This document shows, piece by piece, positions 1 to 64,000 of a stretch of 64,000 nt of DNA. Every line of letters starts with the position of its first letter. Position 1 is the first letter of the stretch. The stretch covers positions 1,426,001 to 1,490,000 of the forward strand of contig NZ_SJRW01000001.1 of NCBI RefSeq assembly GCF_004352825.1, in the 5' to 3' direction. The translations under genes were made by a program, and so were the position numbers. The notes beneath the pieces were generated by a model. The model was not told the origin of the DNA. It ran no database searches and saw only the letters and a program-made list of their open reading frames with translations. Source of the stretch: Luteimonas arsenica (lineage in GTDB: Bacteria; Pseudomonadota; Gammaproteobacteria; Xanthomonadales; Xanthomonadaceae).

Positions 1-343
1 CTGGAGGGTGAGTGGGAGGAGAGATTCACTGTATGCAGTCTTCTGCTCTTCGAGTGTCCGCGTAGCTAGACGAGCCTGTTCCTCAGGCTCAAGAAAAGGG
101 GCAAGTTCTGGGGGGCTGGGATTGCACAGGCCGAGGCGCTGTTTGAGCTGCAGAAGGCCCATTCTCAGGTCTTCCAGCCTCGGCAGAGTCGGCCTGGCCA
201 GGTCCCAAAACGGCGCGTAGAACCAGTCTGATGACCCGGGAGCAATAGCTTCGCCGCGTGCGACCAGGTCCAGGGGAGCTTCCAAGTAGCTAATCGGCTG
301 ACGGTCCGATTGCCTCGATGAGAATCCAGAGCGCCGTCGCTTA
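1..343 (-). pseudogene. Partial unknown protein, interrupted by IS5 end
   Basis: On the minus strand one frame stays open from about 343 down to base 1 and would run past the window edge. Its residues look like a real soluble protein: it includes YLEAPLDLVARGEA and WFYAPFWDLARP, followed by a leucine-, glutamine- and glutamate-rich probable helix. The upstream part is replaced by the IS5 terminal repeat at 345, so the visible piece lacks its original start. I do not recognise the family. The claim of coding rests only on the open frame and residue composition, so confidence is limited. Confidence 0.35.
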
Positions 344-344
344 A

Positions 345-588
345 GGAAGGTCTGAACAACTCGACCCAGCTGGGCGACAATAGCGCACCACAACGAGGTT
401 GACGTTCGATGCAGCTGACGTTCGGTGATGCCGAGGGCCTGGGCAAGCGCAAGCGGACCCGCAAGGAGATCTTCCTGGCGGAGATGGAGCAGGTGGTGCC
501 GTGGTCGGCGCTGCTGAAGCTGATCGAGCCGCACTATCCGAAGATGGGTCGTCCCGGCCGCCAGCCCTATCCGATCGCGACGATCTGG
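345..588 (+). mobile_element. Left-end remnant of an IS5-family insertion sequence
   Basis: The element starts with GGAAGGTCTGAACAA, very close to the remembered IS5 terminal inverted repeat (GGAAGGTGCGAA...). It is preceded by TTAA at 341-344, which fits the YTAR target preference of the IS5 group. The transposase start follows at 409. Similarity to IS5 stops near 588, where the sequence switches to a truncated decarboxylase gene. The right end is missing, so the element is dead and the junction is a deletion rather than a clean insertion. Confidence 0.7.
409..588 (+). pseudogene. IS5-family transposase, N-terminal fragment
   Basis: The fragment begins MQLTFGDAEGLGKRKRTRKE and continues through VVPWSALLKLIEPHYPK and GRPGRQPYPIATI, the conserved N-terminal region of IS5-group transposases of Xanthomonas and relatives. 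After about residue 59 the expected continuation, including the DDE catalytic domain, is absent. The frame instead runs into unrelated sequence and stops at 702. The product cannot be active. Confidence 0.8.
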
Positions 589-589
589 G

Positions 590-1025
590 TCTCGGTGAAA
601 CGGGACTTCTTCATGGAACCTCCTGGCTGGGGGAACATGCCAGAAAGTTCTACTTATGGGGTGTCTGCGGATCGGGGAAGCTTACGCTGGAGCCGCGGCT
701 GAAGCATCTTGTCCGCCTGCGGGCATCGCAGATCAATGGCTGCGCCTATTGCGTCAAGTTGCACACGCGCGAGGCACGCGCCCATGGGGAATCCGACGAG
801 CGGCTCGACCAACTCGTCGTGTGGCGGAGCGTCGAGGTGTTCAGTGCGCCTGAAAGGGCGGCGTTGGCATGGACCGAAGTCCTCACGACGCTGGCTCGCC
901 AGGACATGAACTCCGGCCTGCGCACGGAGCTCGGCGATCACTTCTCCGAACAAGAAATCGCGGTGCTCGGCGCGGAGATCGCGATGATCAATCTCTGGAA
1001 CCGGATCGCCATTTCGAACCACTAG
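590..1025 (+). pseudogene. Carboxymuconolactone decarboxylase/AhpD-like protein, 5' truncated
   Basis: From about 640 to the stop at 1023-1025 the frame encodes a CMD/AhpD-family domain: EPRLKHLVRLRASQINGC followed by CAYC and a downstream histidine. The CxxC cysteines lie at 741-743 and 750-752 and the histidine at 762-764, the redox pair and proton relay of AhpD-like peroxidases. APERAALAWTEVLT and a C-terminal AMINLWNRIA helix are also typical. The N-terminal 30-40 residues expected for the family are missing because the gene is joined to the IS5 remnant. An in-frame ATG at 501 lies inside IS5 sequence, so a fusion product is possible but unlikely to be native. Confidence 0.7.
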
Positions 1026-1168
1026 AACACTACGCCGCCGGACAGGCAGCGGCCGGGGCTTCGATCGTCAAGCCGGCGCGTGACACTTTCCGGGGTGGAT
1101 ACGCGGGATCTTACGGCCAAAACCTTGGACAAACGGAACTTGGACAATCGCGACGAGTGAATGGGAAG

Positions 1169-2059
1169 TTAGATTCGCCGACCAGCCATGGTTCGCGACA
1201 TCGCGTCCAGGAAAGCCTGAACGTTGGCGCTTCCGGCTAGTGCAGCTGAGAAAATGAGCTGCACAGGAATCGAAGGCGGCTCGCTGACGGGCAGTACACG
1301 TCGCAATTTGCCTTCATCGATCGCAGCCACGGCCTGATACGAAAGCACCCGTGTTATTCCGAGGCCGGCAATCGCGGAGTCTATTGCTGCATCAGCGCTG
1401 TTGACTCGGAACCTCGGCGAAGGCGTCAGCACTTGCTTTCCGTCGGCCCCAAAACGCCATTCGGTGGTACGGCTGACACCTTCGAACGCGATCAGATCGT
1501 GGGCCAAGAGTTCGCCCACCGAGTCAGGGGACCCACGACGCCGAAGGTAGTCCGGAGACGCCACCAGTACTTGCCTTGTTTCCCCTAGGCGGCGCGCCCG
1601 AAGCGCGCTGTCGCTCAGGTCGCCAATCCGCAGCGCCACGTCAATGCCTTCCTCCACGAGGTTTACGAAGCGGTCCATCAGCAACAGTCGGACGCGGAGG
1701 CGGGGGTGCTGCTTGAGCAGCATCGTCAGCACCGGGGCAACGTAAAGGCGACCGAAAACCACTGGGGCGGTGACCGAGATGAGGCCTTGGGGTTCGACAT
1801 CGCCTCCTTGCAGGAGACGTTCTCCCTGCGCCAGTTCATCCAACGCGCGCCGGCACCGCTGGAGGTAAAGCTCGCCCGCTTCGGTCAGTCGCACGGCCCG
1901 GGTGGAACGTCTGAGCAACAACACGCCCAGCCGCGATTCCAGCCCGGCGATGGCGCGCGTCACGGCCTGCGGGGACACGCCAAGTTGTCTTGCGGCACCT
2001 GCGAATGAGCCCAACTCAGCTATTGCGCTGAAGGCGGCCAGGGCGTCGAGTCGGTCCAT
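1169..2059 (-). CDS. LysR-family transcriptional regulator
   Basis: This 296-residue protein has the LysR N-terminal winged helix-turn-helix: it begins MDRLDALAAFSAIAELGSF, followed by GVSPQAVTRAIAGLESRLGV. An effector-binding domain follows from about residue 90 (LISVTAPVVFGRLYVAP). I chose the ATG at 2057-2059 because the conserved LysR N-terminus starts there; the frame is open further upstream but without homology. It is divergent from the hydrolase-transporter-PPOX-GST run starting at 2262, so by the usual LysR arrangement it probably controls that run from the 200-base gap. The effector is unknown. Confidence 0.88.
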   Translation of the reverse strand: MDRLDALAAFSAIAELGSFAGAARQLGVSPQAVTRAIAGLESRLGVLLLRRSTRAVRLTEAGELYLQRCRRALDELAQGERLLQGGDVEPQGLISVTAPVVFGRLYVAPVLTMLLKQHPRLRVRLLLMDRFVNLVEEGIDVALRIGDLSDSALRARRLGETRQVLVASPDYLRRRGSPDSVGELLAHDLIAFEGVSRTTEWRFGADGKQVLTPSPRFRVNSADAAIDSAIAGLGITRVLSYQAVAAIDEGKLRRVLPVSEPPSIPVQLIFSAALAGSANVQAFLDAMSRTMAGRRI

Positions 2060-2261
2060 TCTTTCACCCAGGGGAATAATGAAATCCAGATCGAGGGGAT
2101 TATGTACTGAAACGGCGGACACCAGAATGGGGCCGTCGGAGAACACCGGTGGCGCCGCCCGAATCAGGGCTGCGCGCCGGGATGCCGATGACGTTCCCTC
2201 GCAACGCATCAGACGCCTTTTCTTCCTGGCCCCCACGCCCTGCCACTTCGGAGACTACCCA

Positions 2262-3182
2262 ATGACCAACCCCGCCCGCTCTCAGAAACTCGCCGAGTCC
2301 GCGCTTGCGGCCAGCGCGCGAGCCAGCATCCGCTACCGCACCTTGCGGATCGATGGCCAGGACATCTTCTTTCGGGACGCCGGTCCCGAGGGAGCGCCGG
2401 CCCTGTTGCTTCTCCACGGATTCCCGAGCTCGTCGCACCAGTACCGGAACCTGATTGCGGACCTTGCCGATCGCTACCGCGTCATCGCGCCCGACTACCC
2501 CGGCTTCGGCCACAGCGCAATGCCGGATCGGTCGGCCTTCGCTTATACGTTCGACAATTTTGCCTCGATCGTCGGCAAGCTGACCGAAGCGTTGGGCCTC
2601 GGGCAGTACGCACTGTACGTTTTTGATTACGGCGCCCCCGTCGGCTTCCGCCTGGCGACCAAGAACCCGGAACGCATCAGCGCCCTCATTGTGCAGAACG
2701 GCAATGCCTACGACGAAGGCATCGGCGATTTCTGGGAGCCGATCAAGGCCTACTGGGCCACCCATGCCCAACCTGAGCGCGAAGCCATCCGGTGGCTGAC
2801 GTCGATCAAGGCGACCACTTGGCAGTACACCAATGGGGTGGACGACACGGCGAAAGTGAGCCCGGATGGCTACACCAGCGACCAGGCCTTCATGGACCGC
2901 CCCGGCAATGCCGACATCCAGCTCGACATTTTCTACGACTACCGAACCAACCTCCCGCTCTATCCGCAGTGGCAGGCCTATCTCCGGGAGCGGCGCCCGC
3001 CGACGCTCGTGCTTTGGGGCCGCAATGACGAGATCTTCGTCGCCGCCGGCGCCGCGCCTTACCAGCGCGACAATCCGGAAGCAGAAGTGCACCTCCTGGA
3101 CACTGGACACTTCGCACTAGAAACGCATGGAGCGGAGATCGCCACCCTGATCCGCGACTTCCTGGCCGGAAAGGTGGGATGA
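2262..3182 (+). CDS. Alpha/beta hydrolase with aspartate nucleophile (epoxide hydrolase/dehalogenase type)
   Basis: A 306-residue alpha/beta-hydrolase-fold enzyme. The oxyanion motif HGFPSSS is at residues 52-58. The nucleophile elbow reads FDYGAPVG, placing Asp122 where serine hydrolases have Ser. An acidic residue in WGRNDEIF and His283 in DTGHF complete the triad. An Asp nucleophile is known from haloalkane dehalogenases, epoxide hydrolases and fluoroacetate dehalogenase, so chemistry on epoxides or halogenated compounds is more likely than ester cleavage; the substrate is unknown. The ATG at 2262 starts the region resembling homologues, although the frame is open much further upstream. 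It is first in a run with a DMT transporter, a PPOX protein and a GST. Confidence 0.82.
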   Translation: MTNPARSQKLAESALAASARASIRYRTLRIDGQDIFFRDAGPEGAPALLLLHGFPSSSHQYRNLIADLADRYRVIAPDYPGFGHSAMPDRSAFAYTFDNFASIVGKLTEALGLGQYALYVFDYGAPVGFRLATKNPERISALIVQNGNAYDEGIGDFWEPIKAYWATHAQPEREAIRWLTSIKATTWQYTNGVDDTAKVSPDGYTSDQAFMDRPGNADIQLDIFYDYRTNLPLYPQWQAYLRERRPPTLVLWGRNDEIFVAAGAAPYQRDNPEAEVHLLDTGHFALETHGAEIATLIRDFLAGKVG

Positions 3183-3191
3183 ACGATCCAC

Positions 3192-3219
3192 GCCGCCGGG
3201 CGCCGTTGCGCCCGGCGGC
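3192..3219 (+). other. Intercistronic GC-rich hairpin
   Basis: A perfect 12-base-pair stem (GCCGCCGGGCGC with its complement) and a CGTT tetraloop lies between the hydrolase stop and the DMT transporter start. There is no T-run after it, so it is more likely an mRNA-stabilising or processing hairpin than a terminator. Confidence 0.5.
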
Positions 3220-3239
3220 AGAGTCAAGCGGAGAGCGGC

Positions 3240-4145
3240 ATGCATCGTTTCGTTCTGTTGTTGATCGTCGTCGGGACCCTGCAGGCGGCCCTCGTTTTGC
3301 TTGCGCGTCTCGGGGCTGGGGCAGGGATGTCCATTCTGGCGGCAGCGATCGTGTCGACACTGGGGGCTGGCATGGTCATAGGGCTGGCTTCACTGGGTCG
3401 ATCGCGCGAGAGGAGGACGGCAAACGCAGGATCACTAGTGTTCCTCGGCGGTGCGGGCACGGTCAGCTACGCCTTTCCCAATGCACTGGTTTTCGCAACG
3501 GCGGAGAAGCTGGGCCCAGCGCATGCGGCCATGCTCTACGCCTTCGTGCCGGGACTGACGTATCTGATCGCCTTGCTCGCTGATCTTGAGCGGAGTTCGC
3601 CGAGGCGTCTGACCGGCCTGCTGCTCGGATTCACCGGCGCCACAGTGATCTTGTCCACTCGATTCGACCTGGCAACGCCTACGGAGTCGCTTTGGCTACT
3701 GATCTCGCTTGCAGCGCCTGCATCGGTGGCGGCCGGCAACGTCATTCGTTCGCGTTTCTGGCCCCAAGGCGCAAGTGTCATGGATATCGCCCCTGGTCTT
3801 CTCTTGTCGGCTGGACTGGTGCTGCTGGCCGTTGCTGCCCTTGCACCGGGCCAGAGCCTTGCTTGGCCAACCCATTGGGGCGGCCCCTTGGCGCTGCTGG
3901 CGACGGCCTCTCTCTTCTATGTCCTCTATTTCAACCTTCAACAGGCGGCTGGTGCCGTCTACCTGAGCCAGATAGGTTACGTCGCGGCGGCAGCGGGCCT
4001 GGCATTCGGCGTGACCCTGTTCGACGAGCAAGTAGCGGCGCCCATGTTCGCCGGGATTGCGCTCGTGGTTCTCGGTGTAGTTCTGGTTACGCCCCATCCG
4101 GGCGAGACTGGCCAAACCGCAGTAGCCCGGGGCATTCACAGTTGA
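3240..4145 (+). CDS. DMT-superfamily (EamA-like) membrane transporter
   Basis: A 301-residue, strongly hydrophobic protein with about ten membrane spans in two similar halves, as in the drug/metabolite transporter family. The first span is FVLLLIVVGTLQAALVLLA, and a C-terminal half begins near LWLLISLAAPASVAAGN. A GGAGAG ribosome-binding site precedes the ATG at 3240. It probably exports a small metabolite or drug; the substrate cannot be read from sequence. It sits between the Asp-nucleophile hydrolase and a PPOX protein on the same strand, suggesting one detoxification transcript. Confidence 0.78.
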   Translation: MHRFVLLLIVVGTLQAALVLLARLGAGAGMSILAAAIVSTLGAGMVIGLASLGRSRERRTANAGSLVFLGGAGTVSYAFPNALVFATAEKLGPAHAAMLYAFVPGLTYLIALLADLERSSPRRLTGLLLGFTGATVILSTRFDLATPTESLWLLISLAAPASVAAGNVIRSRFWPQGASVMDIAPGLLLSAGLVLLAVAALAPGQSLAWPTHWGGPLALLATASLFYVLYFNLQQAAGAVYLSQIGYVAAAAGLAFGVTLFDEQVAAPMFAGIALVVLGVVLVTPHPGETGQTAVARGIHS

Positions 4146-4158
4146 AGGAGGGTACGAG

Positions 4159-4800
4159 ATGAGCCGACGCTTCGCTGACCTGATGTTTACGCCGGCGGTT
4201 CGTGGCGTTCAGTCCGAACAGGGGTCCCGCCAGGCCTACGAAAGATTCGACGCGCCCGATAGCCCGGCACTCGACAGATTCAGCTTCCGCGAGTCCGAGT
4301 TCATTGCGACACGGGACAGTCTTTACCTGGCCAGCGTCTCGGAAACCGGTTGGCCCTACGTGCAGCACCGGGGAGGGCCGCCAGGATTCATCAAGGTCCT
4401 GGACGAACAAACGCTAGGGCTGGCGGATTATCGGGGCAATCGTCAATACGTTTCGGTTGGAAATGTCCGCGGTGACGATCGAGTCTCCTTGATACTGGTG
4501 GACTACGTGCAGAGACGCCGATTGAAGATTGTTGGGCGGATGCGTGTGATTGACCGCACTGATTCCGATCGGATGGACCTCTTGCGGGATCAGTACCACG
4601 CCGAAGTTGAACGAGGACTAATCATCACCTTGGAAGGCTTCGACTGGAACTGTCCACAGCACATCACTCCCCGATACACAGAGGCGGAATTGATCACCAG
4701 ACTGGCCCCGGTTTACGAACACATCGCAAGTCTTGAGCGTCAGAACGCCGCGCTGCTTGCAAAAATCACCGATATGGAACTGAGGGGTATGAATAGATGA
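4159..4800 (+). CDS. Pyridoxamine 5'-phosphate oxidase-family flavoprotein
   Basis: A 213-residue protein with the split-barrel flavin-binding fold of the PPOX class: SLYLASVSETGWPYVQHRGG near residue 52, then GFIKVLDEQTLGLADYRGNR and DDRVSLILVDY. A C-terminal helical tail (YEHIASLERQNAALLAKI) looks like a short coiled coil. A strong AGGAGG site lies just upstream. Such proteins often reduce quinones or other electrophiles with FMN or F420; cofactor and substrate are not determined here. The stop overlaps the start of the GST gene by 4 bases (ATGA), indicating translational coupling. Confidence 0.8.
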   Translation: MSRRFADLMFTPAVRGVQSEQGSRQAYERFDAPDSPALDRFSFRESEFIATRDSLYLASVSETGWPYVQHRGGPPGFIKVLDEQTLGLADYRGNRQYVSVGNVRGDDRVSLILVDYVQRRRLKIVGRMRVIDRTDSDRMDLLRDQYHAEVERGLIITLEGFDWNCPQHITPRYTEAELITRLAPVYEHIASLERQNAALLAKITDMELRGMNR

Positions 4801-5429
4801 TCACGCTGTACGGTTTCCCGCGATCTGGAAACACGCTTAAGGTTCGCATCGCGCTTTGTCTCCTCTCCCTGCCGTTTGAGGAAAGCATGCCGAGCCATGG
4901 TGAGCACAAGCGTCCGCCTTTCACCGAACTCAATCCACTTGGCCAGGTGCCGGTGCTGGTCGATGACGGCGTGATATTGCGCGACAGCCAGGCGATCCTG
5001 GTCTACTTGGCAGCCGCCTATCGGCCAGGTGAATGGGATGGAGTAGCTCCCGCCGAGCGGGGATCTATTGCTCAGTGGATGTCCTTCGCCGCTAACGAAT
5101 TGCAGCACGGGCCCAACGCCCTGCGGCGTATAGTCCAGTTCGATGCGCCGCTTGACAAAAGAGTCGCCTCGAACGCTACCGATCAGGCCTTGGAAATTCT
5201 TGAAAGGCATCTGAGTTCACGGCTATGGCTGGAATCCGGGCGGATGACAATCGCGGATATGGCGTGCGCACCTTACGTGGCATTGGCGCCGCAGGGTGGA
5301 GTCAATCTTGAGCCGTTCGCGGCCATACGCTCGTGGCTTGGCCGTATCGAAGCGGCATCAAACTTTCCTTCGCATCCGGATTGGACCCGACAACCGATCG
5401 CCGATTCGCCCGCACCACCACCCGCATGA
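4797..5429 (+). CDS. Glutathione S-transferase family protein
   Basis: A 210-residue protein with a thioredoxin-like N-terminal domain: LYGFPRSGNTLKVRIALCLL, a cis-proline region GQVPVLVDDG and the glutathione gamma-glutamyl contact DSQAILVYLA. An all-helical C-terminal domain follows (MTIADMACAPYVAL). Length and domain order fit a bacterial cytosolic GST. It is translationally coupled to the upstream PPOX gene and ends the run. With the hydrolase, exporter and flavoprotein it suggests handling of electrophilic compounds, but this is inference from context. Confidence 0.88.
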   Translation: MITLYGFPRSGNTLKVRIALCLLSLPFEESMPSHGEHKRPPFTELNPLGQVPVLVDDGVILRDSQAILVYLAAAYRPGEWDGVAPAERGSIAQWMSFAANELQHGPNALRRIVQFDAPLDKRVASNATDQALEILERHLSSRLWLESGRMTIADMACAPYVALAPQGGVNLEPFAAIRSWLGRIEAASNFPSHPDWTRQPIADSPAPPPA

Positions 5430-5554
5430 TCTGCACCGGCAACAGCGATTAAGGCACGTTATCGGGGATAGGCACGAGAGCCCCGCCGGGCAGGCTGACG
5501 TTCGGCGATGCTCCTTCAGAAGCGACACTGTGCCGTCAGGCTCAAGTGCCGAAG

Positions 5555-6236
5555 TGGAGTTCCCAAACTCGGAGAAACCTGCAGCAAACACCGGGTAGAA
5601 CGTCTGATGCGGGAGAATGGCCTGCGAGCATTGCATGGTTATCGGACCCGGCACATTCCAATGGCCAAACCGCCGGCATTGATTCCCAACTTGCTGCAAC
5701 GCCAATTCACAGCGTCGCATCCGAACGAGGTCTGGGTTACGGACATTACCTACATTCGGACCTGGCAAGGCTGGCTCTATTTGGCTGTCGTCGTGGATCT
5801 GTTCTCTCGCAAAGTTGTTGGCTGTGCCACCAAGCCGACAATTCGCCGCGAGCTGGCTCTGGAAGCCGTTGATAAGGCTATCAGGCGAAGGCGACCTCGC
5901 AAGAGGTTGATCCACTCGGATCAGGGAGCCCAGTACGGCAGTGATGCGTGGCGGCGCTACTGCAAAGCGAACGACCTCGAGCCAAGCATGAGCAGACGAG
6001 GAAACTGCTGGGACAACGCGGTAGCGGAATCATTCTTCGGAAGATTGAAGAAGGAGCGGATCAAGAAGCGCATCTACAACAACCGCGAAGTCGCGATCCT
6101 GGACATATCCGATTACATCGACGGTTTCTACAATCCAACACGCCGTCAAAGCCATCTCGGCGGCGTCAGTCCTGATGAATTCGAGGCAGCGCATCGAACC
6201 CGCCGGTCACGTGTCCACTAAACTCTGGGAACTCCA
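5555..6236 (+). mobile_element. Internally deleted IS3-family element with both ends kept
   Basis: An 11-base perfect inverted repeat bounds the element: TGGAGTTCCCA at 5555-5565 and TGGGAACTCCA at 6226-6236, with the TG...CA ends of IS3-type elements. The catalytic part of orfB lies inside, but orfA and the orfB start are gone, so only about 5 bases separate the left repeat from mid-orfB sequence. No target duplication is seen (GAAG versus ATCC). The right end supplies the stop codon of the metalloprotease-like gene read on the opposite strand. Confidence 0.75.
5571..6221 (+). pseudogene. IS3-family transposase OrfB, N-terminally truncated
   Basis: The frame carries the IS3 OrfB core: CSKHRVERLMRENGLRA, then the integrase domain with TDITY (Asp at 5742-5744), HSDQG (Asp at 5919-5921) and AESFFGRLKKE (Glu at 6027-6029). 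The spacing is the classic DD(35)E, so the catalytic triad is intact. The N-terminal part and the frameshift partner OrfA are deleted. An ATG at 5508 lies outside the element, so a stable product is doubtful. Confidence 0.85.
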
Positions 6237-7208
6237 ATCCATCTGTTCGAGGTTGATCTGATGGATGGTGTCGGCGTCGTGGAGTGTCGCCTCACTGCAT
6301 GACGGTTGCCAGCCGCTGGCCTCGAACAGTTCCACAGCCGTCTCCGGTCGCACGTCAAGCAATTCGGCGATGGCCTTCTCCCTGTCCCGGGCGCGGGCTA
6401 CGTAGGCATGGGCGATCCGATACCCGACCCAGTAGCCGAGGTCGCCGCGACGATCGTCGTCACCGGGGCCGTTGTAGAGCCATCGAGAAAGGTCCGTTTC
6501 GTCACTGTCGGCGAGGAACTCGCTCTCCAGTGCGCACTCGCGGCCGTGTGTCCATGCCCGCAGGTGGGCATTGGCCACCTGGCCGGAGATCAGTTCGCCA
6601 ACGTACTCGGCTCCGCCCTCAAGTAACGTCTGATACAGCAGGGTCGGTTCGGCCATTTCGACCGCGGCGCCATGCTGCTGCACGTGGACGAACTCATGTG
6701 CGATCAGGTGCACGAAGCGATCGCCCACGCTAGCTTGCATCCAGTCGGCGTTACATAGGGTTTCCAGCCCGATCACCACCCCAGCCGGGGTAGTGACTCC
6801 TCCTGTGTTACCACGACCGACCAGGATGGTGACCGGTGGAAAGCGCGCCATCGGCAGCGTCGCCTCAAGCTTGCCCAGCGCGTCGACTACCCGCTCGCGT
6901 ATCTCCGACATGGCTGCAGCACAGGAGCGCGCATGTTCGTACAACGCAGGATTCTTGACGATAGCCTCTGCCAAACGCTCCATCGAGCCGATGCGCATCG
7001 CGGTGAATTCCTTCAACGCGTCGCTCCCTGCGTCCAGATAGTCGCGCTGCAGCGCGTCTGCGCTCGGGCGACCATTGGCGGTGTCGAGCACTCGAAAGAA
7101 GCGGGTGACATCTTCGGTGCGTACATCGGCCGGGGTCGCGCCCGGCTCGCCCGCGAAGCTGCCGGCCGACAGGGTCCCCAGAAGCAACGCCACCAAGACA
7201 CACGGCAT
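6207..7208 (-). CDS. Secreted putative zinc metalloprotease (HExxH), C-terminus altered by IS3
   Basis: A 333-residue protein starting at the ATG at 7206-7208, which has a GGAGGG site directly upstream and opens a signal peptide (MPCVLVALLLGTLSAGSFA). The zinc motif HEFVH is at residues 171-175. A downstream EGGAEYVGEL (about 197-201) may give a third glutamate ligand, as in gluzincins. It is a clear paralogue of the protein at 8030-8944, sharing TEDVTRFF, a GLETLC region and LGYWVGYRIAHAY. The last nine residues (WSSQSLVDT) are encoded by the IS3 end. The paralogue stops soon after the shared GWxP, so only a short tail is affected. It resembles DUF2268-type predicted Zn-dependent proteases; the substrate is unknown. 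Confidence 0.72.
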   Translation of the reverse strand: MPCVLVALLLGTLSAGSFAGEPGATPADVRTEDVTRFFRVLDTANGRPSADALQRDYLDAGSDALKEFTAMRIGSMERLAEAIVKNPALYEHARSCAAAMSEIRERVVDALGKLEATLPMARFPPVTILVGRGNTGGVTTPAGVVIGLETLCNADWMQASVGDRFVHLIAHEFVHVQQHGAAVEMAEPTLLYQTLLEGGAEYVGELISGQVANAHLRAWTHGRECALESEFLADSDETDLSRWLYNGPGDDDRRGDLGYWVGYRIAHAYVARARDREKAIAELLDVRPETAVELFEASGWQPSCSEATLHDADTIHQINLEQMDWSSQSLVDT

Positions 7209-7449
7209 CGCCCTCCAGAGAGAGCAGACGGCGGGCTGCCCGGCAGCCGGCTCCTCGCCCCGGACTTTATGTGAATCAGCTTCTCTGCTTTCCTGACGGA
7301 AGGCATAAGCCTCGTTCGCCGCGAAGGTGACGTGCGATAGAGGCCGGATTTCCGGCCAGTGAGCTTCTCGATAACGACGAATGAATGTCATGGGGTGGGA
7401 TCCTTTCGGAGGCTGCATGTATGTAATGACCCAGCGGTTTCTGCACAGG

Positions 7450-7945
7450 TCAGGCTGCTAAAGCATACGCCTCAGAGGGTGTTTCCATGCCCAGCGCCTG
7501 GTGAGGGCGCCGGTGGTTTTAGAACTGGATCCAGTCGCCGATCACGCGGCTGGCGTGCTGCTGGCTTTCGAAGCGGTGGCGATGCGCATACTGCTCCTTC
7601 AGGTTGCGGATGACCCGCTCGATCATCCCGTTCTGCTGCGGACAGTGCGGGGGGGGTGACCCACAGCTGGTCCGGACGGTCGGCATGGAACTGCCGGTTC
7701 ACCCGGTCCAGCGGGCACGACCGCACCGGGCCCGGGAACGTGGTGCGTACCGGCTTGCCGCGAATCACCCCGGCAATCCTCAACTTGCGCATCAGCCGCT
7801 CCACGGTGCTGCGGGCCACGTCCCACTGCTCCCGCTGCATCTGCCTCCAGACCTTGCGGACGCCATAGACGCGCTCGTTTCAATGAACCCCGTCATGGCT
7901 TGAACCGGCGGTCGAGCTCCGCCTGGGCAAAATGCGTTGGGCGAT
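7450..7945 (-). mobile_element. Scrambled IS3-family element (orfA tail plus deleted orfB)
   Basis: On the minus strand the sequence reads an OrfA tail (FAQAELDRRFKP, stop overlapping the next ATG), an OrfB start (MTGFIE, ATG at 7894-7896), then by deletion jumps to YGVRKVWRQMQREQWD. It continues through DRPDQLWVT and jumps again, with frame change, to a C-terminal region corresponding to RVIRNLKEQYAHRHRF, NHRRPHQALGM and SEAYALAA. The stop is at 7450-7452. The catalytic Asp-Asp-Glu segment is mostly lost. This is a different IS3 subgroup from the element at 5555-6236. It lies between the two paralogous metalloprotease genes. Confidence 0.75.
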
Positions 7946-8029
7946 CGGGGCAGCAGCAGGATGCAGCGCCGCCGTTCGGGATGGCAGGATTCTGGTGGAA
8001 CCCGTGCTGCAGGCTCCACGAGGGGATTG

Positions 8030-8944
8030 TCAGGGCAACGACATGCCCGGGCGCCAACCGCTTTCGCGAAGGAACGCTTCCGGATCGTCCATCTCCAGGA
8101 TCCGCGCCAACGCCGCGCGCTTGTCGTCGGCGCCCGTGTAGTGCGCCTTGACGATGCGATAGCCGACCCAGTAGCCGAGATCATACGGTTCATCGGAGCC
8201 TGCCTCGTAGTCCCACATCCAGGACGTCAGGTCGGTTCCGTGCATGTCGTCCACGAAGGCCGTTTCGATCTCCAGTTCGCGTCCACGAGTCCATTCCGCG
8301 TGGCGCGCATTGCCCACGCCGCCGGAGACCAGCTCGGTTACGAACTCGGCCGCGCCCTCCATCAGTGACATGCGCAGCAGTGTCGGCGACGTGCCGTCGG
8401 CCTCGTCTACTTCGCGTGCCATCGGCTGCTGGGTGTGCACGTACTCGTGCACAATCACGTAGACGAAGCGGTCTTCGGGATCCGGGTTCATGAAGTCGGC
8501 GGCGCAAAGCGCTTCCAAGCCGATGGTCGCCCCGTCGGTGTCCGCGATCCCCACCGGCCGACCGCGCCCCACCACAATCGCCACCGGCGGGTACTCCGCC
8601 CTGGGATACAGGTCGGACAGGGTCTTGAGCGCCGCCGTCAGCCGTCGTTCAACCGCCGGCAGTACCGCCAGGCATTGCCGCGCGTTCTCGTACATCGCCG
8701 GATCGGCTGCAATCCGCTCGGCGATGCGCTCACCGGTGACCCGGCGCAGCCGCGCGAACTCCTTGAGGCTGTGGCTGCCGTGTGCCAGGTACTGGTCCAG
8801 CTGCTCCACGTCCGGTCGACCGCCGGCAGCATCGTAGAGCGCATAGAAGCGCGCGACATCATCGGTTCGAATTTCGGGTGTCACGGCCATGGCCCGTGGC
8901 ATGAAAGCCATGGCGAACGCCAGCGCGAGCACGATTCTGGTCAT
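8030..8944 (-). CDS. Secreted putative zinc metalloprotease (HExxH), intact paralogue
   Basis: A 304-residue protein. I chose the ATG at 8942-8944 because GAGGAG lies 6 bases upstream and the product then starts with a signal peptide (MTRIVLALAFAMAFMPRAMA). The zinc motif HEYVH is at residues 166-170, with a candidate glutamate ligand in MEGAAEF near 196-200. It matches the neighbour at 6207-7208 along most of its length and ends naturally after ESGWRPGMSLP. Both probably act in the periplasm or outside the cell. The family resembles DUF2268-like predicted peptidases; activity is inferred only from the motif. Confidence 0.75.
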   Translation of the reverse strand: MTRIVLALAFAMAFMPRAMAVTPEIRTDDVARFYALYDAAGGRPDVEQLDQYLAHGSHSLKEFARLRRVTGERIAERIAADPAMYENARQCLAVLPAVERRLTAALKTLSDLYPRAEYPPVAIVVGRGRPVGIADTDGATIGLEALCAADFMNPDPEDRFVYVIVHEYVHTQQPMAREVDEADGTSPTLLRMSLMEGAAEFVTELVSGGVGNARHAEWTRGRELEIETAFVDDMHGTDLTSWMWDYEAGSDEPYDLGYWVGYRIVKAHYTGADDKRAALARILEMDDPEAFLRESGWRPGMSLP

Positions 8945-9344
8945 GGTCATCTCCTCGGGTTCCAGCACCATTTCAACCCCGTGCCGTCAGTGCTCAGGGG
9001 CGGCGTCCGGGAGCACGGCTTCCAGCACCGTGCGCTCCCGCGGATTGAAGATTATACGAGCGCCAATGAGGTGGTGCGCCGCACCCTGCGGGCACTGACG
9101 GTCCGGGGCTTCGGCAGTACGTAGGTGATCCGCCGACGGCGCCACCTCGGCGGCCAGTAGCGGCCAGGGCGGCGTAGTGCGTGGAGCGAGGGGAGTCACG
9201 CTTGCTCTATCAGAACCCGCCGATGAGGCGGCTGGTTCCAGTGTTCCGTGTACTATCGTGTTGGCCGCAGTCAGCGCAGGCACGACACCCATGCAACGGA
9301 TCGACGCCTGCGCGACCCACCGAGTGAAGAGGTCGAGACAAGAC
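8945..9344. other. Gene-poor 400-base gap with a possible ParD-like relic
   Basis: No gene with a credible start and homology is seen here. On the plus strand, 9050-9124 encodes DYTSANEVVRRTLRALTVRG and then a stop. This resembles the conserved helix of ParD-type antitoxins (YxSASEVVRxALR), but nothing antitoxin-like precedes it and no toxin follows. It may be a decayed antitoxin end or chance. Confidence 0.3.
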
Positions 9345-9980
9345 ATGCCGGAAGATGCAACTCGGGAACAAGCGCCGGATCCAGTACAGGGGCGGGCGCG
9401 ACGCCTGTTCTCCAGCCATCGTCTGTTCGAGGTCATGATCGCGTTCGGCGTGCTGTTGATCTCCACCGTCTCGGTGTTCGTGGCGTACAACGCCAACCGG
9501 ACCCAGGAACGGATACTGGCGGCCAGCGTCTGGCCCGCCCTGGTATTCGGTACGAGTAATGCCTCGACCGAGGGCGGCAAGCAGATATCACTTGACCTGC
9601 TGAACCGTGGAGTCGGGCCGGCACGTATCCGCTGGGCCGAAGTGCTGTACGAGGGCAAACCCGTCTCCGGCCCTTCTTCATTGCTGGCTGCATGCTGTGG
9701 TGGAGCGGAGGCGGAGCAAGGGCTGCTGGTAATGAACAGCGGCATCCAGCGGCGCGTGGTGGGGGCCAACGAATGGATTCAGGTGATGCGAGTGCAGCCA
9801 ATGGATGCGCCGATGCCGGCGTACGAGAAGCTTGACGATGCGTTGAGCAGGATCCGTGCCCGGCTGTGCTACTGCTCCGTCCTGGACGAATGCTGGCTGT
9901 TGGAGAGCGAACGGCCGGAGCCTGCCGCGGTGCGGACATGCCCGGCTGCCCCAGAGGTGCTGTGGGAAAGCAATTCTTGA
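9345..9980 (+). CDS. Membrane-anchored protein of unknown function
   Basis: A 211-residue protein with a short N-terminal cytoplasmic part, one membrane span at about residues 28-49 (FEVMIAFGVLLISTVSVFVAY) and a soluble domain predicted to face the periplasm. The soluble part holds several cysteines (ACCGG, CYCSVLDEC and a later Cys), compatible with disulfides. I preferred the ATG at 9345 (GAGG about 10 bases upstream); the frame is open to 9177 with other possible starts. I do not recognise the family and the neighbours give no clear role. Confidence 0.55.
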   Translation: MPEDATREQAPDPVQGRARRLFSSHRLFEVMIAFGVLLISTVSVFVAYNANRTQERILAASVWPALVFGTSNASTEGGKQISLDLLNRGVGPARIRWAEVLYEGKPVSGPSSLLAACCGGAEAEQGLLVMNSGIQRRVVGANEWIQVMRVQPMDAPMPAYEKLDDALSRIRARLCYCSVLDECWLLESERPEPAAVRTCPAAPEVLWESNS

Positions 9981-10002
9981 GTGCGGCGGGCAGGACGCTT
10001 GC

Positions 10003-10842
10003 TCACCGGAATGACAGCGTGAGCACACGAAGCGCTTCACGTGATCGATGGTCACGGAGCGTGGTGTAGAGCATCACATCCTGCAGGGGAATCGATGGCA
10101 GGGAGAGGCTTTTGCCAATGTCGATCGTGCCGGATGGCGCGGCGCGGCGCGCCAGCACCGCCACGGCCAATCCGCCGGCTGCAGCAGCGCCGAGGATCGC
10201 GGCGCCTTTGCCGACGAATACTTCATTCCATTCGATTCCGGCCCTGTCGAGCGCACGAACCGCCACCGCTCTGATGCGGCACGATTCGCCTTGCGTTGCG
10301 AGCGGCAGGGGGCGGTGGACATGGGGTTCCCAGCCAACGGCCGCGAACCAGGAGAATGTCTCGGCGAAGGCCGCCCGGCCCTGCTTGCGGCGGCCCTCCG
10401 GACGCAATGCCAGCACTGCATCGAGTTCACCCTGCTCGTAGGCCTGCATCAGCTCGCGCGTGCCGGCCACGTGCATCTCGACCAGAAGGCCGGGGTCGTG
10501 ATCCCGGATGCGCCGCAACAACGACGGCAATTCGCCGCCAACCAGCAAATGACTGATACCGATCGCCAGCTGGCGCCGCTCGACCTCGAACGCAGCGGCC
10601 GCGCGGTCGTGGGTCGAAACCAGCTCTCGTGCAATCCCGAGAAACGTCAGCCCTTCGGCGGACAGTCGCACGTGTCGAGGCGTGCGCTCGAGCAGGCGCC
10701 GGCCCAATTGCTCCTCCAGCCGGCGCAGCTTGAGGCTGACCGCGGGCTGGGTGGTTCCCAGCACGTCGGCGGCACGGGTGAAACTCTCCAGGTCGGCGGC
10801 CAGCACGAACGCCTTGACCGCATCGATATCCATCGCCTTCAT
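10003..10842 (-). CDS. LysR-family transcriptional regulator
   Basis: A 279-residue protein with the LysR helix-turn-helix (IDAVKAFVLAADLESFTRAA, then GTTQPAVSLKLRRLEEQLG) and a substrate-binding-like domain from about residue 90. Starts at 10842 or 10833 are both possible; neither has a strong ribosome-binding site. It is divergent from the lipocalin-like gene at 10951 across a 108-base AT-rich gap, so it may control that gene, the isomerase and the reductase that follow. Ligand unknown. Confidence 0.87.
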   Translation of the reverse strand: MKAMDIDAVKAFVLAADLESFTRAADVLGTTQPAVSLKLRRLEEQLGRRLLERTPRHVRLSAEGLTFLGIARELVSTHDRAAAAFEVERRQLAIGISHLLVGGELPSLLRRIRDHDPGLLVEMHVAGTRELMQAYEQGELDAVLALRPEGRRKQGRAAFAETFSWFAAVGWEPHVHRPLPLATQGESCRIRAVAVRALDRAGIEWNEVFVGKGAAILGAAAAGGLAVAVLARRAAPSGTIDIGKSLSLPSIPLQDVMLYTTLRDHRSREALRVLTLSFR

Positions 10843-10950
10843 TCGCTACGATTCGAATTCTAGATGATAGATATATTTATAGATGCGTTCCAATCATGAT
10901 GCAATCGACCTAGGCTGGGCTCCCTTGCCCGTTGCCACTGGAGACCCGCC
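10843..10950. promoter_or_regulatory. Divergent AT-rich control region between LysR gene and lipocalin gene
   Basis: This 108-base gap contains an unusually AT-rich stretch at about 10861-10886, including ATAGATATATTTATAGAT, in an otherwise GC-rich region. Its position between divergent genes and its imperfect symmetry suit a LysR-type operator (T-N11-A class) overlapping two promoters. No exact boxes are assigned. Confidence 0.4.
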
Positions 10951-11445
10951 ATGAAACCCATGATCGGTGTGATGTTCACGATGCTCGCAGGACTCGCCAC
11001 ACGTGACATGCCTGGTCCCCACGACGAGTTCCCACTGCACGGTACCTGGTCCCTGGTGGCCGCGGACAAGATCCTGCCCGGTGGGGAGCTGGAGCGAGAC
11101 TATGGCGAGAACCCCAAGGGCAGACTGATCGTCGACCCCCAGGGCAGATACTCGCTGCAGATCCTCAGATCCGAGCGTCTGCGTTTTGCTACCGACAACA
11201 AGGCCGACGGTAGCGCCGATGAATTCGAGTCCGCGGTGATTGGCAGCAGCACCCACTACGGCACGGTCACGATAGACCAGAGGGTGGGGGAGCTCGTCTT
11301 CTCGATCGAGGGCTCATCCTTCCCGAATTGGGAAGGCACCGTGCAACGACGCCAGTACAGGCTGGAGCGCGAGGAGTTGAGCTACCGGGTGCCGCCACGG
11401 GCGGACGGCAGCATCCCGATCTCGGTCTGGCGACGGGTCGATTGA
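10951..11445 (+). CDS. Lipocalin-like domain protein
   Basis: A 164-residue protein whose body resembles the lipocalin-like 5 family: LHGTWSLVAADKILPGG, then GRLIVDPQGRYSLQI, a central SSTHYGTVTID strand, and a basic C-terminal end (SIPISVWRRVD). The hydrophobic N-terminus (MKPMIGVMFTMLAGLA) may be a weak signal peptide. Such proteins bind small hydrophobic ligands and often sit beside catabolic enzymes. It heads a plus-strand run with the isomerase and CurA-type reductase and is divergent from a LysR regulator. Confidence 0.65.
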   Translation: MKPMIGVMFTMLAGLATRDMPGPHDEFPLHGTWSLVAADKILPGGELERDYGENPKGRLIVDPQGRYSLQILRSERLRFATDNKADGSADEFESAVIGSSTHYGTVTIDQRVGELVFSIEGSSFPNWEGTVQRRQYRLEREELSYRVPPRADGSIPISVWRRVD

Positions 11446-11497
11446 GTGCCCGCGCGACGGGAATCTTCCGTTTCCGGAATCAGGACAAGGGGACAAC

Positions 11498-11842
11498 ATG
11501 CCGCATTTCATAGTTGATTGTTCGCAAGGTGTTCTGCAACAGCGCAGTGAGGAAGAAGTCCTTGCAAGACTGCATCACGCCGTGAACTCCACGGGACTGT
11601 TCGATGAATCCGATATCAAGGTCAGGGTCAATCCTTTCCGGGTCCACGCCGTCGGCGGGGGAAGGGAGGACTTCATCCACGTTTTCTCGCACATCATGCA
11701 GGGACGAAGCATCGAGCAGCGCGCAAGTCTATCGAAGAGGATCGTCAGCGAGCTGACTGACATGTTTCCAACCATTCATCGAATCGCCACGAATGTCGCA
11801 GAGTTCGAGAAAGCGACCTATCTCAACCGGGAAATGCTGTAG
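11498..11842 (+). CDS. 5-carboxymethyl-2-hydroxymuconate isomerase-like protein
   Basis: A 114-residue protein of the CHMI family: N-terminal MPHFIVDCS with the catalytic Pro2 that becomes the N-terminus after Met removal, then IKVRVNPFRVHAVGGGRED and a C-terminal amphipathic helix. In homoprotocatechuate breakdown CHMI isomerises the ring-cleavage product, but no other hpa genes are present here, so a related tautomerase role is as likely. It starts 52 bases after the lipocalin gene and 21 bases before the reductase gene, probably in one transcript. Confidence 0.72.
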   Translation: MPHFIVDCSQGVLQQRSEEEVLARLHHAVNSTGLFDESDIKVRVNPFRVHAVGGGREDFIHVFSHIMQGRSIEQRASLSKRIVSELTDMFPTIHRIATNVAEFEKATYLNREML

Positions 11843-11863
11843 CTCGAACCAGGAAGGCCAACG

Positions 11864-12898
11864 ATGACATCCAGGCATATCGCCAACCATCGCATCGTGC
11901 TCGCCGCACATCCCCGTGGCCTGCCCACGCTCCGTGATTTCCGCCTGGAAACAACGTCCGTTCCTTTGCCCGGCGAGGGCGAGGTGCTGCTGCGCACGCT
12001 CTATCTTTCGCTCGACCCCTACATGCGCAACCTGATGGACGAGGTCGGCCCCGGTTACGCGCAGCCGATTGCGCCGGGCCAGCCGATGGTGGGCGGTACG
12101 GTCGGTCGCGTGATCGCCTCGCACCATCCCGGTTTCAGCGAAGGGCAGATCGTGCTCGCCGACGGGGCCTGGCAGGACCATGTGCTGGCGGACGGTGCCA
12201 ACCTGCTGCCGCTGGACGGCCTGGCACGCCCCTCGCTGGCGCTCGGCGGACTCGGCATGCCCGGCTTCACCGCCTACGTGGGCCTGTTGGACATCGGCCA
12301 GCCGCAGCCTGGCGAAACCGTGGTCGTGGCAGCGGCTACCGGTGCGGTTGGTTCGGTCGTGGGACAGTTGGCCAGGCTGAAGGGTGCTCGTGCAGTGGGT
12401 ATCGCCGGCGGCGACGACAAGTGCCGGCATGCGGTGGAGAAGCTGGGCTTCCACGACTGCCTGGACCGGCGCGAACCGGGCCTGGCTGAACGTCTGGCGG
12501 CCGCGTGTCCGGACGGGGTCGACGTCTACTTCGAGAACGTAGGCGGTGACGTACTCGACGCCGTTCTCCCGTTGCTGAACCTTGGCGCACGTGTGCCTGT
12601 CTGCGGCTACATCGCACACTACAACGAGGTTGCTGGTGTCGGCGGCCGCGACCTGCGCCCCGGACTACTTGCGGCCGTGCTGCAAAAGCGCGTGCGCATG
12701 CAGGGCTTCATCATCCTGGACCACTATGCCACCCGGCATGGCCGGTTCCGGGAGGAAATGGGTCGATGGGTGGAACGTGGAGACGTCGTCCTGCACGAGG
12801 ACATCGTCGACGGGTTGGAACAGGCGCCGGCCGCCTTCATCGGCATGCTGGAAGGTCGCAACCTGGGCAAGGTAGTCGTCCGCGTCGCGGACGAATGA
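11864..12898 (+). CDS. curA: NADP-dependent MDR oxidoreductase (CurA/leukotriene B4 dehydrogenase type)
   Basis: A 344-residue zinc-free medium-chain reductase. YLSLDPYMRNLMDE near residue 46 is the hallmark of the CurA/PTGR1 group. GFTAYVGLLDIG, then a Rossmann segment VVVAAATGAVGSVVGQLA near residue 150 and YFENVGGDVLDAVLPLL are all family-typical. These enzymes reduce alpha,beta-unsaturated ketones and aldehydes with NADPH in the cytoplasm. It is last in the run with the lipocalin-like protein and the CHMI-like isomerase. The exact substrate is not known; the gene symbol denotes the family only. Confidence 0.85.
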   Translation: MTSRHIANHRIVLAAHPRGLPTLRDFRLETTSVPLPGEGEVLLRTLYLSLDPYMRNLMDEVGPGYAQPIAPGQPMVGGTVGRVIASHHPGFSEGQIVLADGAWQDHVLADGANLLPLDGLARPSLALGGLGMPGFTAYVGLLDIGQPQPGETVVVAAATGAVGSVVGQLARLKGARAVGIAGGDDKCRHAVEKLGFHDCLDRREPGLAERLAAACPDGVDVYFENVGGDVLDAVLPLLNLGARVPVCGYIAHYNEVAGVGGRDLRPGLLAAVLQKRVRMQGFIILDHYATRHGRFREEMGRWVERGDVVLHEDIVDGLEQAPAAFIGMLEGRNLGKVVVRVADE

Positions 12899-12973
12899 AC
12901 CCTGGCCAGGGCGGGCGCGGGGGAACCGCGGTATCGCAGCGCAAGCCCCCAGTGGTGGATCCGCAGAGGCAGA

Positions 12974-14089
12974 TCACGGCCCGCCCGGTGCGGGAGCGGG
13001 AGCCAGCGTCCTGCGAAAGAACGCCACCGCATCCGCGTTGACCTGCGCGTGCACCGCAGCGCGGTCCACGCCAGGGGGATCGCCACAGATCTCCGGCACC
13101 GCCTCGGCCAGCGCCGGCGCGCACGGCGCGAGGAACACCCAGTGGTCCGCGCCGGGCACTTCGCGGACCTCCACTGTCGAACGGATCAGCGGCGCCAAGT
13201 GCAGTGCGTGTTCCGCCGGAATCAGCCGGCGATCCTTGGTGCCGTAGTAGAGGAACACAGGACGGTCGATCGAAGTGGCGCCCTCGCGATCGAACATCAC
13301 GCTCGACGGCGCCATCGTGAACGCCGCCCGGATCCTCGGATCGGCGGTCTCTCCCCACCGGGTGCGGGCGCCGTCCAGGCTGGCCGCATGCGCGAGGAAC
13401 CCCTTCATGCCGTCGCCGTCGCCGTCGCCGTCGATGTCGCTGCGTGCGCCCAGCTGTTCGATGAAGCTGCACGTATCGCGATCCTGCGGCTGGCGCTCGC
13501 AGTAGCCGGCGTAGCGGTCGAAGCGCGGCACCGCGCCCACCAGCAGCAGGCTGGTGTAGCCGCCGTCGGAGAAGCCGGCGACGCCGATGCGTCCAGGATC
13601 GATCAACGGCGCCCAGTGCGGGTCGTCCAGCAGTGTCGATACCAGTGCCTGGATCTGTAGCGGCCGCCCGAACAGCACCTCCGCGGTGCCGGCGCCGCTT
13701 GAGTCGCGCGGATTGTCGCGCGCGTGGGTCAGCGTGGCGACGACGAAGCCGGCGCGCGCCAGGTGCGTGGCCAGGTCGTGGTGGCCAAGGTTCTCGCCAC
13801 CCTGACCGTGCGAGATCACCACCAGCGGCTTCGCGCCCGGCTCCGCCGGCGCATCGGGGGTCGCGTCGACCAGGTGCAGCGCGATCGCCACCGGGCTGTC
13901 GACGGGCTGCGGTGACGGATAGAACACATATCCCGGCATCGTACCGCCGGCGACGGGATCGACGACCTGGATCGGCTTGATGCCCGCGCCGGGCGTGGTG
14001 GCGAGCAGCGCCGACGGAAGGACGAGCAGCCCCAACGCCAGCGAAGGGCGCCAACGGGAAAGCCGGCAAAGGATCTTGAGAACGCGCAT
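12974..14089 (-). CDS. Secreted alpha/beta hydrolase (dienelactone hydrolase/PAF acetylhydrolase-like)
   Basis: A 371-residue protein with an N-terminal signal region (LALGLLVLPSALLA, about residues 17-30). Other motifs are an oxyanion motif ISHGQGG near 92, a nucleophile elbow GFSDGG with Ser174, and late Asp and His residues (YGTKDRRLIP; GADHWVFL). Residues 218-227 form a run of alternating Asp and Gly resembling a calcium-binding loop, encoded by a four-copy CCGTCG repeat on the plus strand (13410-13433). The family cleaves esters or lactones. It is probably periplasmic and stands alone on the minus strand. Confidence 0.75.
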   Translation of the reverse strand: MRVLKILCRLSRWRPSLALGLLVLPSALLATTPGAGIKPIQVVDPVAGGTMPGYVFYPSPQPVDSPVAIALHLVDATPDAPAEPGAKPLVVISHGQGGENLGHHDLATHLARAGFVVATLTHARDNPRDSSGAGTAEVLFGRPLQIQALVSTLLDDPHWAPLIDPGRIGVAGFSDGGYTSLLLVGAVPRFDRYAGYCERQPQDRDTCSFIEQLGARSDIDGDGDGDGMKGFLAHAASLDGARTRWGETADPRIRAAFTMAPSSVMFDREGATSIDRPVFLYYGTKDRRLIPAEHALHLAPLIRSTVEVREVPGADHWVFLAPCAPALAEAVPEICGDPPGVDRAAVHAQVNADAVAFFRRTLAPAPAPGGP

Positions 14090-14258
14090 GAACGGTTATT
14101 GGACCGAAGAGAGAGAGGGTCCGGAGCCTACCCCCGAAACAGCGGTGACCGGTAGTGGCTCTCGCCATGCATGGCTGAGCGGCACGCTCCCCACGCTGGG
14201 AGATGCGTTGCACGCTGCACCCGGACGCACATCGCGGGAGCGCCGATGCGCCGCCTCT

Positions 14259-14915
14259 TCACTGCTCCCGGCCTTCGCTGGATTCCGACGCTGGCGCATG
14301 CAGGGCATCGTCCAATCGCTTGCAGCGTCGGACCAGCGCCAGGATGGCCTGTTCCAGTTCGTCCTGCGCCTGCGCCGGGGTGATGTCGCCGGCGACGGCA
14401 GCATCGGACAGTGCGTCGGCGGCGCCAAGCATGCCCCACAGACCGGCCAGGGGCACGCCCCCGGCGCCTGCGAACGGTGCGAAGGTCGCCGCGCACTTGC
14501 CTAGAAAGTCCTGCTGGTAGCGGCGCTTCACCGCGGCCAGCTCGGGTGAACCGCCCAGGGCGGCGAGGACGCCGGGGATCTCACTGCCTTGGGTCAGCAC
14601 GCAGTCGACGTAGCTGGCGGCGATGATGCGCGCCTTGGCCTTCAGCGTCGGTCGCGCCGCGGCGATGGCCGCGTCGAGGATCGCGGTCTGGCGGAGGTCG
14701 TAGTCTTCGTAGAGCGCGGCCAGCAGGCCGTTGCGGGTACCGAAGTGGTCGTACACGACCGGTTTGGTGACTCCGGCCGCCTCGGCAAGCCGACCTAGCG
14801 TCAGCGCGTCAGTGCCCTCGTCACGGATCAAGCGCCAGGAGACGTCGAGCAACTGGCGCCTGCGCTCGGCGCGCGGCAGGCGACGAAGGGCAGGGGCTTT
14901 GGACGGTCGGGGCAA
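14259..14915 (-). CDS. TetR-family transcriptional repressor
   Basis: A 218-residue regulator with a TetR DNA-binding domain: RRQLLDVSWRLIRDEGTDAL, LGRLAEAAGVTKPVVYDHFG and RNGLLAALYEDYD at about residues 19-70. A divergent C-terminal ligand domain follows. It lies 17 bases downstream of the quinone reductase gene on the same strand and probably shares its promoter. The perfect 25-base palindrome at 15557-15581 in that promoter is its likely operator, which would make the pair autoregulated and inducible by a quinone or other electrophile. The operator link is inference. Confidence 0.85.
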   Translation of the reverse strand: MPRPSKAPALRRLPRAERRRQLLDVSWRLIRDEGTDALTLGRLAEAAGVTKPVVYDHFGTRNGLLAALYEDYDLRQTAILDAAIAAARPTLKAKARIIAASYVDCVLTQGSEIPGVLAALGGSPELAAVKRRYQQDFLGKCAATFAPFAGAGGVPLAGLWGMLGAADALSDAAVAGDITPAQAQDELEQAILALVRRCKRLDDALHAPASESSEGREQ

Positions 14916-14932
14916 GGCGGCGGGTCTCCGAA

Positions 14933-15523
14933 TCAGTTGGGCGCGGCGAAGAGCCTTCGGCCCAGGGCGCGGGCGGTGTCGAGGTGGCTGCCGGGGACTC
15001 CGGCGTCGGAGACCAGCAGTAGTTCCGAGGTCACCACGGGCGCGCCACAGTAGTCGAAGATGCCGTTGTCGATCTGGGTCTTCATGGCTCCGAAATAGCC
15101 GTGCCGGGCGAACGTCCGCTGGTCCGCGCCGCCGTTGGCGACCAGGTGAATCGGAAGGCGCTGCAGCTTCTTCAGGATTCTACCGTCCGCCGTTTCGTCG
15201 TAGGCCCAGCCCAGAGTGAAGACGCGGTCGATCCAGCCCTTGAGCAGCGCGGGGAAGGACCACCAGTAGATGGGATACACCAGGGCCAGTGCGTCGGCGC
15301 GCTCGAGCCGGGCGTGTTCGGCCGCCACGTCGGCCGGCGGCGGCGCCTGCCGGTGGAACAGATCGAGGTCAGCGTGGTTGAAGCGCGGATCGAAGCCCTC
15401 TGCGGACAGATCGGCGACTTCGACGGCGTGGCCTGAGGTTTCGACGCCTTCGGCCAGGTGGCGAGCGATGGCGTGGGTGAGGGAATCCGGATTGGGGTGG
15501 GCGATGACGACGAGGGCGTGCAT
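14933..15523 (-). CDS. NAD(P)H dehydrogenase (quinone), flavodoxin-like
   Basis: A 196-residue enzyme of the flavodoxin-2/NQO family (MdaB, KefF, human NQO1 group). It shows the FMN/FAD phosphate region VIAHPNPDSLTHAI at the N-terminus, ADALALVYPIYWWSFPALLKGWIDRVF near 95-121, and ANGGADQRTFARHGY for the ligand pocket. It reduces quinones by two electrons in the cytoplasm, limiting redox cycling. First gene of a two-gene unit with the TetR regulator; the promoter holds a TATACT -10 and a long palindrome. Confidence 0.87.
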   Translation of the reverse strand: MHALVVIAHPNPDSLTHAIARHLAEGVETSGHAVEVADLSAEGFDPRFNHADLDLFHRQAPPPADVAAEHARLERADALALVYPIYWWSFPALLKGWIDRVFTLGWAYDETADGRILKKLQRLPIHLVANGGADQRTFARHGYFGAMKTQIDNGIFDYCGAPVVTSELLLVSDAGVPGSHLDTARALGRRLFAAPN

Positions 15524-15552
15524 TCGGGTGTCGGGAGCGCGGGGTGGGAGCT

Positions 15553-15582
15553 AGTATACCAATCGTAACCTACGATTGGTAA
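15553..15582 (-). promoter_or_regulatory. Promoter with perfect palindromic TetR-type operator
   Basis: TACCAATCGTA at 15557-15567, a 3-base spacer, and TACGATTGGTA at 15571-15581 form a perfect inverted repeat with 11-base arms, ending 34 bases upstream of the quinone reductase ATG. Read on the minus strand, TATACT at 15558-15553 is a good -10 element, and TTACCA at 15582-15577 a fair -35 with an 18-base spacer. The palindrome therefore covers nearly the whole core promoter, the expected geometry for TetR repression. Confidence 0.75.
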
Positions 15583-15741
15583 ATTGTGGCGTGCCCAGTG
15601 CAGCGCTCCAGGATCCGAACCGCGCACCTCGACCTCGCGTGCATCAATTCAGGCAGCGCTCCAAGCGATTTCCAAGCGACGATGGTGAGCACGGTACATC
15701 TGCGATGCGGCCTATAAGAGTGCGGTGCCCATTCGGTATCG

Positions 15742-15818
15742 GTATACCTGTGACTTCCCGAAACTGTACCGTAAAACTGTGACTTGGCCGGAACGGGTTG
15801 CAAAAGTCACAGCTTTAC
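15742..15818. repeat. Three-copy CTGTGACTT repeat, two copies forming a large inverted repeat
   Basis: Direct copies of CTGTGACTT lie at 15748-15756 and 15777-15785, 29 bases apart, and an inverted copy at 15804-15812. The second and third extend to 15- to 16-base arms (GTAAAACTGTGACTT at 15771-15785; complement of GTAAAGCTGTGACTTT at 15803-15818) with one mismatch and a loop of about 17 bases. Multiple internal repeats like this occur at IS21-type element ends and in recombinase binding regions. No gene is associated. It lies 60 bases left of the dif site. Confidence 0.6.
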
Positions 15819-15877
15819 CAAGCCCGGTTTCAGGCGGGCCAGCCACCGTGCCAGTCGCGCGGTCCACGTTCTGCTCA

Positions 15878-15905
15878 ATTGCGCATAATGCACATTATGT
15901 AAAAT
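15878..15905 (+). other. dif: dif-type XerC/XerD recombination site
   Basis: The 28 bases split into a XerC arm ATTGCGCATAA, a 6-base centre TGCACA and a XerD arm TTATGTAAAAT. Against the E. coli dif site as I remember it, matches are 9/11 in the left arm, 4/6 in the centre and 10/11 in the right arm. CATAATG and CATTATG form the inverted core. Such sites resolve chromosome dimers at the terminus with FtsK; filamentous phages and other Xer-exploiting elements integrate there. It lies exactly at the border between the scarred accessory region and conserved genes. Confidence 0.8.
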
Positions 15906-15945
15906 GATTGGCTGAGTCCTCCGACCAACCACCAAGGAGCAGCCA

Positions 15946-16032
15946 ATGAGAAGCAAGCGAAAACTGCACGAACCCGCCGTAAAGATCCTGGAAGTGTCCT
16001 ACTGGCCTATGCAACAACGACTGGCATCGTGA
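15946..16032 (+). pseudogene. 28-codon ORF with strong RBS, possible IS OrfA start relic
   Basis: AAGGAG stands 7 bases before an ATG at 15946-15948, and the ORF runs 28 codons (MRSKRKLHEPAVKIL...) to a TGA at 16030-16032. The basic start resembles the first residues of IS3-type OrfA proteins (RSKRK-HxPAFK), after which similarity stops. It may be the stub of a transposase left beside dif, or a chance ORF. Confidence 0.25.
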
Positions 16033-16171
16033 ATGGTTCGGGAGCGAGGCTGGGTGACTCGGCCGCGGCTTACGGCACGGCTTCGAACGGCAGCATTCCA
16101 CCGGACTCCTTGCCGACCCGGCACACAGCCAGCACAGTGGGCAGACCTTTCTCCCACGCCAAAGGATCCCC

Positions 16172-17197
16172 ATGCGAGCCGTCGGCTACCAGTCCCCGCA
16201 GCCCATCGATGCCGACAACGCGCTGGTGGACATCGAACTCCCACGCCCGGTCGTCGCGGGCCGCGACCTGCTGGTCGAAGTGCGCGCGGTTTCGGTGAAT
16301 CCGGTCGACACCAAGGTCCGCCGCAACGCCGCGCCGGCGCCGGGCGACTGGAAGGTACTGGGCTGGGACGCGTCCGGCGTGGTGGTCGAGGCCGGCCCCG
16401 ACGCCACGCTGTTCAAGCCGGGCGACGAGGTCTTCTACGCCGGCGCCCTCACCCGCCCCGGCACCAACGCCGAGTTCCACCTGGTCGACGAACGCATCGT
16501 CGGCCACAAGCCGCGCTCGCTCGACTGGGCGGAAGCGGCGGCCATGCCGCTGACTTCGATCACCGCCTGGGAGGCGCTGTTCGAACGCCTGGACGTCCGC
16601 GGCCACGAAGTCCCGGGCGCTGCGCCGGCGATCCTGATCATCGGCGGCGCTGGCGGGGTCGGTTCGATGGCGACGCAACTGGCGCGCCGGCTGACCAACC
16701 TGACCGTGATCGCGACCGCCTCGCGGCCCGAAACCGCGGACTGGGTGCGCGAGCTTGGCGCCCACCACGTCGTCGACCATCGCCAGCCGCTGGCGCCACA
16801 GGTGGCCGCGCTCGGCATCAGGGCGCCCGCCTTCGTGTTCTCGACCACGCAGACGCAGCTGCACCTTGAGCAGATCGCGGAACTGATCGCGCCCCAGGGA
16901 CGGCTGGCGCTGATCGACGACCCTGCCAGCTTCGACATCGGCCTGTTCAAGCGCAAGAGCGTGTCGGTGCATTGGGAATACATGTTCACGCGGTCGATGT
17001 TCGACACGTCCGACATCGCGGCCCAGGGGCAGCTGCTGGAGGAGGTCTCGCGGCTGGTCGACGATGGCAGCTTGCGCAGCACGCTCACCGGGCGGCTGGG
17101 CACGATCGACGCGGCCACGCTGAAGGAGGCCCATCGTCTGCTGGAATCCGGGACGGCGCGCGGCAAGCTCGTGCTGGAAGGGTTCCCGGCGGCCTGA
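16172..17197 (+). CDS. Zinc-binding alcohol dehydrogenase-family oxidoreductase
   Basis: A 341-residue medium-chain reductase of the ZADH/quinone-reductase group: LVEVRAVSVNPVDTKVRRN near residue 38, GWDASGVVVEAG, SITAWEALFERL, and an NADP Rossmann motif LIIGGAGGVGSMATQLARR near residue 155. The structural and catalytic zinc cysteines of classical ADHs are not evident, so it is more likely an NADPH quinone or enone reductase. It is the first conserved gene right of dif, without an obvious operon partner. Upstream 130 bases carry no clear feature. Confidence 0.85.
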   Translation: MRAVGYQSPQPIDADNALVDIELPRPVVAGRDLLVEVRAVSVNPVDTKVRRNAAPAPGDWKVLGWDASGVVVEAGPDATLFKPGDEVFYAGALTRPGTNAEFHLVDERIVGHKPRSLDWAEAAAMPLTSITAWEALFERLDVRGHEVPGAAPAILIIGGAGGVGSMATQLARRLTNLTVIATASRPETADWVRELGAHHVVDHRQPLAPQVAALGIRAPAFVFSTTQTQLHLEQIAELIAPQGRLALIDDPASFDIGLFKRKSVSVHWEYMFTRSMFDTSDIAAQGQLLEEVSRLVDDGSLRSTLTGRLGTIDAATLKEAHRLLESGTARGKLVLEGFPAA

Positions 17198-17221
17198 CCT
17201 GACCGCGGCGGACGCCTGCCG

Positions 17222-17644
17222 TCAGCGGCAGGCGTCCCATACCTGGTCGTCCAGCTTCCGCAGCAGGTCGAAGTTCCGCTTCAGGCCCACCCGCCGCAGG
17301 GTCTGTTCGCGGCGGTCGCGGACAGCCTTGCAGCGGTCGGGCGGCGCGCGCTTGCGCACGCCGGCGCCAGCTCTGGACGGGCCTTGCCGACGATGCTCCG
17401 GCGGGGCCTGCCCTGCCCCGGCGTCCGGATACGCTGCCGCGGGGACGATGGTGTCCGGAACGGCGGCGTAGCTGGCCGCCAGGCGCTCGCCTTCGCCGCA
17501 GTCGCCGCTGGTGAACGTGACATGCCCGCCACGATCAATGCACTTCTGCACGCTCTGCGCCGTGGCGGGCATGGCCCAGGCCAATCCCGCCAGGAGCAGC
17601 AGCGCAAGCGCGCCCGTCCCGTACTTCGCCGGTTCTTCCCGCAT
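17222..17644 (-). CDS. DUF4124-type secreted protein
   Basis: A 140-residue protein with a signal peptide (LALLLLAGLAWAMPATAQ, about residues 13-30). A short DUF4124-like segment follows, QKCIDRGGHVTFTSGDCGEGE, whose two cysteines could bridge. The rest is Pro/Ala-rich and then basic, ending in a small helical segment with a Cys near the C-terminus. The family is common in Xanthomonadaceae and has no defined function. It is convergent with the reductase gene upstream. Confidence 0.6.
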   Translation of the reverse strand: MREEPAKYGTGALALLLLAGLAWAMPATAQSVQKCIDRGGHVTFTSGDCGEGERLAASYAAVPDTIVPAAAYPDAGAGQAPPEHRRQGPSRAGAGVRKRAPPDRCKAVRDRREQTLRRVGLKRNFDLLRKLDDQVWDACR

Positions 17645-17708
17645 GCGGCCTCCCTGCCGTCGCGGCCTGTTTTCCGGCGGCCGGGGCTCCCGGCGCGCCG
17701 GCCATTGT

Positions 17709-18329
17709 TCAGTGCATCTCCACCGGTGCCAGCGATACCGCCAGTCCTTCGCGGAAGCGCACCCGCAGCATGTCGCCGACCCGGATCCGCTTCACCGCCT
17801 CGCGGTGTTCGGGCTTCTCCGCATGCAGGGTGCGCACCTCGCCGTCCGGTCCCTGGACGCTGAAGCTGCCGGCGCGGGCGTCCACCTCGACAACCGTCGC
17901 CAGCACGGTGACCTCCTGCACGCCGACGCGACCCGCATGGGCGTCATCGCCGCGCCCCTCCTCGGCGATGTAGGCACCCGGCTCGGCGGATCCGGCAGGC
18001 TGGATATCGAACAGCACCGAGCGGTGGTAGCGCACGTCGATCACGTCGCCCACCTGCAGCCGGTCGAGGTCGGCCACGCGGGGGTCCACCGGCAGCACGC
18101 GCGAGCCGGTGCCGGTATCGAGCGTCACCAGCCGCTGCGCCGCGTCGATCGCGGTCACGATGCCGCGCACGGCGACTTCGGCTTCGACCACGGTTTCCAC
18201 GGACGTTGATTCCGCGGATGCGGCGGGCGGCTGCGCGCCGACCGGTCCGGCCCCGCCTCCGGCCACGATGCCGAGTACCAGTGCCAGTGCGCCGGGGATC
18301 CGGCGGAAAAGGGGTGCGATCGCGTCCAT
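17709..18329 (-). CDS. Exported protein with two similar beta-rich halves, function unknown
   Basis: A 206-residue protein from the ATG at 18327-18329 (GGAG just upstream). An N-terminal hydrophobic stretch (GALALVLGIVAGGGAG) acts as signal peptide or anchor. Two similar segments follow: VRGIVTAIDAAQRLVTLDT with LQVGDVIDVRYHRS, and VTVLATVVEVDARAGSFSVQ with IRVGDMLRVRFREG. Both look like small OB-like or SH3-like barrels in tandem. It is divergent from hemN with the FNR box between them, so it might share oxygen control. No function is assigned. Confidence 0.6.
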   Translation of the reverse strand: MDAIAPLFRRIPGALALVLGIVAGGGAGPVGAQPPAASAESTSVETVVEAEVAVRGIVTAIDAAQRLVTLDTGTGSRVLPVDPRVADLDRLQVGDVIDVRYHRSVLFDIQPAGSAEPGAYIAEEGRGDDAHAGRVGVQEVTVLATVVEVDARAGSFSVQGPDGEVRTLHAEKPEHREAVKRIRVGDMLRVRFREGLAVSLAPVEMH

Positions 18330-18467
18330 CACGGCTCCGGTGCCCGTTGCGGGCATGGCAGGGAAGCCGATCCTAGCCCGGTCGCGGCGGGCCGGCTTTG
18401 AGCCAGCTCAAGCCCGCGGTGTCGGGAAACGCCGCGTTCCCCGACCGGACACCGCCCCGCGCGATGC

Positions 18468-18481
18468 TTGACGCGAATCAA
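18468..18481 (+). promoter_or_regulatory. FNR/ANR box upstream of hemN
   Basis: TTGAC-GCGA-ATCAA matches the FNR consensus TTGAT-N4-ATCAA with one change. Its centre (18474.5) is 43 bases before the hemN ATG, so a standard class II promoter (centre at -41.5) would start transcription 1-2 bases before the codon. Confidence 0.8.
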
Positions 18482-18517
18482 GGCGAGCCTCCGGGCGCTG
18501 CGGCAGCATCCTCCGCC

Positions 18518-19921
18518 ATGGACGCTTACCTGCCCTTCAATGCCGACCTGCTTCGCCGCTACGACCGGCCGGGGCCGCGCTACACCTCCTACCCGACCGC
18601 GCCGCAGTTCAGCAACGCCTTCGGGGAGGAACAGCTGCGCGAGGCCGCGGCGGCCAGCAATGGCGATCCGATCCCGCGCCGGCTGTCTGTCTACGTCCAC
18701 GTCCCCTTCTGCGTCAGCCCCTGCTTCTATTGCGGCTGCAACCGCATCATCACCCGCGACAAGTCGCGCGCCGAGACCTACTTGGCGCGCCTGTACCGCG
18801 AGATCGACATGACCGCGGCGCTGTTCGACCGCGACCGCGACGTGGTCCAGCTGCACCTGGGCGGTGGCACGCCGAACTTCATGGATCCGGGCCAGATCGG
18901 CGAGCTGGTCGACGCCCTGCGTCGCCAGTTCCACTTCGCGCGGCCCGAGGAAAGCGACATCTCGATCGAACTCGACCCGCGCTTCGTGTCCCCGGCCGAC
19001 ATCGCCGCGCTCGGCCGCATCGGCTTCAACCGGGCCAGCTTCGGCGTGCAGGACTTCGACCCGGTGGTGCAGGAGGCGGTCAACCGCATCCAGTCGGTGG
19101 AGGAGACGCGCGCCGTGGTCGACGCCTGCCGCGCGAACGGCTTCCGCTCGGTCAACGTCGACCTGATCTACGGCCTGCCGAAGCAGAACCCCGAGGGCTT
19201 CGCGCGCACGCTCGACACGCTGCTGGAGATGCGCCCGGACCGCCTGGCGGTCTACGGCTACGCCCACCTGCCCGAGGTCTTCCGCCCGCAGAACCAGATC
19301 AAGGCCGAAGACCTGCCCAGCGCCGAGGAGAAGCTGGGCCTGCTGGAACTGGCGATCACGAAGCTGTCGGCCGGCGGCTACGAATACATCGGCATGGACC
19401 ACTTCGCCCTGCCCGACGACGACCTGGCCATGGCCCAGGCCCGCGGCAGCCTGCACCGCAACTTCATGGGCTACACCACCCACGCCGACAGCGACCTGAT
19501 CGGCCTGGGCGTGAGCGCGATCAGCCACATCGGCGACACCTTCAGCCAGAACCCGCGCGACCTGCCCTCCTGGCAGATCGCCATCGACGAGGGCCGGCTG
19601 CCGGTGTTCCGCGGCATGCAGCTGGACGAGGACGACGTCATCCGCGCCGACCTCATCCAGCAGTTGATGTGCCAGGCCGAGGTGCCGATGGACGCGCTGG
19701 AGCGGCGCCACGACATCGTCTTCAACGACTATTTCGCCGAGTCCCTGGAGAAGCTGCGGCCGCTCGAGGACGACGGCCTGGTGCGCGTCGAGCCCCGCCG
19801 CATCCGCGTGACCGCGCGCGGCCGGCTGCTCTTGCGTAACATCGCCATGTGCTTCGACCGATACCTCGCCCCGCCAGCAGCCGATCCCGCCACCCGGCCC
19901 CGCTTCTCGCGCGCCATCTGA
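18518..19921 (+). CDS. hemN: Oxygen-independent coproporphyrinogen III oxidase
   Basis: A 467-residue radical-SAM enzyme that converts coproporphyrinogen III to protoporphyrinogen IX without oxygen. The iron-sulfur motif CxxxCxxC is at residues 65, 69 and 72 (CVSPCFYCGC); the early PGPRYTSYPTAPQF, LHLGGGTPNF and a HemN C-terminal domain (GMQLDEDDVIRADLIQQLMC) are all present. I chose the ATG at 18518 (MDAYLPFNADLL), the conserved family start, although the frame is open to 18398. There is no ribosome-binding site before it and the FNR box is close, suggesting a leaderless mRNA. The FNR gene follows after 19 bases and is probably cotranscribed. Confidence 0.95.
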   Translation: MDAYLPFNADLLRRYDRPGPRYTSYPTAPQFSNAFGEEQLREAAAASNGDPIPRRLSVYVHVPFCVSPCFYCGCNRIITRDKSRAETYLARLYREIDMTAALFDRDRDVVQLHLGGGTPNFMDPGQIGELVDALRRQFHFARPEESDISIELDPRFVSPADIAALGRIGFNRASFGVQDFDPVVQEAVNRIQSVEETRAVVDACRANGFRSVNVDLIYGLPKQNPEGFARTLDTLLEMRPDRLAVYGYAHLPEVFRPQNQIKAEDLPSAEEKLGLLELAITKLSAGGYEYIGMDHFALPDDDLAMAQARGSLHRNFMGYTTHADSDLIGLGVSAISHIGDTFSQNPRDLPSWQIAIDEGRLPVFRGMQLDEDDVIRADLIQQLMCQAEVPMDALERRHDIVFNDYFAESLEKLRPLEDDGLVRVEPRRIRVTARGRLLLRNIAMCFDRYLAPPAADPATRPRFSRAI

Positions 19922-19940
19922 CGCCCGGGGAGGCCTGCCC

Positions 19941-20699
19941 GTGGTGAACAAGGTCGCGTTTCCGCGCGTCGATCCCAGCATCGTGGCCGATGACGGCGAC
20001 GAGTTCCATTTCTGTTCCACCTGCGCCTTTTCCCAGGCCTGCATGGCCCAGGGCATGGACAAGGCCTCGCTGGGCGAGCTGCACATGCTGGTCGAACACG
20101 TCGGCCCGCTGCACGCCGGCGACCACGTGTTCCGCGTCGGCGATCCCTTCGAGGCGATCGCCGCGGTGCGCGCGGGCACGGTCAAGACCTATGTCATCGA
20201 TGCCAACGGGCGCGAGCACGTGCTCGGCTTCCATTTCCCGGGCGAGGTGATCGGCCTGGACGGCATCGACGGCGACACCTACCCCTGCAACGCGGTGGCG
20301 CTGGACACGGTGATGCTATGCCGGTTCTCGTTCCCCAAGATCTCGGTGCTGGCCGGGCGCCTGCCGGGGCTGCAGCAGCATCTGTTCCGCCTGCTCAGCC
20401 GCGACATCGGCCGCGCCGCCCTGCTCTCCGGCGACTGGACCGCCGACGAGCGCCTGGCCGCCTTCCTGGTCACGATGTCGCGGCGCCTCGCTGCCCGCGG
20501 CTTCTCCCCCGACCGTTTCCAGCTGACGATGGCGCGCACCGACATCGCCAACTACCTGCGCCTGGCGCCGGAAACCGTCAGCCGCGTGCTCAAGCGCTTC
20601 CAGGCCGAGGGCCTGCTGCGCGTGGACCGCCGCGAAGTGGAAATCGCCGACCAGGCCCGCCTCGGCGCGATGGCCGCGCCGGTGCTCTGGAAGCAGTAA
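19941..20699 (+). CDS. fnr: FNR-type oxygen-sensing transcriptional regulator
   Basis: A 252-residue CRP/FNR regulator with a GTG start at 19941 and a GGGGAGG site upstream. The N-terminal CxxCxxxxxC (Cys25, 28, 34) plus Cys127 matches the four ligands of the oxygen-labile [4Fe-4S] cluster of E. coli FNR. The cAMP-fold domain spans about 45-150. The helix-turn-helix reads TRTDIANYLRLAPETVSRVLKRF; the E-xxSR pattern recognises TTGA-type half-sites. It lies just after hemN. Likely targets in view are hemN, norB, azurin and ccoN, each with a TTGAC box upstream. Confidence 0.93.
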   Translation: MVNKVAFPRVDPSIVADDGDEFHFCSTCAFSQACMAQGMDKASLGELHMLVEHVGPLHAGDHVFRVGDPFEAIAAVRAGTVKTYVIDANGREHVLGFHFPGEVIGLDGIDGDTYPCNAVALDTVMLCRFSFPKISVLAGRLPGLQQHLFRLLSRDIGRAALLSGDWTADERLAAFLVTMSRRLAARGFSPDRFQLTMARTDIANYLRLAPETVSRVLKRFQAEGLLRVDRREVEIADQARLGAMAAPVLWKQ

Positions 20700-20709
20700 G
20701 CCGGGGCGC

Positions 20710-20723
20710 TTGACCTGGGTCAT
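20710..20723 (+). promoter_or_regulatory. FNR/DNR-type box upstream of norB
   Basis: TTGAC-CTGG-GTCAT, 54 bases before the chosen norB ATG. Its right half differs from the hemN and ccoN boxes (ATCAA) but equals the azurin box. No good -10 is visible at the class II position (about 20746-20751). Confidence 0.6.
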
Positions 20724-20777
20724 GGCGACCCCGGGCCCGCGACGACGACCATGCGGCATCCGCAACGGGAGCCTGTC

Positions 20778-23105
20778 ATGGGGAACTACCGCAAACTCTG
20801 GATCGGCCTGGCCGTCCTGCTCGTCTCCTCGTTCGCCGTCCTGCTCTGGGCCGGCGGCGAGATCTTCCGCGCCGCGCCGCCGGTTCCCGAGCAGGTGGTC
20901 TCGGAGGACGGCCGCGTGGTCTACACCCGCGCCGACATCGAACGCGGCCGCCAGGTCTGGCAGTCGATCGGCGGCATGCAGCTGGGCTCGATCTGGGGCC
21001 ATGGCGGCTACGTCGCCCCGGACTGGAGCGCCGACTGGCTTCACCGCGAGGCGGTCGAGATCCTCGACGCCTGGGCTGCCGAAGGCGGCACCGCCGCCAC
21101 CTGGGCGGAACTCCCGGCGGCAGAACGCGCCACCCTGCAGGGCCGCCTGCAGGAAATGATGCGTGCGAACACCTGGGATCCCGCCACCGGCACCATCACC
21201 CTGACCGCCGAGCGCGTGGCGGCGATCGAGCGGGTGGCGGCGCACTACGTGAGCCTGTTCGGCAACGATCCGGCCACCGCGGAGCTGCGCGAAGCCTATG
21301 CGATGAAGGAGAACACCATCCATGAGGCCGAGTACCGGCAGGCGATGACGGCGTTCTTCTGGTGGTCGGCCTGGGCGGCGACCACCGAGCGCCCGCTCGC
21401 GGCCGGCGACAGCCTGGTGCCCGACAAGACCGGCGTGGTGCCCAAGCAGGTCACCTACACCAACAACTGGCCGTCCGAGCCGCTGGTCGGCAACACGCCG
21501 GCGGCCCCGCTCTGGGCCTGGTCGGCCTTCAGCGTGCTGTTCCTGATCGCGGGCATCGCCCTGCTCGGCTGGCACCACGCGGTGACCCACGACAAGGAGG
21601 ATCGCGGCCACACCATCCCCTCCAGCGATCCCTTCGCGGCCCTGCGCATCACGCCGTCGATGCGCGCGGTGGCCAAGTACTTCTGGGTGGTGCTGGCGCT
21701 GTTCCTGCTGCAGATCCTGCTCGGCGCGATCACCGCGCACTATCAGGTCGAGGGCCAGGTCGCCTACGGCTTCGCGCTGTCGGAGATCCTGCCCTACTCG
21801 CTGTCGCGCACCTGGCACACGCAGCTCGCGGTGCTGTGGATCGCGGTGGCGTGGCTGGGCACCGGCCTGTACATCGCGCCGGCGCTGTCGGGACATGAAC
21901 CGAAGTTCCAGCGTTTCGGCGTCAACTTCCTGTTCGTGTCGCTGCTGATCATCGTGGTCGGCTCCTTCGCGGGCCAGTGGCTGGCGGTGATGCAGAAGCT
22001 CGGGCTGGAGCACAACTTCTGGTTCGGCCACCAGGGCTGGGAATACGCGGACATGGGCCGCTTCTGGCAGTGGTACCTGTTCATCGGCCTGCTGCTGTGG
22101 GTGGCCCTGGTCGGCCGCGCGCTGTGGCCGGTGCTGCGCGACAAGGCGTCCGAAAGCCGCCACATCGTCGCCCTGCTGTTCATGTCCACGGCCGCCATCG
22201 GCATCTTCTTCGCTTCGGCGCTGATGTGGGGCGAGCACACCCACATCTCCGAGGTCGAGTACTGGCGCTGGTGGCTGGTGCACCTGTGGGTCGAGGGCTT
22301 CTTCGAAGTGTTCGCGACCGCGGTGATGGCGCTGATCTTCACGAAGCTCGGCCTGCTCAAGACCTCCACGGCCACGGTCGCGGTGCTGTTCGCCACGATC
22401 ATCTTCATGGCCGGCGGCGTGCTGGGCACCCTGCACCACCTGTACTTCGTCGGCACGCCGACGGCGGTGGTGGCCCTGGGCGCCAGCTTCTCGGCGCTGG
22501 AAGTGGTGCCGCTGGCCTACATCGGCTTCGAGGCCTACCAGACCTGGAAGTACGGCAAGGCGACGCCGTGGATGGCGCGCTACCGCTGGCCGGTGATGTT
22601 CTTCATCGCGGTCTCGTTCTGGAACCTGGTGGGCGCCGGCCTGTTCGGCTTCCTCATCAACCCGCCGCTGTCGCTGTACTACATGCAGGGCCTGAACCTG
22701 ACCCCACTGCACGGCCACACCGCCCTGTTCGGCGTGTACGGCATGCTCGGCATCGCCCTGGTGCTATTCTGCCTGCGCGGCCTGCGCGGCCAGATGGTCT
22801 GGGACACGAAGGCGCTGAAGCTGTCGTTCTGGGCGCTCAACATCGGCCTGGCGCTGATGGCCGCGCTGACCCTGCTGCCGCTGGGCACCATGCAGCTCCT
22901 GGCCGCGATCGAGCACGGCTATGCCTACGCGCGCTCGGCGGAGTTCATGCAGCAGCCGATCGTGGACCTGCTGGTGTGGATGCGGGTGCCCGGCGACACG
23001 ATATTCAGCGTCGGCGCCTTCGCCCTGACCTGGTTCGTGCTGCGGCTGTGGATCGCGCCGCGGCGCGACCCGGCGCTGGGCCGCGAAGGCACGGAGCGGG
23101 CCTGA
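20778..23105 (+). CDS. norB: Quinol-dependent nitric oxide reductase (qNor)
   Basis: A 775-residue single-subunit NO reductase that reduces two NO to N2O with quinol electrons in the inner membrane. The long N-terminal extension (VVYTRADIERGRQVWQSIGG, GSIWGHGGYVAPDW) marks the qNor form. A heme-copper-type core of about 12 spans follows, with histidines in TWHTQLAVLWIAVAW, GEHTHISEVEYWRWW and TLHHLYFVGTP. I preferred the ATG at 20778 (CGGGAG 7 bases upstream) to that at 20751. No norC is present, as expected. The NnrS and SirB2-like genes follow closely. The box at 20710 suggests control by an FNR/DNR protein. Confidence 0.93.
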   Translation: MGNYRKLWIGLAVLLVSSFAVLLWAGGEIFRAAPPVPEQVVSEDGRVVYTRADIERGRQVWQSIGGMQLGSIWGHGGYVAPDWSADWLHREAVEILDAWAAEGGTAATWAELPAAERATLQGRLQEMMRANTWDPATGTITLTAERVAAIERVAAHYVSLFGNDPATAELREAYAMKENTIHEAEYRQAMTAFFWWSAWAATTERPLAAGDSLVPDKTGVVPKQVTYTNNWPSEPLVGNTPAAPLWAWSAFSVLFLIAGIALLGWHHAVTHDKEDRGHTIPSSDPFAALRITPSMRAVAKYFWVVLALFLLQILLGAITAHYQVEGQVAYGFALSEILPYSLSRTWHTQLAVLWIAVAWLGTGLYIAPALSGHEPKFQRFGVNFLFVSLLIIVVGSFAGQWLAVMQKLGLEHNFWFGHQGWEYADMGRFWQWYLFIGLLLWVALVGRALWPVLRDKASESRHIVALLFMSTAAIGIFFASALMWGEHTHISEVEYWRWWLVHLWVEGFFEVFATAVMALIFTKLGLLKTSTATVAVLFATIIFMAGGVLGTLHHLYFVGTPTAVVALGASFSALEVVPLAYIGFEAYQTWKYGKATPWMARYRWPVMFFIAVSFWNLVGAGLFGFLINPPLSLYYMQGLNLTPLHGHTALFGVYGMLGIALVLFCLRGLRGQMVWDTKALKLSFWALNIGLALMAALTLLPLGTMQLLAAIEHGYAYARSAEFMQQPIVDLLVWMRVPGDTIFSVGAFALTWFVLRLWIAPRRDPALGREGTERA

Positions 23106-23108
23106 GCC

Positions 23109-24350
23109 ATGGGCAACCAGGGCCAATCCGGGCACGACGGCGCTTCGGCGCCGTTCCTGCGGCTCGCGGCGGCGCCGCATCGGCTGATGTTCTTCGTCGG
23201 TGCCGGCAACGTGCTGCTGGCGATGGCCTGGTGGAGCGCCTGGCTGGTCGCGAACCGCTGGCCGGCGCTGCTGTCGATGCACCAGCCCGAACCCTATGCC
23301 GGCTGGCTGCACGCCATCGTCATGCAGTACCAGATGCTGCCGAGCTTCATCTTCGGCTTCCTGCTGACCACCTTCCCGAAGTGGATGGGCCTGCCGGAGG
23401 CGGCGCGCTGGCACTACGTGCCGGTGGGACTGGGCATGTTCGGCGGCCAGGTGGCGACCCTGCTCGGAGCGATCGGTGCGCCCGCCGGGATCGAGGTCGG
23501 ACTGGCCATGACCCTGGCCGGCTGGACCGCCGGGCTGGCCTTCCTGGGCGAGCTGCTGCTGCGCGACCGCAACCGCACCTGGCATGCGCGTTCGTGCTTC
23601 GCGGCGCTGGTGCTGGGCTGGGTCGGCCTGGCCGCCTTCGGCGCGGCGCTGCTGGGCGGGTCGCCGTCGTGGGCCTTCGCCAGCATCAAGATCGGCACCT
23701 TCGGCCTGCTGCTGCCGGTCTACCTGACGGTGGCGCACCGGATGTTCCCGTTCTTCGCCGGCAACGTGGTGGCGGGCTACGTGTCGTGGCGGCCGCTGTG
23801 GCTGCTGGCCGCGTTCTGGGCGCTGTGCCTGGCCCACCTGGGCCTGGAGCTGGTGCGCGCCTATGCCTGGCTGTGGATCGTCGACCTGCCGCTGCTGGCG
23901 CTGTCGCTGCTGGCCGTGTGGCGCTGGTGGCCGCGCGGGCGGAAGCCGGGGATCCTGGCGGTGCTGTTCCTGGGCCTGGCCTGGATGCCGGTGACCTTCG
24001 CGCTGTACGCGGCGCAGAGCCTGGCCTACTTCGGCGGCGAAGGCTTCGTCCTCGGGCGCGCGCCGGCGCACGCCCTGTTCGTCGGCTTCTTCGGCAGCCT
24101 GCTGGTGGCCATGGTGACCCGCGTCACCCAGGGCCATTCGGGGCGGAAGATCGAAATGCCCGGCGTGGCCTGGTTCGCCTTCGTGGCGATCCAGCTGGTG
24201 ACGGTGGCGCGCATCCTGGCCGACGTGTCCGCGGATGCGGGCGCCTGGTGGGCGGTGGCCGCCGTCGGCTGGCTGCTGGCGCTGGGGCCGTGGGTGGCGC
24301 GGATCGGCAGGATCTACCTGTCGCCACGCGCCGACGGCAAGCCGGGGTGA
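23109..24350 (+). CDS. nnrS: NnrS family membrane heme-copper protein
   Basis: A 413-residue polytopic protein with about 12 spans. Family-typical motifs are APHRLMFFVGAGNVLLAMAWW at the start, MLPSFIFGFLLTTFPKWMG, LLLPVYLTVAHRMFPFF and LVAMVTRVTQGHSGR. NnrS proteins bind heme and copper and protect against nitrosative stress. The gene starts 3 bases after norB and is almost certainly cotranscribed. It is followed 4 bases later by a SirB2-like gene. Confidence 0.9.
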   Translation: MGNQGQSGHDGASAPFLRLAAAPHRLMFFVGAGNVLLAMAWWSAWLVANRWPALLSMHQPEPYAGWLHAIVMQYQMLPSFIFGFLLTTFPKWMGLPEAARWHYVPVGLGMFGGQVATLLGAIGAPAGIEVGLAMTLAGWTAGLAFLGELLLRDRNRTWHARSCFAALVLGWVGLAAFGAALLGGSPSWAFASIKIGTFGLLLPVYLTVAHRMFPFFAGNVVAGYVSWRPLWLLAAFWALCLAHLGLELVRAYAWLWIVDLPLLALSLLAVWRWWPRGRKPGILAVLFLGLAWMPVTFALYAAQSLAYFGGEGFVLGRAPAHALFVGFFGSLLVAMVTRVTQGHSGRKIEMPGVAWFAFVAIQLVTVARILADVSADAGAWWAVAAVGWLLALGPWVARIGRIYLSPRADGKPG

Positions 24351-24354
24351 GCCG

Positions 24355-24762
24355 ATGATCGAGTTCTATCCGCAGATCAAGTGGGTGCACGTGGCCAGCG
24401 TGATGGCCAGCGTCACCCTGTTCGCGCTGCGCGGGCTGCTGGTGCAGGCCGGGCGCCCGCGCTGGGCGATGGCCGCGCCGGTGCGCTACCTGAGCTACGC
24501 CATCGACACCACCCTGCTCACCGCGGCCTTCATGCTGCTGACGATCCTGCCCGGGGCGATGTTCGCCAACGGCTGGCTGGCGGCCAAGATCGTGCTGCTG
24601 ATCGTCTATATCGGCCTGGGCAGCTTCGCGCTCAAGCGGGGGCGGACGCCGCGGGTGCGGCTGGCCTGCTACCTGGTCGCGCTGGCGGTATTCGGCTTCA
24701 TGTACAGCATCGCCCGCGCCCACCACCCCGGCGGGATCCTGTGGATGCTGCTCGCCACTTGA
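24355..24762 (+). CDS. SirB2-like small membrane protein
   Basis: A 135-residue protein with four probable membrane spans. WVHVASVMASVTLFALRGLL, SYAIDTTLLTAAFMLL and FMYSIARAHHP match the SirB (invasion gene expression up-regulator) family. I chose the ATG at 24355; the frame is open upstream inside nnrS. It ends the norB-nnrS run. The histidines near spans 1 and 4 are conserved in the family and might bind heme, but the role in NO metabolism is inferred from context only. Confidence 0.75.
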   Translation: MIEFYPQIKWVHVASVMASVTLFALRGLLVQAGRPRWAMAAPVRYLSYAIDTTLLTAAFMLLTILPGAMFANGWLAAKIVLLIVYIGLGSFALKRGRTPRVRLACYLVALAVFGFMYSIARAHHPGGILWMLLAT

Positions 24763-24800
24763 CCCATGTCATGGCCGCGGCCCCGGGGCGGTCGGATAAT
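24759..24800 (+). promoter_or_regulatory. FNR/DNR box and -10 of the azurin promoter
   Basis: TTGAC-CCAT-GTCAT at 24759-24772 is followed by GATAAT at 24795-24800. If transcription starts near 24807 the box centre sits at -41.5, the classic class II activator position. The box overlaps the stop region of the SirB2-like gene. Confidence 0.75.
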
Positions 24801-24864
24801 GGCCGCATCCAGAGGGGCCCGAGCGCAGGCCCCGCCACGTTCCAGCCCCACAGGAGATCCAACC

Positions 24865-25320
24865 ATGAAGCATCTTGTCATCGCCGCCCTCGGCCTCGGC
24901 CTGCTCGCCTTCGGCGGCACCGCCGCTGCCGCCAACTGCAGCATCAAGCTCAATGGCGACGACCGCATGCAGTTCGACCAGAAGGAAGTCACCGTCTCGG
25001 CCAGCTGCAAGACCATCAGCATCGAGCTGGCGCACACCGGCAAGCTGCCGGTGGCGGCGATGGGACACAACGTTGTCATTGCCGCAACGGGCGATGTGTC
25101 GGCGGTGAACGCCGCGGGCGCGAAGGCCGGTGCCGCCGCGGGCTACCTGCCCAAGGGCGACGCCAAGGTCCTCGGCGCCACCGACATGATCGGCGGCGGC
25201 GCCACCACCAAGGCCTCGTTCCCCGGCAGCAAGCTCAAGGCCGGCGGCGACTACAGCTTCTTCTGCTCCTTCCCCGGCCATGCCGCGCTGATGAAGGGCA
25301 AGCTGGTGGTCACGCCCTGA
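24865..25320 (+). CDS. azu: Azurin (blue copper protein)
   Basis: A 151-residue periplasmic electron carrier. A signal peptide ends near residue 23 (GLGLLAFGGTAAA). The type 1 copper ligands are His68 (MGHNVV), Cys134 (FFCSFPGH), His139 and Met143; Cys25 and Cys48 would form the usual disulfide. CAGGAG precedes the ATG at 24865. Azurin carries electrons to periplasmic reductases or oxidases, here plausibly to the cbb3 oxidase encoded next. Its own promoter has a TTGAC-N4-GTCAT box and GATAAT -10. Confidence 0.95.
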   Translation: MKHLVIAALGLGLLAFGGTAAAANCSIKLNGDDRMQFDQKEVTVSASCKTISIELAHTGKLPVAAMGHNVVIAATGDVSAVNAAGAKAGAAAGYLPKGDAKVLGATDMIGGGATTKASFPGSKLKAGGDYSFFCSFPGHAALMKGKLVVTP

Positions 25321-25370
25321 GGTTCGCGCAAGGCCGCACGCGGCTTCGCGTCGGGGCCCGGAGGCATGGA

Positions 25371-25392
25371 GGGGCGCGCATGGTCGCGCCCC
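25371..25392 (+). terminator. Hairpin after azurin, probable terminator
   Basis: GGGGCGCG (25371-25378) pairs with CGCGCCCC (25385-25392) around a 6-base loop, 50 bases after the azurin stop. The tail TTCCCGTT has few T residues, so termination may be weak. Confidence 0.5.
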
Positions 25393-25500
25393 TTCCCGTT
25401 CAGCGCGCATATAATCGGCGGCACAGCACGTGACACCTATCACGCATTCGCGGCCCATGCCTCCAGTCCATAACGGAGTCAGCAGCAACCGGCCCCGGCA

Positions 25501-25542
25501 TTGACTGCGATCAAGTGCAGGCCTTGCCGGACACCGGAGAAT
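25501..25542 (+). promoter_or_regulatory. FNR box and -10 of the ccoN promoter
   Basis: TTGAC-TGCG-ATCAA at 25501-25514 is followed by GAGAAT at 25537-25542. A start site near 25549 puts the box centre at -41.5, as expected for anaerobic activation by FNR/ANR. The ccoN ATG follows about 23 bases later. Confidence 0.8.
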
Positions 25543-25571
25543 CCACAGCCAGCCAACAAGGTCATCTGCCC

Positions 25572-27065
25572 ATGTCATCGACCCCAGCCACCGCTGTCGC
25601 CAGCGGTCCCGATCCAGCCAGGTCCGGTTACTACAACGACAAGGTGGTCCGCCAGTTCACGATCGCCACCGTGGTCTGGGGCATCGTCGGCATGGCCGTG
25701 GGCGTGCTGATCGCCGCCCAGCTGTACTGGCCCACGATCGGCGAAGGCATCCCGTGGCTGAGCTACGGCCGCCTGCGCCCGCTGCACACCAACGGCGTGA
25801 TCTTCGCCTTCGGCGTCAGCGCCCTCTTCGCCACCAGCCTGTACGTGGTGCAGCGGACCTGCCACGTCCGCCTGATCTCCGACAGGCTGGCCTCGTTCGT
25901 GTTCTGGGGCTGGCAGCTGGTGCTGGTGCTGGCGGTGATCACCCTGCCGATGGGCATGACCCAGGGCAAGGAATACGCCGAGCTGGAATGGCCGATCGAC
26001 TGGCTGATCACGGTGGTCTGGGTGGCCTACGCGGTGCTGTTCTTCGGCACCATCGTCAAGCGCCGGGTCAGCCACATCTACGTGGCCAACTGGTTCTTCG
26101 GCGCGTACATCGTCACCATCGCGCTGCTGCACATCGTCAACAACATCGCGATCCCGTCGGGCTTCGACAAGTCCTACCCGGTCTACACCGGCGCGGTGGA
26201 TGCGATGGTGCAGTGGTGGTACGGCCACAACGCCGTGGGCTTCCTGCTCACCACCGCCTTCCTCGGCATGATGTACTACTTCGTGCCCAAGCAGGCCGGG
26301 CGCCCGATCTATTCCTACCGCCTGTCGATCGTGCACTTCTGGGCGCTGATCGCGGTCTACATGTGGGCCGGCCCGCACCACCTGCACTACACCGCCCTGC
26401 CCGACTGGGTGCAGTCGGTGGGCATGGTGTTCTCGCTGATCCTGCTGGCACCCAGCTGGGGCGGCGCGATCAACGGGATCATGACCCTGTCGGGCGTCTG
26501 GTACAAACTGCGCACCGACCCGATCCTGAAGTTCCTGATCGTCGCGCTGTCGTTCTACATGATCGCCACCTTCGAGGGGCCGATGATGTCGATCAAGACG
26601 GTCAACTCGCTGTCGCACTACACCGACTGGACCGTCGGCCACGTGCACGCCGGCGCCCTGGGATGGGTGGCGATGATCACCGTCGGCTCGATCTATTCGC
26701 TGATGCCGCGCGTGCTGGGCCTGAAGGAGATGTACTCGGTCAAGTGGATCGACGTGCACTTCTGGATGCACACCATCGGCGTGGTGCTCTACATCGCCTC
26801 GATGTGGATCGCCGGCGTGATGCAGGGCCTGATGTGGCGCGCCACCAACGCCGACGGCACCCTGACCTACAGCTTCGTCGAGTCGCTCAACGCGACCTAT
26901 CCCTACTACCTCGTGCGCCTCGGCGGCGGCGTGCTGGTGCTGGCAGGCATGTTCCTGATGGCCCTCAACACCTGGAAGACCTTCCAGATGGCCAAGGCCA
27001 CGGTCCAGCACCCGGTGCTGCCCCCCGATCCTTCCAGCGCACGCGCTTCGACCCAGGGTGCCTGA
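25572..27065 (+). CDS. ccoN: cbb3-type cytochrome c oxidase subunit I
   Basis: A 497-residue catalytic subunit with 12 spans that reduces O2 to water at very low oxygen and pumps protons. Heme and copper ligands are visible in [12 protein letters not shown] (low-spin heme His), [10 protein letters not shown] (CuB His), [16 protein letters not shown] (CuB His pair), and [11 protein letters not shown] plus [12 protein letters not shown] near the end. I chose the ATG at 25572 (MSSTPATAV). The FNR box at 25501 drives the operon. ccoO starts 1 base after the stop. Confidence 0.96.
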
Positions 27066-27066
27066 C

Positions 27067-27726
27067 ATGAGCGACCACAAGACCACCCCCAACGCGCACG
27101 AGAAGATCGAGAAGAACGTCGGCCTGATGATCGGCCTGATCGCCGTCGCCGTGTCCTTCGGCGGCCTCGCCGAGATCGTTCCGCTGATGTACCAGGCCGA
27201 GGCGATCGAGCCGCTGCCCGGCGTCGAGCCCTACCCGGCGCTCGAACTCGCCGGTCGCGACATCTACGTCCGCGAGGGCTGCTACAACTGCCACTCGCAG
27301 ATGATCCGCACCCTGCGCTTCGAGTCCGAGCGCTACGGCCACTACTCGCTGGCCGGCGAGTCGGTCTACGACCGCCCGCACCAGTGGGGTTCCAAGCGCA
27401 CCGGCCCGGACCTGGCCCGCGTCGGCGGCCGCTATTCCGACGACTGGCACCGCGTGCACCTGATCGATCCGCGCGCGGTGGTGCCGGAGTCGAACATGCC
27501 CTCCTTCCCCTGGCTGGCGGACACGCCGGTCAAGGCCGAGGTGGTCGCCCGCAACATGCGCAACCTGCAGCGCCTGGGCGATCCCTACACCGACGAGGAC
27601 CTCGCCGGCGTGCCCGACGCGGTGGCCGGCAAGACCGAGCTCGACGCCGTCGTCGCCTACCTGCAGGGCCTGGGCCGGCACGCGCCGACCGCGGCGTCCG
27701 CCGCTTCCACGGAGGACGCGCAATGA
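27067..27726 (+). CDS. ccoO: cbb3-type cytochrome c oxidase subunit II
   Basis: A 219-residue membrane-anchored monoheme cytochrome c. One N-terminal span ([19 protein letters not shown], about 20-38) is followed by the heme motif CYNCH at residues 72-76 and distal methionine candidates in [11 protein letters not shown]. It passes electrons from CcoP to CcoN. The ATG at 27067 follows the ccoN stop by 1 base. Its own stop overlaps the ccoQ start (ATGA). Confidence 0.95.
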
Positions 27727-27866
27727 CGGGCGGTCTCATCACGCTGGCGTTGCTGCTGCTGTTCGTCGGCGGCTGGATCTGGATGTGGCGGCCTTCGCAC
27801 AAGGCCGAGTTCGACGCAGCCGCACGGCTGCCCCTTGAGGACGATGCCGAGGAGCCCGGGCAATGA
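27723..27866 (+). CDS. ccoQ: cbb3 oxidase small subunit CcoQ
   Basis: A 47-residue protein with one membrane span ([19 protein letters not shown]), then a short acidic cytoplasmic tail ([12 protein letters not shown]), as usual for CcoQ/FixQ. It stabilises the oxidase complex. It overlaps ccoO and ccoP by 4 bases at each end, so translation is coupled. Confidence 0.9.
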
Positions 27867-28795
27867 CCACCGGTTGGAGCGTTTACGTCATCGCGCTGGT
27901 GCTGCTCAACATCGCCGGCCTGTGGGCCCTGCTGGCATGGACCAGCCGCCGTCGCCCGGGCGACCCGAAGCCGGACGACACCAGCCACGTCTGGGACGGC
28001 GACATCACCGAGTACAACAAGCCGCTGCCGCGCTGGTGGATCATCGGCTTCTACCTGACGATGGTGTTCTCGATCGGCTACCTGCTCTGGTACCCGGGTT
28101 TCGGCAACTTCAAGGGCTTCGGCAACTGGACCTCGGCCGGCGAGCACGACGCCGACAAGGCGAAGCAGGACGCCGTCCTCGCCGAGACCTTCCGTCCCTA
28201 TGACGGCCGCCCGATCTCCGAGCTCGCCGGCGACCCGCGCGCCGTGCAGCTGGGCCGCGCGATCTTCGCCAACACCTGCGCCACCTGCCACGGCTCGTCC
28301 GCGCAGGGTGCGATCGGCTACCCGAACCTGACCGACGACATCTGGCACTGGGGCGGCAGCGAAGACCGCATCCTGGAGTCCATCCTCGACGGCCGCGAGG
28401 GCGTCATGCCCGAATGGGGCACGGTGCTCACCGGCATGGGCGGCGACAACGCCGTGCTCTCGGTGGCCACCTACGTCCGCGCGCTGGCCGGCGAGGTGCC
28501 GGAGAACGACTTCTTCGCCGCCCAGGGCAAGGGCCTGTACGAAGGTGTCTGCGTGGCCTGCCATGGCGTGGACGGCAAGGGCAACACGGACCTGGGTTCG
28601 CCCGACCTGACCGATGCCTACAGCATGTACGGCAACTCCCTGGAATCGATCATGGAGACGATCAACAGGGGCCGCCACGGCGTCATGCCGGCCCACCGCG
28701 AACTGCTGGGCGAGACCCGCTCGCGCCTGGTGGCGTCCTATGTCTGGTCGCTGTCCAACAGTTCCAGCGCGGAGCCACGAACGGAGGTCCAGTGA
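27863..28795 (+). CDS. ccoP: cbb3-type cytochrome c oxidase diheme subunit III
   Basis: A 310-residue diheme cytochrome c. Two N-terminal spans surround VWDGDITEYNKPLPRWW, the conserved CcoP N-terminal segment. The two heme motifs are CATCH (139-143) and CVACH (230-234), with methionine ligands likely in the following VMPEWG and VMPAHR. It accepts electrons from soluble cytochrome c or azurin. Its stop overlaps a GTG start of a small membrane protein gene. Confidence 0.95.
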   Translation: MTTGWSVYVIALVLLNIAGLWALLAWTSRRRPGDPKPDDTSHVWDGDITEYNKPLPRWWIIGFYLTMVFSIGYLLWYPGFGNFKGFGNWTSAGEHDADKAKQDAVLAETFRPYDGRPISELAGDPRAVQLGRAIFANTCATCHGSSAQGAIGYPNLTDDIWHWGGSEDRILESILDGREGVMPEWGTVLTGMGGDNAVLSVATYVRALAGEVPENDFFAAQGKGLYEGVCVACHGVDGKGNTDLGSPDLTDAYSMYGNSLESIMETINRGRHGVMPAHRELLGETRSRLVASYVWSLSNSSSAEPRTEVQ

Positions 28796-29091
28796 GCCCC
28801 CTGCCAGGACCAGGCTTCGACCACCCGCCGCGCCCCATGGCGCAGCGGGTGGGTGCGATCCTGTGGCCCAGCTTCTTCGCCGCCGGCGTGGCGACGATGG
28901 TGTTCTCCGCCTTCGTCGACCCGCTGCTGCTGCGTGACATCACCTTCCCCGGCGTCGAGATCAGCCGCAGCCTGGGGTATTCGATCGCCTTCTTCATGTT
29001 CTGGATCGCCACTGCGGCCTCCAGCCTCTTCACCTGGATCCTGCTGCGTCCGGCGAGTCGCTACAACAAGGCGCTCCCGAGAGAGAAATGA
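28792..29091 (+). CDS. Small membrane protein embedded in the cco operon
   Basis: A 99-residue protein with a GTG start at 28792-28794 overlapping the ccoP stop and a good GGAGG site 6 bases before it. Two membrane spans (VGAILWPSFFAAGVATMVFSAF and LGYSIAFFMFWIATAASSLFTW) are joined by a loop with PLLLRDITFPGVEISRS. The stop overlaps the ccoG ATG. The tight coupling on both sides indicates a role in cbb3 oxidase assembly or function. It is not one of the named Cco proteins I know; similar proteins seem to occur in Xanthomonadaceae cco operons. Confidence 0.8.
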   Translation: MSPLPGPGFDHPPRPMAQRVGAILWPSFFAAGVATMVFSAFVDPLLLRDITFPGVEISRSLGYSIAFFMFWIATAASSLFTWILLRPASRYNKALPREK

Positions 29092-30641
29092 ACCGTCGCA
29101 TCCCCCTGGAGCTCGCCGGCGACGACGGCGGCTCGATGTACGTCAGCGAGCGCAAGGTCTATCCGCGCGAAGTCTCCGGACGCCTGAACAACCTGCGCCT
29201 GGCGGCCGTGTTCTGGCTGCTGGGCATGTACTACGTTTTTCCCTGGCTGCGCTGGGACGGCCGCCAGGCGGTGCTGTTCGACCTGCCCGCGCGAAAGTTC
29301 CACGTCTTCGGCCTGACCTTCTGGCCGCAGGACTTCCTGTTCCTGGCGCTGCTGCTGATCATCGCGGCGCTGGCGCTGTTCTTCTTCACCGCCCTGGCCG
29401 GGCGCCTGTTCTGTGGCTACGCCTGCCCGCAGACGGTGTGGACCGAGGTGTTCCTGTGGATGGAGCGCTGGACCGAGGGCGACCGCAACAAGCGGATGAA
29501 GCTCGACGCCGGCCCGTGGACCCGGGAGAAGCTGCTGCGCAAGGGAAGCAAGCACCTGCTGTGGGCCGTGTTCGCGCTGTGGACGGGCTTCACCTTCGTC
29601 GGTTTCTTCACGCCGATCACGGAGCTGGGCGCGCGGTTGCCGCGGCTGGAATGGGGCGGCTGGGAAACCTTCTGGGTGCTGTTCTACGCCTTCGCCACCT
29701 GGGGCAACGCCGGCTTCCTGCGCGAGCAGGTCTGCAAGTACATGTGCCCCTACGCGCGCTTCCAGAGCGCGATGTTCGACCGCAACACCCTGATCATCGC
29801 CTACGACCCGATGCGCGGCGAACCGCGTGGTCCGCGCAAGCGCGGCCTGGGCAGCATCGCCGCCCGCGGCCGTGCCCTGCTCGACCAGGTCACCGCCTAC
29901 GACTACGTGTTCCGCTCGGCGCTGCACCCTACCGCGGCCGACAACCGCGTGCAGGCGGCGGGCACGATCACCCTCGCCGAAGCCGGCCAGGTGGCCGAGC
30001 CGCTGCCGAAGTTCGCGCCCGACGAGCTTGGCGACTGCATCGACTGCACCATGTGCGTGCAGGTCTGCCCGACCGGCATCGACATCCGCAACGGCCTGCA
30101 GTACGAATGCATCGCCTGCGGCGCCTGCATCGACGCCTGCGACAGCGTGATGGACAAGATGGGCTTCGAGCGCGGGCTCATCCGCTACAGCACCCAGAAC
30201 GCGATCGACGGCAAGCCCACGCGCGTGGTGCGGCCACGGGTGCTGGTCTACGGCGCGCTGCTGCTGGCGCTGGTCGTGGCCTGGGTGGTGGGCGTGAACA
30301 CGCGCAGCCCGCTGATCGTCGAGGTGCTCCGCGACCGCAACGCGCTCTATCGCGTGGTCGGCGACGGCCAGGTCGAGAACGACTACACCATCAAGCTGGT
30401 CAACAAGAGCGACAATGACGCCACGTACCGCATCGTGATCGAAGGTGGCGCCCCGGGCACGGTCCTCCGCGGCCGGGGCCTGGACGCGGTGCATGCCGAC
30501 GCCCAGCAGGTGATCAGCGTGCCGGCGGTGGTCGCCGCCCCCGACTCGGTCAAGGGCCGCCAGGCGCTCAGTTTCCGCGTCGAGACCCTGGACGGCGAAA
30601 CCAGCGAAACGGTCGACAGCAGCTTCTTCGGACCCATGTGA
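29088..30641 (+). CDS. ccoG: Cytochrome oxidase maturation ferredoxin CcoG
   Basis: A 517-residue membrane protein of the FixG/RdxA family, implicated in copper reduction for cbb3 assembly. After the first spans come LFCGYACPQTVW and CKYMCPYARF. A ferredoxin domain with two cysteine clusters follows (CIDCTMCVQVCPTG and CIACGACIDAC), binding two [4Fe-4S] clusters. One further span and an immunoglobulin-like periplasmic end complete it. Start overlaps the upstream small gene; stop overlaps the ccoH start. Confidence 0.95.
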   Translation: MNRRIPLELAGDDGGSMYVSERKVYPREVSGRLNNLRLAAVFWLLGMYYVFPWLRWDGRQAVLFDLPARKFHVFGLTFWPQDFLFLALLLIIAALALFFFTALAGRLFCGYACPQTVWTEVFLWMERWTEGDRNKRMKLDAGPWTREKLLRKGSKHLLWAVFALWTGFTFVGFFTPITELGARLPRLEWGGWETFWVLFYAFATWGNAGFLREQVCKYMCPYARFQSAMFDRNTLIIAYDPMRGEPRGPRKRGLGSIAARGRALLDQVTAYDYVFRSALHPTAADNRVQAAGTITLAEAGQVAEPLPKFAPDELGDCIDCTMCVQVCPTGIDIRNGLQYECIACGACIDACDSVMDKMGFERGLIRYSTQNAIDGKPTRVVRPRVLVYGALLLALVVAWVVGVNTRSPLIVEVLRDRNALYRVVGDGQVENDYTIKLVNKSDNDATYRIVIEGGAPGTVLRGRGLDAVHADAQQVISVPAVVAAPDSVKGRQALSFRVETLDGETSETVDSSFFGPM

Positions 30642-31156
30642 TGACGAGCGAAAGCGACAAGCAGAAGCGGCCGTTCTGGCGCGAACCCATGATGTGGCTG
30701 GTACTCGGCCTGCCGCTGGCCTCCGTGGTCGCCGGCGTGATCCTGGTCAGCCTGGCCACGCGCGACGCCAGCGATTCGGTCGGCGACGTGGTCCAGCGCA
30801 CGGCGCAGATCCAGGTCACCGACCTCGGTCCCGACGCCCGCGCCCGCGACCTGCGGCTGAGCGCGATCGTCCGCATCGACGCGGGCTACGTCGAGGTGCT
30901 GCCGGTGACCGGCGACTACGACCGCAGCCAGCCGCTGCGCCTGCGCCTGCGCCACCCCACCCTCGCCGCCTCCGACCTGGAGTTGCGCGTCGCGCCCAGC
31001 GACAACGGCTGGCGGGTCGAGGCCGAGGTGGGACTGGAGCACGACTGGAAGCTGGAGCTGATGCCCGAGGGCACGCCCTGGCGCCTGCAGGGCCGCCTGC
31101 CCAAGGGGCAGCGCGCGGCACACGTGAAGCCGGCGCTTTCCGGCGAGCGGGAGTGA
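30641..31156 (+). CDS. ccoH: FixH/CcoH cbb3 oxidase assembly protein
   Basis: A 171-residue protein with an N-terminal span after a basic start (REPMMWLVLGLPLASVVAGVILV) and a FixH-type periplasmic domain (LRLRLRHPTLAASDLELRV, DNGWRVEAEVGLEHDWKLEL). The ATG at 30641 shares its first base with the end of the ccoG stop. CcoH interacts with CcoN during assembly of the oxidase. Expected position between ccoG and ccoI. Confidence 0.85.
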   Translation: MTSESDKQKRPFWREPMMWLVLGLPLASVVAGVILVSLATRDASDSVGDVVQRTAQIQVTDLGPDARARDLRLSAIVRIDAGYVEVLPVTGDYDRSQPLRLRLRHPTLAASDLELRVAPSDNGWRVEAEVGLEHDWKLELMPEGTPWRLQGRLPKGQRAAHVKPALSGERE

Positions 31157-31157
31157 T

Positions 31158-33572
31158 GTGAACGCCGGCGCGGTCGCCACGGCCGCCGCCGTTCGCGACG
31201 TGCAGGGCGTGGACCGCGGCTGCTTCCACTGCAGCGAGGCCCTGCCGGCGGTCCCCGCCACCGCGCGCATCGACGGCGCGCCGCGCCGCTTCTGCTGTGA
31301 CGGCTGCGCCGCGGCCGCGCAGTGGATCCGCGACGCCCACCTGGTCGACTACTATCGCCTGCGCTCCGAACCGGGCGGCCGCGTCGCCGACCTGGACGCC
31401 CAGCTCGCCGCCTTCGACCGCGACGACATCCAGTCCGGGCACGTGCGCGACGTCGACGGCGGCCGCGAGATCACGGTGCTGACCGATGGCATGCGCTGCG
31501 CCGCGTGCGCCTGGCTGGTCGACCGCGCGCTCGCCCGCGAACCGGGCGTGCTCGAAGTGGTGGCCAACGCCGTCACCGGCCGCATCCGCATCGCCTGGGA
31601 CCCGGCGCGCACGGCGCTGTCGGCCCCGCTCCGGCGCCTGGCCAGCCTGGGCTATGCGCCCTACCTCGCCAGCGGCGACGCGCGCGAACGCGAGCGCCGC
31701 GCACAGCGCAACCGCGACCTGCTGCGCATCGGCGTCGCCGGCCTGGTCTCGATCCAGGCGATGATGTTCGCCGAGGCGCTGTACCTGGACGTGTACCGGC
31801 AGATGCCGCTGGCCACGCGCGACTTCTTCCGCTGGGTCACCCTGCTGATGTCGACCCCGGTGGTGTTCTGGTGCGGCTGGCCTTTCATCGCCGGCATGCT
31901 GCGCGAACTGCGCAACCGCCACCTGGGGATGGATACGTTGATCGCGAGCTCGACCCTGCTGGCCTACTTCGCCAGCGTGTTCGAGACCCTGCGCGGCGGC
32001 GCCCACGTCTGGTACGACGCGGCGGTGATGTTCGTCTTCCTGCTGCTGGGCGCGCGCATGCTGGAGCAGCGTGCGCGGCGCATCGCGGTGGCCCAGGTGG
32101 ACACCCTGGCGCGCGCACGGCCGGCGCTGGCGACGCGCGAACTGGCCGACGGCAGCCGCGAGGTCGTGCCGACGGCAGCGCTGGCACCCGGCGACATCGC
32201 CTGCATCGCCGCCGGCGACGCCGTGCCCGCCGATGGGATCCTGCTCGACGAAGCCGCCCGCTTCGAGGAAGCGCTGCTGACCGGCGAATCCCACCCGGTG
32301 CGGCACCTGCCCGGCGACACCATCTACGCCGGCACCGTCTGCCGCGAGGCACCGGCGCGGATCCGCATCGAACAGGTCGGCGCCGGCACCCGGCTGTCGC
32401 AGCTCGAATCCCTGGTCGAACGCGCCCAGTCGCATCGCCCGAAGGTCGCGCAGCTGGCCGACGCCGTGTCCAGCCGCTTCGTGGCCGGCATCCTCCTGGC
32501 CGCGGCGCTGGTCTTCATCGGCTGGCGCATCCACGACCCGTCGCGCGCGCTCGAGGTCACCATCGCCCTGCTGGTGATCAGCTGCCCCTGCGCGCTGTCG
32601 CTGGCGGTGCCGACCTCGCTCGCCGTCGCCCACGGTGCGCTGGCGAAGCTGGGCGTACTGTCGACCGATGCGGATGCGCTGGGGGCGCTGGCCACGGCGA
32701 CCGACATCGTCTTCGACAAGACCGGCACCCTGGGCAGCGGTGCGCCAAGCTTGTCCGGAGCGAAGGCCTTCGGCGGCTTCGAGATAGAGGATGCGCTGGA
32801 AATCGCGGCAGCCATGGAGCGCGACAGCCTGCACCCGATCGCGCGCGCCTTCGCCGGACACGATGGCGGCCTCGCGGTCGATGCCGTCGAGGAGCATCCG
32901 GGCCTGGGCATCGCCGCCCGCGTCGACGGCCGCTCCTGGCGCCTGGGACGCGCCGACTTCGCGTCGGGCGGCGACGATGACGGTGCGCTGTGGCTGGGCG
33001 ACGGCCACGACGCCGTCGCGCGCTTCGTGCTCGAGGAGCCGCCGCGCGCCGATGCCGCCGCGGCCGTCGCCGCGCTGCGCGGCCTGGGCGTGGCGGTGCA
33101 CCTGTCGAGCGGCGACGCAGCGGTGCCGGTGGCCGCCTTCGCCCACCGCATCGGCATCGAAGGCGCCGCGTCCCGGCAGTCGCCCGAGGACAAGCTCCGC
33201 GGCGTGCGCGATCTGCAGGCCGACGGCAGGGTGGTGGCCATGGTCGGCGACGGCCTCAACGACGCGCCGGTGCTGGCCGGCGCCGACGTTTCCATCGCCA
33301 TCGGCAGTGGGGCCGCCCTTGCCCACCGTGCCGCCGGCCTGGTGTTGACTGCGCCCTCGCTGCTGCGCATCCCGGCCGCCGTGCGCCTGGCGCGGCGCAC
33401 CCGCGCGATCGTCCGCCAGAACCTGGCCTGGGCGCTGGGCTACAACCTTGTCGCCATTCCACTGGCCGCCGCCGGCCTGGTGACGCCCTGGGTGGCGGCT
33501 CTGGGCATGGCGCTGTCCTCGCTGATCGTCACCGTCAACGCGCTGCGCCTGGCGCGGGCAGGTGCGGCTTGA
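31158..33572 (+). CDS. ccoI: Copper-exporting P-type ATPase CcoI for oxidase maturation
   Basis: An 804-residue heavy-metal ATPase with a GTG start 1 base after ccoH. The N-terminal Cys-rich stretch (CFHCSEALP, RFCCDGCAAAA) is typical of FixI/CcoI, then an HMA domain with GMRCAACAW. The membrane metal site CPC is at residues 476-478, the phosphorylation motif DKTGT at Asp520, and the hinge reads GDGLNDAPVL. It supplies copper for the CuB centre of the cbb3 oxidase. The TGA stop overlaps the TTG start of ccoS. Confidence 0.95.
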   Translation: MNAGAVATAAAVRDVQGVDRGCFHCSEALPAVPATARIDGAPRRFCCDGCAAAAQWIRDAHLVDYYRLRSEPGGRVADLDAQLAAFDRDDIQSGHVRDVDGGREITVLTDGMRCAACAWLVDRALAREPGVLEVVANAVTGRIRIAWDPARTALSAPLRRLASLGYAPYLASGDARERERRAQRNRDLLRIGVAGLVSIQAMMFAEALYLDVYRQMPLATRDFFRWVTLLMSTPVVFWCGWPFIAGMLRELRNRHLGMDTLIASSTLLAYFASVFETLRGGAHVWYDAAVMFVFLLLGARMLEQRARRIAVAQVDTLARARPALATRELADGSREVVPTAALAPGDIACIAAGDAVPADGILLDEAARFEEALLTGESHPVRHLPGDTIYAGTVCREAPARIRIEQVGAGTRLSQLESLVERAQSHRPKVAQLADAVSSRFVAGILLAAALVFIGWRIHDPSRALEVTIALLVISCPCALSLAVPTSLAVAHGALAKLGVLSTDADALGALATATDIVFDKTGTLGSGAPSLSGAKAFGGFEIEDALEIAAAMERDSLHPIARAFAGHDGGLAVDAVEEHPGLGIAARVDGRSWRLGRADFASGGDDDGALWLGDGHDAVARFVLEEPPRADAAAAVAALRGLGVAVHLSSGDAAVPVAAFAHRIGIEGAASRQSPEDKLRGVRDLQADGRVVAMVGDGLNDAPVLAGADVSIAIGSGAALAHRAAGLVLTAPSLLRIPAAVRLARRTRAIVRQNLAWALGYNLVAIPLAAAGLVTPWVAALGMALSSLIVTVNALRLARAGAA

Positions 33573-33784
33573 ACATCCTGCTGTTCCTGATCCCGGTGAG
33601 CCTGGTGCTGCTCGGCGTCGCGGTCTGGGCCTTCCGCTGGGCGGTGCGCAAGGGCCAGTTCGAGAACCTCGACGCCGCGGCCATCGACATCCTGCGCGAC
33701 GACGCCACCGACCAGCCGCCCGGGCAGCCGGACGATGCAGGTGATGACACGCGCCCGCACTCCCGCTCCGGCCATGCCGATTGA
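33569..33784 (+). CDS. ccoS: cbb3 oxidase maturation protein CcoS
   Basis: A 71-residue protein starting at TTG (33569-33571), which overlaps the ccoI stop (TTGA). One N-terminal span (ILLFLIPVSLVLLGVAVWAF) is followed by the hallmark RWAVRKGQFENLD and a hydrophilic tail. CcoS is needed for cofactor insertion into the cbb3 oxidase. The rare TTG start is chosen because the conserved N-terminus begins there and no other start is available. Confidence 0.88.
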   Translation: MNILLFLIPVSLVLLGVAVWAFRWAVRKGQFENLDAAAIDILRDDATDQPPGQPDDAGDDTRPHSRSGHAD

Positions 33785-34499
33785 CTGGCTCGCCATCGGC
33801 GCCGCGCTCCTCGCCGGCCTGATGGGCGGCGTGCACTGCGCGGCCATGTGCGGCGGCATCGCCACCGGTTTCTCGGCCATGCGGGGCCACCGCGGCGGGT
33901 GGTCGGCGCTGCAGCCCAACCTGGGGCGCGTCGGCGGCTATGTGCTGGCGGGCGCGATCGCGGGCGGCGTCGGCGGCGGTATCCTGGCCGCGGCGCGCAG
34001 CCCCTGGCTGGCCTTCGGCGCGCGGATGATGGTCGGCGTGGTGCTGGTGCTGGTCGCCCTGCGCCTGCTCGACCGCAGCGGCAAGCTGTCCTTCCTCGGA
34101 CGCCCCGGCGCCGCGCTGTGGCAGCGCCTGCGCGTCCTTCAGCGCCCACTGCTGCCGGCCGACACCGCGGTGAAGCGGGTCGCGCTGGGCGTGCTGTGGG
34201 GCTGGATGCCCTGCGGCCTCAGCACCACGATGCTGGCCGCGGCCTGGCTGCAGGCCGACGCCCGCAACGGCGCCCTGACCATGGCCGCCTTCGGCCTGGG
34301 CACCCTGCCGCTGATGGTTTCGCTGACGTGGTCGGGCGCGCGCCTGGGGCAGTGGCTGCAGCGCGGGCCGTGGCGGATGGCGCTGGGCGGGGTGGTGCTG
34401 GCCGCGGGCCTGCTGACGCTGGCCGCGCCCTGGCTCATGCACATCCCCGCGCTCGCCGGGCCGCTCGCGGCGCTGGGCTGCCTGCCGCCGCCGCGATAG
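33774..34499 (+). CDS. SafE/TauE-like membrane protein of the cco locus (metal transport)
   Basis: A 241-residue membrane protein with about six spans. The motif GGVHCAAMCGG (His21, Cys22, Met25, Cys26) in the first span and WGWMPCGLSTTML in the fourth are typical of the COG2836 group often found after ccoS and thought to help copper delivery. The start is uncertain: 33774 (MPIDWLAIG) fits the family, while ATGs at 33735 and 33744 are in frame and nearer a GCAGGTG site. It overlaps ccoS and ends the operon. Confidence 0.8.
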   Translation: MPIDWLAIGAALLAGLMGGVHCAAMCGGIATGFSAMRGHRGGWSALQPNLGRVGGYVLAGAIAGGVGGGILAAARSPWLAFGARMMVGVVLVLVALRLLDRSGKLSFLGRPGAALWQRLRVLQRPLLPADTAVKRVALGVLWGWMPCGLSTTMLAAAWLQADARNGALTMAAFGLGTLPLMVSLTWSGARLGQWLQRGPWRMALGGVVLAAGLLTLAAPWLMHIPALAGPLAALGCLPPPR

Positions 34500-34519
34500 C
34501 AACGATCCTGGGGCGGGTG

Positions 34520-35872
34520 TCAGGAACCGCCGTTCCTGCGCGCAGCGCGCAGGCGCTCAAGCTTCTCGCGCAGCTTGATCTCCAGGCCGCGCTCGACCGG
34601 ACGGTAGTAGACGCGCTCGCCCATCGAATCCGGGAAGCCGGTCTGCCCCAGCGCCACCCCGCCTTCGACGTCGTGGTCGTACTGGTAGCCGCTACCGTGG
34701 CCGAGCTGCTTCATCAGCTTCGTCGGCGCGTTGCGCAGGTGCATCGGCACCTCGGCGCTGCCGTGTTCGGCCACGTCGCGCTTCGCCTCGCCGAAGGCCT
34801 TGTAGGCGGCGTTCGACTTGGCGGTGCTGGCCAGGTAGATCGCCAGCTGGCCCAGGGCGAGGTCGCCCTCGGGGCTGCCCAGGCGGTCGTAGGCGTCCCA
34901 GGACTCGAGCGCCATGGTCAACGCACGCGGATCGGCCAGGCCGATGTCCTCCACCGCCATCCGCGTCAGCCGGCGCGCCAGGTAGCTGGCATCGGCGCCG
35001 CCGTCGAGCATGCGCGCCAGCCAGTAAAGCGCGGCGTCGGGATTGGAGCTGCGCACCGACTTGTGCAGCGCCGATATCTGGTCATAGAAGTGGTCGCCAC
35101 CCTTGTCGAAGCGGCGGCTGCGGTCGGCCAGCACCTGGGCCAGGGTGTCGTCGGTGATGGTGCCGCCCTCGCCCGCCAGCTCGGCGGCGATCTCCAGCAG
35201 GGTCAGTCCGCGGCGCACGTCGCCATCGGCGGCGGTGGCGATGAGCTGCAGCTGGGCGTCGCCGATCACGATGCCGCGCCCGCCAATGCCGCGATCCGCA
35301 TCGTCCAGCGCCCGGCGCAGCGCGATGCCGATGTCCTCCGGCGACACCGCCTCCATCACGTGTACCCGGCAGCGTGACAGCAACGCCGAGTTCAGCTCGA
35401 AGGACGGGTTCTCGGTGGTGGCACCGACGAAGATGATCGTGCCGCGCTCGATGTGCGGCAGGAAGGCGTCCTGCTGCACCTTGTTGAAGCGGTGCACCTC
35501 GTCGACGAACAGCACGGTGCGGCGACCGCCGGCGAAGGTGTGCTCGGCCTCGGCGAGCACCTTGCGCACGTCCGGCAGGCCGGTGAGCACCGCGGAGATC
35601 GCCCGGTACTCGGCGTCGGCGTATTCGGCCAGCAGCAGCGCCAGCGTGGTCTTGCCGCAGCCCGGCGGCCCCCACAGCACCATCGAATGCACGCGGCCAG
35701 ACTCGACGGCCCGGCGCAGCGCCGAACCGGGCGCAAGCAGGCGCCTCTGGCCGACCATCTCGTCGAGCGTGCGCGGGCGCATGCGCTCGGCGAGCGGGCG
35801 CAGCGCGAGGGCTTCGGTGTCGGGGGGAAGAAGGCCGGGGCTGCCGGCATCAGGGGCTTGCTTGCGGGGCAC
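34520..35872 (-). CDS. rarA: Replication-associated recombination protein A (AAA+ ATPase)
   Basis: A 450-residue AAA+ ATPase of the RarA/MgsA/WRNIP1 family. Walker A is GPPGCGKTTLALLLA, Walker B is VLFVDEVHRFN, sensor 1 is VGATTENPSFELN, and C-terminal tetramerisation sequences include DASYLARRLTRMAVEDIG. It acts at stalled replication forks. The gene is on the minus strand and converges with the cco operon. In many gammaproteobacteria it follows ftsK and lolA, and the order ftsK-lolA-rarA is kept here. Confidence 0.95.
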   Translation of the reverse strand: MPRKQAPDAGSPGLLPPDTEALALRPLAERMRPRTLDEMVGQRRLLAPGSALRRAVESGRVHSMVLWGPPGCGKTTLALLLAEYADAEYRAISAVLTGLPDVRKVLAEAEHTFAGGRRTVLFVDEVHRFNKVQQDAFLPHIERGTIIFVGATTENPSFELNSALLSRCRVHVMEAVSPEDIGIALRRALDDADRGIGGRGIVIGDAQLQLIATAADGDVRRGLTLLEIAAELAGEGGTITDDTLAQVLADRSRRFDKGGDHFYDQISALHKSVRSSNPDAALYWLARMLDGGADASYLARRLTRMAVEDIGLADPRALTMALESWDAYDRLGSPEGDLALGQLAIYLASTAKSNAAYKAFGEAKRDVAEHGSAEVPMHLRNAPTKLMKQLGHGSGYQYDHDVEGGVALGQTGFPDSMGERVYYRPVERGLEIKLREKLERLRAARRNGGS

Positions 35873-36142
35873 GTCGCGTCCAGCTGATCAAGGGCGCCAC
35901 GATACCAAGGCCGTCCCCGCGGCGGTACGCGGGAAGTGGTGTCGGCAGCCCCCCGCCCCTGGCCGCGCCCTCCCCGGCTGCCGTCGGCGCACAGGGGGCA
36001 CGGACGACGGACAGCATGGCCAGGAGCAGCAGTGTGGCGTGGTGGACTGCCGGCATGGAGTTACAACGCGCGAACGACGCAGAGGGGGACATGTCCCGCC
36101 GACGCCGTCGCGATACAGGCCGCCCGGGTCGGCGGCGCGGAC

Positions 36143-36772
36143 TCAGCCCTCGCCGACCACGTCCACGCCCGCCGGCGGTATGAAGCGGAAGGTCGCTTCG
36201 TTGAACGCCGGGTTGCGCTTCCAGCCACTGAACACCAGTTCGGAGCGCTGCCCCAGGCTGTCCACCACCTCCATGCGCTGCAGGGACTGGCCCTGGAAGC
36301 CCAGGCGGGCACTGCTGAAGCTGGCCTGCTCGCTGTCGCGCGGCGACAGCAGCAGCCAGGACAGGCCCTCGGCGTCGCCACCTTCGCGCACGTTGAAGTC
36401 GCGCTCCAGCTTCGCGGGATCGAGCAGCGCCGCCAGCGGGCTGTTCTGCTCCTCCGGTCCCTGGGCGCGCACGGTCACCTGCTCGAGGTCGGGATCGAAG
36501 ACCCAGACCTTGGCACCGTCGGCGACGATGAGCTGTTCGTAGGGAGTGCTGTACTCCCAGCGGAACAGGCGCGGCGCAGACAGCGCCACGCGCCCGGTCG
36601 AGGTTTCCTTGAGCCGGCCGTCGAGGTCGTAGAGCTTCTGTTCGAAGCGGCCATCGAGCCCCTTCAGGCCCTTGCCGAAGGCGTTCAGGTCATCGCGGGC
36701 ACCCGCGAAGGCGGTGCCGGCAACCAGGGACAGCAGGGCCAGCGCGGCCAGCCAGTAGCGCTTGCGGATCAT
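36143..36772 (-). CDS. lolA: Outer-membrane lipoprotein carrier protein LolA
   Basis: A 209-residue periplasmic chaperone that carries lipoproteins from LolCDE to LolB. The ATG at 36770-36772 opens a signal peptide (YWLAALALLSLVAGTAFA). FEQKLYDLDGRLKETSTGRV and LFRWEYSTPYEQLIVADG match the LolA core, and the C-terminus has NPAFNEATFRFIPPAGVDVV. It lies between ftsK and rarA on the same strand, the usual order. Confidence 0.92.
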   Translation of the reverse strand: MIRKRYWLAALALLSLVAGTAFAGARDDLNAFGKGLKGLDGRFEQKLYDLDGRLKETSTGRVALSAPRLFRWEYSTPYEQLIVADGAKVWVFDPDLEQVTVRAQGPEEQNSPLAALLDPAKLERDFNVREGGDAEGLSWLLLSPRDSEQASFSSARLGFQGQSLQRMEVVDSLGQRSELVFSGWKRNPAFNEATFRFIPPAGVDVVGEG

Positions 36773-36901
36773 GGGGAAGCTCCATTCCGGGGATTGCGGT
36801 GCGGAGTGTGCGACGGGGACGCTGAATGGGGGGTCACGCGGCGCTGGCGCTGGCGTCAAGCATCGGAAAGGTCGGCCGATCGCGGCCGATGCGGCAGCGC
36901 C

Positions 36902-39262
<2,361 letters not shown>

Positions 39263-39329
39263 GTGTGATCAGGCCTTAAGAAGTGCTCGCAATGGGATGA
39301 TTCTAATCACATTCCGGCGCAGATGCGCC

Positions 39330-40400
39330 TCAGACCGCCATGTCGAGCAGGGCCGGATGCACCAGTTGGCCCCCGGCCACGTTCACGCCGCGGGCCAAGG
39401 CCGGGTTCGACTGCCAGTCGCCGCCGGCCGCCAGCTTGTTCACCCACGGCAGGATCGCGGCGCAGATCGCCTGCGACGAGGTCTGCGGCACGGCGCCGGG
39501 CATGTTGGTCACGCAGAAGTGGGTCACGCCCTCCTCCACGTAGGTCGGCTCCTTCCAGGTGGTCGGGCGCGAGGTCTCGAAGCAGCCGCCCTGGTCGATG
39601 GCGATGTCGACCAGCACGCTGCCCGGCTCCATGGCCTTGAGCATGTCGCGGGTCAGCACGTGCGGCGCCTTGGCGCCGGTGACCAGCACCGCGCCGATCA
39701 CCAGGTCGGCCGCGGCCACCTCGCGCGCCACCACGTCGTGGTAGGGGTACAGGGCGGTGACGTTGTTGCCCACGCGCATCATTTCGTCCATGCGGTCCTG
39801 GCGCATCTCGAACACGGTGACGTTGGCGCCACCGGCCGCGGCCAGCGCCGCCGAGGCACCGCCGGCCTTGCCGGCGCCGAAGACCACGACCTTGCCGCGC
39901 TCGGTCGACGGCAGGCCGCCTAGCAGCTTGCCCTTGCCGCCCTCGGGCTGGTGCAGCAGGTGGGTGCCGACCTGGACGCCGATGCGGCCGGCGACCACCG
40001 ACATCGGCGCCAGCAGCGGCAGTTCGCCGTTGGGCAGCTCGACGGTCTCGAAGGCGACGCCGGTCAGGCCGATGTCGAGCAGCTGGCGGGTCAGCGCCGG
40101 CTCGGCGGCCAGGTGCAGGTAGCAGAACAGCAGGTGGTCGCGGCGCAGGTGCTGGAGGTCGCCGGCGATGGGCTCCTTGACCTTGACGATCATCTCGCCC
40201 TTTTCGTACAGCGCGGCAGCGTCGGGGGCGATGTTCACGCCCAGGGCGGTGTACTCGGCGTCGGAGAAGCCGGACTTGATGCCCGCGTCCTTCTCCAGCC
40301 ACACCTCGTGGCCGCGCTTGACCAGGTCGCCGGCGGCGGCGGGGACGAGGGCGACGCGCCCTTCGAGGGTCTTGGTTTCCTTCGGAACACCGATGCGCAT
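39330..40400 (-). CDS. ald: Alanine dehydrogenase
   Basis: A 356-residue NAD-dependent enzyme interconverting L-alanine and pyruvate plus ammonia. The start MRIGVPKETKTLEGRVALVP is the family N-terminus and has AGGAGAGAG just upstream. Catalytic Lys and His lie in VKVKEPI and LLFCYLHLAAE, and the NAD fold reads VVFGAGKAGGASAALAAAGG. The C-terminus lacks the transhydrogenase extension. It is divergent from trxB. A terminator-like hairpin stands in the leader about 20 bases before the start. Confidence 0.94.
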   Translation of the reverse strand: MRIGVPKETKTLEGRVALVPAAAGDLVKRGHEVWLEKDAGIKSGFSDAEYTALGVNIAPDAAALYEKGEMIVKVKEPIAGDLQHLRRDHLLFCYLHLAAEPALTRQLLDIGLTGVAFETVELPNGELPLLAPMSVVAGRIGVQVGTHLLHQPEGGKGKLLGGLPSTERGKVVVFGAGKAGGASAALAAAGGANVTVFEMRQDRMDEMMRVGNNVTALYPYHDVVAREVAAADLVIGAVLVTGAKAPHVLTRDMLKAMEPGSVLVDIAIDQGGCFETSRPTTWKEPTYVEEGVTHFCVTNMPGAVPQTSSQAICAAILPWVNKLAAGGDWQSNPALARGVNVAGGQLVHPALLDMAV

Positions 40401-40420
40401 CTCTCTCTCCTGTCCTGCAC

Positions 40421-40442
40421 AAAAAACGCCGCATGTGCGGCG
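40421..40442 (-). terminator. Terminator-like hairpin in the ald leader
   Basis: On the minus strand CGCCGC and GCGGCG (40442-40427) form a stem with a 4-base loop, followed at once by six T residues (40426-40421). The shape is that of an intrinsic terminator, yet it lies only about 20 bases before the ald start with no minus-strand gene before it. Confidence 0.6.
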
Positions 40443-40548
40443 AGTCGTCGTCTGTCTACGGGGAACCCTGCGTTGCGGCGGCGAGCGCGGCCTGCGCCTT
40501 GTCTTGCCGCCCCGGCGCCGCCAAGCTATGGGCTTCCCAACGCCGTGA

Positions 40549-41523
<975 letters not shown>

Positions 41524-41562
41524 GTCCCCGCGCGCAACGGCGGGAACCGGCTGAACGCCGGC

Positions 41563-42699
41563 ATGCCTGTCGCGCGCGCGCACGACTCTCTGGCGGGCAT
41601 CCCGGCCTCGGCCTGGGATGCCCTGCACGACGGCGGGAACCCCTTCGTCGCACACGCCTTCCTCGAGGGCCTGGAGTCCTGCGGCTGCCTGCGCGCCCAC
41701 TGGGGCTGGCGGCCCCGGCACATCACCCTGTGGGACGGCGGCGAACTGGTCGCCGCGGCGCCGGGCTATCTGAAGGGGAATTCGCACGGCGAGTTCGTGT
41801 TCGACCATGCCTGGGCGCAGGCCTACGCACAGTACGGACTCGACTACTACCCGAAGTGGCTGGGCGCGGTGCCCTACTCGCCCGTGACCGGGCCGCGCCT
41901 GCTGGCCCGCGGGGACGCGGCGCGCCATCGGCTGCTGGAGGCGATCGCCAGCGACGCGCACGCGCTTGGCCTGTCGTCGGCGCACGTCAACTTCCACCTC
42001 GCCGACGAAGACGCCGCCTTCTGTGGGGACTGGATGCGTCGCACCGACATCCAGTACCACTGGCGCAACGACGCCGGCTGGCCGGACTTCGCCGCCTTCC
42101 TCGGCGACATGGACAGCCACCATCGCAAGAACATCCGCCAGGAGCGGGCGCGGGTCGCGCGCGCGGGCGTCCGCTTCCGGGTCCTGCACGGCGACGAAGC
42201 GGGCGACGACGACCTCGCGGCCATGCACGGCTTCTATGTGGAGACCTTCAGCGACTACGGCAATTCGCCGGCGCTGACCCTGGCATTCCTGCACCACCTG
42301 GCGCGCAGCATGCCGCGCGCACTGGTGCTGGTGCTGGCCGAACTCCACGGTGAAACCATCGCCGGCGCCCTGTGCCTGCGCGGCGGCGACACCCTGTACG
42401 GCCGCTACTGGGGCACCACCCACGACCTGCCCGGCCTGCACTTCGAGACCTGCTACTACCAGGGCATCGAATACTGCCTGCGCGAAGGCCTCACCCGCTT
42501 CGAACCCGGGGCCCAGGGCGAGCACAAGATCGCCCGCGGCTTCCTGCCGACGCCGGTGCGCAGCCGGCACTGGATCGCCGATTCCGGACTCCGGGTTCCG
42601 CTGGCGCAGTGGTGCCTGGATGAAGAGGCCGCGGTTGCGGACATGGCGCTGGCGCTCGCCGGGCGTTCCCCGTTCCGCGACCGGCAGGGCGCGCCATGA
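41563..42699 (+). CDS. FemAB/GNAT-like acyltransferase (COG3146)
   Basis: A 378-residue protein of the DUF482/FemAB-like group, which has a double GNAT fold. Motifs are GNPFVAHAFLEGLES near residue 28, SAHVNFHLADEDAAF, HRKNIRQERARVARAGVRF and YCLREGLTRFEPGAQGEHK near the end. Family members are annotated as peptidoglycan-related acyl- or aminoacyltransferases, but the substrate is unproven. It overlaps aat by 4 bases, so the two are coupled. Confidence 0.85.
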   Translation: MPVARAHDSLAGIPASAWDALHDGGNPFVAHAFLEGLESCGCLRAHWGWRPRHITLWDGGELVAAAPGYLKGNSHGEFVFDHAWAQAYAQYGLDYYPKWLGAVPYSPVTGPRLLARGDAARHRLLEAIASDAHALGLSSAHVNFHLADEDAAFCGDWMRRTDIQYHWRNDAGWPDFAAFLGDMDSHHRKNIRQERARVARAGVRFRVLHGDEAGDDDLAAMHGFYVETFSDYGNSPALTLAFLHHLARSMPRALVLVLAELHGETIAGALCLRGGDTLYGRYWGTTHDLPGLHFETCYYQGIEYCLREGLTRFEPGAQGEHKIARGFLPTPVRSRHWIADSGLRVPLAQWCLDEEAAVADMALALAGRSPFRDRQGAP

Positions 42700-43463
42700 G
42701 CCGGGCCCTGCCCGCCCTGCTCGATCCCGCGCCCGGGGCACCGTTCCCCGATCCGGCGACCGCCCTGCGCGAGCCCGACGGCCTGCTGGCCATCGGCGGT
42801 GACCTGAGTCCGCAGCGCCTGCTCACCGCCTATGCCAGCGGTGTCTTCCCCTGGTACTCCGAAGGCCAGCCGCTGCTGTGGTGGTCGCCCGATCCCCGCA
42901 CCGTGTTCGCCAGCGACGGCGTGCGCCTGTCCTCACGCTTCCGGCGGCAGCTGCGGCGTTCGGACTGGACGGTGGTCGCCGACCGCGACTTCGATGGCAT
43001 CGTGCAGGCCTGCGCCACCGCGCCACGCGAAGGCCAGCACGGGACCTGGATCACCGGCGCCATGCGCGAAGCGTATTCGCGCATGCACGCGCTGGGACAC
43101 GCGCACTCGATCGAAGTGCTCGATGGCGACGGCCGCCTGGCCGGCGGGCTGTACGGCATGGCGCTGGGGCGGATGTTCTTCGGCGAAAGCATGTTCAGCG
43201 CCCGCAGCGGCGGCTCCAAGGTCGCGCTGGCGGCGCTGGCCCGGGTGCTGCACGGCTGGGGCTGGCCGCTGATCGACGCCCAGGTCGAGAACCCGCACCT
43301 GGTCAGCCTGGGCGCGCAGTCCTGGCCGCGGACGCATTTCCTGGCCGAAGTACACAGGCTCACCGCCCTGCCCGGCCGCACGGGGTCCTGGCAGGAGGCC
43401 TTCGGCCGGATACCCGCCGCCGACCTCGCCCGACCCTTGGCCGAGAACCTGCCGTCCGCTTAA
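42696..43463 (+). CDS. aat: Leucyl/phenylalanyl-tRNA-protein transferase
   Basis: A 255-residue enzyme that adds Leu or Phe to N-terminal Arg or Lys of proteins, creating N-degrons read by ClpS-ClpAP. Motifs are GVFPWYSEGQPLLWWSPDPR near residue 48, HSIEVLDGDGRLAGGLYG, MFFGESMFS and LIDAQVENPHLVSLGA. Its partners clpS and clpA lie a few kilobases downstream, with infA and the ars operon between. Confidence 0.95.
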   Translation: MSRALPALLDPAPGAPFPDPATALREPDGLLAIGGDLSPQRLLTAYASGVFPWYSEGQPLLWWSPDPRTVFASDGVRLSSRFRRQLRRSDWTVVADRDFDGIVQACATAPREGQHGTWITGAMREAYSRMHALGHAHSIEVLDGDGRLAGGLYGMALGRMFFGESMFSARSGGSKVALAALARVLHGWGWPLIDAQVENPHLVSLGAQSWPRTHFLAEVHRLTALPGRTGSWQEAFGRIPAADLARPLAENLPSA

Positions 43464-43553
43464 CGGAACTTTTGCGCTTGCCCACTGTCCGTGCGACAAT
43501 TGCCGTCTTGCGGGCCTTGCGCCCGACCCACAGCAATGGTCAGTACAGGACGC

Positions 43554-43772
43554 ATGGCGAAAGACGACGTCATTGAATTCGAGGGAGCGGTGTCGGAAAC
43601 CCTTCCGAACACGATGTTCCGCGTGAAGCTTGAGAACGGGCACGAGATCATCGCCCACATCTCCGGGCGCATGCGCAAGAACTACATCCGCATCCTCACC
43701 GGCGACAGGGTCAAGGTCGAAATGACCCCCTACGACCTCACCAAGGGTCGCATCACCTATCGCATGAAGTAA
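43554..43772 (+). CDS. infA: Translation initiation factor IF-1
   Basis: A 72-residue OB-fold protein: [39 protein letters not shown] and [19 protein letters not shown] give an almost canonical IF-1. It binds the ribosomal A site during initiation. The ATG is at 43554. TTGCGC and GACAAT (about 43469-43498) may form its promoter. A strong terminator follows the stop. Confidence 0.97.
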
Positions 43773-43792
43773 GGCGCGCAGCGCGCCGGAAG

Positions 43793-43819
43793 AAAAGGCG
43801 GCCCGAAGGCCGCCTTTTT
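43793..43819 (+). terminator. Intrinsic terminator after infA
   Basis: GGCGGCC (43797-43803) pairs with GGCCGCC (43808-43814) around CGAA, followed by TTTTT. Flanking AAAA before the stem makes it usable on the minus strand too, ending the ars transcript that converges here. Confidence 0.9.
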
Positions 43820-43843
43820 CATTCGTGGGCCTCCCCGCTTCGC

Positions 43844-45148
43844 TCACTGTACAAGCGGCAGCCAGATCCAGAGCGCGATCAGGGTCGCCAGCAGTACGGG
43901 CGGGGTCAGGATCAGCCCGACCTTCATGTACTGGCCCCACGTGATCCGCTGGCCCTTGCCCGCCAGCACGTGGAGCCACAGCAGCGTCGCGAGCGAGCCG
44001 ATCGGCGTGAGCTTCGGGCCGAGGTCATTGCCGACGACGTTGGCGTAGATCATCAATTCCCTGGTCAGCGCCGGCACTTCGGCCGCGTCGATGGCCAGGG
44101 CACCGACGAGCGTCGCCGGCATGTTGTTCATGACCGAGGCGAGGATGGCGACGGCAACACCGGTCCCGATCGTGGCCACGAACGAGCCCTGCGCGGCAAG
44201 CCAGGTCAGGACGGCCGTGGACGCGCTGGTGAGCCAGGCATTCCCGAGGCCGTAGACGACCAGGTACATGCCCAGTGAGAACAGCACGATCTGCCAGGGC
44301 GCGCCGAGCAGGACCTTCGTCAGGCCGATGCTCGCGCCGCGGCCGCCGCTGCCCCAGCGGCCGGCAATCGCCATCATGAATACCGCTGCGACGCCCGTGA
44401 CCAGCGCGATCGGAACGCCGAACGGAGCGGTCACGAAGTACGCGATCAACAGCAGGGCGAGCAGCGGAAACGCGGACCGGAAGATCGCCGGGTCCCGGAT
44501 CGCCTGCCGCGGCTGTTCCAGCGCCTCGAGGCGATATCGAGCAGGAATGTCACGACGGAACCAGAGCCAGAGCACCAGCAGCGTCACGGCGACCGAAACC
44601 AGGTTCACCGGCACCATGACGGAGGCATACCTGCCGAAGGGAATGCCGAAGTAATTGGCGGTGACGATGTTGACCAGGTTCGACACCACGAGCGGCAGGC
44701 TGGCCGTATCGGCGATGAAGCCACAGGTGACGGTGAAGGCCATCGCGCCAGCCGCCGGGAAATCCAGTCGCAGCAGGATCGCCAGCACGATCGGCGTCAG
44801 CAGCAGGGCCGCACCGTCGTTGGCGAACATGGCGGCGATCGCGGCCCCGAGCAGGACGACCAGCGGGAACAGCTTGCGGCCGTTGCCGCCGCCCCAGCGG
44901 GCCACGTGCAGGGCCGCCCAGGCGAAGAACCCGGCCTCGTCCAGAATCACGGAGATCACGATCAGCGCAACAAAGGTGAACGTGGCATCCCACACGATGC
45001 CCCATACCGTACCGACGTCGCCCCAGCCCACGACGCCCGTTGCCAGGGCGACGCCGGCGCCGGCGAGCGCCGACCAGCCGATGCCGAGCCCGCGCGGCTG
45101 CCAGATGACGAACACCAGGGTCACGATGAAGATCGCGAGGGCAAGCAC
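43844..45148 (-). CDS. arsB: Arsenite efflux permease ArsB
   Basis: A 434-residue inner-membrane protein of the ArsB/NhaD ion-transporter group with about 12 spans: LALAIFIVTLVFVIWQPRGL at the start, AMFANDGAALLLTPIVLAIL in the middle and NNMPATLVGALAID near residue 340. It exports arsenite or antimonite using the membrane potential. It is last in arsR-arsC-arsH-arsB and ends at the infA terminator. NhaD-like antiport cannot be excluded on sequence alone, but the ars context decides. Confidence 0.9.
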   Translation of the reverse strand: MLALAIFIVTLVFVIWQPRGLGIGWSALAGAGVALATGVVGWGDVGTVWGIVWDATFTFVALIVISVILDEAGFFAWAALHVARWGGGNGRKLFPLVVLLGAAIAAMFANDGAALLLTPIVLAILLRLDFPAAGAMAFTVTCGFIADTASLPLVVSNLVNIVTANYFGIPFGRYASVMVPVNLVSVAVTLLVLWLWFRRDIPARYRLEALEQPRQAIRDPAIFRSAFPLLALLLIAYFVTAPFGVPIALVTGVAAVFMMAIAGRWGSGGRGASIGLTKVLLGAPWQIVLFSLGMYLVVYGLGNAWLTSASTAVLTWLAAQGSFVATIGTGVAVAILASVMNNMPATLVGALAIDAAEVPALTRELMIYANVVGNDLGPKLTPIGSLATLLWLHVLAGKGQRITWGQYMKVGLILTPPVLLATLIALWIWLPLVQ

Positions 45149-45166
45149 GGTGCGCTTCCGCCGAGG

Positions 45167-45892
45167 TCAGATGGCGCGCTGGTTGACGCGGCTGGACAAC
45201 TCTTCGGCGGTTTCGACCCGCTCGGAATAGCGGTCGGTCAGGTAGGCCGATCGGCCGCGCACGAGCCAGGTGAACTTGACCAGCTCCTCGCACACGTCGA
45301 CGACGCGCTGGTAGAAGGCCGACGGCTTCATGCGGCCGGCCTCGTCGAATTCCTGGTAGGCCTTCGCAACCGACGACTGGTTCGGGATCGTCACCATGCG
45401 CATCCAGCGGCCGAGCACGCGCAGCTGGTTGACGGCGTTGAAGCTCTGCGAGCCTCCGGACACCTGCATCACCGCGAGCGTCTTGCCCTGCGTCGGCCGC
45501 TTCGCGCCCTGGGACAGAGGAATCCAGTCAATTTGCGCCTTCATGATGCCGGTCATGGCGCCGTGGCGCTCCGGGCTGATCCACACCATGCCCTCCGACC
45601 AGTCGGCGAGGTCCCGCAGCTCGGCCACCTTCGGATGGTCCGCAGGCGCGCCGTCGGGCAGCGGCAGATCGCGTGGATCGAAGATTCGCACCTCGCAGCC
45701 GTACCAGCGCAGGAGCCGGCCGGCTTCCTCGGCCAGCAGCCTCGAGTAGGAACGCTCGCGCAGCGAACCGTAAAGAATCAGGATGCGTGGCGGGTGCACC
45801 GGATCGCCCGGGGCGGCCAGCGCGTCCACGTCGATCGGGGCGAGCTGCGCGAGGTCGATGTTCGGCAGATCCATCAGAACCGGATCGCTCAC
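45167..45892 (-). CDS. arsH: Arsenical resistance flavoprotein ArsH
   Basis: A 241-residue NADPH-FMN oxidoreductase. [20 protein letters not shown] (about 54-73) binds FMN phosphate, and [20 protein letters not shown] and [16 protein letters not shown] are hallmark ArsH segments. ArsH oxidises trivalent organoarsenicals and reduces quinones or metals. Its start overlaps the arsC stop by 4 bases. Confidence 0.94.
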
Positions 45893-46302
45893 GTCAACGT
45901 CCCGCCTGCAGTGACCACTTCGCCGTCTTCCTTGGTGAACGACGCCACCGGATGGTCGAGCAGCGCAAGCACCTTTTCGGACGGCCGGCAGAGTGCCGCA
46001 CCGCGACGGGTGACCACAATCGGGCGGTTGATCAGGATCGGGTGCGCCAGCATTGCGTCTACCAGGTCCTCGTCGAGGAGCGCTGGGTCATCCAGCCCGA
46101 GTTCCGCATACGGCGTGCCTTTCTCGCGCAGGAGTTCGCGCGGCGAGATGCCCATCGCGGCGATCAACTCCAGCAACCGTTCGCGCGAGGGCGGTGTCCG
46201 CAGGTATTCGATGACCTGGGGGTGCTCGCCGGACTGGCGCAGCATTTCGAGGGTGTTGCGGGACGTGCCGCAGGCGGGATTGTGGTAGATCGTGATCGCC
46301 AT
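45889..46302 (-). CDS. arsC: Glutaredoxin-dependent arsenate reductase ArsC
   Basis: A 137-residue reductase of the ArsC/Spx fold. The catalytic cysteine lies in [13 protein letters not shown] (Cys11), and [17 protein letters not shown] carries the arginines that bind the oxyanion. It reduces arsenate to arsenite for export by ArsB. It lies 35 bases after arsR and overlaps arsH. Confidence 0.94.
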
Positions 46303-46337
46303 GCCGGTGCCTCAGGCCAGGAGAGGTTCGGAAGTGC

Positions 46338-46640
46338 TCATGCACAGATTTCGGGATTGCCGTTGCAGCAGTCTGCTGTGAGGAAGGCCAGCAGCTCGCG
46401 CATGTCGTCGTAGCTGGCGGCGTAGCGGACGTGCCTGCCATCGCGCCAGCAGCGCAGCAGGCCCGCGCGCTCGAGCGTCGCCAGGTGGAAGCTCATGCGC
46501 GTCGCCGGAATCGACAGTGCCTCGGCGATCGCGCCCGAAGGCACGCCCTCGAAGCCGGCGCGAACCAGCAGGCGGAAGGCGGCCAGGCGGTCGGCATGCG
46601 CGAGGGCGGACAGCGCGGAGACGGCGGATTCATCGTCCAT
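46338..46640 (-). CDS. arsR: ArsR-family arsenic-responsive repressor
   Basis: A 100-residue winged-helix repressor: SALAHADRLAAFRLLVRAG, IAEALSIPATRMSFHLATLERAGL and the wing RDGRHVRYAAS. It lacks the ELCVCDL metal site in the recognition region but has Cys91, Cys92 and Cys99 at the extreme C-terminus (DCCNGNPEIC), the second known type of As(III) site in ArsR proteins. The ATG at 46640 has no good ribosome-binding site. First gene of the ars operon. Confidence 0.9.
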   Translation of the reverse strand: MDDESAVSALSALAHADRLAAFRLLVRAGFEGVPSGAIAEALSIPATRMSFHLATLERAGLLRCWRDGRHVRYAASYDDMRELLAFLTADCCNGNPEICA

Positions 46641-46645
46641 GAATA

Positions 46646-46678
46646 CAACTCTACAAGGATTGTTGCAGAGTGCAATCC
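46646..46678 (-). promoter_or_regulatory. ars promoter/operator
   Basis: On the minus strand TTGCAC (46678-46673) and TAGAGT about 16 bases later suit a -35/-10 pair close to the arsR start. CAAC (46646-46649) and GTTG (46662-46665) form a spaced inverted repeat across the -10, the likely ArsR operator. Confidence 0.5.
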
Positions 46679-46766
46679 CCACGCGAGCATTTCGGCCGGT
46701 GCCATCGATCGAGCGCCGGCCGGTCAGTCGCGCCCGTGCCGGGGTACTGGCGAGGGCGCAGCGCCG

Positions 46767-49049
<2,283 letters not shown>

Positions 49050-49228
49050 GGGGCGTGTGCCTCCTGGATTCACTGCAAAACCAGATGGGGGCGCCCGCGG
49101 GGCTTTTCCATCCGGCGACGGATCCCTTGTAGGCCTTCGCCCGCGTCGTTGGCAAGCGCCGTCAGTGCGCCGCAGTATCCCGGCGACGCGCGTCATCGTG
49201 GCGTGCAGGCGCACCCGTGGAGTGCGGC

Positions 49229-49549
49229 TCAGGCCTTCTCGACCGTCGCCAGCAGCGGATGCTGGTTCAGGCGCGAGTACTCGTTGACCTGGGCCACCTT
49301 GGATTCGGCCACGTCGCGCGAGAACAGGCCGCACACGCCGCGGCCGCGGGTGTGGACGTGGAGCATGACCTGGGTGGCGCGCTCGATGTCCATGCCGAAG
49401 AAGCGGACCAGCACCTCGACCACGAAATCCATGGGCGTGTAGTCGTCGTTCAGGAGGAGGACGGAATACATTGGCGGCCGCGCCAGCTCGGGGCGGCCGA
49501 CCTCGACGGCGACGCCGTGGTCGCGCTCGTGTCCTGCGTTGCTGCTCAT
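49229..49549 (-). CDS. clpS: ATP-dependent Clp protease adaptor ClpS
   Basis: A 106-residue N-recognin adaptor. [20 protein letters not shown] (about 28-47) forms the N-degron pocket, and [19 protein letters not shown] completes the fold. It delivers substrates with N-terminal Leu, Phe, Trp or Tyr to ClpAP; the Aat transferase encoded at 42696-43463 creates some of them. Divergent from the NUDIX gene. Confidence 0.95.
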
Positions 49550-49663
49550 GGCCGTGATTATACCGGCGCGCCCGGTGGACGGCCCCATTCCACCGCGCGA
49601 GAATGGCCCATTCCCGACTGGTTTCCGCATGCGTCCTGCCCCCTCCACGCCGCCCAAGCGCCG

Positions 49664-50152
49664 ATGCCGACCATGACCTACCGGCAGGGGCGGTTCTGGC
49701 AACCCGACGTGACCGTCGCCGCCGTGGTGGTCGACGGCGGCCGGGTGCTTTGCGTCGAGGAGCGCTCGGGTGGCCGGATCGTGCTCAACCAGCCCGCCGG
49801 CCACCTTGAGCCGGACGAGGACCTGGTCGAGGCCGCGGTGCGCGAGACCCTGGAGGAATCGGGCTGGACCGTCGAGCCCACGGCCTTCATCGGCGCCTAC
49901 CAGTGGACGTCGCCCACCTTGGCGGACGGTACGCCCGGTCGGCACTACCTGCGCTTCGCCTTCGCCGCGCGGCCGCTGTCGCACGACCCGGCGCGCGAGC
50001 TGGACGAAGGCATCGTGCGCGCTCTGTGGCTGACGCCTGGCGAGCTCCAGGCCCAGGCAGAACGCCACCGCAGCCCCCTGGTCTGGCAGGTCGTCGCCGA
50101 CCATCTGGCCGGAAGCCGACAGCCGCTGTCGCTGCTGCGTTCGGTGCGCTGA
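49664..50152 (+). CDS. NUDIX hydrolase
   Basis: A 162-residue pyrophosphohydrolase. The NUDIX box spans about residues 46-68, with [14 protein letters not shown] then RETLEESGW, keeping the metal-binding glutamates. The protein resembles the NudJ group, whose E. coli gene is also next to mnmA, so a thiamin or nucleotide pyrophosphate may be its substrate. The start could be 49664 or 49673; neither has a strong ribosome-binding site. The stop shares one base with the mnmA ATG. Confidence 0.88.
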
Positions 50153-51261
50153 TGGCGGCGCCGGGGATCATCGTCGGCATGTCCGGCGGCGTGGACTCAT
50201 CGGTCGCCGCTCTGCTGCTGCGCGACGCCGGCGAGTCCATCGCCGGCCTGTTCATGGACAACTGGGCCGACGACGGCAGCGGCCACTGCCGCGCCGACGA
50301 GGACCGCCGCGACGCGGTCGCGGTCTGCGGCCGGCTTGGCATCCCGATCCACTTCCGCGACTTCTCGGGCGAGTACTGGGCGGGCGTGTTCGAGCATTTC
50401 CTGGCCGAGTACGCCGCCGGGCGCACGCCGAACCCGGACGTGCTGTGCAACCGCGAGATCAAGTTCAAGCACTTCCTCGACGCCGCCCGAGAGCTGGGCG
50501 CGGCGCGCATCGCCACCGGGCACTACGCCCGCATCGACTTCGCGGGTGGTCGCTGGCGCCTGCTGCGCGCGGCCGACCGCGGCAAGGACCAGAGCTACTT
50601 CCTGCACCAGCTGGGCCAGGCGCAGCTGGCGGCGACCCTGTTCCCGCTGGGTGCGCTGGCGAAGGACGAGGTGCGGGCGATGGCCTCGGCCGCCGGGCTG
50701 CCGACCGCCGCGAAGAAGGATTCCACCGGGATCTGCTTCGTCGGCGAACGCGACTTCCGCGAATTCCTCGGCCAGTACCTGCCCGCGCGCCCGGGCGACA
50801 TCCGCACGCCCGACGGCCAGTCAGTGGGCGAACACTCCGGCGTGTTCTACTACACCCTGGGCCAGCGTGAAGGCCTCAACATCGGTGGGCGCCGCGGCTT
50901 CGACGACAAGCCCTGGTACGTCGTCGGCAAGGACGTCGCGGGCAATGTGCTCACGGTTGACCAGGGCCATGACAGCCCCTACCTGATGTCACGGAGCCTG
51001 CGCAGCGAAACCGCACACTGGATCGCCGGCGCCCCGCCATCCACCCGTTTCAGCTGCACGGCGCAGACCCGCTACCGGCAGCCAGAGGAGCCATGCGAAG
51101 TGATCGTTGACGATACCGGGACCCTGCGGGTCGCCTTCCAGCGCCCCCAGCGCGCCGTGACCCCCGGCCAGTCCGTGGTGCTGTACGACGGCGAGGCCTG
51201 CCTGGGCGGCGCCGTGATCGCCTCCACCGATGCGCCCGTCGCCGCGGGAGCGTCGGCATGA
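50152..51261 (+). CDS. mnmA: tRNA-specific 2-thiouridylase MnmA
   Basis: A 369-residue enzyme that puts sulfur on U34 of Lys, Glu and Gln tRNAs. PP-loop SGGVDSSV is at residues 11-18. The catalytic cysteines are Cys99 ([12 protein letters not shown]) and Cys195 ([12 protein letters not shown]). The RNA-binding barrel follows. It is coupled to the upstream NUDIX gene and overlaps hflD by 4 bases, the standard order. Confidence 0.96.
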
Positions 51262-51866
51262 GCGACATGCATGACCGCGTGCTGGCCCTGGCCGGCCTGG
51301 CCCAGGCCCTGCGCCAGGTGCGCCGCGTGGCCGAGACCGGCCAGGCCGAGGGCACCGTGCTTGAGACCGCGCTGGGCAGCGTGTTCCGCATCGACGCCGG
51401 CTCCGCCGCCGAGGTCTACGGCGGCGTGCCCAACGTGCGCCCCGGGCTGATGCTGCTGCGCGACTACCTGGCCAACAAGGGCCAGGACCCGCTGCTGCCG
51501 AAGCTGGCGCTGGCGGTGACCCAGCTCGAACGCCGCTTCGTGCAGGACGACGACGTGGCCAGCCGCGTGCACGAAGGCATCCTGGCCGCCCGACACGACG
51601 CCGAGCGCCGGGGCACCGCGCATCCGGACGTGCTGTCGAAGCTCGGCAGCCTGTACGCCGACACCGTCAGCCACCTGCGCCCGCGCGTGCTGGTGCAGGG
51701 CAACCCTCACTACTTGGGCCAGGCCGCGATCGTGGCCGAGATCCGGGCGATGCTGCTGGCGGCGCTGCGCTCGGCGGTGCTGTGGCGGCAGTCCGGCGGC
51801 AGCCCCTGGGACTTCCTGTTCCAGCGCGGGGCTATGGCGCGGGCGGTGGAGGATCTGCTGGGGTGA
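51258..51866 (+). CDS. hflD: High frequency lysogenization protein HflD
   Basis: A 202-residue all-helical, membrane-associated protein: [20 protein letters not shown] at the start, [18 protein letters not shown] and [21 protein letters not shown] near the C-terminus. In E. coli HflD binds the lambda CII protein; its housekeeping role is unclear. It is translationally coupled to mnmA. Confidence 0.92.
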
Positions 51867-51890
51867 GGCGCGGCGGAAGTTTTTTTGCCA

Positions 51891-51926
51891 CGGATTTACG
51901 CGGATTTGAGCGGATTTACGCGGATA
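51891..51926. repeat. 10-base tandem repeat CGGATTTACG, about 3.5 copies
   Basis: CGGATTTACG (51891), CGGATTTGAG (51901), CGGATTTACG (51911) and a partial CGGAT (51921) follow a run of eight T residues. The array lies in the gap after hflD and codes for nothing credible. I recall similar arrays scattered between genes in Xanthomonadaceae. Confidence 0.7.
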
Positions 51927-51968
51927 AGGCAGAAGCGCTCTGAGGTGGTTTCTGGCCTGTTCTTGGGA

Positions 51969-52316
51969 TCAGGCGCTGGATGGGGCGGGAGATGCCTGGT
52001 TCGCGAGGAAGCCGCGGCGGCGGTACCAGATTTCAAGCGGCAGGGTCACGAGCGGCGGGATCGCGGCGAGGACGGCGAGCAGCAGGGTCCACATGGGCCA
52101 GCGCAGGCGGGCGCCGGCGTAGAAGGCGACCGCGACGTACAGCAGGAAGGCGGCGCCGTGCAGGCGTCCGAAGAACCATACGCCCAGGTCGGTCGTGCCG
52201 CTGCCGTACTTTAGGTACATGCCCAGCAGCAGGCCCGCCCAAGTGAAGGCTTCGAGCAGGGCGACGATCGAGAAGAGCCTGCCGGCGGGTGACAGGGGCT
52301 GCGACGCTGCTTGCAT
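51969..52316 (-). CDS. DUF3817 small membrane protein
   Basis: A 115-residue protein with three probable spans: LFSIVALLEAFTWAGLLLGMYLKY, FFGRLHGAAFLLYVAVAFYAG and WTLLLAVLAAIPPLVTLPLEIW. GRLHG in span two is characteristic of DUF3817. Its function is unknown. It is divergent from the AEC transporter gene. Confidence 0.8.
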   Translation of the reverse strand: MQAASQPLSPAGRLFSIVALLEAFTWAGLLLGMYLKYGSGTTDLGVWFFGRLHGAAFLLYVAVAFYAGARLRWPMWTLLLAVLAAIPPLVTLPLEIWYRRRGFLANQASPAPSSA

Positions 52317-52416
52317 GCTTCGGGGCCATCGGATCGGGGCGTGAAGGATAGCCGACGCGACGGGCGGGCCCGGCGCGCGCTGTAAACTTCGGCTCCCGCT
52401 CCGTCACCGGTGGCCC

Positions 52417-53334
52417 ATGGCCTTCGATGCTTTCGCGCTGATGCTGGCGATGCTGGCGCTCGGCATGCTGTTCGCGCGGCTGCGCGTGCTGCCGGACAAC
52501 GCCGGCGAAACGTTGAACCTGCTGGTGCTCTATGTCTGCCTGCCGGCGGCGATCCTGCTCAACGTGCCGAAGCTGCGCTTCGACGTCTCCCTGCTCGCGC
52601 TGGCGGCGCTGCCGTGGCTGATCGCGGCCGCGTCGTGGGCGCTGGTGACACTTGCGTCGCGCTGGCTGAAGTTCCGCCGCGACGAGACCGTGGTGCTGGT
52701 GCTGCTGACGATGCTCGGCAATACCAGCTACGTCGGCTTCCCGATGATCGAGGCCCTGCTTGGCGGCCAGGCCCTGCCCTACGCCGTGGTTTACGACCAG
52801 TTCGGCACCTTCCTGCTGCTGTCGACCGTCGGCCTGCTCGTGCTGGCGCGCGGCAGCGGCGACAGCGCGCCTTCGGCGAAGGCCATCGTGCGACGCATCC
52901 TGCTGTTCCCGCCGACCTGGGCGCTGGCCTTCGGTCTGACCCTGATGCCTGAGCAACCGCCGCAGTGGATCGCCCTGGCGCTGGAGCGCCTGGCCGGAGT
53001 GCTGGTGATGCTGGTGATGCTCGCCGTGGGCCTCGGCATCCAGCTGCGCCTGCCGCGCGACGAAATCGCGCCGCTGGCGACCGGGCTGGTGCTGAAGCTG
53101 GTGTTGCTGCCGGCGGTTTCGCTGCCGCTGGCGTGGCTGCTCGGCATGCGCGGCGAAGTGCTGCAGGTCGGCGTGCTGGAAACCGCGATGCCGCCGATGA
53201 TCACCGCGGCCGCGCTGGCGATCGCGCACGGGCTGGCGCCGAGGCTGGCGGCGACGGTGGTGGGGTATGGGATCGTGCTGTCGCTGGTGACGTTGCCGTT
53301 GTGGCGTGTGGTGTTGCAGCACGTTTCCTTGTAG
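52417..53334 (+). CDS. AEC-family transporter (auxin efflux carrier type)
   Basis: A 305-residue membrane protein with ten probable spans in two halves. The core motifs are LLVLYVCLPAAILLNVPKLRF in the first half and LQVGVLETAMPPMITAAALA in the second, each with the helix-breaking proline. Such bacterial carriers often export malate or other small acids. It stands alone. Confidence 0.86.
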   Translation: MAFDAFALMLAMLALGMLFARLRVLPDNAGETLNLLVLYVCLPAAILLNVPKLRFDVSLLALAALPWLIAAASWALVTLASRWLKFRRDETVVLVLLTMLGNTSYVGFPMIEALLGGQALPYAVVYDQFGTFLLLSTVGLLVLARGSGDSAPSAKAIVRRILLFPPTWALAFGLTLMPEQPPQWIALALERLAGVLVMLVMLAVGLGIQLRLPRDEIAPLATGLVLKLVLLPAVSLPLAWLLGMRGEVLQVGVLETAMPPMITAAALAIAHGLAPRLAATVVGYGIVLSLVTLPLWRVVLQHVSL

Positions 53335-53388
53335 AAGCTCGCGCCTGCGCTGGCATGATAGGGCCTGGGGAAATCATCAGGAGACGTC

Positions 53389-53874
53389 ATGACCCGCATC
53401 GTTGCCGCGCTGCTGCTGGCTGCACTGACCGCGCTCCCGGCGCTGGCCAAGGACAAGGAGCCCTATGTGTGGGAAAAGATCCAGACCGTGGATCTGACCC
53501 AACGGGAGATCATTACCTATTCCAACGCCTACATCGCCGAGAAGTTCGGCTCGGGCAAGGAAGTGGTCGAGCTCAACGATCCTGATCTCGGCAAGCTGGT
53601 GGGCACCGTGATCCTCATGAATGAGGATGCCAAGTTGCTGCATGCCTTCCACGGCATCCGTGGCCGGCTGATCATTGACGCGAAGGATGGGCGCATTCGG
53701 ATCCAGATGCACAACATCGTGGCCACCGACTCCAAGGGGGTGAAGGCTGCGTGGGGCGAGATCGAAAGCGCCAACCGCTATCGGATCGAACCGATGGCCG
53801 TGAAGGTCCTGGACAAGTTCGCCACCGACCTGCAGACCTACTTGGCCAATGCCAGGGCAAACAGCGACTGGTAG
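53389..53874 (+). CDS. Exported DUF4468-like protein
   Basis: A 161-residue protein with a clear signal peptide (IVAALLLAALTALPALA, cleavage near residue 20). A compact alpha/beta domain follows: LTQREIITYSNAYIAEKFG, LVGTVILMNEDAKLLHAF, RLIIDAKDGRIRIQMHNI, then a C-terminal helix. The pattern resembles DUF4468, which has a TBP-like fold. A GGAGA site precedes the ATG. Function unknown. The VRR-NUC gene follows on the same strand. Confidence 0.65.
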   Translation: MTRIVAALLLAALTALPALAKDKEPYVWEKIQTVDLTQREIITYSNAYIAEKFGSGKEVVELNDPDLGKLVGTVILMNEDAKLLHAFHGIRGRLIIDAKDGRIRIQMHNIVATDSKGVKAAWGEIESANRYRIEPMAVKVLDKFATDLQTYLANARANSDW

Positions 53875-53898
53875 GGTCAGTTTGACCATCGCACGCCG

Positions 53899-54648
53899 AT
53901 GACCACGACACCACGCCAGCGCAACGCCGAGAAGGCCGGCTTCAAATACTCCACGCTGCCGCTCAGACGCGGCAAGAGGCCCAAGCAGTGGCTGTGCCCG
54001 ACCAAGGGCACGATCATGACCGTGGAGCGCGCCGTGCTGTCGCAGTACGAGGCCGATGGCTGGCGCGGCTACCACCGGGAAGGCGGCTTGATCCTCAACC
54101 TGATCAAGTGCATGTCCTTTCCGGAAATCTCCCCGCGGCACCGGATGACCTACATCGAAGCGCTGTATGCCCAGAACGTGGCCTTCAAGGAGGATTACTT
54201 CACGAAGGCTACGCTCCTGGCCAACCTGAAACGGGCCACCCCTGATCAGGTGAAGCGCAATTTCGAAATGATGATGAGCGCTCCCCCGCCGCTCCGGAAA
54301 AGCGTGAGCTCGCTATTCAAGCGCCCCAAGGCCAGCGTGCCGGTCAAAGCACCTTCGATCCTGGACTGGTTCCCAGGCTTGGAGACCTGGATGCTGGTGG
54401 AGCTTATGGAGGTGGCCGGCGTCGACCTACTGCACCGGATCGCCACCATCTTCTCCACGGATCCTTACGAGTTTCGACGCGGTTGGCCAGACCTGACGAT
54501 CTGGAAGGATGGCCAGCTGCGGTTCGTGGAAGTCAAAGCACCAGGCGACAGCCTCGGCAAAAGCCAGAGGACCATCGCCCAGCACTTCGCCATTCCCTTG
54601 GCGCTGGAGTTCTCAATCGTAGATGTGCGGGTGTGCCCCAAGTTCTGA
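53899..54648 (+). CDS. VRR-NUC domain nuclease-like protein
   Basis: A 249-residue protein whose C-terminal part is a VRR-NUC domain: GWPDLTIWKDGQLRFVEVKA followed by PGDSLGKSQ. The PD...E-x-K residues and the final Gln are the active-site pattern of FAN1 and related nucleases. The N-terminal 160 residues are not recognised in detail but include WRGYHREGGLILNLIKCMSF and DWFPGLETWMLVELMEV, reminiscent of stand-alone FAN1-like proteins. A role in DNA repair or defence is possible. The gene starts 24 bases after the DUF4468-like gene. Confidence 0.8.
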   Translation: MTTTPRQRNAEKAGFKYSTLPLRRGKRPKQWLCPTKGTIMTVERAVLSQYEADGWRGYHREGGLILNLIKCMSFPEISPRHRMTYIEALYAQNVAFKEDYFTKATLLANLKRATPDQVKRNFEMMMSAPPPLRKSVSSLFKRPKASVPVKAPSILDWFPGLETWMLVELMEVAGVDLLHRIATIFSTDPYEFRRGWPDLTIWKDGQLRFVEVKAPGDSLGKSQRTIAQHFAIPLALEFSIVDVRVCPKF

Positions 54649-54732
54649 TCGATCACTCGATCGACGCACACCCGAACGGGTCTACTTCAATGCGAAATAA
54701 TAGACGTGGTCGTGAGACGTATCCTGGATACG

Positions 54733-54757
54733 AAAACGCCCGGCATTGCCGGGCGTT
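54733..54757 (-). terminator. Intrinsic terminator after acnB
   Basis: AACGCCCGGC (54735-54744) and GCCGGGCGTT (54748-54757) form a 10-base-pair stem with a 3-base loop. On the minus strand the stem runs into TTTTCG, 27 bases past the acnB stop. Confidence 0.88.
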
Positions 54758-54783
54758 CCCATACTGACGGCACGCGTGTCCGG

Positions 54784-57378
54784 TCAGGCCGCCGACGCCC
54801 CTTCCGCCACCTCCCGGTACTCCTCGATCTGATCGAAGTTCATGTAGCGGTAGATCTCCGCACCCTTGCCGCTGATCACGCCGACGCCCTCCATGTACTC
54901 CTCGCGCGTCGGGATGCGGCCCAGGCGCGAGCAGATCGCGGCAAGCTCCGCCGAGCCCAGGTAGACGTTGGTGTTGCGCCCCAGGCGGTTGGGGAAGTTG
55001 CGGGTCGAGGTCGACATCGCGGTGGCGCCTTCGCGGATCTGCGCCTGGTTGCCCATGCACAGCGAGCAGCCCGGCATCTCCATGCGCGCGCCGGCGGCGC
55101 CGAAGGTGCCGTAGTGGCCTTCCTTGGTCAGCTCGCTGGCGTCCATCTTGGTCGGCGGGGCGACCCAGAGGCGCGTCGGGATGTCGCGCTTGCCTTCCAG
55201 CAGCTTCGCAGCCGCACGGAAGTGGCCGATGTTGGTCATGCACGAGCCGATGAACACCTCGTCGATGGTGTTGCCGGCGACGTCGGACAGGGTCTTCGCG
55301 TCGTCCGGATCGTTCGGGCAGCACACGATCGGCTCCACGATCTCGGCCAGGTCGATTTCGATCACCGCGGCGTACTCGGCGTCGGCGTCGGGCTCGAGCA
55401 GCTGCGGGTCGGCCAGCCACTGCTGCATCTTGTCGATGCGGCGCTGCAGGGTGCGGGCGTCGGCGTAGCCTTCGGCGATCATCCACTTCAGCAGCACGAT
55501 GTTGCTGTTGAGGTATTCGATGATCGGCGCCTTGTCCAGGCGCACGGTGCAGCCGGCGGCGGAGCGCTCGGCCGAGGCGTCGGCCAGTTCGAAAGCCTGC
55601 TCGATCTTCAGCTCCGGCAGGCCCTCGATCTCGAGGATGCGGCCGGAGAAGATGTTCTTCTTGCCCTGCTTTGCGACCGTCAGCAGGCCCGCCTTGATCG
55701 CGTACAGCGGGATCGCGTGCACCAGGTCACGCAGGGTCACGCCCGGCTGCAGCTGGCCCTTGAAGCGCACCAGCACCGACTCGGGCATGTCCAGCGGCAT
55801 GACGCCGGTGGCGGCGGCGAAGGCCACCAGGCCGGAGCCCGCCGGGAAGGAGATGCCGATCGGGAAGCGGGTGTGGCTGTCGCCGCCGGTGCCGACGGTG
55901 TCGGGAAGCAGCATGCGGTTGAGCCAGCTGTGGATGATGCCGTCGCCCGGGCGCAGCGAGACGCCGCCTCGGGTGGAGATGAACTCCGGCAGGGTGTGGT
56001 GGGTCTTCACGTCCACCGGCTTCGGATAGGCCGCGGTGTGGCAGAACGACTGCATCACCAGGTCGGACGAGAAGCCCAGGCAGGCCAGGTCCTTCAGCTC
56101 GTCGCGGGTCATCGGGCCGGTGGTGTCCTGCGAGCCCACGGTGGTCATCTTCGGTTCGCAGTAGGTGCCCGGGCGCACGCCCTGCCCCTCCGGCAGGCCG
56201 CAGGCGCGGCCGACCATCTTCTGCGCCAGCGTGAAGCCCTTGCCGGTGTCGGCCGGCGCGGCCGGCTGGCGGAACAGGTCGGTGGCCGGCAGGCCCAGCG
56301 ATTCGCGCGCCTTGGCGGTCAGGCCGCGGCCGATGATCAGCGGGATGCGGCCGCCGGCGCGCACCTCGTCGAACAGCACTTCGCTCTTGACCTCGAACTC
56401 GGCGATCACTTCGCCGCCCTTCAGCGCCTTGCCGTCGTAGGGACGCAGCTCGACCACGTCGCCGTGATCCATCTTCGACACGTCCAGCTCGATCGGCAGC
56501 GCGCCGGCGTCTTCCATGGTGTTGTAGAAGATCGGCGCGATCTTGCCGCCCAGGCAGACGCCGCCGGCGCGCTTGTTCGGGATGTAGGGAATGTCGTCGC
56601 CCGTCCACCACAGCACCGAGTTGGTGGCCGACTTGCGGCTGGAGCCGGTGCCGACCACGTCGCCGACGTAGGCGACCAGGTGCCCCTTGTCCTTCAGCGA
56701 CAGGATCTCCTGGATCGGGCCGCGCTTGCCGTCGTCCTCCGGCACGAAGGGCGCGTCGGGGCGCTTGTTCTTCAGCATCGCCAGCGCGTGCATCGGGATG
56801 TCGGGGCGTGTGGTGGCGTCGGGCGCCGGCGACAGGTCGTCGGTGTTGGTCTCGCCCGGCACCTTGAACACGGTGATGGTCAGCGACTCCGGCACTTCCG
56901 GCTTGGAGGTGAACCATTCGGCATCGGCCCAGCTCTGCAGCACGGCCTTGGCGTTGGCGTTACCGGCCTTGGCCTTCTCTTCCACGTCGTGGAAGGCGTC
57001 GAACACCAGCAGGGTGTTCTTCAGCGCGTCGGCGGCGACCGGGCCCAGCGCCGCGTCGTCCAGCAGCTCGACCAGCGGCGCGACGTTGTAGCCGCCCAGC
57101 ATGGTGCCCAGAAGCTCGGTGGCGCGCTCGCGGCTGATCAGTGCATTGCTCTCGCTGCCGAAGGCCAGCGCGGCCAGGTAGCTGGCCTTGACCTTGGCGG
57201 CGTCGTCCACGCCGGCCGGAACGCGATGGGTGAGCAGGTCGAGCAGGAACTCGCCCTCGCCCGCCGGCGGGTTCTTCAGAAGTTCGATGACCTCGGCGGT
57301 CTGCTGCGCGGTCAGCGGCAGCGCGGGGATGCCGAGCGCTGCGCGTTCGGCCACGTGGTGGCGATAGGCTTCCAACAT
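54784..57378 (-). CDS. acnB: Bifunctional aconitate hydratase 2/2-methylisocitrate dehydratase
   Basis: An 864-residue TCA-cycle enzyme interconverting citrate and isocitrate. The N-terminal HEAT-like domain begins [20 protein letters not shown], unique to AcnB. Cluster-binding cysteines lie in [22 protein letters not shown] and [11 protein letters not shown] toward the C-terminus. Length is normal. In Xanthomonas an aconitase gene (rpfA) belongs to the rpf locus, consistent with rpfB and rpfF a few kilobases away. Confidence 0.96.
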
Positions 57379-57447
57379 GGTGGGGGACTCCGGGAAAAAA
57401 CAGGTGGTGGATGTCGCTTCGTTCCCGCCACGGCGGGGACGCTGTTC

Positions 57448-57867
57448 TCAGGTGGCCTTTGGCACGATCAGCTTCAGGCCCTTGAAGTAGTCGCGGAAAA
57501 AGCCGTCGTCGCGGGTGATCAAGGCATTGCACTGGAGCATGGCGTGGGCGCCGACGAGGAAATCCGGCACGGTGCGCGGTGCTTCCTTGTGACGCGACGA
57601 TCTGCGCCGCTGGTTGAAGCGGCGCTGCATTTCACCAGCGCGGATGGCCGCCCTGCGATCAACGGGCAGGTAGCTCAGACCCATGTCCTCGACCACGTCC
57701 ATGATGTCCGCGCCGTGGCCCAGGCCCGCGGTGATTTCGCTCACCACCACGTCGCAGACCACGACCGGCCCCAGCATCAGGGCATCGCGGACGCAGCCTT
57801 CGGCCGCACCGGCCCGTGCGTCCTCGCCGAGCAGGTCGATCAGCACGTTGGTATCGACGGCGATCAT
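57448..57867 (-). CDS. PIN-domain ribonuclease toxin (VapC-type)
   Basis: A 139-residue PIN domain with conserved acidic residues: MIAVDTNVLIDLL (Asp5), VVSEITAGL (Glu44), PDFLVGAHAM (Asp near 101) and LITRDDGFF (Asp near 119). VapC toxins cleave tRNA or rRNA. The start overlaps the antitoxin gene by 4 bases, the normal TA arrangement. Confidence 0.88.
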   Translation of the reverse strand: MIAVDTNVLIDLLGEDARAGAAEGCVRDALMLGPVVVCDVVVSEITAGLGHGADIMDVVEDMGLSYLPVDRRAAIRAGEMQRRFNQRRRSSRHKEAPRTVPDFLVGAHAMLQCNALITRDDGFFRDYFKGLKLIVPKAT

Positions 57868-58157
57868 TCATCGCCCGCCTGGCCGGCATCGGCCGGATCG
57901 CGCAGCACCTCGAAGGGTTCGAGCGGATCACCCGGCGCACGTCCGCGCAGCTCGCGCATGATGTCGTCGGTGGTGACGCCGGGCGGCAGCTTGAACCGGC
58001 CACGGGCCCGCGATACGGCGTCATCGACGTTCTTCCGCAGGATGATGCGCCCGCCTTCCAGTTCGACCTTCAGGGTGGTGCCCTTGGTCAGTCCCAGGGC
58101 ATCACGCACCGCCTTGGGCAGGGTGATCTGGCCGCGTTCGGCAACGGTGGCTTCCAT
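57864..58157 (-). CDS. AbrB/MazE-type antitoxin (VapB)
   Basis: A 97-residue protein. The AbrB swapped-hairpin DNA-binding domain is METATVAERGQ-like (EATVAERGQITLPKAVRDAL), then GTTLKVELEGGRIILRK. The C-terminal tail (PPGVTTDDIMRELRG) would block the PIN toxin. AGGAGGT stands before the ATG at 58157. It presumably represses its own promoter in the gap before acnA. Confidence 0.87.
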   Translation of the reverse strand: MEATVAERGQITLPKAVRDALGLTKGTTLKVELEGGRIILRKNVDDAVSRARGRFKLPPGVTTDDIMRELRGRAPGDPLEPFEVLRDPADAGQAGDE

Positions 58158-58319
58158 GGGACCTCCTGCCCGGACGGGCATGGCTGGAACGGTATGCGCC
58201 AATTATACATACCTTGGAATACATACCCAAGCCCACATACCAGAACGCGACGGTAACGCATTCATCCGTACACTGGCGGTCTGCCAGCCCGCCACGCCAT
58301 CCGAACAGGGAGCCCAGCC

Positions 58320-61094
<2,775 letters not shown>

Positions 61095-61101
61095 CCACCC
61101 C

Positions 61102-61563
61102 TCAGCGCATGACTGGCGTCCAGTCGGCGCTGGTCATCCGCCAGTCGCCGTCGACCAGGCGCCAGCCGGTATCGACCTGCCAGGCCTGGGCGCTGTCGGG
61201 GAGCAGGCGCCCGCTGCCGCCCGACAGCACGGCGCTGAAGCGGACGCGGGCGTGGCTGTCCTGCAGTTCGATTTCGAGCGGTCCAGGCATCATGCCCACG
61301 GTGCCGTGCTGCATGAAATGCAGTGCGGCCAGCCGCCGCGCACCGTCCCGGTCCAGGCCCCCGGGGCCGATGAAGTCCTCGGCCAGGAAGTCCACCAGAT
61401 CGCCGGCGTCCCGCGCTTCGATCGCCGCGTGCATGCCTTCCATCGCTTCGCGCAGCGCCTGCTCCGGCGGCGTGCGTGAACAGGCGGCCAGCAACGCGCA
61501 CAGCAGCGCGGCCACGAACCATGCCGATGCGGCGTGCCTGACCCGCAGCCTGCCGTTTTCCAT
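61102..61563 (-). CDS. Lipoprotein of unknown function, NTF2-like
   Basis: A 153-residue protein from the ATG at 61563. The lipobox LLAAC ends at Cys28 after a hydrophobic signal (WFVAALLCALLAAC). The body (ALREAMEGMHAAIEARDAGDL, DFLAEDFIGPGGLDRDGARR, QVDTGWRLVDGDWRMTSADW) has the length and helix-then-sheet pattern of NTF2-like domains. The fold is inferred and function unknown. It converges with acnA. Confidence 0.65.
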   Translation of the reverse strand: MENGRLRVRHAASAWFVAALLCALLAACSRTPPEQALREAMEGMHAAIEARDAGDLVDFLAEDFIGPGGLDRDGARRLAALHFMQHGTVGMMPGPLEIELQDSHARVRFSAVLSGGSGRLLPDSAQAWQVDTGWRLVDGDWRMTSADWTPVMR

Positions 61564-61700
61564 GCTTGAACCCCTTCGCAGCGTCAACCTCGCGCCAGCA
61601 TAGCTGCACTGCGCCTTGCCGCATCGCGGAGGCCTGTGATCCAATCCAGACGATACGCCAAGGCATGGAGCTTGGCGGCAAACCGCCCGAGGGGGATTGA

Positions 61701-63380
61701 ATGAGCAGCACTGAACGGCCGTGGCTGGCGAACTATCCGCAAGGCATCCCGGCGGACATCGACGCCGACGAATACCCCTCCATCCCCGCGCTGCTGCAGG
61801 AGGCGATCGAGAAGTACCGCGACCAGCCCGCGTTCTCCAACATGGGCGTGGCGATCACCTACGGTGAACTCGACACATTGAGCAACCAGTTCGCGGCCTA
61901 CCTGCTGGGCGAGCTGAAGCTGAAGAAGGGCGATCGCATCGCGATCATGATGCCCAACTGCCTGCAGTACCCGATCGCGACCTTCGGCGCGCTGCGCGCC
62001 GGGCTCGCGGTGGTCAACACCAACCCGATGTACACCGCGCGCGAGCTGCGCCACCAGCTGGTCGACTCGGGGGCGCGCGCGATCCTGGTGCTCGACAACT
62101 TCGGCCACGTGGTGCAGAAGGTGCTGGCCGACAGCAAGGTCGAGAAGGTCATCACCACCGGCCTGGGCGACATGCTCGGCTTTCCCAAGAGCGCGATCGT
62201 CAACTTCGTGGTCAGGCACATCAAGAAAATGGTGCCGGACTACTCGATCCAGGGCACGATCCGCTTCCGCGACGCGCTCAAGGCCGGCAGCGCCCACGCG
62301 TTGCCGAAGGTCGACATCGACCGCGAGGACATCGCCTTCCTGCAGTACACCGGCGGCACCACCGGCGTGGCCAAGGGCGCGATGCTCACCCACCGCAACC
62401 TGGTGGCGAACATGCAGCAGGCCTCGGCCTGGGTCAGCAAGCAGGCCAAGCCCGGCCAGGAAGTGATTGTCACGGCGCTGCCGCTGTACCACATCTTCGC
62501 GCTGACGGCGAACGGCCTGGTATTCACCAAGTTCGGCGCCAAGAACATCCTGATCACCAACCCGCGCGACATGCCCGGCTTCGTCAAGGAGCTCAAGCGC
62601 GAGCCCTTCACCGCGATCACCGGCGTCAACACCCTGTTCAACGGTCTGCTCAACACACCCGGCTTCGAGGACGTCGACTTCTCGCAGCTGCGCCTGACGC
62701 TTGGCGGCGGCATGGCCGTGCAGCGTTCGGTCGCCGAGCGCTGGAAAAAGGTCACCGGCGTGACCCTGGTCGAGGCCTACGGCCTGACCGAGACCTCGCC
62801 CGCGGCCTGCATCAATCCGATGGACCTGGCCGAGTACAACGGCGCCATCGGCCTGCCCGTGCCCTCCACCGATGCCTGCATCAAGGACGAGGAAGGCCGC
62901 ATCCTGCCGGTCGGCGAAGTCGGCGAGCTCTGCATCAAGGGCCCGCAGGTGATGCGCGGCTACTGGCAGCGCCCGGAGGACACCGCCACGGCGATCGATG
63001 CCGACGGCTGGTTGCACACCGGTGACATGGCGCGCATGGACGAGGGTGGTTTCTTCTACATCGTCGACCGCAAGAAGGACATGATCCTGGTCTCGGGCTT
63101 CAACGTGTATCCCAACGAGATCGAGGACGTGATCGCGATGATGCCGGGCGTGCTTGAGGTCGCCGCCGTGGGCGTGCCCGACGAGAAGTCCGGCGAGGCG
63201 GTCAAGCTGGTGATCGTGAAGAAGGATCCCTCGCTCACCGCAGAACAGGTGAAGGCGCATGCCCGCAACGAGCTGACCGGCTACAAGCAGCCGCGCTACA
63301 TCGAGTTCCGCGACGAGCTGCCCAAGACCAACGTCGGCAAGATCCTCCGCCGGGAACTGCGCGACGAAGTCTCCGCCTGA
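61701..63380 (+). CDS. rpfB: Long-chain fatty acyl-CoA ligase RpfB (FadD-type)
   Basis: A 559-residue AMP-forming ligase: nucleotide loop YTGGTTGVAKGAMLTHRN near residue 214, EAYGLTETSPAACINPMD near 356, and LHTGDMARMDEGGFFYIVDR then KKDMILVSGFNVYPNEIED near 435-464. It activates fatty acids to CoA esters. In Xanthomonas RpfB does this and helps turn over the DSF quorum signal. GAGGGGGA precedes the ATG. The rpfF gene follows 180 bases later on the same strand, supporting the name. Confidence 0.9.
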   Translation: MSSTERPWLANYPQGIPADIDADEYPSIPALLQEAIEKYRDQPAFSNMGVAITYGELDTLSNQFAAYLLGELKLKKGDRIAIMMPNCLQYPIATFGALRAGLAVVNTNPMYTARELRHQLVDSGARAILVLDNFGHVVQKVLADSKVEKVITTGLGDMLGFPKSAIVNFVVRHIKKMVPDYSIQGTIRFRDALKAGSAHALPKVDIDREDIAFLQYTGGTTGVAKGAMLTHRNLVANMQQASAWVSKQAKPGQEVIVTALPLYHIFALTANGLVFTKFGAKNILITNPRDMPGFVKELKREPFTAITGVNTLFNGLLNTPGFEDVDFSQLRLTLGGGMAVQRSVAERWKKVTGVTLVEAYGLTETSPAACINPMDLAEYNGAIGLPVPSTDACIKDEEGRILPVGEVGELCIKGPQVMRGYWQRPEDTATAIDADGWLHTGDMARMDEGGFFYIVDRKKDMILVSGFNVYPNEIEDVIAMMPGVLEVAAVGVPDEKSGEAVKLVIVKKDPSLTAEQVKAHARNELTGYKQPRYIEFRDELPKTNVGKILRRELRDEVSA

Positions 63381-63382
63381 TT

Positions 63383-63398
63383 TGTGACTCAGTTCACA
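63383..63398 (+). promoter_or_regulatory. CRP/Clp-type binding box between rpfB and rpfF
   Basis: TGTGA-CTCAGT-TCACA is a perfect CRP-class palindrome (TGTGA-N6-TCACA), starting 3 bases after the rpfB stop and 163 bases before the rpfF ATG. In Xanthomonas the CRP homologue Clp prefers such sites, so it may control rpfF. A GGGAG...CTCCC hairpin follows at about 63411-63429. Confidence 0.65.
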
Positions 63399-63560
63399 TT
63401 TTTACCCTGACGGGAGTCATACCGGCTCCCGGAAGCCCTTCCTCGCTTGCCGAAGCGGGGGAAACGGCGCATAGATGGCCCGCAACGGGCATTCATCTTA
63501 TTTCCAGGACGCCACCGGCGGGCCCGGCTGGAGGCGTCCTGCGCGACAGGGGACCTCCAC

Positions 63561-64000
63561 ATGAACGTCGAACTGCTTCACGGCAACACCGCCACGGACC
63601 TGGCCACCATCCGCATCACCCACGATCCGTCCAATGCCTCGCACTGGTGCCACATGCACGCCAGGCAGGCCTTCAGCGACGCCTCGTACCGGCCCTGCTT
63701 CTCTCCGCGGCTGCTTCGTGAACTGCGACTGTTCGCGCGAGAGGCGATCGAGGGCTGCGAGGCCAGCGCAGCCGCGGCCGAAGGACCCGCACCGGCCCTT
63801 TCGCACATCGTCATCGGCTCCGACGCGCACGTATTCAACCTGGGCGGCGACCTGGATCTCTTCGCGCGCCTGATCCGGGAGCGAGACCGCGGAGGCCTGC
63901 TCCGCTACGCCACTGAATGCGTGGACAGCATCCACCTGCTCCACACCCGCCTGCACCCCGACGCCCACACCGTGGCCCTGGTCCAGGGTGACGCCCTGGG
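63561..64000 (+). CDS. rpfF: DSF synthase RpfF, cut by the window end
   Basis: The first 146 codons of a crotonase-fold protein; the frame is open to base 64000. GGGGACC lies 6 bases before the ATG. SHWCHMHARQAFSDASYRPC, then HIVIGSDAHVFNLGGDLDLF, LIRERDRGGLLRYATECVD and VALVQGDALG match RpfF of Xanthomonas, which makes cis-unsaturated fatty acid signals from acyl-ACP. The two catalytic glutamates expected soon after QGDALG fall outside the window. A plain enoyl-CoA hydratase is less likely because of the FNLGGDL motif and the rpfB neighbour. Confidence 0.88.
   Translation, partial: MNVELLHGNTATDLATIRITHDPSNASHWCHMHARQAFSDASYRPCFSPRLLRELRLFAREAIEGCEASAAAAEGPAPALSHIVIGSDAHVFNLGGDLDLFARLIRERDRGGLLRYATECVDSIHLLHTRLHPDAHTVALVQGDAL

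Follow-up and report, generated by a model that had tools for sequence, protein, structure and literature searches.

In the Xer/dif pathway FtsK tracks along KOPS to dif and activates XerCD, and chromosome dimers are resolved. The dif site of E. coli, the reference for the base counts of our site and its arms, has 28 bp, with two 11-bp arms around 6 bp, and lies at the terminus with KOPS pointing inward. Mobile elements use dif sites as well, and insertion sequences of the IS1202 family that target dif are said to be the subject of a second paper, by Siguier and colleagues, besides the one cited below. Of 161 representative dif sites from proteobacteria, roughly one in four adjoins phage, insertion sequence, transposase or integrase genes (PMC2731167). 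The IS1202-family elements target dif from the XerC side (PMC10132070), and Legionella has a mobile element that carries a dif mimic and inserts itself at dif (PMC9765430). Transposons of the Tn5053/Tn402 type hunt res sites instead (PMC7765201).

The locus described here carries the sequence ATTGCGCATAATGCACATTATGTAAAAT on the plus strand at positions 15878-15905 of the window, as we call the whole 64,000-nucleotide stretch of Luteimonas arsenica DNA that was analysed (G000:C1:1441878-1441905). It has the build of a chromosomal dif: within 28 bp an XerC-binding arm ATTGCGCATAA (15878-15888, plus strand; 9/11 against the E. coli site, with G at base 4) and an XerD-binding arm TTATGTAAAAT (15895-15905, plus strand; 10/11) enclose a 6-bp centre, the hexamer TGCACA (15889-15894, plus strand), which was also found in other sites of the genus. 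The initial annotation had called it a near-canonical dif, and both of its counts, 23 of 28 bases identical to the E. coli site and 19 of 22 across the arms, were reproduced; the inverted CATAATG/CATTATG core is present at 15878-15905 as claimed. The bases that differ from E. coli are the outer XerC bases, two of the centre and one of the XerD arm. The dif of Xanthomonas campestris (PMC2731167) is the same kind of site, identical to ours at 21 of 28 bases by eye, and differs at base 4, at two centre bases and at four outer bases of the XerD arm. Since the match is unique, coincides with the switch of KOPS and skew, is conserved and is accompanied by XerD and XerC-like genes, we are nearly certain that 15878-15905 is the chromosomal dif of a Luteimonas-type bacterium, at the end point of replication.

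The similarity was also said to be too close for chance, and this held: a 26-base core pattern, allowing three mismatches at most, has a single match in the window, and none of 100 dinucleotide shuffles contains it. The search of the whole genome for dif-like sites (at most three mismatches, 2,965,592 bases) returned the window site and no other, a single-copy count that covers the 7 contigs (2.97 Mb) of the L. arsenica assembly. Apart from its own reverse complement, no other 28-mer in 144 kb scored 15/22 or more on both arms; the next-best two-arm score was 14/22, in a 104-kb part of the same sequence, and a repeat search around dif gave nothing relevant to it.

The chromosomal position of the site is indicated by the polarity of KOPS (GGGNAGGG) and by GC skew, both followed in sampled stretches of one contig (C1) rather than in the whole genome. 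In a contiguous 144 kb (C1:1366001-1510000) 16 of the 17 KOPS to the left of dif (within 76 kb) point right and 13 of the 14 to its right (within 68 kb) point left, that is 16+/1- against 1+/13- (Fisher p 9e-7); the polarity is imperfect, one KOPS on either side running the opposite way. The best switch point, C1:1440888-1443411, brackets dif: the last right-pointing KOPS before it stands at 14888-14895 (plus strand), 990 bp off, and the first left-pointing one after it at 17411-17418 (minus strand), 1.5 kb off. Four control octamers gave p values from 0.14 to 1, two of them resting on just 7 occurrences each. The cumulative GC skew over the same 144 kb has its maximum at 15593 (C1:1441593), 285 bp left of dif, against 257 bp for the X. 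campestris site as its row reads (PMC2731167). Taking the 17 sampled pieces together (364 kb of C1), we counted 49+/9- KOPS on the left and 2+/27- on the right, and the skew is +0.023 and -0.019, respectively; a 20-kb piece at C1:700001 runs against the trend (KOPS 1+/3-, skew slightly negative). A KOPS listing with 508 forward and 170 reverse places in all, the first 100 of them all plus, was excluded from the polarity analysis. Both switches proposed as a check by the initial annotation thus coincide with the site in the sampled C1 stretches, and a better dif at a skew switch elsewhere, which it had named as the refuting case, was looked for and not found.

In relatives, with a relaxed dif pattern, exactly one site was found in 50 of the 52 genomes of the genus, that of L. 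arsenica included, and the two without a match are 89% and 73% complete; a stricter pattern matched 42 of 61 genomes, again including the one studied here. Base 4 of the XerC arm is unusual for the genus: T stands there in 48 of the 50 sites, and G in our site and in G030. The dif of two closed relatives is placed mid-chromosome, at 1,451,153 of 2,915,489 in G070 (49.8%) and at 1,507,097 of 3,020,716 in G071 (49.9%), and both records begin with dnaA (by Pfam in G070; in G071 by a frame whose leader and Walker motif are the same). The distance of dif from dnaA comes from these two genomes, that of L. arsenica being in 7 contigs. Such an assembly leaves room for a gap holding another dif, in which case the sequence in the window would be a chance or decayed likeness and the working dif would lie elsewhere. 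The only match in 2.97 Mb, the two polarity switches that coincide with it and the one site in 50 of 52 genomes contradict this, and we rejected it, on uniqueness and on the switches, as having hardly any probability left.

The terminus-dif reading is therefore backed by the single copy, the skew and KOPS switch, the 50 of 52 genomes and the mid-chromosome position in two closed relatives, whose right flanks are collinear with ours. The genome also encodes XerD and an XerC-like recombinase: an XerD gene at C2:567007 (367 bits, above the XerD cut-off) and a gene at C2:351804 (286 bits) that we infer to be XerC; three weaker recombinase matches lie at C2:3950-4744 and C2:216622. By analogy with the Xer/dif pathway, XerCD would bind this dif, FtsK would activate them and dimers would be resolved here: crossovers between sister chromosomes after replication may leave a circular dimer, FtsK, guided from both sides by KOPS that point to dif, would join the two dif copies at the division septum and trigger XerD, then XerC, and one crossover would yield two monomers. 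The site is a true, ordinary chromosomal dif and an expected feature; it marks the chromosome terminus and allows the genome to be oriented.

In the relatives dif is a hotspot for mobile elements: filamentous prophages, tyrosine-recombinase islands and the end of a Tni-type transposon are found at it. The hotspot, and in particular the Tni-type element found on the side of XerD, lies in relatives and outside the window, and it deserves a study of its own. The prophages were followed by their Zot-like protein, phrog_197, which matched 21 places in 17 of the 52 genus genomes. Matches were also obtained in 5 of 14 control genomes; weak ones therefore mean little, and 9 weak places, none of them near dif by their coordinates, were set aside. 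The strong matches (E below 1e-50) comprise 12 places in 11 genomes. Ten of these are no more than 2.5 kb from dif, and two (in G004, and one of two in G005) are on other contigs. These congeners resemble the hosts of filamentous phages and other IMEX integrated at dif (CTXphi, phiLf, Cf16-v1; PMC2731167), and the two prophages examined also have, as in IMEX, a half site of XerC arm plus centre at the presumed far end. These half sites, at L046:2312 (plus strand) and L047:16615 (minus strand), have the full dif at the other prophage end, and similar ones are present in some viral contigs.

The initial annotation had left open a second reading, a dif-like site carried by an integrated Xer-dependent element, and in the form of an attachment-site copy left by a filamentous phage or similar element, with remains in the flanks, it draws on these congeners: of the 11 with a strong Zot match, 10 have a Zot-like prophage no further than 2.5 kb from dif, and the half sites taken as far ends lie 7.7 and 6.7 kb left of dif in G022 and G030. 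In L. arsenica itself the 144 kb searched contain neither a second dif nor a half site that combines arm and centre; two XerC-arm matches of 10/11, at L002:9951 and L053:14419, have no such centre, and by our estimate chance would give as many. Zot matches and the KfrA_N-associated tyrosine recombinase family that accompanies dif in relatives are both at 0 in its genome. An intact Xer-integrated element at this dif is not supported, neither a second site (in 144 kb) nor a Zot gene or a recombinase of the family (in the genome) having been found, and unlike the IMEX hosts (PMC2731167) the genome shows no such prophage, only a doubtful 44-bp scar.

The flanks are disturbed, though. The 44 bp directly to the left of dif (15834-15877) resemble the left dif flanks of G003 and G022, with alignment scores of 21 and 19 (each 0/300 shuffles, 34 flanks compared), the next best being G013 and G066 at 13.5 each (1/300 and 0/300 shuffles). 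G022 has a strong Zot match and a filamentous prophage near its dif, whereas G003 shares the similar flank yet has no Zot match. The flank pattern had 0 matches in the viral contigs searched, and the best flank score among 92 dif-like sites in viral Zot loci was 11, between the 99% (10) and the 99.9% (13) levels of the shuffles. Because the viral contigs gave no support, the 44 bp were not upheld as a phage end and are graded no higher than a possible prophage-end scar. Between the left collinear block and dif our sequence also exceeds G070 by about 29 kb, which would fit an insertion at this place. Taken together, an attachment-site copy seems unlikely to us, and regardless of what came in, the chromosome still has its dif in the site at the KOPS switch.

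Collinearity with G070 and G071 on the left is found beyond -33.8 kb from our dif, save for a short out-of-order block at -36.9 kb, and on the right it starts at +2.6 kb (+1.35 kb counting short matches), the stretch from the hemN-like radical SAM gene onwards (18514-24764, plus strand) following their right dif flank. Between dif and the right-hand match, 15906-17227 has no match there in either relative and consists of a short stretch and a zinc-type dehydrogenase gene (16172-17197). The right flank at 15905-16029 was considered as a remnant of an IS3-family element, from the likeness of its start; this was not upheld, Pfam giving 0 families for its 28-residue frame. To the left, a unit of about 109 bp (15731-15839, plus strand) that carries repeated CTGTGACTT motifs has one other copy, 96% identical and in direct orientation, 16.3 kb further left at C1:1425392-1425503 (L002:19392-19503). 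These are the only two copies in the genome, none was found in 51 other genomes of the genus, and the stretches containing the unit had no match in the plasmids or phages searched; it may be the end of an insertion element. Window positions 1-11000 are mostly of lower GC (0.585 to 0.65) and lie inside a zone of about 34 kb left of dif that is absent from the two closed relatives. A broken frame at 409-1025 looks to us like the start of an IS5-type transposase, and Pfam found no family over the cut-off for 409-702.

The second kind of element at dif in the relatives is a tyrosine recombinase gene beside a divergent KfrA_N gene. Relatives of this recombinase with at least 68% identity occur in 16 of the 52 genus genomes, and in 27 of the 52 when any identity is allowed (E up to 0.001). 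The dif contig carries it in 14 of the 16 genomes, 13 times within 14 kb and once at 27 kb, and G010 and G007 have it on a different contig; an additional, partial copy in G016 lies 44 kb away. The pair recalls TnpT/TnpS, a divergent helper and a tyrosine recombinase (PMC7157771), in its arrangement.

The third kind is a large transposon whose end begins with TGTCGG. The long form of this end was found in 5 of the 52 genus genomes by whole-genome search, once in each, always in the same orientation and 27-40 bp outside the XerD arm (G036 27, G005 28, G063 31, G012 35, G066 40). A shorter form gave 7 matches in 7 of 398 genomes of the order: the four with one mismatch are all beside dif (G272 25, G281 28, G038 28, G049 57 bp), the three with two mismatches are not. 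All 9 close copies therefore lie 25-57 bp beyond the XerD arm, and none was found away from dif (long form in the 52 genus genomes, short form in the 398 of the order). The end patterns were derived from dif-flanking copies and six of the nine (G036, G063, G066, G005, G038, G049) were known beforehand; the independent finds, G012, G272 and G281, are 3/3 beside dif. A scan of genome contigs for dif plus TGTCGG gave 15 stretches, which we do not count as evidence because, by a rough estimate, a similar number would arise by chance among many thousands of dif sites. Only the stretches that agree in end sequence or in neighbouring genes as well are suggestive, and L113, L122 and L125 seem to be identical with the genomes G005, G036 and G066.

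The copy in G012 is the only one of the nine shown complete: a 21-kb Tni-type transposon (G012:C4:235701-256793, L143 19993 to L145 8901). Its dif-proximal end is 35 bp beyond the XerD arm, and TniQ, TniB (split over two frames) and TniA lie between the inverted TGTCGGTGA ends at C4:235701 and 256793. In G063 TniB and TniQ lie between two inverted ends. A 5-bp target duplication was not seen in these two, the flanking 5-mers being different. The KfrA_N/recombinase pair lies behind the end in G036, G038, G049, G272 and G281 (5/9), and the whole pair was not seen in the other four copies. The element shares with Tn5053/Tn402 (PMC7765201) tniA, tniB and tniQ and insertion beside a recombinase site; unlike them it adjoins dif, not res, and in 5/9 the KfrA_N/recombinase pair then follows its dif-proximal end. 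With the IS1202 family (ISAjo2 type; PMC10132070) it shares TGT...ACA ends and a fixed orientation beside dif, but those are 1.5-kb insertion sequences 5 bp from the XerC side, whereas this is a Tni-type element 25-57 bp from the XerD side.

It appears somewhat probable to us that a group of large Tni-type transposons in the relatives (with tniABQ and, in many cases, a TnpT/TnpS-like pair and anti-phage cargo) hunts chromosomal dif. They would insert in a single orientation, 25-57 bp beyond the XerD arm, and would probably recognise dif by the XerCD, or FtsK-XerD, bound to it, leaving dif intact and the cargo at the terminus. A survey of Tn7-like target selectors (PMC10293859) does not use the word dif in its main text, and a Tni-type transposon that targets dif was not described among the literature matches listed, whose coverage leaves most subscription papers outside. 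Should XerCD-bound dif indeed act as a landing mark for transposons, the choice of targets by sensing a recombinase would reach from plasmid res to chromosomal dif via a Tni-type machine, and dif-proximal DNA would be a place to look for defence systems.

The neighbouring genes of six loci were scanned with PADLOC, and five match defence models: Upx (L103), PD-Lambda-5 (L045), Gabija with GajA and GajB (L049), type I restriction (L048) and, in L107, a cytosine methylase assigned to DruM2 or type II; L105, where a single protein was scanned, gave no match. In L103, L045, L048, L049 and L107 the defence-model genes are near KfrA_N and near dif, and in four of these loci a tyrosine recombinase adjoins KfrA_N. 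On a Dyella contig (L115) dif stands between two KfrA_N genes with the start of a recombinase beyond each, as if two elements flanked it.
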